Assembly (NCBI RefSeq): GCF_025150745.1
Contig: NZ_CP102282.1
Location: forward strand, 1,499,501 to 1,563,500
Length of the DNA: 64,000 nucleotides
Reading direction: 5' to 3'
DNA from: Eubacterium ventriosum
Lineage (GTDB): Bacteria; Bacillota; Clostridia; Lachnospirales; Lachnospiraceae
The notes under the pieces were generated by a model. The model searched no databases. It worked only from the letters and a program-made list of their open reading frames with translations, and had not been told where the DNA came from. Position 1 is the first letter of the stretch, and each line of letters starts with the position of its first letter. The position numbers and the translations under genes were made by a program. Of the stretch, positions 1 through 64,000 are shown piece after piece.

Positions 1-1193
1 CTATTTTTACTTTTATTAATAAGATGGACTTGGAAGCAAGAGATCCATATGAACTTCTTGAAGAAATTGAAAATGTTCTTGGAATTAAAACATGTCCTAT
101 TAACTGGCCAATTGGTTCAGGTAAAAGATTTAAAGGTGTGTATGACAGAGATACTAAGAAGATTTCAATGTTTAAGGCAGTTTCAGTTGGTGGTTCAAAA
201 AGTGCTGCGGAAACAACATATGAGTTGGACAACGAAAACTTTAAGGCAGAAATAGGTGATGAATTGTATGATCAGCTTGTAGATGACACTGAACTTCTTG
301 ACGGAGCAAGCGAACCATTTGATCAGGAATTGGTTGATAAAGGTGAATTGTCACCGGTATTTTTCGGCTCAGCGTTAACAACTTTCGGTATAGAAACATT
401 TTTGGAACATTTCTTAAGAATGACAGAATCACCACTTCCAAGGATGTCAGATCAGGGATTAATTGATCCTATTGAAGAACCATTTTCAGGATTTGTATTT
501 AAGATTCAGGCTAATATGAACAAGGCACATCACGATAGAATTGCTTTCCTTAGAGTTTGTTCAGGAAAGTTTGATGCATCTAAGGATGTGTATCACGTAC
601 AAAGTGGTAAGAAAATGAAACTTTCAAGACCTCAGCAAATTATGGCTCAGGACAGAAAGGTAATTGATGAAGCTTATGCGGGAGACGTAATCGGTGTATT
701 TGATCCGGGTATTTTTTCAATAGGTGATACAATCTGTACACCGGGCAAAAAATTTGTTTATGAAGGAATCCCAACTTTTGCACCTGAACATTTCTGCAGA
801 CTTGTGGCACTTGATTCAATGAAACGTAAACAGTTTATGAAAGGTGTTACACAGATTGCCCAGGAAGGTGCAATTCAGATTTTCCAGGATTACAATCTTG
901 AAATGTCAGAAATTATTGTAGGTGTTGTAGGTACACTTCAGTTTGACGTTTTGAAGTATAGAATGGAAAACGAATATGGCTGTGATGTGAGATTGGAGCC
1001 ATTGCCTTATGGACACATCAGATGGGTAAAAGATACAACAATAGATTTAAATAATGTTAAATGTCCAAGCGATGCCAAGAGAGTAAAGGATATGAAGGGC
1101 AATCCATTAGTATTATTTACAAACCAGTGGTCAATTAAACTTCTTTTGGAAAGAAATGAAGGCATTGAATTTGAAGAATTTAGCAGAAACTAA
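1..1193 (+). CDS. prfC: Peptide chain release factor 3 (RF3), 5'-truncated by window edge
   Basis: RF3 is a translational GTPase that removes RF1/RF2 from the ribosome after peptide release. The reading frame is open through the left edge (codon grid from base 3), and its first codons give the G4 guanine-specificity motif NKMD. The visible ATG at 24 is therefore internal, and the G1-G3 part lies outside the window. The blocks PINWPIGSGK, FKGVYDRD, VFFGSAL, FVFKIQANM and VGTLQFDVL follow in RF3 order (end of G domain, domain II barrel, domain III). They separate it from EF-G and from tetracycline-resistance proteins. About 397 of the family's roughly 530 residues are visible, and the C-terminus is intact. 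The next gene starts 38 bp downstream with no terminator between, so co-transcription with the M18 peptidase is possible. Confidence 0.95.
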   Translation, partial: IFTFINKMDLEARDPYELLEEIENVLGIKTCPINWPIGSGKRFKGVYDRDTKKISMFKAVSVGGSKSAAETTYELDNENFKAEIGDELYDQLVDDTELLDGASEPFDQELVDKGELSPVFFGSALTTFGIETFLEHFLRMTESPLPRMSDQGLIDPIEEPFSGFVFKIQANMNKAHHDRIAFLRVCSGKFDASKDVYHVQSGKKMKLSRPQQIMAQDRKVIDEAYAGDVIGVFDPGIFSIGDTICTPGKKFVYEGIPTFAPEHFCRLVALDSMKRKQFMKGVTQIAQEGAIQIFQDYNLEMSEIIVGVVGTLQFDVLKYRMENEYGCDVRLEPLPYGHIRWVKDTTIDLNNVKCPSDAKRVKDMKGNPLVLFTNQWSIKLLLERNEGIEFEEFSRN

Positions 1194-1231
1194 TTTTGTA
1201 CAAGATTAAATATAGAAGGGAATGAGTTATC

Positions 1232-2611
1232 ATGGAAAGAAAGAATGCATGGAATACTTATGGTAAGAGAGAAATAAGTGAGTTGGAAGAATTAAATTCT
1301 AACTATATTGATTTCCTGTCAGACTGTAAAACAGAAAGAGAATGTGTTAAGGAAACTGTAAGACAGGCAAGGGAGAAAGGCTACAAGTCTTTAGAAGAAG
1401 TAATTGAAAAGGGCCAGCCTTTAAAACAGGGGGACAAAGTTTATGCTGTTTGTATGAATAAGACAGTAGCACTTTTTAACATTGGAAAGATTCCAATGGA
1501 ACAGGGAATGAATATTTTGGGAGCACATATTGATTCACCTAGAATGGACATTAAGCAGAATCCACTATATGAAAGCAACAATATGGCATACCTTGATACA
1601 CATTACTATGGCGGAATTAAGAAGTATCAGTGGGTTACACTTCCACTTGCAATTCATGGCGTTGTAGTTAAGAAAGACGGAACAAAGGTTGAAGTTAACA
1701 TTGGTGAAAAAGATACCGACCCTGTATTTTGTGTAACCGACCTTTTAATTCATCTTGCAGGACAGCAGATGGAAAAGAATGCAGCTAAAGTTATTGAAGG
1801 CGAAAACCTTGATATTCTTGTTGGAAGCATTCCACTTGAAGACAAAGAAAAAGATGCTGTAAAAGAAGGAATTATAGGTATTTTAAAAAACACCTATGAA
1901 ATGGAAGAAGAAGATTTTATGTCAGCAGAATTAGAAGTGGTTCCGGCAGGAAGAGCAAGAGAAATGGGATTTGACAGAAGCATGATTATGGCATATGGTC
2001 AGGATGACAAAGTATGTGCATATACATCATTGGCTGCAATGCTTGAAATGGATAAACTTGACAAGACTGCATGTTGTTTATTAGTAGACAAAGAAGAAAT
2101 CGGTAGCGTAGGTGCTACAGGTATGCAGTCAAAATTCTTTGAAAATACAGTTGCAGAATTATTAAACCTTAATGGCGATTATAACGAACTTAAACTTAAG
2201 AGATGTTTAGCACATTCAAGAATGTTATCATCAGATGTTAACGCAGCTTTTGATCCATTATATTCTGATGTGTTCAAAAATAATAGCTCATCATTCCTAG
2301 GTTCAGGCGTTGTATTTAACAAGTTTACAGGTTCAAGAGGAAAGTCAGGTTCAAATGATGCTAATGCTGAATATCTTGCAGTATTAAGAAATATAATGGA
2401 TAATCATAACGTACATTTTCAAATGTCAGAGCTTGGAAAAGTTGACGCAGGTGGTGGCGGAACAATCGCTTATATTATGTCACTTTATGGCATGGAAGTA
2501 ATTGATTGTGGCGTTGCAGTATTAAACATGCACGCACCTTGGGAAGTAACAAGCAAGGCTGATATTTATGAAACATACAAGTGCTATAAAGCTTTCCTAA
2601 AGAATGCATAA
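1232..2611 (+). CDS. M18 family zinc aminopeptidase
   Basis: Cytosolic metallo-aminopeptidase of family M18 (aspartyl aminopeptidase/aminopeptidase I group), 459 residues, which is full length for the clostridial type. Seen in the sequence: GAHIDSPRMD near residue 90 carries the first metal-binding His and Asp, VDKEEIGSVGATG near 287 carries the Glu-Glu catalytic and metal region, and NMHAPWEV near the C-terminus carries the last His ligand. The start ATG is preceded by a GAAGGGA-like ribosome binding site. Known for the family: it removes N-terminal residues, often acidic ones, from peptides in a large oligomer. The exact substrate here is not readable. It follows prfC by 38 bp and is closed by a hairpin terminator. 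Confidence 0.92.
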   Translation: MERKNAWNTYGKREISELEELNSNYIDFLSDCKTERECVKETVRQAREKGYKSLEEVIEKGQPLKQGDKVYAVCMNKTVALFNIGKIPMEQGMNILGAHIDSPRMDIKQNPLYESNNMAYLDTHYYGGIKKYQWVTLPLAIHGVVVKKDGTKVEVNIGEKDTDPVFCVTDLLIHLAGQQMEKNAAKVIEGENLDILVGSIPLEDKEKDAVKEGIIGILKNTYEMEEEDFMSAELEVVPAGRAREMGFDRSMIMAYGQDDKVCAYTSLAAMLEMDKLDKTACCLLVDKEEIGSVGATGMQSKFFENTVAELLNLNGDYNELKLKRCLAHSRMLSSDVNAAFDPLYSDVFKNNSSSFLGSGVVFNKFTGSRGKSGSNDANAEYLAVLRNIMDNHNVHFQMSELGKVDAGGGGTIAYIMSLYGMEVIDCGVAVLNMHAPWEVTSKADIYETYKCYKAFLKNA

Positions 2612-2633
2612 TTAAGGAATAAGATTACAAATT

Positions 2634-2684
2634 AATCCTTCGGAGAGAATATTAGTGAATATATTCTTTTCGGGGGATTTTTTT
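2634..2684 (+). terminator. Rho-independent terminator after M18 peptidase
   Basis: Inverted repeat with AATCC at 2634 pairing with GGATT at 2675 and an inner AGAATAT/ATATTCT stem, followed by a run of T. Confidence 0.75.
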
Positions 2685-2791
2685 AGATTAAACAAATGTT
2701 GATAGAAAGTAGGATTACAATAAAATCAGAAAAAAAAAGAAATTCTATGTAATCCCCCTACAAGATAATGCGCAAGGCGAAGAATTGCAAT

Positions 2792-2830
2792 AAAAAAGCA
2801 GAACCCTCATCAGAGAATCCTGCTTTCAAA
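2792..2830 (-). terminator. Terminator of the penicillin-binding protein gene
   Basis: Read on the minus strand, AGCAGGATTCTC pairs with GAGGGTTCTGCT (one G-U pair) and ends in TTTTTT, 60 bp after the stop codon of the pbp gene. Confidence 0.8.
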
Positions 2831-2891
2831 AAGTCGTACATATTAAATTGTATATATAAAGTTCTTATAATAACAAACTATAAATGCTTAG

Positions 2892-5501
2892 CTATTTTCC
2901 TGCAGTTTTACCGGAGCCCTTAGAACTTGATGATCCTGAACTTGATTTGCTTGTTCTAGAACTTCCTGAATCGGTTCTACTTGAACTTGATTTTGAACTA
3001 TTAGAACCTGACTTTGAATTGCCGGAGCTTGAGCTGCTTGAACTTCCAGACGAACTATAGCTTCCAGATGAACTTGAACTGTTTGAATAGCTTGAACTCT
3101 TTTTTGAAAAAGCTGAATGATAAGTACATTTTGCAGGTTGTGTACCCTTGGCAAAGTACTCTGATTTTGATGTAGGACAAACTCCTTTAATTGCAACTTT
3201 TCCTGAAGAAGAGCAGATATCATATTTCTTAACATCTTTACTCATTTTAAAACTTTTAGCTTTGTATTTCTTGACTGAGTCAATTTGATTCATTATCTTA
3301 GCCCAGAGTCTTTCGTGATACGCCTGGTCACCGCTAAGAGATACGTTTTCATCATAACCTGTCCAAATTGATGCTGTAAGATATGGTGTATATCCACAGA
3401 ACCAAAGGTCATATTCACTTGATGTTGTACCGGTTTTACCTGATACGGGCATTTTGCCATCAAGTTTAGCACTTGTACCTGTACCTTCTGTAATAACGCT
3501 TGTCATACCCTGTGTAAGAAGGCTTGCAGTAGAAGCTTTCAAAACAGTATGTGTAGTAGGAGTAGTGTTATCAAGAAGGACACGTCCATTGCTGTCTATA
3601 ACCTGTGAATAAAAAACAGGTCTTGTATAAGTTCCCTGATTTGCGATTGTTGCATATGCAGCAGTCATTTCTAAGTTAGTAACACCGTCTGTAATACCAC
3701 CAAGTGCCAAAGCCTGCTGAATGTCAGATGAAACAGAACCATTTTTTTCAACACGGTTATCAACTAAAGTAGTAATACCAAAATTGCAAAGATAATCATA
3801 TCCAAGCTGTGGTGTAATATCTGTAAGTGTTTTTACAGCACAAATATTCATAGAATCAGCAATTGCCTTTCTTACTGTAACTTTGCCACGATAGCCACTG
3901 TACCAGTTCTTAACAGCTCTTCCGTTAGAATAACTGAAAGGCTCGTCCACGATAGTAGTGGTAAGTGTGTAACCCATAGTATCAATGGCAGGTGCGTAAG
4001 CTGATAAAATTTTAAATGTTGAACCGGGCTGTCTTGTTGAGTCTGTAGCTCGGTTAAGAGAAAGACTAACATTCTTCTTTCCACGACCACCAACAACGGC
4101 TTTAACATAGCCTGTGTACTGGTCCATTACAGTAAATGAAACCTGTGGCTGAGGATTGTAATAAAGATTTTCGTATTCGGCGTAGCCTTTATCCTTATCA
4201 ATTCCTTTTTTGTAATACTTGTTCATAAGGTGCATTTTGTATGCCTTAACACAAGCTTTTGCTTCTTCTTTAGAACTAAAAATCAATTTAAAACTTGATT
4301 CATTCAAAGAATTTCTATGATAATTCAAAATATCTTTTTCACTGTAATTGTCAACTGAACCGTCAGGATTTTGAACTGACCATGCCCAGTTAATTGAGTA
4401 TTTAATAGCGTAAGGATAGTTGTCTGAGTCAGACAATTCCTTATCACATATTTTTTGAATATCAGAATCCTGAGTAGTATAAATCTTTAAACCACCGCTG
4501 TATACGGCATTGTAAGCCTGAGTATAAGTATAGCCTTTCTGTTCCTGAAGGTCTGAAAGAACCTGCTTTACAACCTCATCGACAAAATAAGAATATACCC
4601 GATCATCGCTTTTTGTAAGCTTGTTGTTGACTTTTTTTATACGGGCATAAACATTATCACTCATGGCTTCGTCATACTGTTCTTGAGTAATATGCCCTGC
4701 ATCTTTCATGTTAGTGAGAATCTTTTTTCTACGTTTGGCATTTTCGTCAGGATTAGTAATAGGATTATAAAGTGACGGGTTCTGAGTTATGGCAGCAATA
4801 ACGCCTGCCTCAGAAACTGTAATCTTACTAACATCCTTATTAAAATATCTAAGTGAAGCAGCCTTAACACCAAGGGTATTTGAACCTAAGTTAATAGTGT
4901 TAAGATATGTTTCAAGTATAACGTCCTTTTTGGTAACTTTTTCAAGCTGAACGGCAAGGTACTGTTCCTGAATCTTTCTTTTAAGAGAAGAAGTAAGGGA
5001 ATCTTCTTCAGTCCAGCTTGTAAATACGTTGTTCTTTAGAACCTGCTGTGTAATGGTACTGGCACCTTCTGACGGATTAAGGGTAGTAAGTGCTATAAAA
5101 GCCGCACGACCGATACCCTGAATGTCAATACCGTTATGTTCATAAAAACGTGCATCCTCAGTATCAATAAAAGCCCATCTTAAATGTTCCGGAATATCTT
5201 TCAAATCAGCCTTAATACGGTTAGAGCCGGAAGTGATAAGCTTAGCAATCTGCTTATTATTGGTGTCATAAACTGTTGTTGAATATGACGATGGAACAAT
5301 AGAAATATTTTCCACGGAAGGAGCACTTTTAATAATGCCGTGTATAACACCAAGTCCGAAAAAACCTCCGGTAACAATGGCAAGGCACATAATGTAAAGA
5401 AATACTTTAAGTGCAGAAACCAAGGACTTAGAAACAACCTTCTTTTGTAATGAAACAAGTTCACGTTGTTTGTCTATTGTTTCTTTATATTCAAAATTCA
5501 T
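2892..5501 (-). CDS. Class A penicillin-binding protein (bifunctional transglycosylase/transpeptidase, PBP1A-like)
   Basis: Membrane-anchored enzyme that polymerises and cross-links peptidoglycan outside the cell. From the chosen start it has 869 residues: a short cytosolic part, one membrane helix at about 31-58, a GT51 glycosyltransferase domain with EDARFYEHNG (catalytic Glu near 115) and STITQQ, then a transpeptidase domain with STFK (Ser 494), SMN, and KTGT (Lys 689). The C-terminal 80 residues are a low-complexity Ser/Gly/Lys tail, as in many clostridial PBP1 proteins. The start is ATG at 5501: a perfect AGGAGGT lies 6 nt upstream, whereas the alternative TTG at 5507 directly abuts that site. 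A TATAAT-like -10 (5525-5530, minus strand) precedes it. The gene is monocistronic and divergent from yigZ. Confidence 0.95.
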   Translation of the reverse strand: MNFEYKETIDKQRELVSLQKKVVSKSLVSALKVFLYIMCLAIVTGGFFGLGVIHGIIKSAPSVENISIVPSSYSTTVYDTNNKQIAKLITSGSNRIKADLKDIPEHLRWAFIDTEDARFYEHNGIDIQGIGRAAFIALTTLNPSEGASTITQQVLKNNVFTSWTEEDSLTSSLKRKIQEQYLAVQLEKVTKKDVILETYLNTINLGSNTLGVKAASLRYFNKDVSKITVSEAGVIAAITQNPSLYNPITNPDENAKRRKKILTNMKDAGHITQEQYDEAMSDNVYARIKKVNNKLTKSDDRVYSYFVDEVVKQVLSDLQEQKGYTYTQAYNAVYSGGLKIYTTQDSDIQKICDKELSDSDNYPYAIKYSINWAWSVQNPDGSVDNYSEKDILNYHRNSLNESSFKLIFSSKEEAKACVKAYKMHLMNKYYKKGIDKDKGYAEYENLYYNPQPQVSFTVMDQYTGYVKAVVGGRGKKNVSLSLNRATDSTRQPGSTFKILSAYAPAIDTMGYTLTTTIVDEPFSYSNGRAVKNWYSGYRGKVTVRKAIADSMNICAVKTLTDITPQLGYDYLCNFGITTLVDNRVEKNGSVSSDIQQALALGGITDGVTNLEMTAAYATIANQGTYTRPVFYSQVIDSNGRVLLDNTTPTTHTVLKASTASLLTQGMTSVITEGTGTSAKLDGKMPVSGKTGTTSSEYDLWFCGYTPYLTASIWTGYDENVSLSGDQAYHERLWAKIMNQIDSVKKYKAKSFKMSKDVKKYDICSSSGKVAIKGVCPTSKSEYFAKGTQPAKCTYHSAFSKKSSSYSNSSSSSGSYSSSGSSSSSSSGNSKSGSNSSKSSSSRTDSGSSRTSKSSSGSSSSKGSGKTAGK

Positions 5502-5600
5502 TGGCAAACCTCCTATTCTTTTAGATTATAACAAAATGCAGTAATTTAATAAAGGGGAAAAATGTCGCAGAAAATGTAAGACACAGAATCTTCAAAAAAA

Positions 5601-5628
5601 TTGATACTTATGTTATTCTATATACAAT
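5601..5628 (+). promoter_or_regulatory. Putative promoter of the yigZ region
   Basis: TTGATA (5601-5606), 16-bp spacer, TACAAT (5623-5628). It is 88 bp before the yigZ start and 30 bp before a short ORF with a strong ribosome binding site. Confidence 0.5.
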
Positions 5629-5657
5629 GCGTTTGGTTGGGAGGGGGGACAATTAAA

Positions 5658-5762
5658 ATGAAAGCGTGCTTTTGTTGTTTTTCTTCTTTACACAACAAAC
5701 AAGAAAGGGATAGAATTGGAAAAATTTATAATAAAAGAAGGCGGTCAGGGCGAAATTGTTGA
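5658..5762 (+). CDS. Possible 34-codon leader ORF overlapping yigZ start
   Basis: ATG at 5658 preceded at 8 nt by a G-rich GGGAGGGGGG ribosome binding site, the strongest in this stretch. It encodes 34 residues, begins MKACFCCFSSLH and ends in a TGA inside yigZ, in a different frame. The first third spans an 8-bp inverted repeat TTTGTTGT/ACAACAAA. It has no recognisable product. It could be a leader peptide, a translational coupler or chance. The strong ribosome binding site with no other reader is the only real support. Confidence 0.25.
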   Translation: MKACFCCFSSLHNKQERDRIGKIYNKRRRSGRNC

Positions 5763-6351
5763 GAAGAAGTCCAGATTTATTGCCACTGTTTTGCCAATAG
5801 ATACAGAAGAAGAGGCATTACAATATATTGAAAAGATAAAAAAGAAATACTGGGATGCAAGGCACAATTGTTTTGCATTTGTAATAGGAAGTAACAATGA
5901 AATTCAGAGATTTAGTGATGACGGCGAGCCACAGGGCACAGCGGGAAAACCTATTTTGGAAACATTGTTAAATGAGAATTTGCATAATACTTTGATAGTG
6001 GTGACACGATATTTTGGTGGAACTCTCCTTGGAACAGGCGGTCTTGTCAGGGCTTACGGCCAGTCATCCAAGGAAGGTATTAGAAATTCGGTTATTCAGA
6101 AAGTTTGTGAAGGTATAAGTTTTAAACTTACGGTGGATTATAATAGTATAGGAAAGATTAAGTACATTATGGGGCAGATGGGAATTACGGATGCTCAGGA
6201 AGAATACGGTCAGAATGTTGTTTTAAGCATTTTAATGAAAAAAGATGAATATAATGAATTTAATACGAAAGTAACAGATGCCACAGGAGGGAAAGCTGTT
6301 TTTGAGGATGAAGAAGACAGGGAGTACAGAGAAGAGGTGAAAGAAAAATAA
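5716..6351 (+). CDS. YigZ/IMPACT family protein
   Basis: 211 residues, the usual length of the bacterial YigZ family. The N-terminal UPF0029 (IMPACT) domain is clear: KSRFIATVLPI near 18, WDARHNCFAFVIG near 45, FSDDGEPQGTAGKP near 65 and TRYFGGTLLGTGGLVRAYG near 97. A DUF1949-type C-terminal domain follows. The start is TTG at 5716, because MEKFIIKEGG matches the family N-terminus and no ATG lies upstream in frame. Known: the family has been linked to translation or proteolysis control, but its biochemical role is unsettled. It precedes typA, which has its own promoter. Confidence 0.9.
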   Translation: MEKFIIKEGGQGEIVEKKSRFIATVLPIDTEEEALQYIEKIKKKYWDARHNCFAFVIGSNNEIQRFSDDGEPQGTAGKPILETLLNENLHNTLIVVTRYFGGTLLGTGGLVRAYGQSSKEGIRNSVIQKVCEGISFKLTVDYNSIGKIKYIMGQMGITDAQEEYGQNVVLSILMKKDEYNEFNTKVTDATGGKAVFEDEEDREYREEVKEK

Positions 6352-6356
6352 TTTTA

Positions 6357-6385
6357 TTGAAAACATATCATCTATGTGATAGAAT
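6357..6385 (+). promoter_or_regulatory. Promoter of typA
   Basis: TTGAAA (6357-6362), 17-bp spacer, TAGAAT (6380-6385), 58 bp upstream of the typA start codon. Confidence 0.6.
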
Positions 6386-6443
6386 GAACATTTGTGAAGC
6401 TATAAACAAGTATTTTATGATTATTTAATAGGAAAGAGAAGAA

Positions 6444-8276
6444 ATGATTAGAGAAGACGTAAGAAATATTGCCATTATTGCCCATGTAGACCATGGTAAA
6501 ACAACATTGGTAGATGAATTATTAAAACAGAGTGGTGTATTCCGTGAAAATCAGGAAGTTGCTGAAAGAGTAATGGACTCTAATGATATTGAAAGAGAAA
6601 GAGGTATTACAATTCTTTCAAAGAACACTGCTGTTACTTATAAGAATACAAAAATTAATATTATTGATACACCGGGACATGCTGATTTTGGTGGAGAAGT
6701 AGAGCGTGTACTTAAGATGGTTAACGGCGTAGTTTTAGTAGTAGATGCATTTGAAGGTGCAATGCCACAGACACGTTTCGTTCTAAAGAAAGCTTTGGAA
6801 CTTAACCTTCCTGTTATTGTTTGTATCAACAAGATTGACAGACCGGAAGCAAGACCAGAAGAAGTTATTGACGAAGTATTAGAATTATTTATTGAGTTAG
6901 ATGCTAGTGAAGAACAGCTTGACTGCCCATTTGTTTTCGCATCAGCTAAGCAGGGATTTGCTAAGTTAAATATGGATGATGAATCAGATAGTATGCAGCC
7001 ATTATTTGAAACAATTATTGACTACATTCCAGCTCCTGAAGGAGATGAGAATGCAGATACTCAGGTTCTTATCAGTACAATCGATTACAACGAATATGTT
7101 GGACGTATCGGTGTTGGTAAGATTGACAATGGTAAATTAAAAGTTAATCAGGATGTTGTCTTGGTTAACCACCATGAACCTGACAAACAGAAGAGAGTTA
7201 AAATCAGCAAGCTTTATGAGTTTGATGGTTTAAATAAAGTAGAAGTTCAGGAAGCTACAGTAGGTGCTATTGTTGCTATTTCAGGTATTACAGACATTCA
7301 TATTGGAGATACAATTTGTTCTCCTGAAAATCCTGTTGCAATTCCTTTCCAGAAGATTTCAGAGCCTACAATTTCTATGAACTTTATGGTAAATGACAGT
7401 CCTCTTGCAGGTCAGGAAGGAAAATTCGTCACATCACGTCATCTTCGTGAAAGACTTATGAGAGAATTAAATACTGACGTAAGTTTAAGAGTAGAAGAAA
7501 CTGAAAACATGGATTCATTTAAGGTTTCAGGACGTGGAGAACTTCACCTTTCAGTTCTTATTGAAAACATGAGAAGAGAAGGATACGAATTTGCTGTAAG
7601 TAAGGCAGAAGTTATTTACAAAGAAGACGAAAGAGGCAAGAAATTAGAGCCTATGGAAATCTGTTACATTGATGTTCCTGATGAATTTTCAGGTGCAATC
7701 ATTGAAAAATTAAGTAACAGAAAAGGTGAACTTCAGGGAATGGCACCAATTAACGGTGGATTTACAAGACTTGAGTTTTCAATTCCTTCAAGAGGATTAA
7801 TCGGATACAGAGGTCAGTTTATGACAGATACAAAGGGTAATGGTATTATGAATACTGTATTTGATGATTACGGTCCATTTAAGGGAGAAATTCAGTACAG
7901 AAAACAGGGTTCACTTATCGCTTTTGAAGCCGGTGAAGCAATTACTTATGGATTATTTAATGCACAGGAAAGAGGAACATTATTCATTGGACCTGGCGAA
8001 AAAGTATATTCAGGTATGATTGTTGGTCAGACAGGTCGTGCTGAAGACATTGAAGTAAACGTTTGTAAAACAAAACATCTTTCAAACACAAGAACTTCAA
8101 GCTCAGATGAAGCTTTAAGATTAGTACCAAAGAAAGTATTAAGTCTTGAGCAGGCGTTGGAATTCATTGATACTGATGAATTACTTGAAATCACACCAGA
8201 AAACTTAAGAATTAGAAAGAAAATCTTAGATCCAACTCTTAGAAAGAGAGCAAACATTCGTAAGAACAACAAATAA
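6444..8276 (+). CDS. typA: Ribosome-associated GTPase TypA/BipA
   Basis: Translational GTPase of the EF-G family that acts on ribosomes, chiefly in ribosome biogenesis and stress adaptation. 610 residues, full length. Visible motifs: G1 AHVDHGKTT (residues 12-20), G2 RGITI, G3 DTPGHADFGGEVE, G4 NKID and the SAKQG region. Next come the EF-Tu domain II and the EF-G III/V folds, with GRGELHLS and the BipA-specific C-terminus, including the diagnostic stretch SRGLIGYRGQFMTDTKG. The start ATG has GGAAAGAGAAG upstream. It is separated from the following minus-strand gene by a hairpin terminator. Confidence 0.97.
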   Translation: MIREDVRNIAIIAHVDHGKTTLVDELLKQSGVFRENQEVAERVMDSNDIERERGITILSKNTAVTYKNTKINIIDTPGHADFGGEVERVLKMVNGVVLVVDAFEGAMPQTRFVLKKALELNLPVIVCINKIDRPEARPEEVIDEVLELFIELDASEEQLDCPFVFASAKQGFAKLNMDDESDSMQPLFETIIDYIPAPEGDENADTQVLISTIDYNEYVGRIGVGKIDNGKLKVNQDVVLVNHHEPDKQKRVKISKLYEFDGLNKVEVQEATVGAIVAISGITDIHIGDTICSPENPVAIPFQKISEPTISMNFMVNDSPLAGQEGKFVTSRHLRERLMRELNTDVSLRVEETENMDSFKVSGRGELHLSVLIENMRREGYEFAVSKAEVIYKEDERGKKLEPMEICYIDVPDEFSGAIIEKLSNRKGELQGMAPINGGFTRLEFSIPSRGLIGYRGQFMTDTKGNGIMNTVFDDYGPFKGEIQYRKQGSLIAFEAGEAITYGLFNAQERGTLFIGPGEKVYSGMIVGQTGRAEDIEVNVCKTKHLSNTRTSSSDEALRLVPKKVLSLEQALEFIDTDELLEITPENLRIRKKILDPTLRKRANIRKNNK

Positions 8277-8322
8277 GAGGTTGGAAAGAAGATATTTTGG
8301 AAAAATAAATATATTAAAAAAT

Positions 8323-8385
8323 AAAAAAGCTTCCTTCTAAATGCAGGTTAAATTGGAACTTGCAATTTAGGAGGGAGCTTTTTTT
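8323..8385. terminator. Bidirectional terminator between typA and yitT-family gene
   Basis: Long hairpin AAAAAAGCTTCCTTC...GGAGGGAGCTTTTTTT, with T runs on both strands between two convergent genes. Confidence 0.85.
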
Positions 8386-8392
8386 GATAAAT

Positions 8393-9235
8393 TTATACTG
8401 AATGGAATCCCTTTCCAATGATTTCGCTTGTATTTGAAATCAATAGGAAGGCTCCAGGTGAGTTTTCTTTTATGAAGTTTCTAAGTTTTACTGCCTGAGA
8501 CGGACTTAAAACTGTAAGGATTATGTATTTGTTGTCGCCGGTAAATGAGCCTTTGGCGTTTACGATTGTGGCTCCACGGACAAGGTTTTTTTCAATAAAA
8601 TTGCATATTGGCTTAGGATCGGAGCAAACCACATGAAAGTATTTTGAGCGGTTCAAACTTTCAATAAAGTTGTCGATAAGTGCAGAACGCATAATCAAAC
8701 CAAGCAATGAGTAAAGTCCTGTTTTTACATCAAATACGAAAAAGGCGCAAAGCGTAAATAGAACATCGGAAATCATAAGTCCACGACCAATATCAACACT
8801 TGTATATTTCTTAAGAACCATTGCGATAACATCCGTACCACCACTTGATGCACCAATATTGAAAAGGATTGCTGAGCCAAGTGCAGGTAAAAGAATTGCA
8901 AAAATAAGCTCAAGCAAAGGTTCATTAGTTAAAGGATGGCTCATTGGATAAACACGTTCAAACAATGACAGAGTCACAGACAAAAGAATTGTGCTGTAAG
9001 CTGTTTTTGCAGCAAAACTTTTGCCAAGAATAATCCATCCCACTACAAGTAACAGAATGTTGGCTACAAAAGAAAAATCACTGGCTGAAAGAGGAGTGAA
9101 CTTTGCAACCAAAACTGCAAAACCTGTAATACCACCAAAAGTAAAGTTGTTGGCGAATTTAAAGAAGTAAATACCAACAGCCATAATCAAAGTACTGGCT
9201 GTAAGCAATAAAAAATTTTTAAAATTTGCTTTCAT
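8393..9235 (-). CDS. YitT family membrane protein (DUF161 + DUF2179)
   Basis: 280 residues, the normal size for the YitT/YqfU/YebE family of Firmicutes. The first 200 residues hold five to six membrane helices with the family's glycine-rich segments: FTFGGITGFAVL near 31, ILFNIGASSGGTDVIAMVLKKYT near 122 and GLIMRSALIDNFIESLN. The last 80 residues form the cytosolic DUF2179 domain (KPICNFIEKNLVRGATIVNAKG). The function is unknown, and transport is only inferred from the topology. It is a single gene with its own promoter at 9271-9299. Confidence 0.9.
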   Translation of the reverse strand: MKANFKNFLLLTASTLIMAVGIYFFKFANNFTFGGITGFAVLVAKFTPLSASDFSFVANILLLVVGWIILGKSFAAKTAYSTILLSVTLSLFERVYPMSHPLTNEPLLELIFAILLPALGSAILFNIGASSGGTDVIAMVLKKYTSVDIGRGLMISDVLFTLCAFFVFDVKTGLYSLLGLIMRSALIDNFIESLNRSKYFHVVCSDPKPICNFIEKNLVRGATIVNAKGSFTGDNKYIILTVLSPSQAVKLRNFIKENSPGAFLLISNTSEIIGKGFHSV

Positions 9236-9270
9236 AATTTTTTTCCTTTAAGTATATTTTTTACAAAAAA

Positions 9271-9299
9271 ATTGTAACGTTGTGAGATTGCAAAGTCAA
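9271..9299 (-). promoter_or_regulatory. Promoter of the YitT-family gene
   Basis: On the minus strand: TTGACT (9299-9294), 17-bp spacer, TACAAT (9276-9271). Confidence 0.65.
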
Positions 9300-9361
9300 T
9301 GAGTATTTAAAGGAAAAATAAGCAATTAAGATAAAAACATAAAAATAATTAATAAGTTAAT

Positions 9362-9928
9362 TTAGCAAAAAACAATTCCAAGCACAGCGGAAAACAAAAT
9401 CATTAAAATAGGTGTCAAAGTTTTTTTGAAAAAATGTTTGCTTAAAAAGTGAACAGCTATCAAAATCACAAATATCAAAACAAAGCTGTAATTAATTGAA
9501 AAACCATGACCTAAACTTTCGAAATTAAACAAAGTTGAAAGTCCCATTATTACAGCAGTTGCAAGAATCATTGCAACAACACAAGGTCGTACGCCGGACA
9601 GAAAAGCTTTTGTACCGGAATATTTCATTAGATTTTTTAGAACTGCCGCAATTAAAAGAATAATAACAAAAGCAGGCAGAACCACACCAAGAGTTGCAAA
9701 AAAAGCTCCAAGGAAACCGCCCTGAGAGGAGCCAACAAAAGTTGCAAGATTAACGGCAAGAGGTCCCGGAGTTGACTCGGCAACTGCAACAAAACTCATA
9801 AACATATCCTCAGAAAGCCAATGGTTGGATAACACGATTTCCCTCATTAAAGAAATCATTCCGTAACCACCTCCGAAAGATAATGTTCCTATTATAAGAA
9901 AATTGATAAAAAGCTTTAAATAAATCAT
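9362..9928 (-). CDS. Chromate transporter family protein, short-chain (second of pair)
   Basis: 188 residues, the size of one half of a long ChrA. It has the CHR-family signature FGGGYGMISLM near residue 18 and the second block ESTPGPLAVNLATFVG near 51, then four to five hydrophobic helices. Short CHR proteins typically occur as adjacent pairs that together make one transporter. Here the partner is the next gene upstream (10029-10604), read first on the minus strand, with 100 bp between them. The substrate is not assured: CHR proteins are named after chromate efflux, but many anaerobe members have no tested substrate. Confidence 0.88.
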   Translation of the reverse strand: MIYLKLFINFLIIGTLSFGGGYGMISLMREIVLSNHWLSEDMFMSFVAVAESTPGPLAVNLATFVGSSQGGFLGAFFATLGVVLPAFVIILLIAAVLKNLMKYSGTKAFLSGVRPCVVAMILATAVIMGLSTLFNFESLGHGFSINYSFVLIFVILIAVHFLSKHFFKKTLTPILMILFSAVLGIVFC

Positions 9929-10028
9929 ATCAAACTCCTGTTAAGTAAAAGAATTGTTTTAAATAGTTAAAAAATATTTATAAAAATATTTATGAAACTA
10001 AAAATTATTTTGAAAATATACTGAACAA

Positions 10029-10604
10029 TTACTTTTGAATATTTTTCTTAAAGAAATATACTATCACGCCAATTACACCACAAATCAAAATATAATAAAT
10101 TGATGAAAAAGAAGTTGCCGTAATTGAAAAAACGATCATAATAATTGCAACAATTAAAATAATCAAAGTATTAAACAGATTTTTCTCCAAATTCTTCAAC
10201 ATTCGAATGCCTGCAGTAAGTATTAAATAAACCACGCAAACCTGAATACCCTTAAAAGCGCAGGCAACGTAGTGTAAGCTTAAAAATTCGTTGAAAAATA
10301 ACGAAATAAAATAAATAATAATAAAAGAAGGAATGCATACTGCAAGGGTTGCAGCAGTAGCTCCGTAAAATCCTGCAACATGATATCCAATATAGGTGGC
10401 GCTGTTAACTGCCATAGGACCGGGCGTGGATTCAGCAATTGCAATCATATTGAGAAAATCATCTTTTTCAATCCATTTCTTCTTATATATAAACTCACTT
10501 TCCAAAAGGGCCACCATAGCGTAACCACCGCCAAAGGTAAAGGCACCGATTTTTAGAAAGGTCAAAAACAAAGTAAGCGTTTTATCAAAATTAGAATGTT
10601 TCAT
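10029..10604 (-). CDS. Chromate transporter family protein, short-chain (first of pair)
   Basis: 191 residues with the same CHR blocks as its neighbour: FGGGYAMVALLE near 24 and ESTPGPMAVNSATYIGY near 53, followed by hydrophobic helices. It is the promoter-proximal member of a two-gene unit with the CHR gene at 9362-9928. The two are diverged in sequence, as is usual for the paired short-chain CHR type in which the halves insert with opposite topology (family knowledge). A minus-strand promoter lies at 10700-10728. It is divergent from the hsp20 gene. Confidence 0.88.
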   Translation of the reverse strand: MKHSNFDKTLTLFLTFLKIGAFTFGGGYAMVALLESEFIYKKKWIEKDDFLNMIAIAESTPGPMAVNSATYIGYHVAGFYGATAATLAVCIPSFIIIYFISLFFNEFLSLHYVACAFKGIQVCVVYLILTAGIRMLKNLEKNLFNTLIILIVAIIMIVFSITATSFSSIYYILICGVIGVIVYFFKKNIQK

Positions 10605-10699
10605 AAAACCTCCGAAATAAAAAGTCCATTAAAATATTTAATAAAAATTTTTGCAATTAACATCGAGATATTAATTGCTACTTAATTCAAAACACCATA

Positions 10700-10728
10700 A
10701 GTATACCATACATAAAAATTAGAAACAA
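10700..10728 (-). promoter_or_regulatory. Promoter of the chromate-transporter pair
   Basis: On the minus strand: TTGTTT (10728-10723), 17-bp spacer, TATACT (10705-10700). Confidence 0.5.
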
Positions 10729-10761
10729 ATGAGTGTGAAATAAAAAAAAAAATTAAAAAAA

Positions 10762-10804
10762 TTAGCACTCACCTCTTGACAGCGCTAACAAAAAGGACTA
10801 TAAC
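10762..10804 (+). promoter_or_regulatory. CIRCE-like HrcA operator overlapping the hsp20 promoter
   Basis: The operator is TTAGCACTC-N9-CAGCGCTAA (10762-10788), matching the CIRCE consensus TTAGCACTC-N9-GAGTGCTAA in all of the left arm and 7 of 9 bases of the right arm. The promoter is TTGACA (10776-10781), exact 17-bp spacer, TATAAC (10799-10804). The -35 box lies inside the operator, so HrcA binding would block RNA polymerase. Both elements are seen directly. HrcA as binder is established knowledge for CIRCE. Confidence 0.8.
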
Positions 10805-10965
10805 ATAGTCAGAACGAAGGAAGAGATAAAGATTTAAAGAAATAATTAAAGATTCAAGCTTTAAAATCTATATCAAATTCGTTAGTTCAGATAATCAACA
10901 CCTCGGATTTCTCCGATAGTGCAATTACAAAATTTATATCTATTAGACGAAAGGAGATATGACTT

Positions 10966-11415
10966 ATGATGATGCCTAGTATTTTTGGAGAAAACTTATT
11001 TGATGATTTTATGGACGATTTTTCATTCCCTACATTACCTGATGTAGACAAGGAATTGTATGGAAAACATGCAAAGAACCTAATGAAAACCGATGTTAAG
11101 GAAACTGATGACGGATATCAGGTTGCAGTTGATCTTCCGGGATTTAAGAAGGACGAAATCAAGATTAAACTTGAAAATGGTACATTAACAATTAATGCAG
11201 CCAAAGGTCTTGATAAGGATGAGAAGGACAAGGAAGGTAAGTATGTAAGACGTGAACGTTATGCAGGAAGTATGAGCAGAAGCTTTTATGTTGGTGAACA
11301 TGTTACAGCAGAACAGGTTCATCCAAAGTATGAGAATGGTATTTTAACCTTCGAAATACCTAAGAACAAAGAACCAATCGAAGAAAAAGAAAAGTTCATT
11401 GCTATTGAAGGATAA
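10966..11415 (+). CDS. Small heat shock protein, Hsp20/alpha-crystallin family
   Basis: 149 residues. An ATP-independent holdase chaperone that binds unfolding proteins in large cytosolic oligomers. The alpha-crystallin domain runs from about residue 42 to 140, with DVKETDDGYQVAVDLPGFKKDEIKIKL-type beta strands, LTINA, the RRERYAGSMSRSFYV block and the family motif YENGILTFEIPK near the end. Start ATG 10966 has AAGGAG 9 nt upstream. The 160-nt leader carries the CIRCE-like operator. A hairpin terminator follows 19 bp after the stop, so it is a single-gene heat-shock unit. Confidence 0.95.
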   Translation: MMMPSIFGENLFDDFMDDFSFPTLPDVDKELYGKHAKNLMKTDVKETDDGYQVAVDLPGFKKDEIKIKLENGTLTINAAKGLDKDEKDKEGKYVRRERYAGSMSRSFYVGEHVTAEQVHPKYENGILTFEIPKNKEPIEEKEKFIAIEG

Positions 11416-11433
11416 CATCTTAACAAAATAAAG

Positions 11434-11475
11434 AAATCCCCATATCGACTTAGTGTTGGTATGGGGATTTTTTTG
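11434..11475 (+). terminator. Terminator of hsp20
   Basis: AAATCCCCATA pairs with TATGGGGATTT and is followed by a T run. Confidence 0.9.
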
Positions 11476-11569
11476 TGTTATAATTAGCTACAAATAATTA
11501 TGTTAGTATGATTCTAAAAAAATATGTAGAAATTGGGAAAATAGTGTGTTAGAAGCACGGAGGTGAAAA

Positions 11570-12949
11570 ATGAGTCAATTTAGGAATATTGTTAAAAAAG
11601 CAGTAGTTATAGGGCTTTGCATTTGCACTTTTTCTGTTCAGGTAAGCGGTGCTACACCATGGTCATCAGCCAATGGAATTTTTTATGATGGAAATGGCAA
11701 TGAAATAAAAGGTGCAATAGCTAAAGGTATTGATGTAAGTTATCACAACGGTGACATTGATTGGGCAAAGGTTAAGGCGGCAGGGATTAGTTTTGCTTTG
11801 CTTAGATGTGGATATGGAAATGATGAAAGAAATCAGGATGACATAAAGTTTGTGCAGAATGTAAAAGGTTGTGAGGACAATGGTATTCAATATGGAGTTT
11901 ATTTGTATTCATATGCAGTTGGCAATGACAAAGAAAAGACTTTAGAAGATATGGCTAGAAGTGAGGCAGAACACGTTCTTAGAATGATTGAAGAAGCCGG
12001 AGCTAAACCTACAATGCCTGTTTATTACGATATAGAGGACAAATCTCAGGTTGAAATGACTACTAAGCAGTATGGGGATATGGCTGAAATTTTTTGCAAT
12101 ATTGTAAAAAATGCCGGCTATAAGGCTGGTGTTTATTCTAACTATTATTGGTGGACCAATAGACTTACTGATTCAAGATTTGATAATTGGGGAAAATGGG
12201 TTGCAAGATATAATAACACAAGTGAGTACAACAAAGAATATGATATTTGGCAATATACTGAGTCAGGCATAGTAGATGGCGTGGGAAGTGGAATGGATGT
12301 TAATATTTTGCTTTCAAGACCTTGCAGTATTACAGGACATCAGTATGAATTTTGTCAATTAGTGTCAAAATCAACAACCACAATAAATGGAAAAGCTACA
12401 TATAAATGTAAAACCTGTGGTCACATTAAAACAATAGACATAGCAAAAATTAATCAGATAACAATTTCAAAAACAAAATATGAATATACAGGAAAAGCCT
12501 TTAAACCTACAGTTACAGTAAAAGACAGCAACGGGCAGGTAATTTCAACTCAGAATTATAATATAATATATTCATCTAACAAAAAGGTTGGAAATGGCAC
12601 TGTAAAGATTGTTTTTAAAGGCAATTATAGTGGCACGATTACAAAAATATTTAAAATAGTTCCAAAGAAAGTAAGTCTTACAAAGGCAACCAACATTAAA
12701 GGCAAAAAAGTCAAATTGGGTTGGAAAAAGGTATCGGGAATATCCGGTTACGAAATCCAGTATGGCATAAATAAGTCTTTTAAGAAGGCAAAGACAACAA
12801 CAGCCAAGTCTTCTTTGAAAACAAAAACAATTACAAAACTTAAAAATAAAAAGAAATATTATTTCAGAATGAGAGCTTATAAAAAAGTATCTGGAACGAA
12901 AGTTTATGGAGTGTATAGTTCAAAGAAAACAGTTAAAATTACAAAGTGA
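11570..12949 (+). CDS. Secreted GH25 muramidase with Ig-like and Fn3 C-terminal domains
   Basis: 459 residues. The signal peptide is about 1-28 (KKAVVIGLCICTFSVQVSGA). A glycoside hydrolase family 25 lysozyme domain at about 50-255 shows GIDVSYHNGDIDW (catalytic-face Asp near 55), FALLRCGYG, MPVYYDIEDKS (Asp-x-Glu pair) and YDIWQYTESG. Next comes a short segment with two CxxC-like pairs (residues 264-284), an Ig-like strand-rich repeat at about 290-365, and a lysine-rich fibronectin type III-like domain at about 367-459. Known role: GH25 enzymes cleave the MurNAc-GlcNAc bond of peptidoglycan. The basic Fn3 tail resembles that of the giant protein at 40705 and may hold the enzyme at the wall (inference). 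Start ATG 11570 has GGAGGTG upstream. Confidence 0.9.
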   Translation: MSQFRNIVKKAVVIGLCICTFSVQVSGATPWSSANGIFYDGNGNEIKGAIAKGIDVSYHNGDIDWAKVKAAGISFALLRCGYGNDERNQDDIKFVQNVKGCEDNGIQYGVYLYSYAVGNDKEKTLEDMARSEAEHVLRMIEEAGAKPTMPVYYDIEDKSQVEMTTKQYGDMAEIFCNIVKNAGYKAGVYSNYYWWTNRLTDSRFDNWGKWVARYNNTSEYNKEYDIWQYTESGIVDGVGSGMDVNILLSRPCSITGHQYEFCQLVSKSTTTINGKATYKCKTCGHIKTIDIAKINQITISKTKYEYTGKAFKPTVTVKDSNGQVISTQNYNIIYSSNKKVGNGTVKIVFKGNYSGTITKIFKIVPKKVSLTKATNIKGKKVKLGWKKVSGISGYEIQYGINKSFKKAKTTTAKSSLKTKTITKLKNKKKYYFRMRAYKKVSGTKVYGVYSSKKTVKITK

Positions 12950-12997
12950 TTATTAAAGCCGGTGCAGAAACATGTTTAAAATTAGACGTGATATTAA

Positions 12998-13025
12998 TTG
13001 ATAATATTGATATTTTTGTTATAAT
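12998..13025 (+). promoter_or_regulatory. Putative promoter of deoC
   Basis: TTGATA (12998-13003), 16-bp spacer, TATAAT (13020-13025), 62 bp before the deoC start. Confidence 0.5.
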
Positions 13026-13087
13026 TAAAAAAGCGGGAATTAAATTTTTGAACGGGAATCAAAGATTTTTTAGACGGAGGAATTATA

Positions 13088-13759
13088 ATGGAAATTAAAG
13101 AAATTTTAAGCAAGGTAGATCATACATTATTAAAACCTGAATCTACTTGGGAGCAGATTAAGGAGATTTGTGATGACGGAATCAAATATGAAACAGCATC
13201 AGTTTGTATTCCACCATCATTTGTAAAACAGGCTGCTGATTATGTGGACGGCAAGATTGCAATCTGTACAGTTATTGGTTTCCCTAATGGATACAATACT
13301 ACAGAAATCAAATGTGCAGAAGCAGCACAGGCAGTTAAAGAAGGCGCAGCGGAAATCGATATGGTTATTAATATTGGATGGGCTAAAGAAGGAAGATGGG
13401 ATGACATTTTCTGCGAAATCAACAAGATAAAAGAAGCTTGTGACGGCAGATTACTTAAGGTAATCGTTGAAACTTGTTTATTAACTGATGAAGAAATCGC
13501 TAAGGTTACTAATGTAGTATCAATGTCAAAGGCAGATTTCATTAAGACTTCAACAGGTTTCTCAACAGAGGGAGCAACATTCCATGTTGTAAAAATTTTT
13601 GCAGACAATATTTCTAACGGAACAAAGATTAAGGCAGCAGGTGGAATCAGTTCATTAGAAGACGCAGAAAAGTTCATTGAGCTTGGCGCTGACAGACTTG
13701 GAACAAGTAGAATTGTAAAAATCGTTAAGAACGAAAACGCAGGTGCCAATGAGTACTAG
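13088..13759 (+). CDS. deoC: Deoxyribose-phosphate aldolase
   Basis: Class I aldolase that splits 2-deoxyribose 5-phosphate into acetaldehyde and glyceraldehyde 3-phosphate in deoxynucleoside catabolism. 223 residues, full length. Visible: [10 protein letters not shown] at the N-terminus, [10 protein letters not shown]-like block [16 protein letters not shown] near 60, the EIDMVINIG strand, VIVETCLL near 120 and the Schiff-base lysine in FIKTSTGFS (Lys 153), then IKAAGGIS and GTSRIVKI for phosphate binding. It stands alone here without deoD/deoB partners. Start ATG 13088 follows a GGAGGAATTATA site. A terminator lies about 80 bp downstream. Confidence 0.96.
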
Positions 13760-13837
13760 GAACTTTTGTGGTTCTGGTAATATTGGAGTGGTTGCTTATA
13801 GTGAAAATAAGCAAAGAAAAATAAAGAATGAAATTAG

Positions 13838-13874
13838 AAGAGATTGTACTAAAATGGTACAGTCTCTTTTTTTG
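13838..13874 (+). terminator. Terminator after deoC
   Basis: AGAGATTGTAC pairs with GTACAGTCTCT (one G-U pair), followed by TTTTTTT. Confidence 0.85.
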
Positions 13875-13899
13875 ACCTCAAAGTTGATAAAAAAATGTG

Positions 13900-13928
13900 T
13901 TGACTTAATACAATCCGTATGATATAAC
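13900..13928 (+). promoter_or_regulatory. Promoter of the MacB-like ABC transporter
   Basis: TTGACT (13900-13905), exact 17-bp spacer, TATAAC (13923-13928). The GntR-type palindrome begins 14 bp downstream of the -10 box. Confidence 0.75.
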
Positions 13929-13941
13929 TTGAATTGTATTA

Positions 13942-13966
13942 ATTGTACTAGTTGCAATAGTACAAT
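13942..13966 (+). promoter_or_regulatory. Putative GntR (YtrA-type) operator 1
   Basis: Perfect palindrome ATTGTACTA-N7-TAGTACAAT just downstream of the promoter. Almost the same palindrome, including the first four spacer bases GTTG, occurs at 23807-23831 before the GntR regulator gene. Binding by that regulator is inferred from the shared site. Confidence 0.7.
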
Positions 13967-13997
13967 GAAAACAAAATAGAGAGTAGGGGAGAAAACT

Positions 13998-16691
13998 ATG
14001 CTAGAGACAAGAAATTTGAAAAAGGTTTATAAGACCAAAAAGGGTGTGTCTGTAACAGCCTTAAATGACGTGTCTATTAAGTTCCCTGAAAAGGGTTTGG
14101 TTTTTCTTTTAGGAAAATCAGGTAGTGGTAAATCTACATTATTAAACCTTTTAGGTGGACTTGATAAATATGATGAAGGTGAAATTATTATTAAGGGAGT
14201 TTCATCTAAAGACTTTAAACAGAGTCATTTTGATTCATATCGTAATACATATGTAGGATTTATTTTTCAGGAATACAATGTATTAGAAGAATTTTCAGTA
14301 GGAGCTAATATTGCTTTGGCAATTGAGCTTCAGGGAAAGAAGGCTACAGATGAAGAAATCAACAGTATTTTGAAACAGGTTGATTTGGAAGGCTTTGGTG
14401 ATAGAAAACCTAATGAATTATCAGGTGGTCAGAAACAGAGAGTTGCAATTGCAAGAGCACTTGTAAAACAGCCTGAAATAATTATGGCAGATGAGCCAAC
14501 AGGAGCACTTGATTCTAACACGGGAAGACAGGTATTTGAAACACTTAAGAATTTGTCGAAAGACAAACTTGTAATAGTAGTGTCACATGATAGGGAATTT
14601 GCAGAGCAGTTTGGTGACAGAATTATCGAACTTGCAGATGGAAATGTAATTGATGATGTTACTCGTAAGGTTGGGTATGAAAAACAGGGTGAAGAACTTA
14701 ATAATGGTATTAGTTTTGAAAATGACACAATGACTATTAAGTCAGGATACCATTTAACAGAAGAAGATAGAGAAAGAATAAATCAGTATATTGACGGTAT
14801 TGGAACAGACTTAAAGGCTGTAATTAAAAAAGCAGACAGGGGAAGTTTCCAGCAGACTAACGAGGAAGATATTGTTCATAAGAAAGGTGATTTTAAACTT
14901 ATTAAGTCTAAATTACCTTTGAAGAATGCTTTCAAAATAGGGGCAAGTGGTTTAAAACACAAGAAAATCAGACTTGTAGTTACAATTTTACTTTCATTTG
15001 TTGCATTTTCATTATTTGCTTTGGCAGATACTTTTGGAAACTACAATCACATTAAAACATGCACTAATTCAATTAAAGATACGAACATAACTTATGCGTC
15101 AGTTATTAAGTCATTAAAAATCGGTTCAGGAATGAACGCATACTGGAACGATTACGGCAACAGCATTAGAGAAGACGAAATAACAAAGTTAAATAAAGAT
15201 ACAGGACTGGATTTTACAGGTGTTGTCGTTACAAATCAGGATATGGTTTTACCTAATTATAATAAGGAAGTTGAATTAACAAAGAATGGTGATATGTGCC
15301 ATTATGCAACAGATTTTTCAGGCTATGCTAATTTGACAGAAGCAAAAATCAAGGAAATGGGTTACAAGATTGTTGCAGGAAAATTGCCAAAAGACAACAA
15401 TGAAATAGCAATTAGTTCTTATGTTTATGAAACATATGCAAAGGCAGGATATATTTCAGAAGATGGTACAAAGTCTGAAATAAAATATTATAATGACTTA
15501 GTTGGCAAGAAACTTAAAATAGACAAGAAAGAATTTACCATAGTAGGTATTGTTGATACAAAGGTTGATATGGATAGATATAAGTCTATTTCAGAAGATA
15601 GCAAGGGCAAATCATCAGCGCAGAATTTGACTGATTTTGCTTTAAGTCAAGAATTAAGCCACATTCAGGAATACAGTTTGGCTTGTGATATCTTTGTAAG
15701 CGAAGAAATGCTTAACAGCATCAAGGAAGAATATCCTAATTATGTACAGTTAATTAATAACTATATGTACGTGTCAAGTGATGATACATATATTGATTCT
15801 TCAAGAATTGCGTCATTAAGTGAAATTGATACAAAAGATGTAACATGGGTCGATGGTGAAAAGACTAAACTTGCTGATAATGAGATTATCATAGATATCA
15901 ATGCATTATCAAAAAATGATGAAGAAGGCTATTCTTACAGTAAAAAAGAAGCGTTGAAGATTTTGAAAGACAGCCAGTACACATTGGATTATTATATTAA
16001 TGATGAAGATAAATCAATTAATGGAGTTAAGGTAGTTGGTGTACTAAATGCAGATGGAAAAGCAGATAAATATTCAGACCTTTATGTACTTCCTGACAGC
16101 CTTTATAATTTAAAATGGACTGAAGGCAAGGGCGAATATTCATATGCAGTTGCAACAATGCCAACAAACAAGGCAGATATTGAAAAACTTGTAAAATATT
16201 GCTACACAGAACAGGGCAATATGAAATATCAGATTGAAAACTCAGTAACTTTTGAACTGGACACAGTTAATGAAGTTTTGAAAGTAATGTCAAAGGTATT
16301 CTTATACATTGGTATTGGTTTTGCAGTATTTGCAATGATTATGTTATCTAACTTTATTGCAACAAGTATTTCATATAAGAAGCAGGAAATCGGAATTCTT
16401 AGAGCAATCGGCGCAAGAAGCAATGATGTATTTAGAATTTTCTTCTTAGAAAGTTTTATTATTGCAATGATTAACTTTGTTCTTTCAACAATTGGAACAG
16501 GTGTGGCAACAGCAATAATCAACGGTATGTTTAGAAAAAAAGCAGGAATACTTATTACAATACTTAATTTTGGACCAAGACAGATACTACTTTTACTTGT
16601 AATTAGTATTGGAGTTGCGGCAGTGGCAAGTTTCATACCGGTTTACAAAATTGCATCAAAGAAACCAATTGAGGCCATTAGAAATAGATAA
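13998..16691 (+). CDS. ABC transporter with fused ATPase and MacB/FtsX-type permease
   Basis: 897 residues. Residues 1-230 are a LolD/MacB-class ATPase: Walker A GKSGSGKST (39-47), Q-loop FIFQEYNVLEEFS, signature LSGGQKQRVAIARAL near 141, Walker B with DEPTGALDS near 165, and the switch His in VVSHD. After a linker, the first membrane helix comes near 330, then a large extracytoplasmic domain of about 400 residues. The last 150 residues hold three helices of the FtsX/MacB permease fold (SNFIATSISYKKQEIGILRAIGA). Such proteins do not usually transport by classical alternating access but work as mechanotransmitters for peptide antibiotics or signals (family knowledge). It looks like a fused YtrE-YtrF equivalent. 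The palindrome at its promoter links it to the GntR/ABC locus at 23.8 kb. Confidence 0.9.
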   Translation: MLETRNLKKVYKTKKGVSVTALNDVSIKFPEKGLVFLLGKSGSGKSTLLNLLGGLDKYDEGEIIIKGVSSKDFKQSHFDSYRNTYVGFIFQEYNVLEEFSVGANIALAIELQGKKATDEEINSILKQVDLEGFGDRKPNELSGGQKQRVAIARALVKQPEIIMADEPTGALDSNTGRQVFETLKNLSKDKLVIVVSHDREFAEQFGDRIIELADGNVIDDVTRKVGYEKQGEELNNGISFENDTMTIKSGYHLTEEDRERINQYIDGIGTDLKAVIKKADRGSFQQTNEEDIVHKKGDFKLIKSKLPLKNAFKIGASGLKHKKIRLVVTILLSFVAFSLFALADTFGNYNHIKTCTNSIKDTNITYASVIKSLKIGSGMNAYWNDYGNSIREDEITKLNKDTGLDFTGVVVTNQDMVLPNYNKEVELTKNGDMCHYATDFSGYANLTEAKIKEMGYKIVAGKLPKDNNEIAISSYVYETYAKAGYISEDGTKSEIKYYNDLVGKKLKIDKKEFTIVGIVDTKVDMDRYKSISEDSKGKSSAQNLTDFALSQELSHIQEYSLACDIFVSEEMLNSIKEEYPNYVQLINNYMYVSSDDTYIDSSRIASLSEIDTKDVTWVDGEKTKLADNEIIIDINALSKNDEEGYSYSKKEALKILKDSQYTLDYYINDEDKSINGVKVVGVLNADGKADKYSDLYVLPDSLYNLKWTEGKGEYSYAVATMPTNKADIEKLVKYCYTEQGNMKYQIENSVTFELDTVNEVLKVMSKVFLYIGIGFAVFAMIMLSNFIATSISYKKQEIGILRAIGARSNDVFRIFFLESFIIAMINFVLSTIGTGVATAIINGMFRKKAGILITILNFGPRQILLLLVISIGVAAVASFIPVYKIASKKPIEAIRNR

Positions 16692-16704
16692 GAGTTAAAG
16701 GATT

Positions 16705-16739
16705 AAGTGTCGTTTGGTGCGGCACTTTTTCTTTTTTTG
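16705..16739 (+). terminator. Terminator of the MacB-like transporter
   Basis: AAGTGTCG pairs with CGGCACTT (one G-U pair) and runs into TTTTTCTTTTTTT. Confidence 0.8.
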
Positions 16740-16750
16740 TTTATGTTATA

Positions 16751-16843
16751 AGTTTCTGCTATGAGTGTAATCTGAGCGAAAAGTTTCTGCTTTAAGTATA
16801 ATCTGAGTTATAAATTTCTGTTTCTAGTGTAACCTAAAAAATG
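16751..16843 (+). repeat. Three imperfect 31-bp tandem repeats
   Basis: Units start at 16751, 16782 and 16813. They share AGTTTCTGC...AGTGTAATCTGAG with decreasing similarity (third unit AATTTCTGTT...AGTGTAACCT). They lie in the spacer between a terminator and the promoter of the DUF5688 gene. No function is recognised. Confidence 0.8.
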
Positions 16844-16913
16844 AGGAGTTGAGTTTTTTATACCTTACTATATCTACAAACAATAAATATTAGTTATACA
16901 AACAATTTGACAC

Positions 16914-16942
16914 TTGAAAAACATATAGTGGAATTTTATAAT
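16914..16942 (+). promoter_or_regulatory. Promoter of the DUF5688 gene
   Basis: TTGAAA (16914-16919), 17-bp spacer, TATAAT (16937-16942), 55 bp before the start codon. Confidence 0.65.
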
Positions 16943-16996
16943 GAATACATCGACTACATATTCTATAATGTCGCATAATGTCAGGGGGATACATTC

Positions 16997-17989
16997 ATGA
17001 CATACGAACAGTTTATAGAACAGGTAAAGTGGGAAGTAGAAAATATAGCAAGAGAGTCTTTTGATGACGTGAGAACAGTTGTAAGAACGGTTACTAAGAA
17101 TAACAATGTTCGAAGAAAGACTATAAGCATTTTTAAAGAGGGACAGTTGGCTACACCGACAATTTACCTGAGAGATTATTATTTGGATTATAAGAAAGGA
17201 AGAAGTATCGAAAACATAGGCAGAGAAATCTTTATGATTTATTCTGAAGGTACAAAAAGATTTACTTTTGATGTGAATCAGTTTTCTGATTTTTCGAAAG
17301 TAAAGGACAAAATCTATTATAAGCTTGTTAATTACGAAATGAACAGACAGGCGTTAAAAACAATGCCACATTTTAAATTTTTGGATATGGCAATTGTGTT
17401 TTTCGTTTCGATTATGGGCAATGAGAAGGAGCAGGGGACAATAGCAATTCAGAATGCTTATGTTGAAAAGTGGGGGATTAGTAAGGAGGAGTTAAGAAGA
17501 ACGGCAATAAAGAATACTTGGAAGGAATACCCGCCTGAAATTAAGAAGATGGAAGATATTATATCTGAAATCGTTTTGGGGCAGGTTACATCAGAAGATG
17601 ATGACGAGGACGGATTAATTTCAGAAGAAATCAGTTATGGTGAATTTAGTATTGATAATGTTCGCCAAATGATAAAAGAAGAAGTTGATAAAATGCGAGC
17701 ACAGGCAGAAATGGATATGTATGTGCTGACTAATACATCACGTAACTTCGGCGCTGCATGCATTACATATCCGGGAGTTTTAAAGGAATTTGCAAGAGAA
17801 CACAACAGTGATTTCTACATTATTCCAAGTTCAGTCCACGAAGTGATATTAATTCTGGGAGAACAGATGTCTGTGGAAGAAATGAATCTGATGGTGGAAG
17901 AAGTAAATGAAAGAGAAGTTGATTCCATAGATGTATTGTCTAACCATGTTTATCAATATAAGAGAGAACTGGAAGAGATAATATACTAG
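16997..17989 (+). CDS. DUF5688 family protein
   Basis: 330 residues, no signal peptide or membrane helix, so probably cytosolic. The N-terminal half matches what I recall of DUF5688, a family common in Lachnospiraceae: MTYEQFIEQVKWEVE, KNNNVRRKTISI, TPTIYLRDYYLDYKKGRSIENI (repeated Tyr/Leu pattern). The middle is acidic and the C-terminal part has GAACITYPGVLKEFAREH and YIIPSSVHEVILI. In the family these proteins often accompany toxin/antitoxin-like or phage-related loci, but nothing of that kind is visible here. No function can be assigned. The start ATG follows AGGGGG with a 7-nt gap. It is a single gene with its own promoter and a hairpin terminator at 18166. Confidence 0.75.
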   Translation: MTYEQFIEQVKWEVENIARESFDDVRTVVRTVTKNNNVRRKTISIFKEGQLATPTIYLRDYYLDYKKGRSIENIGREIFMIYSEGTKRFTFDVNQFSDFSKVKDKIYYKLVNYEMNRQALKTMPHFKFLDMAIVFFVSIMGNEKEQGTIAIQNAYVEKWGISKEELRRTAIKNTWKEYPPEIKKMEDIISEIVLGQVTSEDDDEDGLISEEISYGEFSIDNVRQMIKEEVDKMRAQAEMDMYVLTNTSRNFGAACITYPGVLKEFAREHNSDFYIIPSSVHEVILILGEQMSVEEMNLMVEEVNEREVDSIDVLSNHVYQYKRELEEIIY

Positions 17990-18165
17990 GATTATGTTGA
18001 AAAATGGCTTATTGAATCTGTGGTTATGCAGATGTGGAAGACATTGGAACACACTCGGATATAAGTATAAAAGTGGAGTGTAAGCTTAATAATATGCGAA
18101 TATTCGTGTAGTCAAGATTTATGTGTCTTAACATCTAAGCTTATTAGAAAACAACTTCGAAAATG
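17990..18165. other. Non-coding spacer after DUF5688 gene
   Basis: No gene, promoter or repeat that I can support in these 176 bp. Confidence 0.5.
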
Positions 18166-18217
18166 AAAAAGCTGTGGCTTTGGCAACACACAATGGTTGT
18201 TGGAGTGCAGCTTTTTT
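18166..18217 (+). terminator. Hairpin terminator downstream of DUF5688 gene
   Basis: AAAAAGCTG pairs with CAGCTTTTTT with an inner CAAC/GTTG stem. It has T runs on both strands, so it could also stop transcription of the tRNA gene on the minus strand. Confidence 0.7.
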
Positions 18218-18324
18218 GCATTATGTTTAATTACGTATCGTGGAATGAAAAGGTTGTGCCACACGTAATTGACACTTATTAAGGAATCCTCCCAACTACG
18301 CCTAGTCCCTCCTTATGACAAGTA

Positions 18325-18396
18325 CGCACCTGGCGGGAATCGAACCCGCATTTTCGTCTCCGGAGGACGACGTTCTATCCATTATACTACAGGTAC
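18325..18396 (-). tRNA. tRNA-Arg (anticodon CCG)
   Basis: Read on the minus strand it folds as a 72-nt cloverleaf. The acceptor stem is GTACCTG/CAGGTGC (one G-U pair). The anticodon stem TCGTC/GACGA closes the loop CTCCGGA, giving anticodon CCG (codon CGG). The T arm is GCGGG-TTCGATT-CCCGC. The D stem is weak. CCA is not encoded. CGG is a rare codon in AT-rich genomes, which fits a stand-alone gene. Confidence 0.95.
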
Positions 18397-18405
18397 AACT
18401 TCTTA

Positions 18406-18434
18406 ATTATACATTAAATGGACTAAGGTATCAA
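18406..18434 (-). promoter_or_regulatory. Promoter of tRNA-Arg
   Basis: On the minus strand: TTGATA (18434-18429), 17-bp spacer, TATAAT (18411-18406), 10 bp before the tRNA 5' end. Confidence 0.75.
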
Positions 18435-18638
18435 TAAGAAGATATGTAGAACAATGTCAGTGCAATTAAATTTAAAATATATCATAGTAAATATCATTGA
18501 AAATGTCAGTTAGTTTATTGCAAGTTTATAGTTGGCTAAAAACTAAAGTTGAATTTATAAATGATATTTGATAAACTAATGGGGAATTATTTTTGAGTAC
18601 AAAAAGAAAAGATTAAATATAGGGTAAGGAGAATTAAA

Positions 18639-19574
18639 GTGGAAACTGAAGAGAAGAAGTTAACAAGTTCAGAAATAGACCAGATGCTTGAAGAAGCGGC
18701 AGCGTATCACGTGGAGCCTAAAGAGCCATCTAATAAAGACAAAAAAAATAAAAAGAAAAAAAAGAAAAGAAAACAGATAAGATTTGACATTATCATTGCC
18801 ATTGTTTTGGCAGTTGTAGTTGTAGTGGGAGCAGTTTTTGCAATTAGCAAGCTTGCCGGCAAGTCTTCATCAGCTAGTAAGAAGAGCAATGTGGAGAATC
18901 CACTTGAAGATGACAAATATGATGAAATTACTGACGTTGTAAACAATTATCTTAACGCATATTTAGTTGAAGATTCACAGAAGAGATTAGATATTCTTGC
19001 AAGATACGTTGACAATATTGGAGACCTTAGCGAAAGTGATATAGCACAGAAGAAGTACATTACAAGCTATTCAGAAGTTGAATGTTATACAAAGAATGGT
19101 CCTTATGACAACACTTATGTTGTTTACGCATACTACCAGACAGAATACAAGAACATTTCAACTAAAGTACCAAGCCTTACAACATATTATGTAATTAGAG
19201 ATGCAAAAACAGGAAATGTTTACATTCATAATAAGTGGAGTGATGAAATAAAAGATTATATTTCAAAGGTTTCAAAAGATGCTGACGTTCAGAAATTAAT
19301 TTCAGATGTTCAGAAAGAACTTTTGGAGGCTGAAAAGTCAGATGCTAACTTAAAGAAGTTCCTTGATGCTCTCACAGGAAAAAAAGAGGAAACAACTACA
19401 GCAGCTCAGAAAGCTACTCAGGCAACTACACAGCCGGCAACTGCTAAGCCGGAACAGAAGACAACACAGGCAACTAAACAGGCTGCCACAACTAAGCCTG
19501 CAGTTATTCAGAAGGCCACAACAGCTAAGCCTACAGAAGCACCTACAACAACAGCTGAGGCAAGAATTAAATAA
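18639..19574 (+). CDS. Single-pass membrane protein with Thr/Ala/Lys-rich tail, function unknown
   Basis: 311 residues, GTG start with AAGGAGA 8 nt upstream. The layout is a cytosolic N-terminus with a strongly basic run (residues 33-47, mostly Lys), one hydrophobic helix at about 48-70, then an extracytoplasmic domain of about 150 residues (Tyr-rich, with NYLNAYLVEDSQKRLDILARYVDNIGD-like helices and TTYYVIRDAKTGNVYIHNKW strands), then a low-complexity tail from about 250 made of TTQ/TTK/ATKP units like a cell-wall spanning stalk. The globular part is reminiscent of NTF2-like stress-response domains, but I cannot confirm this. It precedes thiN by 26 bp and is probably co-transcribed with it. 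Confidence 0.75.
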   Translation: METEEKKLTSSEIDQMLEEAAAYHVEPKEPSNKDKKNKKKKKKRKQIRFDIIIAIVLAVVVVVGAVFAISKLAGKSSSASKKSNVENPLEDDKYDEITDVVNNYLNAYLVEDSQKRLDILARYVDNIGDLSESDIAQKKYITSYSEVECYTKNGPYDNTYVVYAYYQTEYKNISTKVPSLTTYYVIRDAKTGNVYIHNKWSDEIKDYISKVSKDADVQKLISDVQKELLEAEKSDANLKKFLDALTGKKEETTTAAQKATQATTQPATAKPEQKTTQATKQAATTKPAVIQKATTAKPTEAPTTTAEARIK

Positions 19575-19600
19575 GACCAAGGTCTTAAGGAGATTAATAG

Positions 19601-20215
19601 TTGAATAAGAAATGTTATATAGTTGGTGCCGGAGATAATTCCGGCACCAACTTTTCTAAAGAAAAAGATGAATATGTTATAGCGGCAGACGGTGGACTTG
19701 CTACTCTTGAAAAGTTGGGAATACAGCCGGATTTTATTTTAGGTGATTTTGATTCTTTAGGCTACGTGCCCGATGGAAAAAACATAGAGGTTCACAAGGT
19801 CGAAAAAGATGACACAGACATGATGCTATCAGTGGAAAGAGCCGTAGAATCAGGTTACAATGAAATAGAGATTTTTGGTGGCACAGGTGGACGAATAGAT
19901 CATACGGTGGCAAATTTTCAGACAATGCTTTGGGCATCTAAGCAAAATGTGAAAATCAAAATGACAGACAAAAATCACGTTTATTTTATGATTACAAATG
20001 ATACACTGGAAATAAAAGGAAAAGACGGAGCAGATTTGTCTGTTTTTGCTTTTGGAGGAGACGCTAAAGGTGTTACAATAAAAGGTGGAAAATATCAGGC
20101 AGAGAATGTAACTTTGACAATGGACAATCCTACAGCCGTAAGTAATTCTTTTATCGGTAAAAAAGTCAGAATTTCAGTGGAAAGTGGAAGCCTGCTTGTT
20201 ATTGCGGCAAAATAA
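19601..20215 (+). CDS. thiN: Thiamine pyrophosphokinase
   Basis: Transfers pyrophosphate from ATP to thiamine to form thiamine diphosphate, the last salvage step. 204 residues, family-typical. Motifs: AADGGLATLEKLGIQPDFILGDFDS (residues 28-53; Asp residues bind Mg-ATP), DDTDMMLSVERA near 68, and the glycine-rich FGGTGGRIDHTVANF near 91. The C-terminal beta domain binds thiamine. The start is TTG at 19601 behind AAGGAGATTAATAG, because the family N-terminus begins there. In many Firmicutes thiN follows rpe/rsgA, but here it follows a membrane protein gene. Confidence 0.93.
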   Translation: MNKKCYIVGAGDNSGTNFSKEKDEYVIAADGGLATLEKLGIQPDFILGDFDSLGYVPDGKNIEVHKVEKDDTDMMLSVERAVESGYNEIEIFGGTGGRIDHTVANFQTMLWASKQNVKIKMTDKNHVYFMITNDTLEIKGKDGADLSVFAFGGDAKGVTIKGGKYQAENVTLTMDNPTAVSNSFIGKKVRISVESGSLLVIAAK

Positions 20216-20309
20216 AAACATATAAAGTATAAAAATTGTTTAACTACTTAATATGTTTGAAAACAATCAATTAAAAATGAACATTATAAAATATTGAATT
20301 GGTGTAAAA

Positions 20310-21047
20310 ATGGAACAAAATATTAGATTAAAAGAAAAAAAGTCAGCGGACGAACAGATTAGATTGAATAAATTTTTAAGTGATGCAGGATATTGTTCCA
20401 GAAGGGAAGCAGACAGACTTGTGGAGCAGGGCGTTGTAAAAGTTAACGGAAAAACTGCAGTGATGGGACAAAAAGTGACCATCAATGATAGTATAATGGT
20501 TAAAGGTAAGAATATTTCAAGAGAAGAAGAACAGATTCTTATAGCACTAAATAAACCTGTTGGAATTGAATGTACCACAGATTTAAATAACCCGGACAAT
20601 ATAGTGGATTTTATTAATTTTGATAAGAGAGTTTATCCTATTGGAAGGTTGGATAAGAACTCTCAGGGGTTAATACTTTTGACTAACGACGGTTCAATTG
20701 TTAATAACATATTGAAAGGCTCAAATTATCACGAGAAAGAGTATGTTGTTACAGTTGATAAGCCGGTAACAGACGATTTTATTAAGAAAATGTCAACAGG
20801 TGTACGAATTCTTGATCAGGTAACAAGACCGTGTAAGGTAACTAAGGTGAAGAAGCATGTTTTTAATATTGTTTTAACTCAAGGGTTAAATAGACAGATT
20901 AGAAGAATGTGCGGAGAGCTTGGATATAATGTTCAGAAGTTGAAAAGAATAAGAATAATGAACATTGAATTGGGTAATCTTCCTGTGGGACAATATAGAA
21001 AGGTTACCGACAGTGAATTAAAAGAATTAATGAGAAATTTTAATTGA
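20310..21047 (+). CDS. rluF: 23S rRNA pseudouridine synthase, RluF-type
   Basis: 245 residues. An S4 RNA-binding domain (IRLNKFLSDAGYCSRREADRLVEQG, about 17-41, with VKVNGK) is followed by an RsuA-family catalytic domain with KPVGIECTT, NIVDFINFDKRVYPIGRLDKNSQG (catalytic Asp in GRLD near 113) and GLNRQIRRMC. The NIVDF and RRM blocks match RluF of Escherichia coli, which modifies U2604 of 23S rRNA. The related RluB/RluE types lack that spacing. Target assignment therefore follows homology only. It is followed 70 bp later by ligA. Confidence 0.9.
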   Translation: MEQNIRLKEKKSADEQIRLNKFLSDAGYCSRREADRLVEQGVVKVNGKTAVMGQKVTINDSIMVKGKNISREEEQILIALNKPVGIECTTDLNNPDNIVDFINFDKRVYPIGRLDKNSQGLILLTNDGSIVNNILKGSNYHEKEYVVTVDKPVTDDFIKKMSTGVRILDQVTRPCKVTKVKKHVFNIVLTQGLNRQIRRMCGELGYNVQKLKRIRIMNIELGNLPVGQYRKVTDSELKELMRNFN

Positions 21048-21116
21048 TTTTAACAAAGGTTCAAAAAGATTAAAGAATAAAATTATAGAAAATTAATTTT
21101 AGGTTAGGTGGATATA

Positions 21117-23084
21117 ATGGATAAGTCAGAAAGAATTAAAGATCTTGTAGAATTATTGAATAAAGCTAACAAGGCATATTATCAGGAAGCCAATGAGATA
21201 ATGACTAACTTTGAATATGATAAGTTGTATGATGAATTGGTTGGCTTAGAGAAAGAAACAGGTATGGTGTTGTCTAACAGCCCTACAGTTAACGTAGGTT
21301 ATCAGGTTGTCAGTCAGTTGCCAAAGGAGCAACACAACAGCCCTATGCTTTCCCTTGATAAGACTAAAGAAGTTGGAGCATTGGCAGATTTTGCAGGAGA
21401 CAGAAAGTGTCTTCTGTCTTGGAAAATGGACGGCTTGACAGTTGTTCTTACTTATGAAAATGGAGAACTTGTAAAGGCTGTAACACGTGGCAACGGATTG
21501 GTTGGAGAAGTAATAACAAACAATGCAAAAACATTTAAGAATATACCGATTTCAATACCTTATAAGGGCAGACTTACTCTTAGAGGGGAAGCAATAATTA
21601 AATATTCTGACTTTGAACAGATTAACAGAGAGATTGAAGATGCAGATTCTAAGTATAAGAATCCTAGAAATTTGTGCTCAGGTTCAGTGCGCCAGTTAAA
21701 TAGTCAGGTTACGGCAGAGCGAAATGTTAATTTTGTAGCGTTTGCACTTATTAATGCAGATGATGTGGACTTTGACAATTCAATTGAGCAGCAGTACAAA
21801 TGGATGGAAAGTCAGGGATTTCAAGTTGTTGAGTACAGGGTTGTAACAAGAAATTCAATGGAGGATGCAGTAAAATATTTTGCTGGAAAAATTCAGACTT
21901 ACGATTATCCTTCTGACGGATTGGTTCTTATGTTTGATGATATTGAATATGGTTTGTCACTTGGAACTACAGCCAAGTTTCCGCGAAACGGAATTGCTTT
22001 TAAATGGGAAGATGAACAGGCAGAAACTACGCTTAAATATATTGAATGGAGTCCAAGTCGAACAGGACTTATTAATCCTGTAGCAGTTTTTGAACCGGTT
22101 GAACTTGAAGGAACAACAGTAAGCAGGGCAAGTGTGCATAATATTAGTATTATGGAAGAATTAGAACTTGGCTCCGGTGACAGAATTAAAGTTTACAAGG
22201 CTAATATGATTATTCCACAGATTTCAGAGAATCTAACAAAGAGCGGAATAGATGATTTGCCTAAGGAATGCCCTGTATGTGGTCATGCAACTGAAGTGAA
22301 GGCAGAGAATGGAATAAAGACACTTTATTGCCCTAACAGCCAGTGTCCGGCTAAACACGTTAAGTTATTTACTTTGTTTGTGTCAAGAAACGGAATGAAC
22401 ATTGACGGATTATCAGAGGAAACTTTGGAGAAGTTTATTGACGCGGGCTACATTAAGGAATTTGCAGATATTTTCCATTTGGACAGATATTATGAAGAAA
22501 TAGTTGCAACACCGGGATTTGGACAGAAATCATATGATAATCTTATGGATTCAGTGGAAAAAGCCAGAAATGTTGAACTTTCAGCGTTGATTTATAGCTT
22601 GGGTATTCCAAATATTGGTTCAGCCAATGCCAAGCTTATTTGCAAGGCGTTTAACAATAACATTGAAAAAATAAGAAATGCAAGTGTTGAAGAGTTGATT
22701 GAAATAGATGGTATAGGTGAAATAATGGCAGAGAAGTTCTGTCAGTATTTTGCAGACGAAGACAATATCAAAAAACTTGATAATCTTCTTAAAGAAGTAA
22801 ATATTGCAGAACCGGAAGAAAATACAACTCCTCAGAACATGGATGGTTTGACTTTTGTAATAACAGGTTCAGTGGAACATTTTGCTAACCGTAATGAACT
22901 AAAGTCGTATATTGAAAAGCATGGCGGAAAGGTTACAGGCTCAGTTTCAGCTAAGACTAATTATCTTATAAACAATGATGCAATGTCAGCATCTTCTAAA
23001 AACAAAAAAGCCAAACAATTAGGTGTGGAAATTGTTACGGAAGAAGTTTTTTTAGAAAGATGGTGTAAAGATATTGAACAGTAG
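21117..23084 (+). CDS. ligA: NAD-dependent DNA ligase
   Basis: 655 residues. Seals nicks in replication and repair using NAD+. In order: Ia domain (LLNKANKAYYQE...FEYDKLYDEL), adenylation domain with the nucleophile Lys 103 in SWKMDG and TRGNG, an OB fold, a Cys4 zinc finger (CPVCGH...YCPNSQCPAKH, about 386-411), helix-hairpin-helix repeats (GIPNIGSANAKLI, IDGIGEIMAEKF) and a C-terminal BRCT domain (LTFVITGSVEHFANRNEL...GGKVTGSVSAKTNYLI). The start is ATG 21117 with AGGTGG close upstream, rather than the in-frame GTG at 21108. The sequence belongs to the Lachnospiraceae-type LigA, with SWK in place of the more common EPK before the nucleophile motif. Confidence 0.95.
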   Translation: MDKSERIKDLVELLNKANKAYYQEANEIMTNFEYDKLYDELVGLEKETGMVLSNSPTVNVGYQVVSQLPKEQHNSPMLSLDKTKEVGALADFAGDRKCLLSWKMDGLTVVLTYENGELVKAVTRGNGLVGEVITNNAKTFKNIPISIPYKGRLTLRGEAIIKYSDFEQINREIEDADSKYKNPRNLCSGSVRQLNSQVTAERNVNFVAFALINADDVDFDNSIEQQYKWMESQGFQVVEYRVVTRNSMEDAVKYFAGKIQTYDYPSDGLVLMFDDIEYGLSLGTTAKFPRNGIAFKWEDEQAETTLKYIEWSPSRTGLINPVAVFEPVELEGTTVSRASVHNISIMEELELGSGDRIKVYKANMIIPQISENLTKSGIDDLPKECPVCGHATEVKAENGIKTLYCPNSQCPAKHVKLFTLFVSRNGMNIDGLSEETLEKFIDAGYIKEFADIFHLDRYYEEIVATPGFGQKSYDNLMDSVEKARNVELSALIYSLGIPNIGSANAKLICKAFNNNIEKIRNASVEELIEIDGIGEIMAEKFCQYFADEDNIKKLDNLLKEVNIAEPEENTTPQNMDGLTFVITGSVEHFANRNELKSYIEKHGGKVTGSVSAKTNYLINNDAMSASSKNKKAKQLGVEIVTEEVFLERWCKDIEQ

Positions 23085-23268
23085 GTCATAATATGGTAAA
23101 TATGATACAAGGATAAAAGTTGGCAGAATAATCAGATATAAAGTCAGATGAAAAATAATATAAATAAAACAAAACAAACCTGACAGAAAACAGATATGAA
23201 AGTTATATTTTTATCCTATGTATGAATAGTATTAAATTTCTAAATAAGTATTTCAGGAGGAGTTAGTT

Positions 23269-23490
23269 ATGAGAAATGATATAGTAGAAATTTTATGCGA
23301 CATCAATCCACTGTTAGACCCGGACGATGAAGACATGAGCATAGCAGAATTTTTAGAATCAAAACAATTAATGGAGTTAATAGCAAGACTTGAAGACCAC
23401 TTCGACATCGATATTCCATATGACGATAGAAATGAAGACAACTTCTACAGTGTTGACACAATAATCGAATTGCTAGAAAGGTTGCAGTAG
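23269..23490 (+). CDS. Acyl-carrier-protein-like small protein
   Basis: 73 residues, strongly acidic and helical. The segment ESKQLMELIARLEDHFDIDIP (residues 23-43) aligns without gaps to the phosphopantetheine site of ACP/DltC (DSL-x-x-V-E-L...FDIEIP), keeping the Ser and the FD-I-IP block but with E for D and K for L. It is followed by the usual SVDTIIELLERL last helix. It lies alone, with GGAGGAG upstream, and no ketosynthase, adenylation or Dlt gene next to it. The partner and cargo are unknown. It could be a D-alanine or amino-acid carrier or a specialised ACP. Confidence 0.7.
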   Translation: MRNDIVEILCDINPLLDPDDEDMSIAEFLESKQLMELIARLEDHFDIDIPYDDRNEDNFYSVDTIIELLERLQ

Positions 23491-23515
23491 AACTTCAAAG
23501 AATTAAGAAATTAAA

Positions 23516-23574
23516 AAATCGCTCATAAAAGTTTGAAGACAAACATATAGCTATCAAACTTTTATGGGCGATTT
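23516..23574 (+). terminator. Long 21-bp hairpin after the ACP-like gene
   Basis: AAATCGCTCATAAAAG... pairs with its complement over 21 bp (one G-U pair) around a 17-nt loop. It is too long and lacks a proper T run (only ATTTGCG) for a classical terminator, but the position 26 bp after the stop fits 3' end formation. Confidence 0.5.
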
Positions 23575-23773
23575 GCGATAAATAAGGAGTATGACCAATT
23601 GGTAGTACTACTTATTTTTGTGCAAAATTTCAAAAGTCATATTTGCGGGGAACACACATCTAAAATCCAACTGATTTTGTACAATATATGATTGAATTTG
23701 TGGTAGATGTACCCCGATATTTTAAAAACTTCGTTTTTTGAGGTACGCGTCCTAATTTCTAGTATTTATTCAC
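23575..23773. other. Spacer with diffuse inverted repeats
   Basis: No gene. It contains CGGGG (about 23646) facing CCCCG (about 23712) with CATCTA/TAGATG arms inside, and a small AAAAACTTCGTTTTT hairpin at 23724-23738. No known RNA family is recognised. Confidence 0.4.
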
Positions 23774-23805
23774 TTGACTTTTTTTCCTGTTGCAGATACT
23801 ATAAT
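23774..23805 (+). promoter_or_regulatory. Promoter of the GntR-ABC operon
   Basis: TTGACT at 23774-23779 with TACTAT (23797-23802, 17-bp spacing) or the overlapping TATAAT (23800-23805) as -10 box. Confidence 0.6.
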
Positions 23806-23806
23806 A

Positions 23807-23831
23807 ATTGTATTAGTTGTAGTAGTACAAT
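23807..23831 (+). promoter_or_regulatory. Putative GntR (YtrA-type) operator 2
   Basis: ATTGTATTA-N7-TAGTACAAT directly after the -10 region and 21 bp before the regulator start. It differs by one base in the left arm from the site at 13942, and the spacer begins GTTG in both. This suggests autoregulation plus control of the distant transporter. Confidence 0.7.
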
Positions 23832-23851
23832 TATAGCGAAGGGGAAAGAAT

Positions 23852-24226
23852 ATGCTTACTGTTAATTTTCAATCAAGAACGCCGGTATATCAGCAACTTT
23901 ACGATGATGTTGTAAGACTGGCATCTCTTGGAGTGTTAAAAAGCAATACCAAATTACCACCTGTGCGTGTTTTGGCGACAGAGCTTGGAATTAATCCTAA
24001 CACAGTGTCGAAAGCATATAAGATGCTTGAAGCTGATGGGTATATATATTCTACAGTTGGACGTGGAAGTTTTGTATCAGATAAGTTGTGTCAGGATGAG
24101 GCTGAAAAAATTGCCGCAAGGCAGGAACTGAAAAGTGCCTTGAAGAAAGCGTATAAAAAAGGTGTCACAAAAGAAGAAATAGTGAATATGATAGAACAGA
24201 TAATAGAGGGAGTAGACACAGAATGA
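23852..24226 (+). CDS. GntR family transcriptional regulator, YtrA subfamily
   Basis: 124 residues, the short YtrA type: a GntR winged helix-turn-helix at about 8-75 (TPVYQQLYDDVVRLASLGVL, LPPVRVLATELGINPNTVSKAYKMLEADG, VGRGSFVS) and only about 45 residues of helical dimerisation tail, with no large effector domain. Known: YtrA-type regulators usually repress an adjacent ABC transporter operon and their own gene, with induction by cell-wall-active peptides in some Bacilli. Here the stop overlaps the ATPase start (ATGA), so it is translationally coupled. The palindrome just upstream is its likely operator. Confidence 0.93.
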   Translation: MLTVNFQSRTPVYQQLYDDVVRLASLGVLKSNTKLPPVRVLATELGINPNTVSKAYKMLEADGYIYSTVGRGSFVSDKLCQDEAEKIAARQELKSALKKAYKKGVTKEEIVNMIEQIIEGVDTE

Positions 24227-25107
24227 TAGAAATTAAGAATTTGACTAAAAAATTTGATTCAAATGTAGCCCTAAATAGAATGAATTGTTCTATTAGCGAA
24301 GGCACAATTTTTGGATTGGCAGGTAGTAATGGAAGTGGAAAGAGTACGTTATTAAGGACGTTATCAGGTGTTTATGAACCAGATGAGGGTCAGGTTATAA
24401 TAGATGGAGAGCCTGCATTCGATAATCATAAAATAAAAGAGCGTTGTTATTATATTGCGGATTATCCGTTTTTCTTTAACGACAGCACAGTTGAGAATAT
24501 GGGGAAATTATTGAAAAATATTTATTCCACATGGGACCAGCAGAGATTTGAAGAATTATGTGAAATGTTTCCAATTGAAAGAAAAAAGAAAATTATAAAT
24601 ATGAGTAAAGGAATGCAGCGACAGGCATCACTTATTCTTGCTTTTGCAGCAAAACCTAAATATTTGTTCTTAGATGAAATTTTTGACGGTTTGGATCCAC
24701 TTATAAGAAAAACGCTTAAGACACTTATTATTCAAGATGTGACAGACAGAAATATGACATGTATTATTGCATCTCATAATTTAAGAGAGATTGATGACAT
24801 ATGTGACCGAATTGTAATGTTGCATGATGGTTCACTTTTGACTAATGAGGAAACAGATAGCCTTAAAAATAAAATACATAAAATTCAGATGGCTTTTAAG
24901 AATAGTCCAAGTGTAAAAACACTTACAGAAATGAATGTTCAGATTATAAGTCAGGTTGGAAACTACTTTAGCGTAATGGCACGAGGAGATATAGACGAAA
25001 TTATGGAAAAACTTAATTCATTAAACCCTGTGTTTATAGAAACTATGCCTTCCACATTAGAGGAAGTATTTATTAATGAAATGGAGGGCGCAGGATATGG
25101 AAAATAA
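24223..25107 (+). CDS. ABC transporter ATP-binding protein (YtrB-like)
   Basis: 294 residues. Walker A GSNGSGKSTLL near 36, Q-loop replaced by YYIADYPFFF, signature SKGMQRQASLILAFA near 128 (divergent from LSGGQ but typical for this exporter class), Walker B KYLFLDEIFDGLD, and switch His in IASHNLREID. A C-terminal extension of about 80 residues follows. It overlaps the regulator gene by 4 bp upstream and the permease by 11 bp downstream, so all three form one operon. The substrate is unknown. By position it is the YtrB counterpart. Confidence 0.92.
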   Translation: MIEIKNLTKKFDSNVALNRMNCSISEGTIFGLAGSNGSGKSTLLRTLSGVYEPDEGQVIIDGEPAFDNHKIKERCYYIADYPFFFNDSTVENMGKLLKNIYSTWDQQRFEELCEMFPIERKKKIINMSKGMQRQASLILAFAAKPKYLFLDEIFDGLDPLIRKTLKTLIIQDVTDRNMTCIIASHNLREIDDICDRIVMLHDGSLLTNEETDSLKNKIHKIQMAFKNSPSVKTLTEMNVQIISQVGNYFSVMARGDIDEIMEKLNSLNPVFIETMPSTLEEVFINEMEGAGYGK

Positions 25108-26896
25108 TAGCTTAAGTAATAAATCTAAGGCAATAGCATTATTTAAATGGACTAATAGAAAATATCTTTCAGTTTCCATAGCATATTGGATTTTGTTATT
25201 TCTAGCCTATCCTTTGGCAGAAATATTTATAATGATTACCAGCATATCTGCAGATGGGAAGTATAATTATTATGTAGACAGAATGCAGACTTATGGAGTG
25301 CTTATACCGTCCACTTTGTTTGCGGCAATTGCAATAGGATATTCAATTGTAATATCCTTAATTGCATTTTCGTACATGCATAATAAGAGATGTGTTGACT
25401 TATTTGGCAGCTTTCCGGTAAGCAGAAGAACATTGTTTTTTTCAAGGTTTGCCTCAGTTATATTTTCAACATTGATACCTGTTATAGTTATTGGTTTAAT
25501 AGGTATGATTTTATCATTTGCACATAAAGCCTTTATAGATGGAGCTTCAACAATAGGTTTATTGTGCTTAGTATTAATTGGCAACATATGTTTTATAGCA
25601 ATCATCTCTCTTTGTTGTGGAACAACTATTGATGTTATAATTTGTTATGGGGCAATTAACGTGTGCTATCCTATAGCCGTATTTTTATGTAGCTATTATC
25701 CAGGAGAAATTTTACCGGGAGTTGGACAAAAAGACCTGCCGTCATCACTTTATACGTTACTTTGTCCAATTATGGCATTCTTTACATCTGCTTTTGGAGA
25801 CGGTTTGGCATTACATACAATATGGTGGATTGGATTTATAATAGTTGTCACAATCGTTTGCTATCATTTGTGCAAAAAGAGAAAAGCTGAAACAGCTCAG
25901 AACGGATTTGCATTCGCAATTGTTGAAATAATTATAAAGTTTTTAACATGCTTTACATGTGGACTTGCCATTGGCTTTATAATGTCACAGCTTGGAAATA
26001 TTTACAGCAGTGTTTTGGCATCTTATATTTGGCTTGTTGTTGGAATTATTATTGGAATATTTACTTCTAATATTTTACTTCATTTGGCATTTCACAGAGG
26101 ATTGTCAATGTTTAAAAGTAGCTTAGTGGAAAGTCTGGTTGTTTTTGTTACAACAGGGATTTTTATAGTGATTATTGCAACCGGAGGTCTTGGATATGAC
26201 ACTACAATTCCTAAAGAGTCAGAAGTTGAGAGCGTTATTGTAAAGGAAGCAGACAGAGACTATTTTATTATTAACGGCAAAGATATTGTTAATTCATATC
26301 AAGGCGACGCGAAAAGAATCAAGAAGACTCTTGAATTGCATAAAGAAATTATTAACAAGTGCAAGGCTAAAAAACACCATGGTTTTTATGCACTGACACG
26401 ACAGTCTGATGATGATTATGGTTCTGTTTCGGATGAAGATGAATATGAGAATACAATTAGTTCTACGGGGATAATTATCAAATATAAGCTTAAAAGCGGA
26501 AAAATAATCACAAGACAGTATAGAAGAGGTGAAGTGCCGGTTAGTCAGGATGAGAATGTTAAGGATTTGGTAGCAAATGATTTGACTATGATTACAAAGA
26601 TACCGGTTAAATATTTGTCAAGTTGTTATATTCAGGATATGCAAAACGGCGGATATAGCAGTACAGATAAAGATTTAAACAAAAAACTGGTAGTGGCACT
26701 TATTAAAGACCTTAATAATGTGAAAAAGATAAAAAAAGACGAATATGATTATAGTATAGATCTTAACTATACTGATAGTGGAGAAAACTATAATTATAGA
26801 AATGGAACAGAGATAAGTGTAAATATTTACAGCGAATATAAAAATGCACTTAAGGTTCTTAATGACAGCGGAGTACTTGCGAAGCTGGAAGAATAG
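25097..26896 (+). CDS. ABC transporter permease, YtrC/D-like
   Basis: 599 residues. Seven to nine hydrophobic helices occupy roughly residues 20-365 (for example ISLIAFSYMHNKRCVDLFGSFP, a connecting segment typical of ABC-2-like permeases, and the LVVGIIIGIFTSNILLHLAFHRG block). A soluble domain of about 230 residues follows, rich in charged and Tyr residues, with repeated KKI and a DSGENYNYRNGTEI stretch, probably extracytoplasmic and similar to the DUF6449-type tails of Lachnospiraceae permeases (recalled, not checked). The start is ATG 25097 with GGAGGG 8 nt upstream. An in-frame ATG at 25076 lacks a binding site. Last gene of the GntR-ATPase-permease operon. Confidence 0.88.
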   Translation: MENNSLSNKSKAIALFKWTNRKYLSVSIAYWILLFLAYPLAEIFIMITSISADGKYNYYVDRMQTYGVLIPSTLFAAIAIGYSIVISLIAFSYMHNKRCVDLFGSFPVSRRTLFFSRFASVIFSTLIPVIVIGLIGMILSFAHKAFIDGASTIGLLCLVLIGNICFIAIISLCCGTTIDVIICYGAINVCYPIAVFLCSYYPGEILPGVGQKDLPSSLYTLLCPIMAFFTSAFGDGLALHTIWWIGFIIVVTIVCYHLCKKRKAETAQNGFAFAIVEIIIKFLTCFTCGLAIGFIMSQLGNIYSSVLASYIWLVVGIIIGIFTSNILLHLAFHRGLSMFKSSLVESLVVFVTTGIFIVIIATGGLGYDTTIPKESEVESVIVKEADRDYFIINGKDIVNSYQGDAKRIKKTLELHKEIINKCKAKKHHGFYALTRQSDDDYGSVSDEDEYENTISSTGIIIKYKLKSGKIITRQYRRGEVPVSQDENVKDLVANDLTMITKIPVKYLSSCYIQDMQNGGYSSTDKDLNKKLVVALIKDLNNVKKIKKDEYDYSIDLNYTDSGENYNYRNGTEISVNIYSEYKNALKVLNDSGVLAKLEE

Positions 26897-26985
26897 TAGT
26901 ATATTAGAGAAAGCGACCGAGTGAAGGACGAAAAGCCTATTATTCGATATGCTGGCTAAAAAAATATCACACGGAGGATAGAATT

Positions 26986-28011
26986 ATGGACAAGAAAAAT
27001 ATTGATTGGGCCAATATAGGTTTTGGTTATGTTCAGACAGATAAGAGATTTGTGTCTAACTTTAAAGATGGTAAATGGGATGACGGTCAGTTAACTGACG
27101 ATGCAACAGTTGTTATCAGTGAATGTGCAGGTGTATTACAGTATGCACAGACATGTTTTGAAGGAATGAAAGCTTACACAACAGAAGATGGACGTGTAGT
27201 AGTGTTCAGACCTGACTTAAATGCAAAGAGAATGGAAGATTCAGCTAAGAGACTTGAAATGCCGGTCTTCCCTCAGGATAGATTTGTAAAAGCAATTGAA
27301 GAAACAGTAAAAGCTAACTTAGCTTATGTACCACCATATGGTTCAGGTGCTACATTATATATTAGACCTTACATGTTTGGTAGTTCATCAGTTATAGGTG
27401 TAAAGCCGGCTGAAGAATATCAGTTTAGAGTATTTACAACGCCTGTAGGACCTTACTTTAAGGGTGGCGCTAAGCCTATCACAATTAAGGTAAGTGATTT
27501 TGATAGAGCAGCACCTCACGGAACAGGTCATATTAAAGCAGGTCTTAACTATGCAATGAGTTTACATGCAATCGTTACAGCTCACGCAGAAGGTTTTGAT
27601 GAAAATATGTACTTAGATGCAGCAACAAGAACTAAGGTAGAAGAAACAGGTGGAGCTAACTTTATTTTTGTTACAAAAGATAATACAGTAGTTACACCTA
27701 AGTCAAACAGTATTCTTCCATCAATTACAAGACGTTCATTAATGTATGTTGCAGAACATTATTTAGGACTTAAAGTTGAAGAAAGAGAAGTTTACTTTGA
27801 TGAAGTTAAAGATTTCGCAGAATGTGGCCTTTGCGGTACAGCAGCAGTAATCTCACCAGTAGGAAAGATTAATGACCATGGCAAAGAAATTTGCTTCCCA
27901 AGTGGAATGGAAGAAATGGGACCTATAACAAAGAAACTTTACGATACATTAACAGGAATTCAGATGGGTAGAATTGAAGCTCCTGAAGGATGGATTTACG
28001 AAATTAAATAA
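26986..28011 (+). CDS. ilvE: Branched-chain amino acid aminotransferase
   Basis: PLP enzyme of fold type IV that interconverts Leu/Ile/Val with their 2-oxo acids. 341 residues, the long BCAT type of clostridia and Bacilli. Visible: QYAQTCFEGMKAY near 50, RPDLNAKRMEDSAKRL, YIRPYMFG, the PLP lysine in HIKAGLNYA near 187, KVEETGGANFIF, and SILPSITRRSLM. The last two distinguish BCAT from D-amino acid aminotransferase. ATG 26986 follows ACGGAGGATAG. DUF975 gene starts 18 bp downstream and is likely co-transcribed. No T-box leader is seen. Confidence 0.95.
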   Translation: MDKKNIDWANIGFGYVQTDKRFVSNFKDGKWDDGQLTDDATVVISECAGVLQYAQTCFEGMKAYTTEDGRVVVFRPDLNAKRMEDSAKRLEMPVFPQDRFVKAIEETVKANLAYVPPYGSGATLYIRPYMFGSSSVIGVKPAEEYQFRVFTTPVGPYFKGGAKPITIKVSDFDRAAPHGTGHIKAGLNYAMSLHAIVTAHAEGFDENMYLDAATRTKVEETGGANFIFVTKDNTVVTPKSNSILPSITRRSLMYVAEHYLGLKVEEREVYFDEVKDFAECGLCGTAAVISPVGKINDHGKEICFPSGMEEMGPITKKLYDTLTGIQMGRIEAPEGWIYEIK

Positions 28012-28029
28012 TTAAAGATAGGATAGAGT

Positions 28030-28914
28030 ATGTGGAATAGAGCAGATTTAAAAGCAAATGCTAAAAAGATTTTTTTCGGGAACTATTGGAAGGCAGTTTT
28101 AGTAACACTTATTTTGACAATTATTCTTGGTGGTGCAACAAACACAATAACAAGAAGAATTTCAAATAATCAGTCAACAGATTGGTCAATTGATCAGGAT
28201 TTTTCCGGTGTTTCAAGTTATGATGAATGGTCAAATGATGAAATATTGAACATTGGAAACAGTTCATTGTATGGTTCAGAATATCAGACATATCTTAGAA
28301 TTTATGACCGACTGAAGAATATACCCGGATCAGTATGGGCAATGTTGGGAATTGCTGTAGCAGTAGGAATAGTTGTTGGTCTTTTAATTTCCATTTTCTT
28401 ACTAGCACCTTTACAGGTTGGATGTTACAGATGGTATATTTTAAACAGAACATCTAATCCACCAATGGGAGAATTGTTAAATTCATTTAGAAATGGATAT
28501 TTTAACACTGCTAAGATTATGTTTTGCAAGGGTTTGTACACAACACTTTGGAGTCTGTTGTTTATAATACCGGGAATTATCAAGGCGTATGAATATAGTA
28601 TGATTCCATATTTGTTGGCCGAGAATCCTAATATGTCAAAACAGGAAGCTTTTGCAATAAGCAAGGAATTAATGGATGGAAATAAGTTTAATGCATTTGT
28701 ACTGGACTTATCATTCATACTTTGGAATTTTGTAGGTGCATTAGCACTTGGTTTACCTGGAGTATTCTTTGTTAATCCTTATGTTCAGTTAACTAACGTT
28801 GAACTTTATGTAAAATTATGTCAGATTAGAGCAGAAAGACATAATTCAACATATAATCAGGATAACAACCAGAATTTTAATCAGAATGATTTTTCAGGTT
28901 ATACGCAAGTATAA
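28030..28914 (+). CDS. DUF975 family membrane protein
   Basis: 294 residues. It starts with the family hallmark MWNRADLKANAKK and FFGNYWKAVLVTLIL, then has five to six helices (about 15-40, 108-135, 170-195, 232-255). The stretch GCYRWYILNRT and the block NPNMSKQEAFAISKELMDGNKFNAFVLDLSFILW are conserved in DUF975 (YciC-like) proteins of Firmicutes. The tail is Asn/Gln-rich. The molecular function is unknown. It sits 18 bp after ilvE and ends in a strong terminator. Confidence 0.88.
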   Translation: MWNRADLKANAKKIFFGNYWKAVLVTLILTIILGGATNTITRRISNNQSTDWSIDQDFSGVSSYDEWSNDEILNIGNSSLYGSEYQTYLRIYDRLKNIPGSVWAMLGIAVAVGIVVGLLISIFLLAPLQVGCYRWYILNRTSNPPMGELLNSFRNGYFNTAKIMFCKGLYTTLWSLLFIIPGIIKAYEYSMIPYLLAENPNMSKQEAFAISKELMDGNKFNAFVLDLSFILWNFVGALALGLPGVFFVNPYVQLTNVELYVKLCQIRAERHNSTYNQDNNQNFNQNDFSGYTQV

Positions 28915-28949
28915 AATTAAGTAAAAGTAATGAAATAACTAATAAAATA

Positions 28950-28981
28950 AAAAAAATGGCGGTTTTCGCCATTTTTTTTTT
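28950..28981 (+). terminator. Terminator of ilvE-DUF975
   Basis: AAAAAATGGCG-GTTTT-CGCCATTTTTTTTT: perfect stem with long T run. Confidence 0.92.
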
Positions 28982-29003
28982 ATATTGTACTAGACAAAGA
29001 TAT

Positions 29004-29027
29004 TATAATTTGTTAAAATTATAACAA
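29004..29027 (+). promoter_or_regulatory. Rex-like operator next to a -10 box upstream of the butyryl-CoA operon
   Basis: TATAAT (29004-29009) is directly followed by TTGTTAA-AATT-ATAACAA (29010-29027), which matches the Firmicutes Rex consensus TTGTTAA-N4-TTAACAA at 13 of 14 fixed positions. Rex is the NADH/NAD+-sensing repressor known to control this operon in clostridia. Confidence 0.7.
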
Positions 29028-29095
29028 TCTTAATAATATTATTACTAGAAGTGGGAATTTTACAAAATTGTAACAGAAAAGTCATCTGTTTTTTC

Positions 29096-29124
29096 TTGCG
29101 GTGAAATAGTAAAAATGGTATTAT
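29096..29124 (+). promoter_or_regulatory. Second putative promoter of the butyryl-CoA operon
   Basis: TTGCGG (29096-29101), 17-bp spacer, TATTAT (29119-29124), 77 bp before the thl start. Confidence 0.5.
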
Positions 29125-29201
29125 GAGAGTATGTGAGCAAGCAGGTGAAATTATACATAAAACCTGTTAACATATCAAAAAAATCACGGAGGATTTATAT
29201 T

Positions 29202-30386
29202 ATGTCAAAGAAAGTAGTTATCGCAGGCGCATGCCGTACAGCTATTGGAAAAATGGGTGGAGCATTAAGCACAACTCCAGCACCAGTTTTAGGATCTATT
29301 GTTATTAAGGAAGCTCTTAACAGAGCAGGTGTTCCAGCTGATCAGGTTGATCACGTATATATGGGATGTGTTATCCAGGCAGGACTTGGACAGAACGTAG
29401 CACGTCAGGCAGCACTTAAGGCAGGACTTCCAATTGAAACACCAGCAGTTACAGTTAACGTTGTATGTGGTTCAGGTCTTAACTGTGTAAACATGGCTGC
29501 ACAGATGATTCAGGCAGGAGATGCTGATATCGTTGTTGCAGGTGGTATGGAAAACATGTCAATGGCTCCATATGCTTTACCACAGGCTAGATTCGGTTAC
29601 AGAATGAACAATGGTACACTTGTTGATACAATGGTTAACGATGCATTAACAGATGCATTCAATCACTACCACATGATGATTACAGCTGAAAACGTAGCTG
29701 AACAGTGGGGAATTACAAGAGAAGAATTAGATGCTTTCTCAGCTAACTCACAGCAGAAATGTGAAAAGGCTATGGCTGAAGGTAAGTTCAAAGATGAAAT
29801 CGTTCCTGTAGAAGTAAAACAGAGAAAACAGACAGTTATCGTAGATACAGATGAAGGCCCAAGAGCTGGAACAACAGCTGAATCACTTAGCAAGTTAAGA
29901 TGTTGTTCAGGTAAGCCTGATGGTGTTGTTACAGCAGGTAATGCTTCAGGTATCAATGATGGTGCAGCAGCAGTTGTAGTTATGAGCGAAGAAAAAGCTA
30001 AAGAATTAGGTGTTAAGCCAATGGCTACATTCGTAACAGGAGCACTTGGTGGTGTTGATCCATCAATTATGGGTGTTGGACCTGTAGCTTCAACTAAGAA
30101 AGCATTAGCAAAAGCTAATATGACAATTGATGATATGGACTTAATCGAAGCTAACGAAGCTTTCGCAGCTCAGTCAGTAGCAGTAGCTAGAGACTTAAAG
30201 TTCGATATGAGCAAAGTAAACGTAAACGGTGGTGCTATTGCTCTTGGTCATCCAGTAGGTGCATCAGGTTGTCGTATTCTTGTAACATTACTTCACGAAA
30301 TGCAGAAGAGAGACGCTAAGAAGGGTCTTGCTACTTTATGTATCGGTGGCGGAATGGGATGTACTACAATCGTTGAACGTGACTAA
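29202..30386 (+). CDS. thl: Acetyl-CoA C-acetyltransferase (thiolase)
   Basis: Condenses two acetyl-CoA to acetoacetyl-CoA, the first step of butyrate synthesis. 394 residues, full-length biosynthetic thiolase. Visible: nucleophile Cys 89 in [27 protein letters not shown], the catalytic His in [14 protein letters not shown] and the second Cys in [11 protein letters not shown]. The start is ATG 29202 with GGAGG 8 nt upstream. The longer frame from GTG 29133 adds 23 residues unlike any thiolase. First gene of thl-crt-hbd-bcd-etfB-etfA. A gap of 116 bp separates it from crt. Confidence 0.97.
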
Positions 30387-30502
30387 TTTTAAATATAACC
30401 AGGGCTGGTAGTGAAACTGCCAGCTTTTATGGTGTTAATAAACACCTTTTTATAATTAAGTTTCAATACTTAAAAAGTTATTTTTATTAAGGAGAAAAAA
30501 CA

Positions 30503-31294
30503 ATGGAATTCATTACATATGAACAGGAAGGATTCGTTGGAATTCTTACAATCAATCGTCCAAAGGCTCTTAATGCATTAAACAGCCAGGTTCTTGATGA
30601 ATTAAACGAAGCAATTGATGCAATTGATGTTAATGAAACTAGAGCGCTTATTTTAACAGGTGCCGGAGACAAATCTTTTGTTGCAGGCGCTGATATTGGA
30701 GAAATGTCAACACTTACAAAATCAGAAGGTGAAGCTTTTGGTAAGAAAGGTAATGATGTTTTCAGAAAGCTTGAAACATTAGAAATTCCAGTAATCGCAG
30801 CAGTTAACGGATTCGCTTTAGGTGGCGGATGCGAAATCTCAATGAGTTGTGATATTAGAATTTGTTCAGAAAACGCTATTTTCGGACAGCCTGAAGTAGG
30901 TCTTGGAATTACACCAGGTTTCGGTGGAACACAGAGACTTGCAAGAATCGTTGGACCTGGAATGGCTAAGCAGATGATTTATACAGCAAGAAATATTAAG
31001 GCTGACGAAGCTTACAGAATCGGTCTTGTAAATGCAGTATATCCACAGGAAGAACTTATGGATGCTGCAAAGAAGTTAGCAGCAGGTATTGCAAAGAATG
31101 CACCTATCGCTGTTAGAGCTTGCAAGAAGGCAATTAATGATGGACTTGATGCAGTTATGGATGATGCTATCGTTATCGAAGAAAAATTATTCGGAAGCTG
31201 CTTCGAAACAGAAGATCAGAAAGCCGGAATGGGTAACTTCCTTGAAAAGGATAAAGAAAAGAAACTTAAAGTTGTTCCATTTAAGAACTGCTAA
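30503..31294 (+). CDS. crt: 3-hydroxybutyryl-CoA dehydratase (crotonase)
   Basis: Dehydrates 3-hydroxybutyryl-CoA to crotonyl-CoA. 263 residues, enoyl-CoA hydratase fold. Visible: RPKALNALN, the first oxyanion element FVAGADIGEM near 58, and GFALGGGCEISMSCDIRI with the second oxyanion glycine near 110. The two catalytic Glu residues lie in GGGCE and QPEVGLGITPGFGGTQRL. Start ATG 30503 follows AAGGAGAAAAAAC. It sits between thl and hbd in the expected order. The 163-bp gap to hbd contains no clear terminator. Confidence 0.96.
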   Translation: MEFITYEQEGFVGILTINRPKALNALNSQVLDELNEAIDAIDVNETRALILTGAGDKSFVAGADIGEMSTLTKSEGEAFGKKGNDVFRKLETLEIPVIAAVNGFALGGGCEISMSCDIRICSENAIFGQPEVGLGITPGFGGTQRLARIVGPGMAKQMIYTARNIKADEAYRIGLVNAVYPQEELMDAAKKLAAGIAKNAPIAVRACKKAINDGLDAVMDDAIVIEEKLFGSCFETEDQKAGMGNFLEKDKEKKLKVVPFKNC

Positions 31295-31457
31295 TAGTTT
31301 GTAATTGTGCTTTGGCACAGCTAATATTGTTTTAAATACCGGATTTTCCGGTTTTAACCGTGGGAAGAATTTCTTCACACATATTTAAGGTAATGGTTTA
31401 ATCCATTACAGAATAAATAAGCGACAAGTTCGCAAAAGTATTTTTGGAGGAAAAAAG

Positions 31458-32330
31458 ATGAAGGTAGGAGTAATTGGTGCCGGAACAATGGGCCAGGGAA
31501 TCGCTAAGGCTTTCGCTCAGGTTGATGGATACACAGTAGCATTATGTGACATCAAGCAGGAATGGGCTGAAGGTGGAAAAGACAAGATTGCTAAAGGTTA
31601 TGCAAGACTTGTACAGAAAGGAAAAATGACACAGGAGCAGGTTGATGGTATTCTTGCAAGCATCACACCAGGTATTAAAGAAGACTTATGTGCTGACTGC
31701 GATTTAATCGTAGAAGCTGCTTTTGAAAATATGGAAGTTAAGAAAACAACATTTGGCGAATTAGATAAGATTTGTAAGCCTGAATGTATCTTTGCTTCAA
31801 ACACATCATCTCTTTCAATTACAGAGATTGGAAATGGTCTTACACGTCCTATGATTGGTATGCATTTCTTCAATCCTGCAGATAGAATGAAATTAGTAGA
31901 AGTTATCGCAGGCGTTAACACACCTGACGAAACAGTAGAAGAAATCATCAAGATTTCAAAAGAAATCGGCAAGACACCTGTACAGGTAAATGAAGCTGCC
32001 GGATTTGTAGTTAACAGAATCTTAATCCCAATGATTAACGAAGCTGCTTTCATTAAGATGGAAGGTGTTTCAGACATCGCTGGTATTGATGCAGCAATGA
32101 AACTTGGTGCAAATCACCCAATGGGACCTCTTGAATTAGGAGATTTTGTTGGTTTAGATATCTGCCTTGCAATTATGGATGTTCTTTACAATGAAACAGG
32201 CGACAGCAAATATCGTGCATGTCCATTAATCCGTAAGATGGTTAGAGGTGGAAACCTTGGTGTTAAATCAGGTAAGGGATTCTACGTTTATAACGCAGAT
32301 CGCACAAAAACACCAGTTGATGCTCAGTAA
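31458..32330 (+). CDS. hbd: 3-hydroxybutyryl-CoA dehydrogenase
   Basis: Reduces acetoacetyl-CoA to (S)-3-hydroxybutyryl-CoA. 290 residues. Rossmann motif VGVIGAGTMGQGIAKAFAQ at the N-terminus, ASNTSSLSITEI near 116, the catalytic His in IGMHFFNPADRMKLVEVI near 137 and the Glu partner in that segment. The C-terminal helical domain has NRILIPMINEAAF, LGANHPMGPLELGDFVGLD and GKGFYVY. Start ATG 31458 has TTGGAGGAAAAAAG upstream. Followed 33 bp later by bcd. Confidence 0.97.
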   Translation: MKVGVIGAGTMGQGIAKAFAQVDGYTVALCDIKQEWAEGGKDKIAKGYARLVQKGKMTQEQVDGILASITPGIKEDLCADCDLIVEAAFENMEVKKTTFGELDKICKPECIFASNTSSLSITEIGNGLTRPMIGMHFFNPADRMKLVEVIAGVNTPDETVEEIIKISKEIGKTPVQVNEAAGFVVNRILIPMINEAAFIKMEGVSDIAGIDAAMKLGANHPMGPLELGDFVGLDICLAIMDVLYNETGDSKYRACPLIRKMVRGGNLGVKSGKGFYVYNADRTKTPVDAQ

Positions 32331-32363
32331 TTAGGGCAAACAATAAATATGGAGGAAAGATAA

Positions 32364-33521
32364 ATGGATTTTACTTTAAGCAAAAAACATGAAATGGCAA
32401 GAACTCTTTTCAAAGAATTCGCTGAAAATGAAGTTAAACCTCTTGCACAGGAAACAGATGAAAATGAACAGTTCCCTGTTGAGACAGTTGAAAAGATGGC
32501 AAAATATGGTTTCCTTGGTATTCCAGTTCCTAAGGAATATGGCGGACAGGGATGTGATCCTTTAACATATGCTATGTGTGTTGAAGAATTATCAAAAGTA
32601 TGTGGTACAACAGGTGTTATCGTATCAGCTCATACATCACTTTGTATCGATCCTATTATGACATTCGGTACAGAAGAACTGAAAAAGAAATATGTAGTTC
32701 CACTTGCAAAGGGTGAAAAGTTAGGTGCTTTCGGTCTTACAGAACCAGGTGCAGGTACAGATGCTCAGGGACAGCAGACAAAGGCTGTTTTTGATGAAGC
32801 TACAAATGAATGGGTATTAAATGGTTCTAAGTGCTTTATTACAAATGGTAAGTACGCAGATGTTTATATCGTAATCGCTGTAACAGGTAAAGTTGAAAAA
32901 CGTGGTAGAATGATGAAAGAAATTTCAGCATTTATCGTTGAAAAAGGAACTCCAGGATTCACATTCGGAACAAAAGAAAAGAAAATGGGTATCCGTGGTT
33001 CAGCAACATATGAATTAATTTTTGAAGATTGCCGTATCCCAGCTGAAAACTTACTTGGTAAGAAGGGTAAAGGTTTCAACATTGCAATGCATACACTTGA
33101 TGGTGGACGTATTGGTATCGCTGCACAGGCTCTAGGTCTTGCAGAAGGCGCTTTAGAAACAACTATCGAATATGTAAAGGAAAGAAAACAGTTCGGAAGA
33201 TCAATCGGACAGTTCCAGAATACACAGTTCCAGTTAGCAGATATGGCTACTAAGGTAGAAGCTGCTAAGATGCTTGTTTACAAAGCAGCAATGGCTAAGG
33301 CTACACAGAAGACATACTCTTTTGAAGCTGCTCAGGCTAAATTATGCGCAGCAGAAGTTGCAATGGAAGTTACAACTAAGGCTGTTCAGTTACATGGTGG
33401 TTATGGTTATATCAGAGAATATGACGTTGAAAGAATGATGAGAGATGCTAAGATTACAGAAATCTACGAAGGTACTTCAGAAGTTCAGCGTATGGTAATC
33501 TCTGCAAACTTATTAAAATAA
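32364..33521 (+). CDS. bcd: Butyryl-CoA dehydrogenase
   Basis: FAD flavoprotein reducing crotonyl-CoA to butyryl-CoA. 385 residues, full-length acyl-CoA dehydrogenase. Visible: AFGLTEPGAGTDAQGQ (FAD loop) near 128, CFITNGKYADV, RKQFGRSIGQFQ near 273, QLHGGYGYIREY near 346 and the catalytic Glu near 369 in IYEGTSEVQ. Together with EtfAB encoded just downstream it is expected to form the electron-bifurcating complex that couples crotonyl-CoA reduction by NADH to ferredoxin reduction (known for clostridial Bcd/EtfAB). 15 bp separate it from etfB. Confidence 0.97.
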   Translation: MDFTLSKKHEMARTLFKEFAENEVKPLAQETDENEQFPVETVEKMAKYGFLGIPVPKEYGGQGCDPLTYAMCVEELSKVCGTTGVIVSAHTSLCIDPIMTFGTEELKKKYVVPLAKGEKLGAFGLTEPGAGTDAQGQQTKAVFDEATNEWVLNGSKCFITNGKYADVYIVIAVTGKVEKRGRMMKEISAFIVEKGTPGFTFGTKEKKMGIRGSATYELIFEDCRIPAENLLGKKGKGFNIAMHTLDGGRIGIAAQALGLAEGALETTIEYVKERKQFGRSIGQFQNTQFQLADMATKVEAAKMLVYKAAMAKATQKTYSFEAAQAKLCAAEVAMEVTTKAVQLHGGYGYIREYDVERMMRDAKITEIYEGTSEVQRMVISANLLK

Positions 33522-33536
33522 TAGGAGGTACTAATC

Positions 33537-34325
33537 GTGAAAATTATCGTTTGTGTAAAACAGGTACCTGATACAAAGGGTGGAGTTAAATTTAACCCAG
33601 ATGGTACATTAGATAGAGGTGCAATGCTTACAATTATGAACCCTGATGATAAAGCAGGTCTTGAAGCAGCACTTAGATTAAAAGATCAGTACGGCGCTGA
33701 AGTTACAGTTCTTACAATGGGTCTTCCAAAGGCTGAAGATGTTCTTCGTGAAGCTATAGCTATGGGTGCTGACAATGGAATCTTAGTAACAGATAGAGTT
33801 TTAGGTGGTGCTGATACTTGGGCTACATCTACTACAATCGCTGGTGCAATTAGAAATATTAAAGATTACGACATCATTATTACAGGACGTCAGGCTATCG
33901 ATGGTGATACAGCTCAGGTTGGACCACAGATCGCTGAACATCTTGGAATCCCTGTAATTTCATATGCTGAAGGTATTGAAGTTGACGGAGATAGCGTAAT
34001 TGTTAAGAGACAGTATGAAGATAGACATCATATGCTTAAAGCAAAAATGCCTGTATTAATTACAGCTCTTTCAGAATTAAACGAGCCACGTTACATGACT
34101 CCAGGTGGAATTTTTGATGCATGTGATGCTGAAATCACAACTTGGGGAAGAGCAAATCTTGTTGACGTAGAAGATGGAGACCTTGGATTAAAGGGTTCAC
34201 CTACAAAGATTGCTAAGGCTTCTGACAAAGTTCGTAAGGGTGCTGGAGAAAAGGTTGCTCCTGATTCACCTGATGAAGCAGTTGATTACATCATGGACAA
34301 ATTATTAACAAAGCACGTTATTTAG
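33537..34325 (+). CDS. etfB: Electron transfer flavoprotein beta subunit
   Basis: 262 residues. Binds the bifurcating FAD jointly with EtfA and supplies electrons to Bcd. Visible: IVCVKQVPDTKGGVKFNPDGTLDR at the start, NPDDKAGLEAALRLKD, TVLTMGLPKAEDVLREAIAMGADNG, and DYDIIITGRQAIDGDTAQVGPQIAEHLG. The start is GTG 33537 with a perfect AGGAGGT 7 nt upstream. No alternative ATG fits. It is followed 19 bp later by etfA. Confidence 0.96.
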   Translation: MKIIVCVKQVPDTKGGVKFNPDGTLDRGAMLTIMNPDDKAGLEAALRLKDQYGAEVTVLTMGLPKAEDVLREAIAMGADNGILVTDRVLGGADTWATSTTIAGAIRNIKDYDIIITGRQAIDGDTAQVGPQIAEHLGIPVISYAEGIEVDGDSVIVKRQYEDRHHMLKAKMPVLITALSELNEPRYMTPGGIFDACDAEITTWGRANLVDVEDGDLGLKGSPTKIAKASDKVRKGAGEKVAPDSPDEAVDYIMDKLLTKHVI

Positions 34326-34344
34326 TAGAGAGGAGATTATAATT

Positions 34345-35397
34345 ATGCAGAACATTAATTTAGAAGATTATAAAGGCGTATATGTCTTCGCTCAGCAGGT
34401 AGATAACGAATTAAGCGGTATCGCATTCGAGTTACTTGGAGAAGCAGGAAGACTTGCAAAACCATTAAATACAGAAGTAACAGCAGTACTTCTTGGATCA
34501 AACGTTGGAAATTTAGTTGATCAGTTAGCTGAATATGGCGCTGATAAGGTTATCGTTGTTGATAATCCTGAACTTGAAACATATAGAACTGAACCATATG
34601 CTCAGGCTTTAACAGCAGTTATTAATGAATTCAAGCCTGAAATTATGTTAGTTGGTGCTACAGCAATCGGTAGAGATTTAGGTCCTACAGTTTCAGCTAG
34701 AGTAGCAACAGGTCTTACAGCTGACTGTACAGTTCTTGAAATTGGTGATTTCCCAATCAACCCAATTCCAGGTAGAGAACAGAAACACAATCAGCTTCTT
34801 ATGACTCGTCCTGCATTCGGTGGTAACACAATTGCTACTATTGCATGTCCAGATCATAGACCACAGATGGCTACAGTTCGTGCCGGTGTTATGCAGAAGG
34901 CAGAACCAAAGCCAGGCGCAAAGGCAGAAGTTATTAACTTTGACGCTAAATTAGAAAAGAACAGCAAATATGTTGAAATTCAGGAAGTAATTAAGTCAGT
35001 TGCTGAAACAGTAGATATTATGGACGCTAAGATTTTAGTATCAGGTGGACGTGGTGTTGGTTCAGCTGAAAACTTCAAGCTTCTTGAAGATCTTGCAGAA
35101 GCTCTCGGTGGAGAAGTTTCATGTTCAAGAGCTGTTACAGATAACGGTTGGTTACCAGTAGACAGACAGGTTGGACAGACAGGTAAAACAGTTCGTCCAC
35201 AGGTTTACTTTGCAATTGGTATTTCAGGAGCAATCCAGCATGTAGCTGGTATGGAAGAATCAGATCTTATCATCGCAATCAACAAAGATGAAGATGCTCC
35301 AATCTTTGACGTAGCTGATTATGGTATCGTTGGAGACTTAAACAAGATCGTTCCACAGCTTACAGCAGCTATCAAAGCAGCAGAAGCTAATAAATAA
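34345..35397 (+). CDS. etfA: Electron transfer flavoprotein alpha subunit
   Basis: 350 residues. N-terminal half resembles EtfB (VFAQQVDNELSGIAFELLGEAGRLA, GATAIGRDLGPTVSARVATGLTADCT). The C-terminal FAD domain has the family signature VSGGRGVGSAENFKLLEDLA, GGEVSCSRAVTDNGWLP, QVGQTGKTVRP, YFAIGISGAIQHVAGM and IIAINKDEDAPIF. No extra ferredoxin domain is fused. Last gene of the operon, closed by a strong GC-rich terminator 30 bp downstream. Confidence 0.97.
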   Translation: MQNINLEDYKGVYVFAQQVDNELSGIAFELLGEAGRLAKPLNTEVTAVLLGSNVGNLVDQLAEYGADKVIVVDNPELETYRTEPYAQALTAVINEFKPEIMLVGATAIGRDLGPTVSARVATGLTADCTVLEIGDFPINPIPGREQKHNQLLMTRPAFGGNTIATIACPDHRPQMATVRAGVMQKAEPKPGAKAEVINFDAKLEKNSKYVEIQEVIKSVAETVDIMDAKILVSGGRGVGSAENFKLLEDLAEALGGEVSCSRAVTDNGWLPVDRQVGQTGKTVRPQVYFAIGISGAIQHVAGMEESDLIIAINKDEDAPIFDVADYGIVGDLNKIVPQLTAAIKAAEANK

Positions 35398-35426
35398 TCA
35401 AATATAATATATAGTTGATATATTAG

Positions 35427-35456
35427 TCCCCGCGTCGGAAGACGCGGGGATTTTTG
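35427..35456 (+). terminator. Terminator of the butyryl-CoA operon
   Basis: CCCCGCGTC-GGAA-GACGCGGGG with trailing ATTTTT. It is unusually GC-rich for this window. Confidence 0.95.
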
Positions 35457-35468
35457 TGTTTAGTGGGG

Positions 35469-35616
35469 GATTCTAAGGTTGTTACTATTGAATTTTTCAA
35501 TATCTGCCCCATATGAATATAGTTTTGTGGGATATGTGGTAGATTCTAAGCTTGTTATTATTCAAATTTTTACATATTTGCCCCATATGAACATGATTGC
35601 GTGGAAGGAGAGAGTT
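35469..35616 (-). repeat. Two diverged units of the 72-bp family in inverted orientation
   Basis: Two copies with period about 74 bp (TTCTAAG at 35471 and 35544; GCCCCATATGAA at 35506 and 35580). Each resembles the reverse complement of the 72-bp units that follow (minus-strand TTCAATTC...ATCTGTACCATATGAAT). They face the main array head to head. Confidence 0.6.
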
Positions 35617-35639
35617 AGTGTGGAAAATTTTTGTGCTTA

Positions 35640-36194
35640 GATGGGGAATCTGTACCATACAGAGGAAAAGTTGTTCATATGGTACAGATAAAGAAGAATT
35701 GAATGAGTCGTGTGTGGAAATCTGTACCATACAGACGAAAAACTATTCATATGGTACAGATAAAGAAGAATTGAATAAGTCGTATGTGGAAATCTGTACC
35801 ATACAGACGAAAAACTATTCATATGGTACAGATAAAGAAGAATTGAATAAGTCGTATGTGGAAATCTGTACCATACAGAGGAAAAACTATTCATATGGTA
35901 CAGATGAAGAAGAATTGAATAAGTCGTATGTGGAAATCTGTACCATACAGAGGAAAAGTTATTCATATGGTACAGATGAAGAAAAATTGAATAAGTCGTA
36001 TGTGGAAATCTGTACCATACAGAGAAAAAGTTGTTCATATGGTACAGATAAAGAAGAATTAAATAAGTCGTATGTGGAAATCTGTACCATACAGAGGAAA
36101 AGTTGTTCATATGGTATAGATGAAGAAAATTTGAATGAGTCGTGTGTGGAAATTTGTACCATACAGACGAAAAAGTTATCTATATAGTACAAAT
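35640..36194 (+). repeat. Tandem array of eight 72-bp units, each with a perfect 12-bp inverted repeat
   Basis: The invariant CTGTACCATA starts at 35650, 35722, 35794, 35866, 35938, 36010 and 36082, exactly 72 bp apart, and a diverged eighth copy begins at 36154. In each unit ATCTGTACCATA is followed after 18 nt by TATGGTACAGAT, so every unit can form a 12-bp hairpin. The other 30 bp (AAGAAGAATTGAATAAGTCG region) are a linker. Units 2 and 3 are identical, and differences sit mainly in the loop and linker. Since 72 is a multiple of 3, long open frames exist on both strands (24-residue repeats), but neither has a convincing ribosome binding site. The array lies between the etfA terminator and the promoter of a nuclease-like gene. 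Function unknown. Confidence 0.9.
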
Positions 36195-36227
36195 AAGAAA
36201 GAATTGAATTATTATAAAAAATAGTAA

Positions 36228-36256
36228 TTGACATGTTACTCATATAAGAATATAAT
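36228..36256 (+). promoter_or_regulatory. Consensus promoter of the nuclease-like gene
   Basis: TTGACA (36228-36233), 17-bp spacer, TATAAT (36251-36256): both boxes match consensus. It lies just after the repeat array. Confidence 0.8.
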
Positions 36257-36416
36257 TAACGCAACATAAGAAATAAAAAACGCTACATAAAAGATAAATG
36301 TTACATACACTGGCTATAATTAGTAGTTATAAATTGATCGAAAGGTATTAATGGCAATGTTTATGATAGCGTTATGTAATGCAAAAAAACAAAATTATAA
36401 AAATAGGGGGGATTGC

Positions 36417-37244
36417 ATGGGAAAAGATTACGTTAGAAAAGAACTTGAAGATAAGTTAGATGAATTATCAGCAATTGAGAAGAATGCATTGAAAGAGTTA
36501 ACAAAATTACCGGAAGGCAAAATTTATGCAAAAAGAAGAGGAGAAAATTGTTGTCAATTTTTTTGGAAGAAGGATAGCGAGACAGATTGGCAATATCTTA
36601 AAAAATCGGAAGATAAGTTTGCTACGGAATTAATTCAAAGAGAATATACAGAGAAAGTATTAAAAACTATATGTGAGCAAAGGAAATTAATAGAAAAATT
36701 TGTTAAGAAATATAATGAAAAATCAGTATTAGATGTGGTTAATAAGATTTCTGAACCTAAGTTAGAAAAGATTAAAATGTATGTCAAAGATGATATGGCA
36801 TATATATGTGATTGGTATAAAAAGCAGGAGGAAATAATAGCAAAGGCAAGTAAGTATGTGTATAGCATAAAAGCAGGAGAAGATATAGAAATTTTGACTG
36901 AAAAAGGCGAAAGTGTTAAATCAAAATCAGAGAAAATTATTGCAGATAAATTAAATATGATGAATATACCTTATTGTTATGAAGTTCCACTTTATCTAAA
37001 GGGATATGGGTATGTAAAACCAGATTTTAAAGTATTAAATGTAGCAACAAGGAAAGAGTATTATTGGGAACATTATGGGATGATGGATAATAAAGATTAC
37101 ATAATTAAAGCATTAAAAAAGAAAAATTCCTATATAAGTAATAATTTTATAGTTGGAGATAATCTTATTGAAACATATGAATCACAAAGTTGCCCATTGG
37201 ATACAAGAAATGTTGAAAAGATAATTAAAACTTTCTTGGTGTAA
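36417..37244 (+). CDS. Putative PD-(D/E)XK nuclease-like protein of unknown role
   Basis: 275 residues from ATG 36417, which has GGGGGG 6 nt upstream. The longer frame from 36351 has no binding site. Residues 1-150 are mostly charged helix with coiled-coil character (ELEDKLDELSAIEKNALKEL, KKYNEKSVLDVVNK). The C-terminal 120 residues carry a pattern seen in restriction-endonuclease-fold proteins: a Glu in KSEKIIADKL near 171, PDF at 202-204, and WEHYGMMDN with Glu 218 and His 219 in place of the usual E-x-K. Nuclease activity is inferred from that pattern alone. Codon use is more AT-rich than in neighbouring metabolic genes, suggesting acquisition. No methylase or helicase partner is seen. Confidence 0.6.
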   Translation: MGKDYVRKELEDKLDELSAIEKNALKELTKLPEGKIYAKRRGENCCQFFWKKDSETDWQYLKKSEDKFATELIQREYTEKVLKTICEQRKLIEKFVKKYNEKSVLDVVNKISEPKLEKIKMYVKDDMAYICDWYKKQEEIIAKASKYVYSIKAGEDIEILTEKGESVKSKSEKIIADKLNMMNIPYCYEVPLYLKGYGYVKPDFKVLNVATRKEYYWEHYGMMDNKDYIIKALKKKNSYISNNFIVGDNLIETYESQSCPLDTRNVEKIIKTFLV

Positions 37245-37290
37245 TAAATTAAATGCATAAACCCAATATAAAATAAATCAAACATAAAAG

Positions 37291-37336
37291 ATAATTAACC
37301 TATCACTTAATGAAAAACCAGTGATAGGTTAATTAT
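37291..37336. terminator. Bidirectional hairpin between convergent genes
   Basis: Perfect 17-bp arms (37291-37307 and 37320-37336, beginning ATAATTAACC) with a 12-nt loop, lying between the stops of the nuclease-like gene and maf. The T run is weak. Confidence 0.7.
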
Positions 37337-37351
37337 ATAATGTTATTTTAC

Positions 37352-37975
37352 TTACATTTCCTCCAATTCATGATATAACTTTGCAATAGGTAGTCCTACA
37401 ACGTTATTGTAATCACCGTGAATTCCTTTAACGTGTATGGCGAAAGAGCCTTGGATGCCGTAACTTCCGGCTTTATCATAGCAGTCACCTGTTTCAATAT
37501 AGGAATTGATTTCACTGTCAGTCATCGGGTAAAATTCAACGTCAGTGCAATCGTGGAAGGAGTGAACTTTTTTCTCTTTAGTTTCAAAATCATAGAGAAT
37601 AATGCTGACTCCAGTGTATACCTGATGGGTGTTATTTTGAAGCAGATTTAACATATCAAATGCCTGGTTATGATCTTTGGGTTTGCCCATTATCTGGTTG
37701 TCTTTTGCAACGATTGTATCAGCACCGATAATCATAAGTGAAACTCCCTCGTATGCGTCAAGAGACAGGTTAACAACTTTCATAATACTGTTAAATACGT
37801 TTGTTGCTTTTTGAAGAGATAGATCTTTAACAACAAGTGCCGGTTCAGTTTCAGAAGTTTGTTCATCCATATTTGAAGCTATAATTTCAAACTCATATCC
37901 CGCCTGTTTAAGTAACTCGCTTCGTCTCGGTGAGTTTGAAGCAAGAATAAGCTTAGTTTTTTCAAAATCAATCAT
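37352..37975 (-). CDS. maf: Maf family nucleoside triphosphate pyrophosphatase
   Basis: 207 residues. Hydrolyses non-canonical or modified NTPs (dTTP/UTP or m7GTP type) to monophosphates. Visible: LILASNSPRRSELLKQAG at the start (substrate loop), MIIGADTIVAKDNQIMGKPKDHNQAFDML near 75 (metal Asp and the KPxD motif), HQVYTGVSI, and the C-terminal GSYGIQGSFAIHVKGIHGDYNNVVGLPI. The start is ATG 37975, with GGAG 8 nt upstream. The 36 extra residues of the longer frame are an AT-rich Tyr/Ile run with no family match. It is a single gene, convergent with the nuclease-like gene. Confidence 0.94.
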   Translation of the reverse strand: MIDFEKTKLILASNSPRRSELLKQAGYEFEIIASNMDEQTSETEPALVVKDLSLQKATNVFNSIMKVVNLSLDAYEGVSLMIIGADTIVAKDNQIMGKPKDHNQAFDMLNLLQNNTHQVYTGVSIILYDFETKEKKVHSFHDCTDVEFYPMTDSEINSYIETGDCYDKAGSYGIQGSFAIHVKGIHGDYNNVVGLPIAKLYHELEEM

Positions 37976-38436
37976 TTTAAATCTCCAAATTCTTATAAAA
38001 TATATAGTGTAATTATAATAGTAATTATACAATAACACATAAATATAAAAAATATTATAATTAATACAAAAATTATAATCCATAACATATGAAAATAATA
38101 AAAATAATTAGTCAAATTCAAGGAATAAACAAATTACTATGCAGATTGGAAAATATGTAATTAATTTTTTTACCGCAAATTAACATTCTGACACATATTT
38201 AAGGTTTAATAATAGAAGAAATTTAATTAAATATATTTAAAATTTGTAAATTGTTATTCACAGCTTAAATATGTAAGATATATGGTGGAAAATTCATTGG
38301 GAATAGGCGCTGTGTGTCTGATTCTTGTAACTATATTTGATATTCCGATTAAGTAGTTGCGGTGTTTATAAGATATGTATAATTTTTTCCATTTTCTTCA
38401 TACATTTTTTTTGTAGAAAATTGTTTCAAGCTCTGC
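37976..38436. other. AT-rich spacer between maf and the purine permease gene
   Basis: No gene found. I looked for a purine (guanine/adenine) riboswitch core before the permease and found none. The stretch 38300-38350, with GGAATA facing TATTCC, may form a hairpin. Function unknown. Confidence 0.4.
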
Positions 38437-38497
38437 TATAATAAAGATTGCGCTAGCAAATATATTTTATAGAAAGGAAAAGTATAGGAAACTATAC
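38437..38497 (+). promoter_or_regulatory. -10 box and leader hairpin of the NCS2 permease gene
   Basis: TATAAT (38437-38442) with a weak TAGAAA -35 box 17 bp upstream. A GTATAG-GAAA-CTATAC hairpin with a GNRA tetraloop (38482-38497) lies immediately before the GAGAGG ribosome binding site. Confidence 0.5.
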
Positions 38498-38506
38498 GAG
38501 AGGAAA

Positions 38507-39868
38507 ATGTTAGAAAAATTATTTAAACTCAAAGAGAACAACACTTCCGTAAAAACAGAAGTAGTTGCGGGTGTTACAACATTTATGACTATGGCATATA
38601 TTCTTGCTGTAAACCCAAGCATCTTAAGCGCTTCAGGTATGAATCCGGAAGCTATTCTTATTGCAACATGTCTTGCATCATTTATTGGTACAATGTGTAT
38701 GGCTCTTATGGCTAATCTTCCATTTGCTTTGTCAGCAGGTCTTGGACTTAACGCTTACTTTGCATACACAGTTTGTGGAGAAATGGGTTATTCATGGCAG
38801 ATAGCATTATTTGCAGTATTTGTTGAAGGTATTATCTTTATAATACTTTCATTAACAAATGTTCGTGAAGCTATCTTTGATGCTATTCCAGTTAATCTTA
38901 AGAAAGCAGTATCAGTAGGTATCGGTTTATTCATCGCATTCATTGGATTACAGAATGCTGGTCTTGTAGTTGATTCATCAACACTTGTTACAATTACAGA
39001 CTTTACACAGAATTTCCATACAGCAGGTATTTGTGCATTATTAGCAGTTATCGGTGTATTTATTACAGCAATTCTTTATATTAAGAGAGTAAAAGGTTCA
39101 ATTCTTGTTGGTATCGTATCAACATGGATTCTTGGAATCATCTGCGAACTTACAAAGATTTACGTTCCTGATGGAAAGGACTTTTTCTCAGTTATCCCTA
39201 CTAAGTTTGTAAGTTTTGACTTCTCAGCTATAGGTGATACATTTGGACAGTGTTTCAATCTCAACTTTAAGGCAGTAGGTATTGTAAACTTCATCATCGT
39301 TGTATTTGCATTCCTTTTCGTTGACTTATTTGATACATTGGGAACAATCATTGGTGTAAGTACAAAAGCAGGAATGCTTGATGAAAATGGTAAATTACCA
39401 AAAATCAAACCTGCACTTATGTCAGATGCTATTGCTACATCAGTAGGTGCTGTCCTTGGTACATCAACAACAACAACATTCGTTGAATCATCAGCCGGTG
39501 TTGCTGAAGGTGGACGTACAGGTCTTACATCAGTAATAACAGGTGTTTTATTCCTTATAGCAATGATTTTCTCACCATTATTCATTACAATTCCATCATT
39601 TGCTACAGCTCCTGCACTTATTATGGTAGGATTCCTTATGTTTGGTGCTGTTACAGATATTAAGTTTACAGATGATAACTTAACAGAAGCAATTCCTGCA
39701 TACCTTTGCATTATTGCAATGCCATTATTCTACAGCATTTCAGAAGGTATCTCAGTAGGAATCATTTCATACGTATTACTTAACTTAGTAACAGGTAAAG
39801 GAAAGAAAGTTAAACCTTTATTATACGTATTAGCAGTATTATTCGTATTGAAGTATATATTCTTATAA
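38507..39868 (+). CDS. NCS2 family purine permease (AzgA/PbuG type)
   Basis: 453 residues, 12-14 membrane helices. The subgroup is recognisable as the adenine/guanine/hypoxanthine branch (COG2252): KTEVVAGVTTFMTMAYILAVNP at 14-35, LPFALSAGLGLNAYFAYTV near 72, FVDLFDTLGTIIGVSTKAG near 270 and the substrate-site block STTTTFVESSAGVAEGGRTGLTSV near 320. Probable role: proton-coupled uptake of hypoxanthine, guanine or adenine. Single gene, with its own promoter and a perfect terminator 140 bp downstream. Confidence 0.94.
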   Translation: MLEKLFKLKENNTSVKTEVVAGVTTFMTMAYILAVNPSILSASGMNPEAILIATCLASFIGTMCMALMANLPFALSAGLGLNAYFAYTVCGEMGYSWQIALFAVFVEGIIFIILSLTNVREAIFDAIPVNLKKAVSVGIGLFIAFIGLQNAGLVVDSSTLVTITDFTQNFHTAGICALLAVIGVFITAILYIKRVKGSILVGIVSTWILGIICELTKIYVPDGKDFFSVIPTKFVSFDFSAIGDTFGQCFNLNFKAVGIVNFIIVVFAFLFVDLFDTLGTIIGVSTKAGMLDENGKLPKIKPALMSDAIATSVGAVLGTSTTTTFVESSAGVAEGGRTGLTSVITGVLFLIAMIFSPLFITIPSFATAPALIMVGFLMFGAVTDIKFTDDNLTEAIPAYLCIIAMPLFYSISEGISVGIISYVLLNLVTGKGKKVKPLLYVLAVLFVLKYIFL

Positions 39869-39980
39869 GATTATAGTGTTAAAAGGTTTTGTTCCATCTG
39901 CGTATGTATAAAGGTAGGATAATAACCTTGGAACACGCTTATAATATGAACATAAAAAAGTCCGAGATCAATTTGAATAT

Positions 39981-40004
39981 TGAGGTGACCCCAAAAAGTT
40001 AGAC
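39981..40004. mobile_element. Possible relic end of an IS3/IS150-type element
   Basis: GAGGTGACCCCAAAAAGTTA followed by GAC resembles the terminal inverted repeat of IS150-group IS3 elements as I remember it. There is no transposase and no second end in the window. It may be a remnant or coincidence. Confidence 0.25.
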
Positions 40005-40010
40005 TTTTTA

Positions 40011-40041
40011 CGAGACGACTTCGGTCGTCTCGTTTTTTTTT
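40011..40041 (+). terminator. Terminator downstream of the purine permease gene
   Basis: CGAGACGAC-TTCG-GTCGTCTCG followed by nine T: perfect stem with UUCG tetraloop. Confidence 0.93.
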
Positions 40042-40252
40042 ATGCAGTAAGGAGATGGAGCCTGTATTGAACACAAATCTTGGAAAATAATATAGATTTA
40101 CTAATTCCGGATTAGACAAAACGACCATCGTTTTATTTAAAAGACAGTAAAATAAAAAACATGTTCGTAAAAAAGAAAATAAAAGTAAAAAATTTAAATG
40201 GGGAGATGAAGAGTAAATGAATACAACAGCAGATAATAATTATTATTTGCTC

Positions 40253-40281
40253 TAGAACATTTATAAAAAACGTGGTACAAT
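40253..40281 (+). promoter_or_regulatory. Promoter of the cobalamin riboswitch transcript
   Basis: TAGAAC (40253-40258), 17-bp spacer, TACAAT (40276-40281), about 20 bp before the first riboswitch helix. Confidence 0.5.
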
Positions 40282-40302
40282 AACACCGATTTTAACACAA
40301 CG

Positions 40303-40484
40303 ATTCTAAGTTCTCTAAAGTCTGTCTTTAGAGCTAAGAGGGAAACAGGTGAGAGACCTGTACAGTCGTGCTACTGTAAATGTGTAGTTTTTTCAGTGAC
40401 TTTTATATAGAAGTCAACCATTGTGCCAAGGCATGAGAAGGTAGAAAAAACGTTACTGCATAAGTCAGGAGACCTGCTTAGAAT
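40303..40484 (+). ncRNA. Cobalamin riboswitch
   Basis: The outer helix ATTCTAAG (40303-40310) pairs with CTTAGAAT (40477-40484). Between them lie the conserved core GAGGGAAACAGGTGAGAGAC-CTGTACAG, the loop GCTACTGTAAATGTG, and the 3' B12-box AAGTCAGGAGACCTGC (40462-40477). These elements are diagnostic of the B12 element that binds adenosyl- or other cobalamins. With the terminator at 40588 it is set to stop transcription of the downstream surface-protein gene when cobalamin is plentiful. Which cobalamin form it prefers cannot be read. Confidence 0.93.
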
Positions 40485-40587
40485 TTCTTCCATTTACACA
40501 CGTAATTGCAAATGGCAAGTTATAAGCTTTTTAAAGACAGGCTTTCAGATTGAATCTGAAGGTTTGTTACGCGAGTTTTGATTTTGC

Positions 40588-40621
40588 CGGGATACAATAA
40601 TGTTGTGTCCCGATTTTTTTA
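40588..40621 (+). terminator. Expression-platform terminator of the cobalamin riboswitch
   Basis: CGGGATACAA pairs with TTGTGTCCCG (one G-U pair), followed by ATTTTTTT. It lies about 100 nt after the B12 box and 84 nt before the start codon. Confidence 0.85.
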
Positions 40622-40674
40622 CTTAATAAGTGATAGGAAACAGTGGTGTTAAAAAAGGAAAAATGAAAGGAGAG

Positions 40675-40694
40675 ATGATGTAAAGTTACATCAT
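40675..40694 (+). promoter_or_regulatory. Hairpin at the translation start region of the giant surface protein
   Basis: ATGATGTAA-AG-TTACATCAT is a perfect 9-bp inverted repeat between a strong AAAGGAGAG site and the weak AAGGA before the real ATG at 40705. The strong site would serve a two-codon Met-Met-stop ORF. Confidence 0.5.
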
Positions 40695-40704
40695 AAGGAA
40701 CAGA

Positions 40705-43700
40705 ATGAAAAAACTTTGGAAAAGTGGCGTTGCCTTAGTTTTAGTATGTGCACTTATGTTTACTCAGTTTAATACTGTAAATGTTTTTGCAAATACAAGT
40801 GTTCAGGCAGAAGAGTCTGAAACTAAGGAACAGATAACTGTATCTGTAACAGTAGTAGGCGACAGCGTTCACGGAACAGAAGCACATACCCGTTTCGAGA
40901 ACTGGCTTGTAAACTACAAAGTTACAGTTGACAAAGGGGCAACTGCTGATGATGCTTTTAAGAAAGCATTGGAAAGCAATGGATATAGTTATGAAAAAAA
41001 TAGTTGGAATGGATTAAACAGCATTACAAAGCCTGACGGAACAGTTCTTGGAAGTGGTTCTAACGGTGATGCATGTAGTTGGATGTTTGCCATAAATGGT
41101 GCAGATCCTGATCCTAATGTAGTTATGCCTCAGTATACTCTTAAAGATGGGGAAAAAATAACTGCATACTTTATTGATGATTGGAATGCATACCCTTATA
41201 CAATTCCAACAGTTGGTGTTAATGGAAAGGGTACTGCAGATGATCCTTACACAATCAAGGATGCATCAGAATTACCTGAAGTAATTGAAGAGGGAGATGT
41301 TTATGCATTAACTGATGATATTACTTTAGAATCAGGTCAGTATATTAAAGACATTAAAGGAACTTTAGATGGAAAAGGTCACACAATCACATTGGCAGAT
41401 ACATATTTGGCAGATAGGGTTGAAGGAACAATCGAAAACCTTGGAGTAACAAGTACTTCTGAAATTACATTACCTGATGAATCAGGAAGTATGGCAAATA
41501 CTGTTTCAGGTACAATTGTAAATAGTTATTCAACTGCAAAAATAAAAGCAACAACAGATTGGGGAGAAGTAGGTGGATTAGTAGGAACAATGTCAGGTTC
41601 TACGATTTCAAACTGCTATTTTGCAGGAAGTTTTGGTGACTATTCTATGGGAGGAATAGCATATACAAGTTCATCATCACAGTCTACAATTTCAAACAGC
41701 TATTTTACGGTAGGATTATCACCTGTATCTATGGGAAGTGCAACAAAAGTCAACTGTGAGAAGAAGACAGAAGAAAAGTTAAAGGCTTCTGAAGGAATAG
41801 AGGCATTAAACAAAGATATTTCTGACACAGGCTTTGAATGGTCATTACCAACTGATGGAAGCAACAATGGATTGCCTGTTTTAACAGTACCATCTGATAT
41901 TGTTGACAAAACTCAGTTAGTAGCACAGATTGAAGTTGCTCAGAAGATAACAAAGGCTGACTATACTGATAAGTCATGGAATGCATTGCAGGAAGCTTTA
42001 GCAGAAGCAATTAAAGTTAATAGTGATGACAATGCAACAAAATCACAGGTTACAAAAGCTACAAATAATTTATTATCAGCAATTAGCAATTTGAAAAATA
42101 ATAAACCGACTAAGCCTGTAGCATTGCCAACAGATGACAGTAAGATTACGCACATAAAAACATTAAAAGATTTAAATGCGATTAAAGCTTCAAGTGGAAA
42201 ATATTATGTTTTAGACAATGATATTACAGTTAAAAACACACAAGATGATTTTTATTTTAGCATGGAAAACTTTAATGGTGTTCTTGATGGAAAAGGACAT
42301 TCTATTAAAATTGAAAACATTTCAGATGGAATTTTTTCAAATGTAAATGAAGATGGTATAATTCAGAATGTTTATTTTACAGGAACAATGAATGTTGGTC
42401 AGGGATATAAGGGACCTCTTGGAAGCAACATGTCAGGTGCAATTATTAACTGTTATACAGATATTTCAGGAACAGGAACTTGCGGTTTTGCCAGAAGATT
42501 AACAGATGCAGGTATTGTATCTAACAGCTATTCAGTAAGTGAAGGCAAGGCAGGTGCTTTCTTTAATCAGTACGGAACTAACGATACTGCAGGAGAAGGA
42601 CAGTTAATTAATACATATTGGTTAGAAACATTAGACAACAGTGTTATTCCTGAAAGAGCTCTTGTTAATTCATATTCAGAAACTAAGGATTATATGAAAT
42701 CTTTAGATTTTGTAAGTGCTTTAAATGAAAATAAGGGCGAAAACGGTGTAAGCTGGGGAAGAAACGGAAATACAGGTTATCCATATTTTGGTGAAAGCCA
42801 GGATTACAATCCGGGAAGTACTTTACCTGCAAACAAATACACAGTTAAGTTTACTAAGTTTGACAACACAGTAGCTACAGTAGAAAATCAGAATTTAGAA
42901 ATTTCATGCAACGACGTTGATGGTTCTAACATTGCCGGTTCATTAAGCTTAGAAGGAGTACCTTCAACAAGCACAATTGAATGGTCGTATGAAAGTGTAG
43001 AACCTAGCGGAGCTATTATGGTTGGTTCTGATGGTGGTGTAATCAGAGTTGACAAAGCAGGAACAGCAGTTGTTAAGGCAACTGAAACTAAGGAAGATGG
43101 TAGTTCAGAAGTAGTAGCTGCATTTAATCTTAAAGCATATAACAAAGATGTAGAAGAAATAAAAGCATACATTGACGGACAGGATGTTACAAACGGGGAA
43201 TTTACAGTTAAGGGTTCAGAAATAAAAACTGTAAAGATGGAAGTTAAATACAAAAATGAGAACAAGTTTGTAGCAATTTCTCCAAGAAGATTTTCATTAA
43301 AAGTTGATGATGAAAGTTTTATTGAGAATATTCCGGGTTCAAACAGTTTTAGCTTTAAAAAAGCAGGGACTTCAAAAATTACTGCAATTTATAGCGACAA
43401 CACAGACCTAAAGGCAGATGTAACATTAACATCAGAATACGTGGCAGTAAAATCAGTTACACCTGCAATTAATGACAGCGTAACAATTCACGGCAGAAAT
43501 GCTAACAGCACTAACGGCCAGGATTTTGTACCTGATTATTCATCAGTAATAGTTGATCCGGCAAACGCAACTAATGCAGCTAATTACACAATTGAAAGCA
43601 GCGATAAAACTATTGGTGAATATGTTCCAAGTATGGTTATTGGTTATGTACCATACAAGGCAGGAACAGTTACATATACAGCAACTATTAAGGACACAGA

Positions 43701-46700
43701 TCCAAATGGAACTGAAAATGTTGTTTCAGGTTCAAAAGATGTAACATACAAATATTTAAATCCTTTAACATCTGTAACAACAGATGAAAAAGAAATTACA
43801 ATTAAGGCTAATGAAGAATCAGCAGTTAACTTAACTTTCACAGGTGAAAAATCTGAAGAAGGTTATAGTGTTACTGAACCGGAACTTAATTGGACATATT
43901 CTACAGATGGAATTGCAAAAATTGAGAGAAAAACAGCTTATCAGTGGAAGAGGGACGAAAGTGCACCTGATAATAATAACTGGCTTCCAGGCACAGATTA
44001 TTACGTATACGGCTTAAGCGAAGGCACAGTTACAGCTACAGGAACACCCGTTGATAAAACAAATAATGTAGAACCTGTTGTTTTGACAATAAAGGTTGAA
44101 GCAAGTGAACAGGAAGCACCTGATTTGACAGCTCTTACAAATAAGGGATTGAAAGGATTCCTTTCATATGCAGAAAAGAATGTTAACCAAAATTATGACA
44201 TTAACGGTGCATGGAACCTTTATACACTTGCAAGAGCAGGAAAATCTATTACAATTCAGGAAGCCAATAAATACTATGATGCAGTAGTAGAGGCAAGCAA
44301 GAATTGGACAGTAGAAGGAACAAAGCCTACTGACATGGAAAAGGCAGCTCTTGTTTTATCACTTATAAACAGAGACATAACAAATGTAGACGGTGTAAAT
44401 ATTGCACAGTTAATTTACAACAGTGAAAAGTTGTCTGACGGAGCAAATGAATTAGCATATGCTTTATTGGCACTTGATGCAAGAAATACAGTAATTCCAA
44501 GTGATGCTAAGTGGTCAAGAGAGAAGATTATTGCAGAACTTAAGAAATTCCAGAATGAAGACGGTGGTATCGGCTGGACAAAGGGCTCGTCAGATGTCGA
44601 TACAACAGCAATGGTTCTTCAGGCACTTGGAAGATATCAGGATAATGAAGCAGCAAAAGAAATCATTGAAAAAGCATTAACTTATATTGAATCAAAAGCT
44701 GACGCAAATTATGATTATGGAAATGCAAACACAACAGCAATGGTTGTACTTGCTTTAACTTCATTAAACAAAGATGTAACAACAACAATTGGTACAAAAT
44801 ATAAGAACACATTAACAGCTTTAATGAGCTATTACAGTGAAGATGATGGAGCTTTCGTATATCTTAAAGGTGGAAAAGTAAACCAGTATGCTACAATTCA
44901 GGCAGTTTGGGCATTAACATCTTACAAGCTTTATACAGAAGGTAAGGGTGGATACTGGAATCTTAATAATGTTAAGATTAAATATGAAGGTGAAGATGAG
45001 TATTATGCCTCACTTGTAACAGAAAAGATTGCAGCAATCGGCACAGTAACAGAAGAAAGTGAAGATGCAATTAAGGAAGCAAGAGCAGCTTATGATGCTT
45101 TAACTTCAGCACAGAAGAAACTTGTAACAAACTATGATGTTTTAGATGAAGCAGAATTACAGCTTGAAATTATTAAGGGGACAGCAGTAACAACTAAGTT
45201 CTCATTAGTAGGTGATGACGTTCATGGTTCATCGGGACATGTTTCATACAGTACTTGGATTGCTAATGCGACAATTACAGTTAAGAGTGGTTCAAAAGCA
45301 TCGGATGTAATTGTAAAAGCATTTAAGCAGTATGGATATTCAATTATCGGCTCAACAAGTTATATTTCAGGTGTAACAACACCATCAGGAGTAAGCTTAA
45401 AGGCATTTGATAATGGTTCAGGCAGTGGTTGGATGTATGCTGTAAATGGAAAGAGTCCAAATGTGGGAAGCAGCGGTTACAAGGTTAGCAAAGACGATAA
45501 TATTATTCTTTATTATGTTGACGATTGGAGCAATGCTAAGGTTCCAACAGTTGAGGATCCTGCTGATAATCAGAAGGCGGCAGATGCAGTAATTAAGAAG
45601 ATTTCTGAAATTGGAGAAGTTACAGAAAGTAGCAAAAATCTTATTAAAGAAGCAAGAGCATCTTATGACGCACTAACAGATGCTCAGAAAGAATTAGTAA
45701 CTAATTATGATGTATTAGTACAGGCTGAAGCACAGCTTGAAAATATAAAAGACAATGCAGTTTCAACTAAGTTTACATTAGTAGGTGATGATGTTCACGG
45801 AACAAAAATCCATACTTCTTATACAAGATGGATTAGTAACATTACAGTAAAAGTTAGAAAAGATGCAACAGCAGGAGATGTAATAACAAAGGGCTTAAAG
45901 GCAAAAGGTTATGAAGCAGAAGTAAACGCTGAGTACAACTATATTACAGCAATTACAACACCAACAGGTACAAAACTTGCAGCATATGATAATGGTTCAA
46001 ACAGTGGTTGGATGTATGCTGTAAATGGAGAAGCTCCAAGTGTTGGAATGGCAGATTATGTAGTTAAGGAAAACGATGCAGTAATTCTTTACTATGTTGA
46101 TGATTACATGGATACAAAGATTCCTGCAATGGATGCTGAAACAGAAAACAAACAGTTAGCAGCAGAAGTTACAGAAAAAATTGCTTCAATTGGCAAGGTT
46201 ACAAAGGATAGCGAAGCAGCAATTAAGGAAGCAAGAGCAGCTTATGACAGCTTAACTGCAACACAGAAATCTCTTGTAACTAACTTTGATGTATTGGAAG
46301 AAGCAGAATTACAGCTTGATATTATCAAGGGTAATGTAATCCAGACTAAGTTTACTTTAGTAGGTGATGATGTTCATGGAACAAATGCTCATAAATCATA
46401 TACTAACTGGATTAATGATATTACAGTAACAGTAAAGAACGGTGCAACAGTATCAGATGTAATTGCAAAAGCATTAAAAGACAACGGCTATTCATCAGAA
46501 GGAACAACTAACTACATTTCAGCAATCAAAACACCATCAGGAATAACTCTTGGTGAATTTGATAATGGTCCAAGAAGTGGTTGGATGTACGCAGTAAACG
46601 GCAAGGCTCCAAACGTAGGAATTGCTGATTATAAAGTAAAAGCAGGAGACACAATAAAGTTCTACTATGTTGATGATTATACAAAGGACGATACACCTAC

Positions 46701-47214
46701 AATTGATGCTTCAGGAGATACACATACAAAGAAATTATCACCTGCAACAGTAAAAGTAGCAAAGACAGCTTACAATATAGTTAAATTAACTTGGACAAAA
46801 GCCGACAATGCTACAAAATATCAGGTATATCGTAAAGTCGGAAAGAACAGCAAATTCGTAAACATTGCAACAACAACATCATTAAAATACACAGACAAGA
46901 AGGTTAAGACAGGCAAGAAGTATTATTATAAAGTAGTTGCAGTAAACGAAAAGGGCGAAACTGTTGATTCAAAGACAGTAAAGGCAACACCAAAGGCTAA
47001 AAAGTTGAAAGTTAAGGCAAAGAAGAAAGCCGGCAGAACAGTACTTAGCTGGAAGAAAGTAAAAGGTGCAACAGGATACAAAGTATACAGAAGCACAAAG
47101 AAAAACGGCAAGTATAAGAAAGTAAAGACAATTACTAAGAAGTCATTAGCAACATTCAAGGCAAAGAAGAGTAATAAGAAATATTACTACAAGGTAGTGG
47201 CTTACAAGAAGTAA
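40705..47214 (+). CDS. Giant secreted transcobalamin-like protein (four DUF4430 domains, alpha-toroid, Fn3), probable cobalamin-binding surface protein
   Basis: 2169 residues. Signal peptide about 1-29. First DUF4430 (transcobalamin C-terminal-like) domain about 45-160 with VVGDSVHG and WMFAING. GLUG-like beta-helical repeats (GTLDGKGHTITL, GGLVGTMSGSTISNCYF) about 165-400, a FIVAR-like helical module about 410-470, a second beta-helical part to about 710, and Ig-like segments about 715-1135. An alpha/alpha-toroid at about 1142-1416 has VDTTAMVLQALGRY, NTTAMVVLALTSL and YATIQAVWALTSY repeats. Three tandem units of helical linker plus DUF4430 follow (VGDDVHG at about 1502, 1693, 1886; each with SGWMYAVNG), then two lysine-rich Fn3 domains about 2010-2169. 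No LPXTG motif. Toroid plus DUF4430 is the two-domain plan of intrinsic factor and transcobalamin, and the gene lies under a cobalamin riboswitch. Cobalamin capture is therefore a well-supported inference, not a demonstrated fact. Confidence 0.85.
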   Translation: MKKLWKSGVALVLVCALMFTQFNTVNVFANTSVQAEESETKEQITVSVTVVGDSVHGTEAHTRFENWLVNYKVTVDKGATADDAFKKALESNGYSYEKNSWNGLNSITKPDGTVLGSGSNGDACSWMFAINGADPDPNVVMPQYTLKDGEKITAYFIDDWNAYPYTIPTVGVNGKGTADDPYTIKDASELPEVIEEGDVYALTDDITLESGQYIKDIKGTLDGKGHTITLADTYLADRVEGTIENLGVTSTSEITLPDESGSMANTVSGTIVNSYSTAKIKATTDWGEVGGLVGTMSGSTISNCYFAGSFGDYSMGGIAYTSSSSQSTISNSYFTVGLSPVSMGSATKVNCEKKTEEKLKASEGIEALNKDISDTGFEWSLPTDGSNNGLPVLTVPSDIVDKTQLVAQIEVAQKITKADYTDKSWNALQEALAEAIKVNSDDNATKSQVTKATNNLLSAISNLKNNKPTKPVALPTDDSKITHIKTLKDLNAIKASSGKYYVLDNDITVKNTQDDFYFSMENFNGVLDGKGHSIKIENISDGIFSNVNEDGIIQNVYFTGTMNVGQGYKGPLGSNMSGAIINCYTDISGTGTCGFARRLTDAGIVSNSYSVSEGKAGAFFNQYGTNDTAGEGQLINTYWLETLDNSVIPERALVNSYSETKDYMKSLDFVSALNENKGENGVSWGRNGNTGYPYFGESQDYNPGSTLPANKYTVKFTKFDNTVATVENQNLEISCNDVDGSNIAGSLSLEGVPSTSTIEWSYESVEPSGAIMVGSDGGVIRVDKAGTAVVKATETKEDGSSEVVAAFNLKAYNKDVEEIKAYIDGQDVTNGEFTVKGSEIKTVKMEVKYKNENKFVAISPRRFSLKVDDESFIENIPGSNSFSFKKAGTSKITAIYSDNTDLKADVTLTSEYVAVKSVTPAINDSVTIHGRNANSTNGQDFVPDYSSVIVDPANATNAANYTIESSDKTIGEYVPSMVIGYVPYKAGTVTYTATIKDTDPNGTENVVSGSKDVTYKYLNPLTSVTTDEKEITIKANEESAVNLTFTGEKSEEGYSVTEPELNWTYSTDGIAKIERKTAYQWKRDESAPDNNNWLPGTDYYVYGLSEGTVTATGTPVDKTNNVEPVVLTIKVEASEQEAPDLTALTNKGLKGFLSYAEKNVNQNYDINGAWNLYTLARAGKSITIQEANKYYDAVVEASKNWTVEGTKPTDMEKAALVLSLINRDITNVDGVNIAQLIYNSEKLSDGANELAYALLALDARNTVIPSDAKWSREKIIAELKKFQNEDGGIGWTKGSSDVDTTAMVLQALGRYQDNEAAKEIIEKALTYIESKADANYDYGNANTTAMVVLALTSLNKDVTTTIGTKYKNTLTALMSYYSEDDGAFVYLKGGKVNQYATIQAVWALTSYKLYTEGKGGYWNLNNVKIKYEGEDEYYASLVTEKIAAIGTVTEESEDAIKEARAAYDALTSAQKKLVTNYDVLDEAELQLEIIKGTAVTTKFSLVGDDVHGSSGHVSYSTWIANATITVKSGSKASDVIVKAFKQYGYSIIGSTSYISGVTTPSGVSLKAFDNGSGSGWMYAVNGKSPNVGSSGYKVSKDDNIILYYVDDWSNAKVPTVEDPADNQKAADAVIKKISEIGEVTESSKNLIKEARASYDALTDAQKELVTNYDVLVQAEAQLENIKDNAVSTKFTLVGDDVHGTKIHTSYTRWISNITVKVRKDATAGDVITKGLKAKGYEAEVNAEYNYITAITTPTGTKLAAYDNGSNSGWMYAVNGEAPSVGMADYVVKENDAVILYYVDDYMDTKIPAMDAETENKQLAAEVTEKIASIGKVTKDSEAAIKEARAAYDSLTATQKSLVTNFDVLEEAELQLDIIKGNVIQTKFTLVGDDVHGTNAHKSYTNWINDITVTVKNGATVSDVIAKALKDNGYSSEGTTNYISAIKTPSGITLGEFDNGPRSGWMYAVNGKAPNVGIADYKVKAGDTIKFYYVDDYTKDDTPTIDASGDTHTKKLSPATVKVAKTAYNIVKLTWTKADNATKYQVYRKVGKNSKFVNIATTTSLKYTDKKVKTGKKYYYKVVAVNEKGETVDSKTVKATPKAKKLKVKAKKKAGRTVLSWKKVKGATGYKVYRSTKKNGKYKKVKTITKKSLATFKAKKSNKKYYYKVVAYKK
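45037..46700 (+). repeat. Three internal repeats of about 575 bp in the giant gene
   Basis: The sequence GTAGGTGATGA recurs at 45208, 45781 and 46360 (spacing 573 and 579 bp), each with the same flanking codons (linker GKVT...AIKEARAAYD, then DUF4430). These are gene-internal duplications, diverged at the protein level. Confidence 0.85.
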
Positions 47215-47344
47215 TATAGGAAATGTTATTACAAGGCAGCGGCTTACAAGAAGTAATATAAGAAATATTATTACAAGGCAGCGGCTTACAAGAAGTAATA
47301 TAGGAAATATTATTACAAGGCAGCAATTTATAAGAAATAAGCAA
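47177..47344 (+). repeat. Four 42-bp tandem repeats copying the 3' end of the gene including its stop codon
   Basis: The last 14 codons of the giant gene (about 47177-47218, ending GGCTTACAAGAAG-TAA-TAT) are repeated at period 42 (GGCTTACAAG at 47199, 47241 and 47283; last copy ends TATAAGAAATAA). Each copy is in the same frame and ends in TAA, so the stop is repeated with the unit. Confidence 0.9.
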
Positions 47345-47437
47345 ATTCATAGAATTATAATGCATTGAAATAGTAAACGAAGTTTGTGGTTTGTTATAAG
47401 TTAAAATGTATTATGTCTTGGAAGAATTAAAGTTAAG

Positions 47438-47475
47438 AAAGCTTCTCATACTGAAGGGTGTGGGAGGCTTTTTTT
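47438..47475 (+). terminator. Terminator of the giant surface protein gene
   Basis: AAAGCTTCTCATA pairs with TGTGGGAGGCTTT, followed by TTTT. 220 bp after the stop, beyond the 42-bp repeats. Confidence 0.8.
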
Positions 47476-47492
47476 GTGGGAAATGTAAAGCA

Positions 47493-47516
47493 ACCACAAC
47501 AATTGTTGTGGTTTTT
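47493..47516 (+). terminator. Second hairpin, perfect palindrome
   Basis: ACCACAACAA followed at once by TTGTTGTGGT and a T run. Possible back-up terminator or protein-binding palindrome. Confidence 0.5.
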
Positions 47517-47626
47517 TACAGATGAAAACACAATAAAAAAGTAACATATAATATAAGGATGCAGAGAAAAACACCACAAACTAGCCTGAATATTGTATTT
47601 GTTGTGGTGATGTACCCCATAATAAC
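47517..47626. other. Non-coding spacer
   Basis: No gene or motif that I can support. It contains a second TTGTTGTGGT copy near 47599. Confidence 0.4.
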
Positions 47627-47665
47627 AAAAAAAAAGGCATCCAACCATAAGTTGAACACCTTTTT
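47627..47665 (-). terminator. Terminator of the PspC gene
   Basis: On the minus strand AAAAAGGTG...GTTGGATGCC with a nine-T run, 90 bp beyond the pspC-like stop. Confidence 0.7.
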
Positions 47666-47755
47666 ATAACTATAAATCGTTAATTGAATCGCTTTGCAAT
47701 TCTAATCACAACGCTATAGAAATATTATAATCAATGTCTGCAACAATAAAACAAG

Positions 47756-47956
47756 TTAATATGTTATTTCATTATCATAAGGCATTACAAAAGCCATAAT
47801 AATGTATAAGATGATTCCTGAACCCCATGCTAAGGCAATAATTGCTGTAATTAATCTTATAACAGTTGGGTCCATGTTAAGGTATTCAGCGATACCACCG
47901 CATACACCACATATTTTCTTGTTTCTTGATGACTTGTATAATCTTTTTTTATTCAT
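47756..47956 (-). CDS. PspC domain membrane protein
   Basis: 66 residues from ATG 47956, which has AGGAGATT 7 nt upstream (a longer start 18 bp earlier overlaps that site). The whole protein is one PspC domain: KRLYKSSRNKKICGVCGGIAEYLNMDPTVIRL, then a single membrane helix ITAIIALAWGSGIILYIIMAFVMP. Known: PspC domains take part in membrane-stress responses. These short clostridial forms have no defined partner. It begins 30 bp after the buk stop on the same strand and may be read through from ptb-buk. Confidence 0.92.
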   Translation of the reverse strand: MNKKRLYKSSRNKKICGVCGGIAEYLNMDPTVIRLITAIIALAWGSGIILYIIMAFVMPYDNEITY

Positions 47957-47985
47957 ATAAATAATCTCCTGCAATAAGTATAAGA

Positions 47986-49053
47986 TTAGTATACCTTCGC
48001 TTCTTCTTCACCATTCATAACTCTTAAAGCACCCTGTGCAAGTGCAAGTAATTCATCTTCACCAGGGTAAACAGTTACAGGGGCAATCCATTCAACAGCA
48101 TTCTTCATATCTGCCTGTGTCTTGGCACTGTAAGCAATACCACCTGTTAAGATAATCTGGTCAACCTTTCCGCCAAGAACTACTGACATGGCACCGATTT
48201 CTTTACATAACTGATAGTGGAAAGCATCAACAACAGCTTCAGCCTTTTTGTCGCCTTCTTCGATCATTTTAAGTAAATCTCTCATATCATTAGAACCAAC
48301 ATAAGCATTGAAACCGCCGTTACCATTTAACATCTTGCCAACTTCTGCCTGTGTATATTTGCCACTGAAGCAAGCTTTTACTAAAGCACCTGTTGGAAGT
48401 CCGCCTGAACGTTCAGGTGAGAAAGGACCATCACCATCTAATGCATTAGCAACGTCAACAACTTTACCATTCTTATGAGCACCAACTGAAACACCGCCAC
48501 CCATATGAACAACGATTAAGTTTAAGTCTTCGTAATTCTTGCCAACTTCTTTTGCATATCTCTTTGCAACAGCTTTCTGATTTAAAGCATGGAAAATAGA
48601 AGTTCTTGGGAAAAGAGGATGTCCTGATAATCTTGCAACATCAGCTAATTCATCAACAACTACCGGGTCAACAATGTATGAAGGAACATTGATTTCTGCA
48701 GCAATTTCTGAAGCTAAAATACCACCAAGGTTTGAAGCATGCTGTCCCTGTTTTCCAACCTTTAAGTCTTCTAATAATTCAGGAGTTGTAGCATATGTTC
48801 CACCAGGGATTGGTTTTAATAAACCGCCACGACCTACAACAACATCAATATCATTTAAGTCAACATTCTTTTCTTTAAGAACATCTAAAATAACTTCTTT
48901 ACGGAAATCTTTCTGATCGTAAATCGTATCATATTTTGCAATTTCTTCTGTTGAATGTCTAAGAGTTTCTTCCATTAACTGAGTTTCATCTTCATATACA
49001 CCAATCTTAGTAGAAGTAGAACCAGGATTGATAATTAAAATTTTGTATGACAT
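47986..49053 (-). CDS. buk: Butyrate kinase
   Basis: Converts butyryl phosphate and ADP to butyrate and ATP, the energy-yielding last step. 355 residues, acetate/butyrate kinase (ASKHA) fold. Visible: [18 protein letters not shown] at the start (phosphate 1), [14 protein letters not shown] near 75, [40 protein letters not shown] near 175 and [13 protein letters not shown] near 290. The [14 protein letters not shown] end is characteristic of Buk rather than AckA. The start ATG follows TTGGAGGTATAAAA. The gene follows ptb by 97 bp. Confidence 0.96.
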
Positions 49054-49094
49054 TTTTATACCTCCAATAAATTAAATGTATTGTCATTTATCAC

Positions 49095-49131
49095 AATGGG
49101 CAAAAGTTAAACAAACAACAATTGCCCGTTT
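49095..49131 (-). promoter_or_regulatory. Hairpin between ptb and buk
   Basis: On the minus strand CGGGCAATTG...TTTTGCCCATTG can pair (GGGCA/TGCCC) in the 97-bp gap. Possible mRNA processing or attenuation element. Confidence 0.35.
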
Positions 49132-49150
49132 TTATAAATCAAAAATTAGA

Positions 49151-50062
49151 TTACTTAAGGTTTTCAGCAACGATTGCAGCAAGTGCAATTGAGTTAACCT
49201 TTACTTCGAATTCATCTGAACGTGATGTTAAGATAACAGGAGCTTTTGTACCTGTTAAAATATTTCCGTTAACACATTTAGCAGTATGAACTAAAGCTTT
49301 GTATGTGATGTTTCCTGCATGAATGTCAGGGAATAATAATACATCAGCATCACCAACAATCTTTCTATCAGTTGTACCTTTGTGGTAAGCTGCTTCAGGT
49401 TCTATTGCAAGGTCAAGTGAAAGAGGTCCGTCAACAATACAACCTGTAATCTTTCCTTCTTCGTTCATCTTTGTAAGTTCATCAGCTTCTACAGTACAAG
49501 GCATCTTTGGATTTACAACTTCAACAGCTGCAAGTGGAGCTACCTTTGGACATTCAATACCACAAGCATGTGCAATTTCAACTGTATTCTTAATAATCTG
49601 AGCCTTTGTATCAAGGTCAGGATAAGGAACAAAAGCAACGTCTGATAAGAATAAAAGACGATCAATACCTTTTATTTCAAAAACGCAAACGTGTGATAAT
49701 GTTTTGTCAGTTCTAAGACCAACTTCTTTATCTAAAACACTCTTTAAGAATGATTTTGTATCAATAAGACCTTTCATATACATATCAGCTTTGCCGTCAT
49801 GAACTAACTTAACAGCAGTTCTTGCAGCTTCAATAGGATCAACAACATTAATAATTTCGAATTCGTTAATATTCATTTTTAAAACACCAGCGATTGTTCT
49901 AATCTTAGCTTCATCACCAACTAAAATAGCATCAGCTATATGTCTTTCCTTTGCTGCCTTAACAGCTTCTAATACTGCATCGTCCTGAGCACAGGCAACA
50001 GCAACCTTCTTCATAGGACATTCAGCTACCTGTGCAAGTAAATCTTTAAAACTTTTACTCAT
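49151..50062 (-). CDS. ptb: Phosphate butyryltransferase
   Basis: Transfers butyryl from CoA to phosphate, making butyryl phosphate for Buk. 303 residues. Visible: MKKVAVACAQDDAVLEAVKAAKE near 20, DILVGDE-like AILVGDEAKI, DMYMKGLIDTKSFLKSVLD near 105, LSHVCVFEI, FLSDVAFVPYPDLDTKAQI and DVLLFPDIHAGNITYKALVH near 233. These are typical of Ptb rather than the longer Pta. The start is ATG 50062 (GAGGTG 8 nt upstream). The GTG three codons earlier lies in the binding site. First gene of ptb-buk. Confidence 0.95.
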   Translation of the reverse strand: MSKSFKDLLAQVAECPMKKVAVACAQDDAVLEAVKAAKERHIADAILVGDEAKIRTIAGVLKMNINEFEIINVVDPIEAARTAVKLVHDGKADMYMKGLIDTKSFLKSVLDKEVGLRTDKTLSHVCVFEIKGIDRLLFLSDVAFVPYPDLDTKAQIIKNTVEIAHACGIECPKVAPLAAVEVVNPKMPCTVEADELTKMNEEGKITGCIVDGPLSLDLAIEPEAAYHKGTTDRKIVGDADVLLFPDIHAGNITYKALVHTAKCVNGNILTGTKAPVILTSRSDEFEVKVNSIALAAIVAENLK

Positions 50063-50135
50063 TTTGTACACCTCATAGAAATTTATTTGATTATATATTT
50101 TTAATAGGAAATAATCCTAAAAATAACTAATTTAA

Positions 50136-50164
50136 ATACTAGCACGTCAGTGTGGATAGGTCAA
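50136..50164 (-). promoter_or_regulatory. Promoter of ptb-buk
   Basis: On the minus strand: TTGACC (50164-50159), 17-bp spacer, TAGTAT (50141-50136), 74 bp before the ptb start. Confidence 0.65.
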
Positions 50165-50269
50165 GAATAATCGTTGATTGTGCCCTTAAATGCATACCTT
50201 TATTGTCTTTTGGCAAAATATAACTTATACTTAATGTTTAGGCAAAAACATACAAATAACTAATAATAA

Positions 50270-50357
50270 AAATGATTACATTGAGTAGCAAGTGAGTTAT
50301 GAGAGATTTATAAAGTATTTGTGATTAGCATTTGGTACTTTTGGCAGTGTAATCATA
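50270..50357 (+). repeat. Widely spaced inverted repeat upstream of the ABC exporter pair
   Basis: ATGATTACATTG (50270-50281) and CAGTGTAATCAT (50346-50357) are complementary except for one base, 64 bp apart. The right arm lies 15 bp before the start codon. A loop or a two-site operator is possible. Confidence 0.5.
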
Positions 50358-50372
50358 TAACAGGAGAATTTT

Positions 50373-52187
50373 ATGAAGATTTTAAGATTTCTAAAAAACT
50401 ACAAAAAGGAATCGCTTCTGGCACCATTATTTAAAATGATGGAAGCAATTTTTGATTTGCTAGTTCCTTTAGTTGTAGCAAGAATTATTGATAATGGTAT
50501 CAGAAGGGGAGATACAACCTATGTTTTGCAGATGGGGGGTGTGCTGTTATTGTTAGCAGCGTGCGGTTTGACTTTTTCACTTACGGCACAGTTTTTTGCG
50601 GCAAAAGCAGCAGCAGGATTTGGTAAAGAACTTAGACATTCACTGTTTGATCATATACAAAAATTGTCGTACACTCAGCTTGACAATCAGGGAACATCAA
50701 CACTTATAACAAGAATGACATCTGATGTTAACCTTGTGCAGACTCAGGTTAATATGGCCATAAGATTATTACTTCGTTCACCGTTTATTGTTTTTGGCGC
50801 AATGATTATGGCATTCTTTGTAGATGGAAAGACGGCTATGGTTTTTGTTGTGGCTATTCCGGTTTTGTCGGTTATAGTTTATGGAATTATGCTTATTACA
50901 ATTCCATTATATAAGAAAGTTCAGTCAAGACTTGACAAGGTTATGGGAAGTACAAGAGAGAATCTTGACGGTGTCCGAGTGATTAGAGCTTTTAATAAAC
51001 AGGAACAGGAAGTTGCAAGATATAATGAGGAAAATGCAACACTTGAAAAATTCCAGCTTTTTGCAGGAAGAATTTCAACATTAATGAACCCGGCAACTTA
51101 TATTGTGATTAACGTTGCAACCATTGGAATTTTGTGGGTAGGTGGAGATAGAGTTAACACAGGAAGCCTTACACAGGGACAGGTCGTAGCCTTGGTTAAC
51201 TATATGTCACAGATTCTTATTGAATTAATTAAGCTTGCAAACCTTATTATAAATCTTACAAAAGCTTTTGCAGCATCAGGAAGAATACAGGATATTTTTG
51301 ATATTGAGCCGGGAATGGCAGAAGGAAATATTGAATTAAATTTAGTTAATGACAATAATTCAAATGATGGAACTGGTAAATTAGCCGGCGAAAATGATTC
51401 AGATAATAAATTAAAAAATCCGGAAAACTACAACAAAGACATTGCAGTGGAATTTGAAAATGCTACTTTGAAATACCAGGGCGCAGGCGAAAGTTCAATA
51501 GAAAATGTTAATTTTAAGGCAAAGACCGGTCAGACAATCGGCATTATAGGAGGTACCGGTTCAGGTAAGACTTCATTAATTAATATGATTCCAAGATTTT
51601 ATGACCCTACAGAAGGAAAAGTTAAGATTTTTGGAATTGACGCAAAAGATTATAAGAGAAAAAATCTGGAAGATATTATTGGAGTTGTACCTCAAAAAGC
51701 ATTATTGTTTAAAGGTACAATAAGAAGCAACTTGCTTTGGGGCAATGAAAATGCTACAGAGGAAGAATTAGTGGAAGCTTTGAAATTATCTCAGAGTTAC
51801 GATTTTGTAAAAGAAAAAGATAAAGGAATTGATAGCGAAGTGGCGCAAAAGGGAAAGAATTTCTCGGGTGGGCAGAAACAACGTCTTACAATTGCAAGAG
51901 CGTTGGTTAAAAAGCCTAAGATTTTGATTCTTGATGACAGTTCATCAGCACTTGATTATGCAACTGATGCAAAACTAAGAAGTGACATAAAGACACTTAA
52001 AGATATAACTTTGTTTGTAGTTTCTCAGAGAACAGCGTCAATTATGGATGCAGACCGGATAGTGGTTCTTGATGATGGAAAAGTTGTAGGATTTGGAACT
52101 CACGATGAATTGCTTAAAGATTGTTCAGTATATCAGGAAATCTATCAATCACAGTTTAAAAAGGGAGGGCAGTCAAATGGAAAATAA
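50373..52187 (+). CDS. ABC exporter, half-transporter 1 (membrane + ATPase)
   Basis: 604 residues. Six-helix type I exporter domain at about 1-305 (ARIIDNGIRRGD, FDHIQKLSYTQLDNQGTSTLITRMTSDVNLVQ, NLDGVRVIRAFNKQEQE), an Asn/Asp-rich insert at about 325-360, then the nucleotide-binding domain with Walker A GGTGSGKTSL near 394, signature FSGGQKQRLTIARAL and the degenerate Walker B region ILDDSSSALD, where Asp replaces the catalytic Glu. A switch residue in VVSQRT is Gln instead of His. These changes mark the degenerate site of a heterodimeric exporter (BmrC/LmrC-like). The partner follows with an 11-bp overlap. Substrate unknown. Confidence 0.93.
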   Translation: MKILRFLKNYKKESLLAPLFKMMEAIFDLLVPLVVARIIDNGIRRGDTTYVLQMGGVLLLLAACGLTFSLTAQFFAAKAAAGFGKELRHSLFDHIQKLSYTQLDNQGTSTLITRMTSDVNLVQTQVNMAIRLLLRSPFIVFGAMIMAFFVDGKTAMVFVVAIPVLSVIVYGIMLITIPLYKKVQSRLDKVMGSTRENLDGVRVIRAFNKQEQEVARYNEENATLEKFQLFAGRISTLMNPATYIVINVATIGILWVGGDRVNTGSLTQGQVVALVNYMSQILIELIKLANLIINLTKAFAASGRIQDIFDIEPGMAEGNIELNLVNDNNSNDGTGKLAGENDSDNKLKNPENYNKDIAVEFENATLKYQGAGESSIENVNFKAKTGQTIGIIGGTGSGKTSLINMIPRFYDPTEGKVKIFGIDAKDYKRKNLEDIIGVVPQKALLFKGTIRSNLLWGNENATEEELVEALKLSQSYDFVKEKDKGIDSEVAQKGKNFSGGQKQRLTIARALVKKPKILILDDSSSALDYATDAKLRSDIKTLKDITLFVVSQRTASIMDADRIVVLDDGKVVGFGTHDELLKDCSVYQEIYQSQFKKGGQSNGK

Positions 52188-53919
52188 TATGACGCAAAAA
52201 CAGGCCCTTATGGAATTGTTAAAAAGAATAAAAAAATATTGGCATTTGTTAATAGGTTCATTATTGTTTGCCCTGGTTTATGTTGTTTTGTCACTTTATG
52301 TACCAAAACTAATTGGTTTAGGAACTGACAAAATAGTATCAAAAGGCAATGTTGACTTTCAGGGATTAGAGAGAATAGCAGTGCAGATAGCTGTAATCGC
52401 TGCAATTGCAGGAATTGCCCAGTGGATTATGGGACTGTTAAACAACAGAATCACATATCACGTGATTAAAGACATTCGTCAGGAAAGTTTTGAGAGAATA
52501 CAGAAACTTCCTTTGGCTTACTTGGATACACATTCAACAGGTAGTCTTGTAAGTAGTATAATTGCGGACGTAGACCAGTTAGCAGACGGCTTACTTATGG
52601 GATTTTCAAATTTGTTTACAGGTGTTGTCACAATTGTTTTAACAATTGTTTTTATGTTACAGATTAACTGGAAAATTGCGTTGGTTGTTATTTGTATTAC
52701 ACCTGTATCGTTTTTTGTGGCGGGATTTATTGCAAAGCGTACGTATTCAATGTTTAGAAAACAGTCTGAAATAAGGGGTAGCCAGACAGCGTTTATTGAT
52801 GAAATGATAAGCGGTCAGAAAGTTGTTAAGGCTTTTGGACAGGAAGAAAAAGCCGTTCAGGATTTTGATGAAATCAACGATGAATTGGCAAAATATTATT
52901 TGAAGGGAACTTTCTTTTCATCAATAACAAATCCAAGTACAAGATTTGTCAACAATATAGTTTACGCCGGAGTTGCAATAAGTGGCGGCCTTGTGGCAAT
53001 TATGACAGGAGGAATTACTGTAGGTGGACTTGCAACAATCTTAAGTTATGCCAACCAGTACACAAAGCCTTTTAACGAGATTTCAGGTGTTGTTACGGAA
53101 CTTCAAAATGCCATTGCCTGTGGTGCAAAAATCTTTTCGCTTATTAATCAGGAAAAAGAGATTGATGTGGAAGAAAGTGAAAATCAGCTCCAGAATATTG
53201 AGGTAGGCAAAGTTGACATTAATGATGTTGATTTTTCTTATGTGCCGGATAGAAAATTAATCGAAAACTTAAATCTACACGTAAAGCCTGGTCAGAGAAT
53301 TGCAATTGTTGGACCGACAGGTTGTGGAAAAACTACAATCATAAATCTTTTGATGAGATTTTATGATGTGGACAAAGGTTCAATTACAATAGATGGAAAA
53401 GATATACGAGACATATCAAGAAAGAATTTAAGAAGCTCTTATGGAATGGTTCTTCAGGAAACATGGCTTAGAAATACTACGGTAAGAGAAAACATCGCTT
53501 TTGGAAAGCCTGATGCAACTGATGAAGAAATAGAAAATGCAGCAAAAGCAAGCTATGCACATAACTTTATTAAGCGTTTGCCAAATGGATATGATACAGT
53601 AATAGGTGAAGACGGAGGCAGTCTTTCACAGGGACAGAAACAGTTATTGTGTATAGCCCGTGTAATGTTATGTCTGCCACCAATGCTAATACTTGATGAA
53701 GCCACATCTTCAATTGATACAAGAACAGAAGTAAAGATTCAGGACGCATTTTCAAAAATGATGGAAGGCAGAACTACATTTATTGTAGCCCATAGACTTT
53801 CAACAATAAAAGAAGCAGACGTAATTCTTGTAATGAAGGATGGAAAAATAATCGAGCAGGGAAATCACGAAGAACTGCTTGAAAAGAGAGGGTTTTACTA
53901 TAAACTTTATAATAGCTAA
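52177..53919 (+). CDS. ABC exporter, half-transporter 2 (membrane + ATPase)
   Basis: 580 residues from ATG 52177 (GGGAGG 9 nt upstream; overlaps the previous stop by 11 bp). Type I exporter helices at about 20-310 (FERIQKLPLAYLDTHSTGSLVSSIIADVDQLADG, GQKVVKAFGQEEKAV), then a nucleotide-binding domain with Walker A GPTGCGKTTI near 386. The signature is LSQGQKQLLCIARVM, Walker B is ILDEATSSIDTRTE with the catalytic Glu, and the switch His is in VAHRLSTI. It therefore carries the residues its partner lacks, and the two are expected to act as one heterodimer exporting drugs, lipids or peptides. Confidence 0.94.
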   Translation: MENNMTQKQALMELLKRIKKYWHLLIGSLLFALVYVVLSLYVPKLIGLGTDKIVSKGNVDFQGLERIAVQIAVIAAIAGIAQWIMGLLNNRITYHVIKDIRQESFERIQKLPLAYLDTHSTGSLVSSIIADVDQLADGLLMGFSNLFTGVVTIVLTIVFMLQINWKIALVVICITPVSFFVAGFIAKRTYSMFRKQSEIRGSQTAFIDEMISGQKVVKAFGQEEKAVQDFDEINDELAKYYLKGTFFSSITNPSTRFVNNIVYAGVAISGGLVAIMTGGITVGGLATILSYANQYTKPFNEISGVVTELQNAIACGAKIFSLINQEKEIDVEESENQLQNIEVGKVDINDVDFSYVPDRKLIENLNLHVKPGQRIAIVGPTGCGKTTIINLLMRFYDVDKGSITIDGKDIRDISRKNLRSSYGMVLQETWLRNTTVRENIAFGKPDATDEEIENAAKASYAHNFIKRLPNGYDTVIGEDGGSLSQGQKQLLCIARVMLCLPPMLILDEATSSIDTRTEVKIQDAFSKMMEGRTTFIVAHRLSTIKEADVILVMKDGKIIEQGNHEELLEKRGFYYKLYNS

Positions 53920-54011
53920 AAAGAGATGGATTAACCAAGAAGTAAGTGTTTATACACTTAAATAAAAATAAATGAAGAAGCATGGATAATCAAATAAATA
54001 ATATCTCAGTG

Positions 54012-54042
54012 TAAAAATGGAGTTTTTATACTCCATTTTTAT
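54012..54042. terminator. Bidirectional terminator between ABC exporter and SpoVB-like gene
   Basis: AAAAATGGAG...CTCCATTTTTA with T runs on both strands. The minus-strand stop codon of the flippase gene lies in its loop. Confidence 0.85.
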
Positions 54043-55543
54043 ACTGTTTTAAATTTACACTCTCACGCCATACAAAATATCCAAACACCATCACTATTAT
54101 CACTCCGCTTATTCCTGCGGAAAAAATACAAAAAACTAATCCCTTGCAATCAGCAAAACTAAATATGAATGAAACTAATTTTCCCATTATCAGACCAATT
54201 GCAATCCAAAGTGTAGGCTTTATAATATTGTCAATTGCCGAAAAGTTAAAATCCACATATTTATGAATATAAAAACTATGTAACAAAGTCACAACAAGAT
54301 TACTTATAAGCAAGCCAATCAGATACCCTTCTACCCCAAAAACAGGAACTCCGAACCATAGTGAGGCAAGTCGTATTACAACCCCAATAACATTGTGAAT
54401 AAAGGCAGCATTAGTAAGCCCCAGCCCGTGTAAGATGGAGCCAAGTGTAATGGAAAGATAGAGAAAAGGGCAAAGCCAGGCAAGAATCATTATGTATTCG
54501 CCGGCAAGAGGCTGCCTGAAAATATTTGTTCCAATAAAATCGCCATAAAAAAGAAAAACACCAACACAGAAAATCCCCGTAATCATAGAAAACCAAATAG
54601 AATATTCTGTTGTTTTTTTTATGCCTGAAACGTCGTTTCCGGAATTTGCACCTGCTATGGTAGGAAGCAACATAGTGGAAACGGAAGTGTTTATGGCAGA
54701 AGGAAAAGTAACCACCGGAAGGGCCATTCCGGTTAAAATTCCATAAATACTTAAAGAATCGGACAGGGATAACCCGCTTTTTAAAAGTACAGTTGGAAAA
54801 ATAACAGCTTCCAAAGTCTGTAAAAAAGTAAGCATTATTTTGTTCAAAGTCAAAACATAAGAAACAGAAAACATTTTCTTCATTACGGAAAATATTTCAG
54901 ATATCTTAAAAGCAAAAAAACGTTCACCAAATATTGCAATCAAACAAAAAATAACCCCGCACAATTCAGAAATAACCATAGAATAAACTGCAATTATAGG
55001 AGTAATGGAAAAACCTTTTTCAACCCATACAAGCCATAAAATAAAAAGTGAAATAACTTTTGCAATCTGCTCAACAACACCTGACCAGGCTGGAACAAAA
55101 GTTTTTTTGAAACCTAAATAATAACCCGTTATGCAGGCGTGAAAAGTGGCAAGTGGAATAGTGAAAGAGGCGTATTTCAACAGCTCAGTACAACTTTTGT
55201 TTTTTATAATAAATAAAGAAACAGGCTCAGCGAAAAAATACAAAACTCCCAAGGTAATAAAAGAAAGACTAAGTGACATAATAATACTGCTGATAAGCAC
55301 AAGAAAACATTCCTTTCTACTTTTGCTTTCAGCAACAAAGCGTGAAACAGCAATTTGGATTCCACCGCAACTTAGGGCAATGCAAAAAACAAGTACAGGA
55401 AAAATTAATTGAAAAACTCCCATACCTTTAGCACCTATTAGGTTAGAAAGGAATATTCTATATAAGAAACCTATTATTCTGCTTAAAAGACTAGCTATGG
55501 TGAGAATAATAGTGCCTTTAATAATTGGATTTTTGTTAAGCAT
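54026..55543 (-). CDS. SpoVB/MurJ-like polysaccharide flippase (MOP superfamily)
   Basis: About 505 residues with 12-14 membrane helices throughout. The N-terminus IIKGTIILTIASLLSRIIGFLYRIFLSNLIGAKGMGVFQLIFP is the SpoVB pattern, followed by CGGIQIAVSRFVAES and the HACITGYYLGFKKTFVPAWSGVVEQIAK block near 115. Known: the family flips lipid-linked sugars. SpoVB acts in spore cortex synthesis and its relatives in cell-wall or polysaccharide export. The start is uncertain: ATG 55543 (AGG at -10) fits the family N-terminus, while ATG 55564 adds seven residues and lacks a binding site. No sporulation gene lies next to it, so a general wall role is equally possible. Confidence 0.88.
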   Translation of the reverse strand: MLNKNPIIKGTIILTIASLLSRIIGFLYRIFLSNLIGAKGMGVFQLIFPVLVFCIALSCGGIQIAVSRFVAESKSRKECFLVLISSIIMSLSLSFITLGVLYFFAEPVSLFIIKNKSCTELLKYASFTIPLATFHACITGYYLGFKKTFVPAWSGVVEQIAKVISLFILWLVWVEKGFSITPIIAVYSMVISELCGVIFCLIAIFGERFFAFKISEIFSVMKKMFSVSYVLTLNKIMLTFLQTLEAVIFPTVLLKSGLSLSDSLSIYGILTGMALPVVTFPSAINTSVSTMLLPTIAGANSGNDVSGIKKTTEYSIWFSMITGIFCVGVFLFYGDFIGTNIFRQPLAGEYIMILAWLCPFLYLSITLGSILHGLGLTNAAFIHNVIGVVIRLASLWFGVPVFGVEGYLIGLLISNLVVTLLHSFYIHKYVDFNFSAIDNIIKPTLWIAIGLIMGKLVSFIFSFADCKGLVFCIFSAGISGVIIVMVFGYFVWRESVNLKQYKNGV

Positions 55544-55692
55544 AGTGTACTGCCTGAAACGCATTTATATAAAATATTCAAAAAAACAGGAATTATGCAA
55601 AAACAATAATTATAACAACATAAAAAGGGCAGACAATCAATTGTTTAGAAAAAACTAAAATTTGAACATAAAACGAAAAATGGGAGAATAAT

Positions 55693-56838
55693 ATGATTTA
55701 TTTAGATAACGCAGCTACCACAAAAATATGTGAAAAAGCTGTTAAAGCAATGGAACCTTATTTAAAAGAAGAATATGGCAATCCGTCAGGAATTTATTCC
55801 ATAGGAAGAAAGACAAGGGAGCAGGTTGAAAAGGTAAGATGGACAATTGCAAAATCGTTAAACTGCAAACCTGAAAATATTTTTTTTACTTCAGGGGGAA
55901 CCGAGTCGGACAATTGGGTTTTGGACAACGGCGCATATTTAGGTAATCACATTATAACGTCAAAAATAGAGCATCACGCTATTTTAAATAAATGCAAACA
56001 GCTTGAAAATGAAGGAATAAAAGTCACATATGTAGACGTTGACAAAAACGGTTTTGTGGATATGGAGCAAATTAAAACTGATTACAAAGACGGATTTGAA
56101 AATCCTGTGAGAACTTCGCTGGTTTCGATTATGTTAGCAAACAATGAAATCGGAACAATTGAGCCTATTAGAAATATAGCAATGGTGGCACATAGGAAAG
56201 GAGTTCTGTTTCATACTGATGCAGTTCAGGCTTTTGGACACATACCAATAGACGTAAATTATCTTGGAGTGGATATGCTTAGTGCCAGCAGTCACAAATT
56301 TAACGGCCCTAAAGGCGTAGGTTTTCTTTACGTGAGAAATCCAAAGGAAATGATGCCTTTGATTTATGGCGGCGGTCAGGAAAAGGGCAAAAGAGGTGGA
56401 ACGGAAAATGTGGCCGGAATAATAGGAATGGGGGCGGCAGTTGAAGATTCTATGAGAAATATGAGTGCCCGCTACAATAAAGAGAAAAATCTAAGAGATT
56501 ATATGGTAAAAAGAATACTTGGAGAAATTCCAAACGTAAGTCTAAACGGTCATTACACAAACAGACTTCCGGGCAACGCAAGTTTTACTTTTGATGGCAT
56601 AAATGGAACATCTCTGGTAGTAATAATGGATGAAGAAGGAGTGTGTATTTCTGCCGGCTCAGCCTGTGCTGCATCAGCAGAAAAGCCGTCCCACGTAATA
56701 AGCGCCCTTGGAATACCGAAAGAAAAAGCCTATGGAACAATTCGAATAACCATAGGCCATGAAAATACAAGAAAAGAAATCGATTACACCGTTGAAAAAT
56801 TAAAAGCCAGTGTGAAAGAACTAAGAGCAAAAAGCTGA
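55693..56838 (+). CDS. Cysteine desulfurase (NifS/IscS family)
   Basis: 381 residues. PLP enzyme that removes sulfur from cysteine for Fe-S clusters or tRNA thiolation. Visible: YLDNAATTKI at the start, YGNPSGIYSIGRK, FTSGGTESDNW near 66, ANNEIGTIEPI near 152, HTDAVQAFGHIPID near 178, the PLP lysine in SASSHKFNGPKG (Lys 202), and the active Cys 325 in SAGSACAASAEKPSHV. The long flexible Cys loop marks class I (NifS/IscS) rather than SufS. No iscU or thiI gene follows in the window, so the sulfur acceptor is not evident. ATG 55693 has GGGAG 7 nt upstream. Confidence 0.94.
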   Translation: MIYLDNAATTKICEKAVKAMEPYLKEEYGNPSGIYSIGRKTREQVEKVRWTIAKSLNCKPENIFFTSGGTESDNWVLDNGAYLGNHIITSKIEHHAILNKCKQLENEGIKVTYVDVDKNGFVDMEQIKTDYKDGFENPVRTSLVSIMLANNEIGTIEPIRNIAMVAHRKGVLFHTDAVQAFGHIPIDVNYLGVDMLSASSHKFNGPKGVGFLYVRNPKEMMPLIYGGGQEKGKRGGTENVAGIIGMGAAVEDSMRNMSARYNKEKNLRDYMVKRILGEIPNVSLNGHYTNRLPGNASFTFDGINGTSLVVIMDEEGVCISAGSACAASAEKPSHVISALGIPKEKAYGTIRITIGHENTRKEIDYTVEKLKASVKELRAKS

Positions 56839-56954
56839 AAATTAAGTTAAAAAATCATGTAAAAATCAAATTTATTTTTTGCAGATAAAATTAAGAATCA
56901 AATTTAAATTTGTTAATAAAATCAAGTCAAAATAGAATATTAAGTTATTACAAT

Positions 56955-57749
56955 TTAAATAGTAAAAACTTTTAATTTATATTTTTCAACGATTTTTTCA
57001 ACCAAATCAAAACCGGAACCAATAAATTGGGCTTTGTGAGCATCGGAACCTACGGTAACATAAAGCCCACCAAGTTCCTTGTATCTTCTAATTATATCCG
57101 TGTGTGGATTTGGGAAATCAAATCCTTTAGAAAAGTTTGAAGTGTTAATTTCCAACTTAATATCATTTTCAATAATCATTTTCAAAATCTCATCTATAAC
57201 ATCAATGTAATCAGCCACACTGTAATTATTATCCTTGTTAGGACTGTAGCGGACAATGTAATCCAAATGCCCGAGAGTGTTGACAGTGCGGGGAGTGGTG
57301 CAAGTGTTTCTTCCTATAAAAAATTTCAAGGAATCCAACAAAGTTTTAAAATAAAGTTCAAAACAGTCACGGTCATTTTTTCCTTTCCAAAACTCTGCAT
57401 AATAAGGATCCATTTGGTCAACAATATGACAGGAGCCAATGACAAAATCAAAATCGTAGGAATCAAGAAATTTATGGCACAAAGAAAAATTGTCAGAAGT
57501 AAGCCCCAGCTCAACACCTTTTAAAATATTGATTTTGGAAGAATATTCATTCCTTAAAGAATTCAAAACTTCAAAATATTTGGGAAAATCAATATAAGGC
57601 GATTCCCCCTTAATTGGCCAATTAAAGTCCTGATGGTCAGTAAAACAAATCTGTTTCATGCCAAGAGCAATGGCTTTCTCAACAATAGCCCTAGGAGATT
57701 CCTCGGAATCAAAAGAAAAACTGCTGTGTACATGGTAATCTGAAAACAT
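56955..57749 (-). CDS. Histidinol-phosphatase, PHP family (HisK/HisJ type)
   Basis: 264 residues. Metal-dependent phosphatase that makes histidinol from histidinol phosphate. Visible PHP motifs: DYHVHSSFSFDSEE at the N-terminus (metal His pair), CFTDHQDFNWP near 36, KGVELGLTSD near 82, GSCHIVDQ near 110, TLGHLDYIVRY near 158 and VGSDAHKAQFIG near 235. These occur in the order of the HisK/HisJ subfamily. Related PHP enzymes with other substrates exist, and no his operon is nearby, so the substrate is a family-based call. Minus strand, single gene; AAAGGA upstream of ATG 57749. Confidence 0.88.
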   Translation of the reverse strand: MFSDYHVHSSFSFDSEESPRAIVEKAIALGMKQICFTDHQDFNWPIKGESPYIDFPKYFEVLNSLRNEYSSKINILKGVELGLTSDNFSLCHKFLDSYDFDFVIGSCHIVDQMDPYYAEFWKGKNDRDCFELYFKTLLDSLKFFIGRNTCTTPRTVNTLGHLDYIVRYSPNKDNNYSVADYIDVIDEILKMIIENDIKLEINTSNFSKGFDFPNPHTDIIRRYKELGGLYVTVGSDAHKAQFIGSGFDLVEKIVEKYKLKVFTI

Positions 57750-57893
57750 AGTAAAGTCCTTTCTGTGTATGAATATAAGTTGATAATGTGCCTGAGCTAG
57801 TTAAATATTAGCATAAATTAGATAATTACGGTAGTCACAGAAAAAAGAAGTTGGTAATCCGTAATTCCATAAAATCGTATCAATTTTGCTAAT

Positions 57894-57911
57894 TTGACAA
57901 AAATTTAACAA
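57894..57911 (+). promoter_or_regulatory. Rex-like site upstream of gap
   Basis: TTGACAA-AAAT-TTAACAA matches TTGTTAA-N4-TTAACAA at 12 of 14 fixed positions. It lies 27 bp upstream of the -35 box. Confidence 0.5.
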
Positions 57912-57937
57912 AAAACCAAAAAATAAGCAAAAACAAC

Positions 57938-57966
57938 TTGATATTTGCAAACTTATTATGTAAAAT
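57938..57966 (+). promoter_or_regulatory. Promoter of gap
   Basis: TTGATA (57938-57943), 17-bp spacer, TAAAAT (57961-57966), 60 bp before the start codon. Confidence 0.65.
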
Positions 57967-58025
57967 AAGCATAGGTTAATGAAAATTAACAATAGCAAAA
58001 AAACTTATTATAGGAGGACAATTAA

Positions 58026-59042
58026 ATGTCAGTAAAAGTTGCAATTAACGGTTTCGGACGTATTGGACGTCTTGCATTCAGACAGATGTTCGGAGCAGAA
58101 GGCTATGAAGTAGTAGCTATTAACGATTTAACAAGCCCAAAGATGTTAGCTCACTTATTAAAGTATGATTCATCACAGGGTAAATATGAAAAGGCTGATA
58201 CAGTTTCAGCTACAGATGATTCAATCATCGTTGATGGAAAAGAAATCAAAATCTATGCAGAAGCTGATGCTTCAAAATGTCCTTGGGGCGAATTAAACGT
58301 AGACGTTGTATTAGAATGTACAGGTTTCTATACATCAAAGGCTAAAGCACAGGCTCATATCGATGCTGGTGCTCGTAAGGTTGTTATCTCAGCTCCAGCT
58401 GGAAACGATCTTCCAACAATCGTTTACAATACAAACCACAATACACTTAAGCCAGAAGATACAATCATTTCTGCAGCTTCATGTACAACAAACTGTTTAG
58501 CACCTATGGCTGATGCTCTTAACAAATACGCTCCAATCCAGAGTGGTATCATGTTAACAATTCATGCTTACACAGGTGACCAGATGACTCTTGATGGACC
58601 ACAGAGAAAAGGTGATTTAAGAAGATCAAGAGCTGCAGCAGTTAATATCGTTCCTAACTCAACAGGTGCTGCAAAAGCTATCGGATTAGTTATTCCAGAA
58701 TTAAACGGAAAATTAATCGGTTCTGCACAGAGAGTTCCTGTTCCAACAGGTTCAACAACAGTTCTTACAGCTGTAGTTAAAGGAAAAGATATCACAGTTG
58801 AAGGTATCAACGCAGCTATGAAGGCAGCTTCAAATGAATCATACGGATACAACGAAGATGAAATCGTATCAAGCGATATCGTAGGAATGAGATATGGTTC
58901 ATTATTTGATGCTACACAGACAATGGTATCAAAGGTTGATGAAGATACTTATGAAGTACAGGTTGTTTCATGGTATGATAACGAAAACTCATACACAAGC
59001 CAGATGGTTAGAACAATCAAATACTTCTCAGAATTAGCTTAA
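58026..59042 (+). CDS. gap: Glyceraldehyde-3-phosphate dehydrogenase
   Basis: Oxidises glyceraldehyde 3-phosphate to 1,3-bisphosphoglycerate with NAD+. 338 residues. Rossmann start [18 protein letters not shown], catalytic Cys 153 in [12 protein letters not shown], catalytic His in [31 protein letters not shown] and [16 protein letters not shown] at the end. The Asp after the second beta strand (AINDLTSP) favours NAD+. ATG 58026 with AGGAGG 8 nt upstream. First gene of the glycolytic cluster, closed by its own terminator, so pgk can be transcribed separately. Confidence 0.97.
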
Positions 59043-59066
59043 TTTCTGATATTTATTATTAGATCC

Positions 59067-59104
59067 AAAAAGGGTCCGGCTGATTGGGCCGGGCCTTTTC
59101 TTTT
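59067..59104 (+). terminator. Terminator of gap
   Basis: AAAAAGGGTCCGGC pairs with GCCGGGCCTTTT, followed by CTTTT. Confidence 0.85.
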
Positions 59105-59239
59105 AGAGTGGCAAATTATCTTAGAATGAATAATGGGTATAACTTTGTAAGAAGTGAGAGTTTATAATTGAGATTACAAACAGCCACAGAATAAAACGGA
59201 TAAATCTAAAAAGATTAAATCAATGAAAGGAGCAAATTT

Positions 59240-60445
59240 ATGCTTAACAAAAAATCAGTAGATGATATTAACGTTAAAGGCAAGAGAGTTTTAGTTCGTT
59301 GCGATTTTAACGTACCTTTAAAAGAAGGAGTTATCACAGACGAAAACCGTCTTGTTGCAGCTCTTCCAACAATCAAAAAATTAATCGGAGATGGTGGAAA
59401 AGTTATTCTTTGCTCACATCTTGGAAAACCAAAGGGAGAACCAAAGCCTGAATTATCACTTGCACCAGTTGCTAAGAGACTTACTGAATTATTAGGTCAG
59501 GAAGTTAAGTTTGCTGCTGATCCTGAAGTAGTAGGACCAAACGCAAAGGCTGCTGTAGAAGCAATGAATGATGGAGATGTAGTTCTTCTTGAAAATACAC
59601 GTTACCGTGCAGAAGAAACAAAGAACGGCGAAGCATTCAGCAAAGAATTAGCTTCACTTTGTGATGTATTTGTAAACGATGCATTCGGTACAGCTCATAG
59701 AGCACACTGCTCAAACGTTGGTGTGACAAAATATGTTGACACAGCAGTAGTTGGATACTTAATGCAGAAAGAAATCGATTTCCTTGGAAATGCAGTAAAC
59801 AATCCAGTAAGACCATTCGTAGCTATCCTTGGTGGTGCTAAGGTTGCTGATAAGCTTAATGTAATCAACAACTTACTTGAAAAGTGCGATACACTTATCA
59901 TTGGTGGTGGTATGGCATATACATTCATCAAAGCTCAGGGTGGAAAAGTTGGTATTTCATTAGTAGATGATTCTAAGTTAGATTACTGTCTTGATATGAT
60001 GAAGAAAGCAGAAGAATTAGGAAAGAAATTATTACTTCCTATCGATACAGTAGCTGCTGACGGATTCCCAAATCCTATCGATGCTGAAATCGAAACAATG
60101 ATCGTTCCAACAAACGCAATTCCTGATGACAAAGAAGGACTTGATATTGGACCTAAGACTCGTGAGTTATTCGCTGATGCAGTTAAGAACGCTAAGACAG
60201 TAGTATGGAACGGACCTATGGGCGTTTCAGAAAACCCTTGCCTTGCAGCAGGTACTATTGCAGTAGCTAAAGCTTTAGCTGATACAGATGCTACAACAAT
60301 CATCGGTGGTGGTGATTCAGCAGCAGCTGTAAACAACCTTGGTTTCGGTGATAAGATGACACACATCTCAACAGGTGGTGGAGCTTCACTTGAATTCCTT
60401 GAAGGAAAAGATTTACCAGGTGTAGTAGCAGCTAACGACAAGTAG
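59240..60445 (+). CDS. pgk: Phosphoglycerate kinase
   Basis: Makes ATP from 1,3-bisphosphoglycerate. 401 residues, full length. Visible: [22 protein letters not shown] at the start (substrate site), [34 protein letters not shown] near 117, [27 protein letters not shown] near 196, and [12 protein letters not shown] and [11 protein letters not shown] for nucleotide binding. ATG 59240 follows AAAGGAG. It ends before a long hairpin at 60472. Confidence 0.97.
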
Positions 60446-60471
60446 AGTTAAGGCAAATGAGTCCATTTACA

Positions 60472-60529
60472 CAAAAACAAATCAAGAACAATGAATGTTC
60501 GCATTCATTGTTCTTAGATTGATTTTTGT
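60472..60529 (+). terminator. Long hairpin between pgk and tpiA
   Basis: CAAAAACAAATCA then AAGAACAATGAATG-TTCG-CATTCATTGTTCTT, closing with TGATTTTTG: 14-bp inner stem with UUCG loop plus outer pairing. Confidence 0.8.
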
Positions 60530-60608
60530 GAAGTTGGCGAATGCCAGCGTGCTTATTGAAGCAGAGCATCAATAAGATAAGGACATTAAATATAGAGGAG
60601 ACATTAAC

Positions 60609-61358
60609 ATGAGAAAGAAAATTATCGCAGGCAACTGGAAAATGAATAAAACTCCTAGCGAAGCAGTTGCTTTAATTAATGAATTAAAACCATTAGTACA
60701 GAATGAAGATGTTGACGTAGTATTCTGCGTACCAGCTATTAGCATTGTTCCAGCTATGGAAGCGGCTAAAGGCACAAACATCAACATTGGTGCTGAAAAT
60801 ATGTACTTTGAAGAAAGTGGTGCATATACAGGAGAAATCGCTCCTAACATGTTAACAGATGTTGGAGTAAAATACGTTATCATCGGACATTCAGAAAGAA
60901 GAGAATACTTTGCTGAAACAGATGCAACAGTAAACAAGAAAGTATTAAAAGCTTTCGAACATGGTATTACACCAATCATCTGCTGTGGTGAAACTCTTGA
61001 ACAGAGAGAACAGGGTATTGCAGTAGACTTTATCCGTCAGCAGATTAAGATTGCATTCTTAAATGTAACAGCAGATCAGGCTAAGGAAGCAGTTATCGCT
61101 TATGAACCAATTTGGGCTATTGGAACAGGTAAGACAGCTACATCTGATCAGGCAGAAGAAATCTGTGCAGCTATCAGAGAATGCATCAAAGAAGTATATG
61201 ATGAAGCTACAGCTGAAGCAATTAGAATTCAGTATGGCGGATCAATGAATGCCGGAAATGCAGCAGAATTACTTGCTAAACCTGACATTGATGGTGGTTT
61301 AGTAGGTGGCGCAAGCTTAAAACCAGATTTTGGCAAGATTGTTAACTATAATAAATAA
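60609..61358 (+). CDS. tpiA: Triosephosphate isomerase
   Basis: Interconverts dihydroxyacetone phosphate and glyceraldehyde 3-phosphate. 249 residues. Visible: [11 protein letters not shown] (Lys and Asn of the active site), [17 protein letters not shown], the catalytic His in [12 protein letters not shown] near 95, the catalytic Glu 166 in [15 protein letters not shown], and the phosphate loop [12 protein letters not shown] and [11 protein letters not shown] 60609 has AGAGGAG 8 nt upstream. A terminator follows 12 bp after the stop. Confidence 0.97.
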
Positions 61359-61369
61359 GTATATATATG

Positions 61370-61405
61370 AGACGGAATGCCACTAGTTGGCATTCTGTCT
61401 TGTTT
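61370..61405 (+). terminator. Terminator of tpiA
   Basis: GACGGAATGCCA-CTAG-TTGGCATTCTGTC followed by TTGTTT. It may be leaky, since the next start codon is only 16 bp downstream. Confidence 0.8.
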
Positions 61406-61420
61406 AATGAAGGGTAAAAA

Positions 61421-62719
61421 ATGAAACTAAAAAACAAAATAATAAAAACAGCAGTTATGGTAGTTGCTGTGTGTGGAATAACTTTTGCATTTCAAACTAA
61501 TACATATGCAAAGAAGAATTTTAAAGTTACCCCATCAAAAGTAGAAAAACAGTCAAAAAAGAGCTTTAGAACAATAACAACAAAATATACAAAACATTAT
61601 CTTGGATTAAATGCATTTTTAGATAAGATGGAAAAAGCAGGTGGGGGAACCCTTACAATAAAGAAGGGAACATATTATATATCAAATGCCATTTATGTGC
61701 CATCCAATACAACAGTAGTGTTTGAGAATGGTGTAGTGTTTAAAAAAATAAACAAAACAGGAACAAACTACAAGGCATCAGGATCAATGTGGCAGATTTG
61801 TCCAAGAAGTAAGAGCAAAAAAAAGAATAGTATAGGGAAATATAAAGGTGCAAAGAATGTTACATTCAAGGCCAAAGGCAAGGTAACATTCGATATGGGC
61901 AACATTGCAGGAATTACAATTGTTGCCGCACATAATCAGAATATTGATATTTCAGGAATAACATTTAAGAACCAGAATGGAAATCATTATGTCGAAGTTA
62001 ATGGTTCAAAAGATGTTAATATACATGATTGTTATTTTGGAAAGTCTAAAAAGAGTACTAGAGAAAAGTACTATATGAAAGAAGCAATTAATATTGACTT
62101 GGCAGACAAGGCAACTCATGGATTGCCACTTGATTGGGTCAAGAAAGACAAAACACCATGCTATAATGTTACAGTTGAAAATAATGTTTTTGACAGTACA
62201 ACAAGAGGTGTTGGAACACATAAGTATTCACAAAACAGCAAAGGTGAAAATATCTATCATCAGAATATAACAATAAGAAATAATGAATTTAAGAATATTC
62301 ATGATAATGGAGTTTTTGTTTTAAACTGGAAGAATACAAAGATTGAAAATAACAAGTTCACCAATATTGGTAATTCATCAAAGAAGAGCTATAGCTCAGG
62401 TGCACATGCCATTTCAGGAGGTGGCATTGAAGAAATTAATATTACAGGAAATACTTTTACAAAGATTAAGAGAAATCCTGTATATTTCTGTATCCAGCAA
62501 AATGTAGGTAGCGGAAGTAACTACAAAAAAGTTGGAATGAAAATAACAAAGGAAGAAACAAAGGCAATGCTTGATAATAAAGTTTCTGATTGCGGTTATG
62601 ATATGAATAGCATATTCCACGGATATGATATTTTGTATTTTAAGGGGTCAGGAGAAAGATCAAGATCTAATGCCGTTGGAGTAAACATAAATAAGCAAAT
62701 AATCTCTTATGGATTATAA
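61421..62719 (+). CDS. Secreted right-handed beta-helix protein
   Basis: 432 residues. Signal peptide about 1-30 (IIKTAVMVVAVCGITFAFQTNTYA). From about 50 it has the repeat pattern of a right-handed parallel beta-helix: GGGTLTIKKGTYYISNAIYVPSNTTVVFENGVVF near 67, NIDISGITFKNQNGNHYVEVNGSKDVNIHDCYFG, NVTVENNVFDSTTRGVG, NITIRNNEFKNIHDNGVFVLNWKNTKIENNKF and NITGNTFTKIKRNPVYF. This fold is shared by pectate lyases, rhamnogalacturonases and other polysaccharide-active proteins, but I cannot see a family-specific active site. It sits between tpiA and gpmI, and the start follows GAAGGG. Glycan binding or cleavage is an inference from fold only. Confidence 0.8.
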   Translation: MKLKNKIIKTAVMVVAVCGITFAFQTNTYAKKNFKVTPSKVEKQSKKSFRTITTKYTKHYLGLNAFLDKMEKAGGGTLTIKKGTYYISNAIYVPSNTTVVFENGVVFKKINKTGTNYKASGSMWQICPRSKSKKKNSIGKYKGAKNVTFKAKGKVTFDMGNIAGITIVAAHNQNIDISGITFKNQNGNHYVEVNGSKDVNIHDCYFGKSKKSTREKYYMKEAINIDLADKATHGLPLDWVKKDKTPCYNVTVENNVFDSTTRGVGTHKYSQNSKGENIYHQNITIRNNEFKNIHDNGVFVLNWKNTKIENNKFTNIGNSSKKSYSSGAHAISGGGIEEINITGNTFTKIKRNPVYFCIQQNVGSGSNYKKVGMKITKEETKAMLDNKVSDCGYDMNSIFHGYDILYFKGSGERSRSNAVGVNINKQIISYGL

Positions 62720-62743
62720 ATATATTAAAAAGGAGATAAGACA

Positions 62744-64000
62744 ATGAGCAAGAAACCTACAGTATTATTAATATTAGATGGTTATGGTTTGAATGACAAA
62801 AAAGAAGGCAACGCAGTAGCATTAGCTAACACACCTGTTATGGATAAACTTATGGCTGAATATCCATTTGTAAAAGGACAGGCTAGTGGCATGGCAGTAG
62901 GACTTCCTGAAGGACAGATGGGTAACTCAGAAGTTGGACATCTTAACATGGGTGCAGGAAGAATTGTATATCAGGAATTAACAAGAATTACAAAAGAAAT
63001 AGAAGATGGAACATTCTTTGAAAATGAAGAATTAGTAAAAGCAATGGAAAATGCAAAGAAGAATAACAGTGCTCTTCATATTTTCGGACTTTTATCAGAC
63101 GGTGGTGTTCACAGCCATATTACACATATGTATGGAACACTTGAAATGGCTAAGAAATTTGGCCTCGAAAAAGTTTATGTACATGCATTCTTAGATGGTA
63201 GAGATACACCTCCTGCATCAGCAGCAGAGTATATGCAGCAGATGGTAGACAAGATGGCTGAAATCGGTGTTGGTGAAGTTGCTACAATTTCAGGTCGTTA
63301 TTATGCAATGGACAGAGATAACAACTGGGATAGAGAAGAAAAAGCATATGTAGCAATGACAAAGGGTGAAGGTGTTGAAGAAACAGATCCTGTTCAGGCT
63401 ATTAAGAATTCATATGCTAAAGACGTTACAGATGAATTCGTTCTTCCTACAGTAATTAAGAAAGATGGACAGCCTGTAGCTACAATTACAGACGGTGACT
63501 CAGTAGTATTCTGTAACTTTAGACCTGACCGTGCCCGTCAGATTACAAGAGCTTTCTGTGCAGATGATTTTGACGGTTTTGCAAGAGAAAAGAAATTAGA
63601 CCTTACATTCGTATGCTTTACAGAATATGATGTAACAATTCCTAACAAATTAATTGCATTCAAGAAAGTAGAAGTTAAAAATACATTTGGTGAATACCTT
63701 GCAGCTCACAATATGAAGCAGGCAAGAATTGCTGAAACAGAAAAATACGCACACGTAACATTCTTCTTTAACGGTGGTGTTGAAGAACCAAACGAAGGCG
63801 AAGACAGAATCCTTGTTCCTTCACCTAAGGAAGTTGCAACATATGATCAGAAGCCTGAAATGAGCGCACCAAAGGTATGCGAAAAGATGGTAGAAGCCAT
63901 CAAATCAGGAAAATACGATGTAATCATTACAAACTTCGCTAACCCTGATATGGTTGGTCATACAGGAATCGTTGAAGCTGCAGTAAAAGCAGTAGAAACA
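62744..64000 (+). CDS. gpmI: 2,3-bisphosphoglycerate-independent phosphoglycerate mutase, 3'-truncated by window edge
   Basis: Interconverts 3- and 2-phosphoglycerate with a phosphoserine intermediate and Mn2+. About 419 of the family's roughly 510 residues are visible; the frame is open at the right edge. Visible: [12 protein letters not shown] with the first metal Asp, [30 protein letters not shown] with the nucleophile Ser 62, [12 protein letters not shown] near 118, [16 protein letters not shown] near 146, [20 protein letters not shown] near 184, [46 protein letters not shown]-type block and the last seen [17 protein letters not shown] 62744 has AAGGAG 9 nt upstream. It starts 24 bp after the beta-helix gene and is probably co-transcribed with it. 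Confidence 0.96.

Follow-up and report, generated by a model that had tools for sequence, protein, structure and literature searches.

The window, a 64,000-nucleotide stretch of the Eubacterium ventriosum genome, contains the gene for a 2169-residue protein that is probably a secreted, transcobalamin-like corrinoid-capture protein, controlled by a cobalamin riboswitch and feeding an importer of the ECF-CbrT type (Table 1). The aptamer in the leader of this gene matched RF00174 over the whole model (1-189), well above the gathering cut-off of 31.5 bits, and was the single match in a search of the complete 2.86-Mb, one-contig genome. An intrinsic terminator is located between the aptamer and the gene, giving the complete riboswitch with terminator that a preliminary description of this DNA had reported. 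Two terminator-like sites were found in the 39860-40720 region, compared with 0.3 in shuffled sequences, the second of them (40010-40033) lying upstream, and the folding of the leader RNA had a z of -5.6. According to PMC11477304, cobalamin riboswitches work as OFF switches, and in a member of this class low intracellular cobalamin would let transcription through the terminator.

Table 1. Features of the riboswitch-controlled gene and its product (window coordinates; residues refer to the 2169-aa protein)
Feature	Position	Strand	Evidence or remarks
Cobalamin riboswitch aptamer (RF00174), full length	40291..40495	+	94.9 bits, E 2.3e-22
Intrinsic terminator between aptamer and gene	40588..40619	+	Stem 40588-40612, then T-run
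ORF, 2169-aa predicted secreted protein	40705..47214	+	ATG start
DUF4430 no. 1, residues 42-163	40828..41193	+	Alignment, own profile
FIVAR-like module, residues 401-463	41905..42093	+	Pfam 27.7 bits, under the 29.2 cut-off
Alpha/alpha toroid, residues 1155-1419	44167..44961	+	No cysteines, divergent; alignment, model, fold search
Helical spacer 1	44992..45174	+	Model
DUF4430 no. 2, residues 1493-1611	45181..45537	+	Pfam, model
DUF4430 no. 3, residues 1684-1804	45754..46116	+	Pfam, own profile
DUF4430 no. 4, residues 1878-1996	46336..46692	+	Pfam, own profile
C-terminal fn3-like region, residues 2006-2169	46720..47211	+	pI 10.4, 29% lysine

From the N-terminus, the protein is composed of a signal peptide (recognised by eye), a DUF4430 domain, a middle region with GLUG-like and other sequences, the toroid, three units of a helical spacer plus DUF4430, and a basic fn3-like end. 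The GLUG likeness comes from a BLAST match (E 1e-6) to P0003, a protein linked to a riboswitch; Glug was absent from the Pfam results for the 2169-aa protein. The spacers before DUF4430 nos. 3 and 4 resemble spacer 1, with 35-43 identities per 64-66 aligned positions. In the C-terminal region Pfam fn3 scored 20.1 bits, below its cut-off of 25, and the Fn3-like PDB entry 3mpc was matched with an E of 2.3e-8; this region is also present in other proteins within the genus. The NCBIfam search gave no family for the 2169-aa protein, and no full-length relative was found among the matches listed from 22 other genomes of the genus, several of them incomplete. The domain limits proposed earlier (DUF4430 at residues 45-160, 1490-1612, 1686-1807 and 1879-1997, toroid at 1142-1416) agree almost to the residue with the profile-based ones in Table 1, which come from profiles that include the window's own domains and thus serve as boundaries, not as proof of identity. 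The proposed exposure on the cell is doubtful: besides the signal peptide, inspection by eye detected neither an LPxTG-like motif nor a C-terminal membrane segment in the protein, only the very basic fn3-like C terminus. No B12 transporter gene follows directly, as had been noted; instead, the next genes belong to the acetate-kinase and the phosphate acetyl/butyryl-transferase families and lie on the opposite strand, and two ABC exporter-type half-transporter genes are found farther along (50373-53919).

The DUF4430 family PF14478 matched the protein with an E of 1.6e-43 (147.5 bits, cut-off 23.8), with three stretches passing individually; the N-terminal copy, 43% identical to the last one, was recovered by alignment, which brings the total to the four originally counted. 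When a DUF4430 profile of 32 sequences was compared with the PDB, the top match was human transcobalamin-2 (E 2.9e-4). DUF4430 no. 2 was modelled with a helix (1532-1543) followed by two strands (1546-1549 and 1554-1558), that is, a beta-grasp domain with the two-strand insert after the helix that defines the transcobalamin-like SLBB clade, whose combination of signal peptide (here by eye) and toroid in the same chain is likewise present.

The window toroid aligns with its relatives and is clear by structure. The AlphaFold2 model of residues 1125-1620, covering the toroid and the next DUF4430 domain, had a pLDDT of 91.6, and in a fold search against the PDB ranks 1-14 were all haptocorrin, transcobalamin or intrinsic factor (E 4.0e-9 to 1.3e-6, 489-522 alignment columns), with prenyltransferases next at 1.1e-4. 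A fused relative (L091), used as control, gave B12-carrier kinds at ranks 1-15 and the next class at 2.8e-5. The two-domain order of the animal carriers, toroid then beta domain, is therefore found in the window protein with the domains undocked in the model (rmsd ~28-30 A across both domains), and the disulfide bonds of their alpha domain have no counterpart in the cysteine-free toroid. Lack of any structural match, named beforehand as the outcome that would speak against an intrinsic-factor-like fold, was not what we observed. Several B12 sites per chain, as first suggested, are doubtful: because there is only one toroid, and a divergent one, at most one classical sandwich site is expected. 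The extra DUF4430 domains would be weaker docking sites around the toroid, and by analogy with the isolated human TC-beta domain (PMC5599065) they could bind B12 alone.

The importer that was expected elsewhere in the genome was located at 487-492 kb, in an ECF operon encoding a toroid protein, a DUF4430 protein, EcfT, EcfA and an S component. The S-component profile matched 6fnp_A as the top PDB entry (E 1.9e-18; next 5e-5), and 6FNP is given as ECF-CbrT in PMC5997447. The ECF ATPase is supported by NCBIfam; EcfT was named by eye and position, with no NCBIfam match. The operon toroid protein has a C-terminal membrane segment, and the operon DUF4430 protein has a lipobox-like start and is lipoprotein-like by eye only, a pattern present in 13 of 55 small DUF4430 genes directly before EcfT in the named loci and thus not general. 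Within this genome the capture-protein gene alone has a riboswitch: a hidden one on the importer operon was sought and rejected, with no match up to E 0.1, nor up to E 1 when the upstream stretch was searched; a gap of 58 bases separates the neighbouring frame and the operon toroid frame. A BtuCD-type importer was also discarded, as no FecCD (BtuC-type permease) match was found in the genome. Captured B12 would be handed to the membrane-bound toroid protein and the DUF4430 protein of the operon, imported through the ECF-CbrT-type system and used by MetH.

The host bacterium seems unable to make vitamin B12. CbiC had no match in the genome and MetH is present, which together with the riboswitch-linked DUF4430/toroid loci described below fits the scavenging context originally assumed. 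No match was found in the genome for the adenosyltransferase families PF01923 and PF02572. A MetE-like frame exceeded the PF01717 cut-off over part of the profile, so a strict need for B12 may be absent.

DUF4430 and cobalamin riboswitches are linked in other genomes. In the 22 genomes with both, including the present one, 19 of 23 riboswitches lie at most 10 kb upstream of DUF4430 genes, the chance value being 0.07 under a null with rounded genome sizes and contig breaks ignored. These 19 cases comprise the window's own, ten from the same genus, which are not independent, and eight from other genera, one of which (G042) scored 28.8 bits, below the Rfam cut-off. The riboswitch search of 60 genomes used stricter filters, with which weak matches are lost, and found none in nine of the 31 genomes with DUF4430. 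Of the 80 named toroid loci, 44 were analysed with Rfam, and 26 of these carry a riboswitch; the remaining 18 had none on the operon strand, and in six of these no more than 31 bases separate the first toroid/DUF4430 gene from the locus edge, one of the six (L096) having a riboswitch on the opposite strand only. Among the 80 loci, 47 contain a DUF4430 protein at least 700 aa long and 22 a protein combining toroid and DUF4430; our own profiles detected a match-strand toroid in 77. In many loci these large toroid/DUF4430 relatives are encoded beside the importer; the profile used for EcfA picks up other ABC ATPases as well.

Corrinoid capture could rely on the DUF4430 domains only, with the toroid being a structural remnant or docking to, for example, the operon toroid. 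We consider this somewhat unlikely; it is a sub-case that overlaps the core of the preferred explanation. Of 103 family-conserved positions (those conserved at 80% or more among 73 stand-alone toroids), the window toroid retains 44, compared with 84 in the operon toroid of this genome and an average of 73.9 (range 35-96) in 21 embedded toroids; among those lost are N1342 (E in the family), M1346 (Q), Y1386 (H) and I1398 (E). DUF4430 nos. 2-4, in turn, keep the SGWMYxVNG core in the alignment, and cobalamin binding by isolated TC-beta is described in PMC5599065 and PMC11107200. However, W1170, D1299, T1301, M1303, Q1306, Y1311 and Q1399 are unchanged in the toroid, which was modelled with high confidence and had B12 carriers as its best matches. 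The same fold search, in which B12 carriers stood above every prenyltransferase, terpene cyclase or six-hairpin glycosidase, makes an enzymatic toroid extremely improbable and led to the rejection of a cyclase or prenyltransferase assignment, as does the vitamin-import operon context of the relatives, although their toroid sequence profile recovered terpene cyclases rather than animal B12 carriers, and Pfam cyclase/prenyltransferase models pass on the operon toroid while reaching only E 0.087 on the window toroid.

Where the protein acts is a separate matter. The signal peptide without a recognisable anchor would suit a corrinoid sponge that is released to take B12 from neighbours or host carriers, instead of a receptor held on the wall, but the very basic C-terminal region could retain the protein on the wall, and the position of the large relatives' genes next to the importer suggests cell-associated work, making release unlikely. 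A sponge of this kind is compatible with corrinoid capture and differs in the place of action; that B12 is kept from competitors is speculation. Even less probable is a mainly adhesin-like or structural surface protein with an inherited riboswitch and with toroid and DUF4430 domains that have lost B12 binding. Such a role is favoured by the large middle region with its GLUG-like and FIVAR-like parts, and by cobalamin riboswitches of the same genus that precede GLUG proteins of ~1000 aa lacking a DUF4430 match; it is opposed by the retention of four DUF4430 domains, by the location on this gene of the genome's sole detected riboswitch, and by the importer-adjacent toroid/DUF4430 proteins of other loci.

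The general idea behind the preferred capture reading goes back to a prediction of Burroughs et al. 2007 (PMC1796856), who proposed B12 scavenging for a transcobalamin-like SLBB clade of low-GC Gram-positives in which key B12 synthesis enzymes are usually missing. The window protein shares with that clade, as described there, a secreted multidomain organisation, toroid plus beta-grasp, FIVAR fusions and CbiO/CbiQ-like operon genes. It differs in its four DUF4430 copies with repeated spacers and in the position of its gene, directly under a riboswitch, a term that PMC1796856 never uses, and away from the importer operon. The importer operon, the DUF4430-riboswitch linkage, and the presence of MetH but no CbiC or BtuC-type permease match are new. 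Animal intrinsic factor, transcobalamin and haptocorrin also have a toroid followed by a beta domain, the latter matched by sequence profile, whereas the window protein has many extra domains, one toroid per four beta domains, and a toroid unmatched by sequence and devoid of the four disulfides described for rat TC (PMC11107200). The CbrT-like S component is shared with ECF-CbrT, reported from an nrdJ-cbrS-cbrT-pduO cluster in L. delbrueckii (PMC5997447), to which the operon of this genome adds the toroid and DUF4430 proteins.

B12 capture by Gram-positive gut bacteria is poorly known. BtuG and BtuH are Gram-negative proteins with different folds, whereas the window protein would be an intrinsic-factor-like solution in a Lachnospiraceae-type bacterium. 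Both are described as surface B12 binders in gut Bacteroides (PMC6143338, PMC8941943), and surface-exposed capture, predicted for the window protein, is the shared trait. Tentatively, and at somewhat less than even chances, the protein may be a multivalent extracellular B12 trap (one toroid, four beta-grasp docks), induced by B12 shortage independently of the importer and handing B12 to a membrane-tethered split intrinsic factor on ECF-CbrT. If true, a Gram-positive cell would relay B12 in two intrinsic-factor-like stages, a parallel to the animal B12-carrier relay, for whose carriers such bacterial systems were proposed as the origin by Burroughs et al. (PMC1796856). Three independent lines, namely the riboswitch linkage, the CbrT-type importer and the intrinsic-factor fold, point to predicted intrinsic-factor-like surface proteins that would feed ECF importers in a set of Clostridia and Paenibacillus. 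The sequence-based prediction of 2007 is now a directly testable system, which bears on the origin of animal B12 carriers.

The E. ventriosum genome is a single contig of 2,856,089 bases, with the window at 1,499,501-1,563,500. The gene for the giant secreted protein follows a cobalamin riboswitch (RF00174), and no second one was found in an RF00174 search of the whole genome. Pfam assigned DUF4430 to the protein (E 1.6e-43), and matches to FIVAR and, near the C terminus, to fn3 were sub-threshold. The domain limits proposed in the preliminary description were at most 13 residues off those from our own profiles, which include the window's own domains and are therefore usable for boundaries, not as proof. 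From its thiolase, acyl-CoA dehydrogenase, acetate-kinase-family and PTA/PTB-family genes, the organism may produce butyrate.

Features of the window, the importer operon of the same genome (L006) and loci of same-genus species
Feature	Location	Strand	Remarks
Cobalamin riboswitch RF00174	Window 40291-40495	+	94.9 bits, full model
Terminator-like hairpin and T-run	Window 40588-40612		Between aptamer and start codon; folds in leader
ORF, 2169 aa	Window 40705-47214		Next frame after the hairpin
42-base tandem repeat, 3.7 copies	Window 47170-47324		Spans the stop codon; coding-end copies downstream of stop
Thiolase and acyl-CoA dehydrogenase genes	Window 29133-33521
Acetate-kinase-family and PTA/PTB-family genes	Window 47986-50071
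Importer operon L006	G000:C1, about 487-492 kb	-	Tight; neighbouring frames overlap
Toroid protein, 515 aa	L006		C-terminal membrane segment (by eye)
DUF4430 protein, 165 aa	L006		Lipobox-like start (by eye)
EcfT, 301 aa	L006
Double EcfA, 564 aa	L006
S component, 214 aa	L006
GLUG-type secreted protein gene	L066 6545-9481	-	Riboswitch ahead
Two more secreted proteins, then RnfC gene	L066 about 300-6125	-	After the GLUG gene
GLUG-type secreted protein gene	L068 5862-8828	-	Riboswitch ahead
GLUG-type secreted protein gene	L070 6386-9436	-	Riboswitch ahead
Lipoprotein-like frame	L071 4912-5428	+	Behind riboswitch; same-genus species G017

A model of residues 1125-1620, comprising the toroid, a spacer and DUF4430 no. 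2, was built with alignment A3, whose 58 further rows were 57 sequences from loci of a multi-genome toroid-profile scan plus the window toroid (mean pLDDT 91.6, pTM 0.79). A PDB structure search with this model placed haptocorrin, transcobalamin and intrinsic factor at ranks 1-14 (E 4.0e-9 to 1.3e-6), followed by prenyltransferases as the next class (1.1e-4). The carrier matches extended over 489-522 aligned columns and thus cover both domains, and the rmsd of about 28-30 A indicates that the domains of the model are not docked as in the crystal structures; those of human transcobalamin (TC) are reported to assemble only with cobalamin (PMC5599065). The same kinds of carrier occupied ranks 1-15 for a control, the fused relative L091 (pLDDT 80.1). 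By sequence alone, transcobalamin-2 matched the window protein with an E-value of 0.25, and a toroid profile matched terpene cyclases, not reaching the animal carriers. The window protein contributed four of the 32 sequences in a DUF4430 profile, whose best PDB match was human transcobalamin-2 (E 2.9e-4). In the model, helix 1532-1543 of DUF4430 no. 2 is followed by a two-strand insert (1546-1549 and 1554-1558), the feature by which Burroughs et al. (PMC1796856) characterize the transcobalamin-like clade.

The general kind of protein, a toroid/beta-grasp B12 scavenger, is already known, so far as a prediction: Burroughs et al. (2007) predicted B12 scavenging for toroid/SLBB proteins on the bacterial surface that are encoded in operons with CbiO/CbiQ and in some cases carry FIVAR. 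That paper does not use the word "riboswitch"; it was the only one on bacterial transcobalamin-like proteins of this kind found among titles and abstracts. Among titles and passages of literature mainly outside subscription journals, no report was found of a bacterial DUF4430 protein binding B12 or of riboswitch-DUF4430 linkage.

Conserved toroid positions (n = 103) were defined on 73 stand-alone toroids. The window toroid keeps 44 of them, the toroid of the L006 operon 84, and 21 embedded toroids a mean of 73.9 (range 35-96). Substitutions affect Glu, Gln and His positions with 99-100% conservation (1342, 1346, 1398 and 1386), and D1299, T1301, M1303, Q1306, Y1311 and Q1399 are kept. Given the loss of conserved positions, the classical site in the toroid may be weakened or altered, and a larger share of the work may fall to the DUF4430 domains. 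Isolated TC-beta is reported to bind cobalamin (PMC5599065; PMC11107200); by analogy with it, the chain may have several sites, as the preliminary description had claimed.

The window protein carries four DUF4430 domains, against a maximum of 3 among proteins of the best 80 loci of the toroid-profile scan. Among spacers 1-3, 35-43 of 64-66 aligned positions are identical, and DUF4430 no. 4 has 58% identity with both no. 2 and no. 3, a likeness that suggests recent tandem growth. No LPxTG-like motif was found in the chain. The C-terminal region is basic (pI 10.4, 29% lysine), and further proteins of this genome and of the genus contain matches to it, so that it may be a wall-binding module. Among the matches listed for 23 genomes of the genus, several of them incomplete, a full-length match was found in its own genome alone; in the others the best matches listed span the toroid, a DUF4430 or the C terminus.

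A survey of 60 genomes (E. ventriosum and relatives) found DUF4430 in 31 and the cobalamin riboswitch in 39; both occurred in 22, the riboswitch without DUF4430 in 17, and DUF4430 with no riboswitch found in nine. Where both were present, 19/23 riboswitches lay at most 10 kb upstream of a DUF4430 match on the same strand, against a random-placement expectation of 0.07 on average and 3 at most (20,000 trials). The linked cases were the window's own (n = 1), others from the same genus (n = 10) and from other genera (n = 8). All four unlinked riboswitches were from the same genus: one is followed by a protein with a CbiK match, and the other three by surface proteins of the GLUG type, about 1000 aa long.

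The toroid-profile scan covered 84,980 species, one genome per species, and its best 80 loci were mostly from Clostridia, with some from Paenibacillus, by record titles. As called by our own profiles, with some loci cut by contig ends, 62 of the 80 contained EcfT, EcfA and EcfS, all on the same strand as the toroid; a DUF4430 gene of less than 700 aa was present in 69, a DUF4430 protein of at least 700 aa on either strand in 47, and one with both toroid and DUF4430 in 22. An Rfam search of 44 of these loci revealed an operon-strand riboswitch in 26; in 17 of the 26 the next toroid or DUF4430 gene encoded at least 700 aa, with an intervening frame in L103, L104 and L106. Genomes were searched for 50 of the loci, and 49 contained a riboswitch somewhere.

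The GLUG-type proteins of three same-genus species (L066, L068 and L070) have strong riboswitches (111-120 bits) and are conserved: with one taken as reference, the other two show 52% and 55% identity to it. They showed GLUG repeats and matches to aBig_2 (Ig-like) or fn3, and no DUF4430 match, and are a candidate further family of B12-related surface proteins. Of the two additional secreted proteins in L066, one had an fn3 match above the cut-off and the other just below; by eye, the frames beyond the RnfC gene resemble additional rnf genes. The visible part of the L071 frame, which runs off the contig, matched the CbiK cobalt chelatase (43.1 bits).

Regarding B12 metabolism, no match in the genome was found to CbiC (control positive in 7/14), to FecCD permeases of the BtuC type (control positive in 13/14) or to either of two adenosyltransferase families, PF01923 and PF02572. 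Two matches to PF02310 exceeded the cut-off, named by sequence reading as MetH and a radical-SAM-like B12 protein. The need for B12 may not be strict, since a MetE-like frame matched part of PF01717 above the cut-off.

The importer that had been proposed to lie elsewhere in the genome was located in the L006 operon, the only further DUF4430 locus, with its own split intrinsic-factor-like pair of a toroid protein and a DUF4430 protein. A profile built from 14 such S components had 6fnp_A as its best PDB match (E 1.9e-18; next 5e-5), a chain of the ECF-CbrT cobalamin transporter structure 6FNP (PMC5997447). In Pfam the L006 S component matched general S-component families, best ECF-ribofla_trS. 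The operon shares its neighbourhood with those of relatives; the genes around it were named by eye as RsmI-like and spore-maturation-like. In same-genus L065, L083 and L084 a riboswitch heads the operon and the first gene encodes a DUF4430 protein of 375-450 aa; in L067, L069 and L072 this first DUF4430 gene is present and a search up to E 1 revealed no riboswitch. Both are missing from L006, where 58 bases lie ahead of the toroid frame. Since no riboswitch was found at the importer operon, and the only one found in the genome is on the giant protein gene about 1.05 Mb away, the control of capture and the control of import appear to be uncoupled in this genome.
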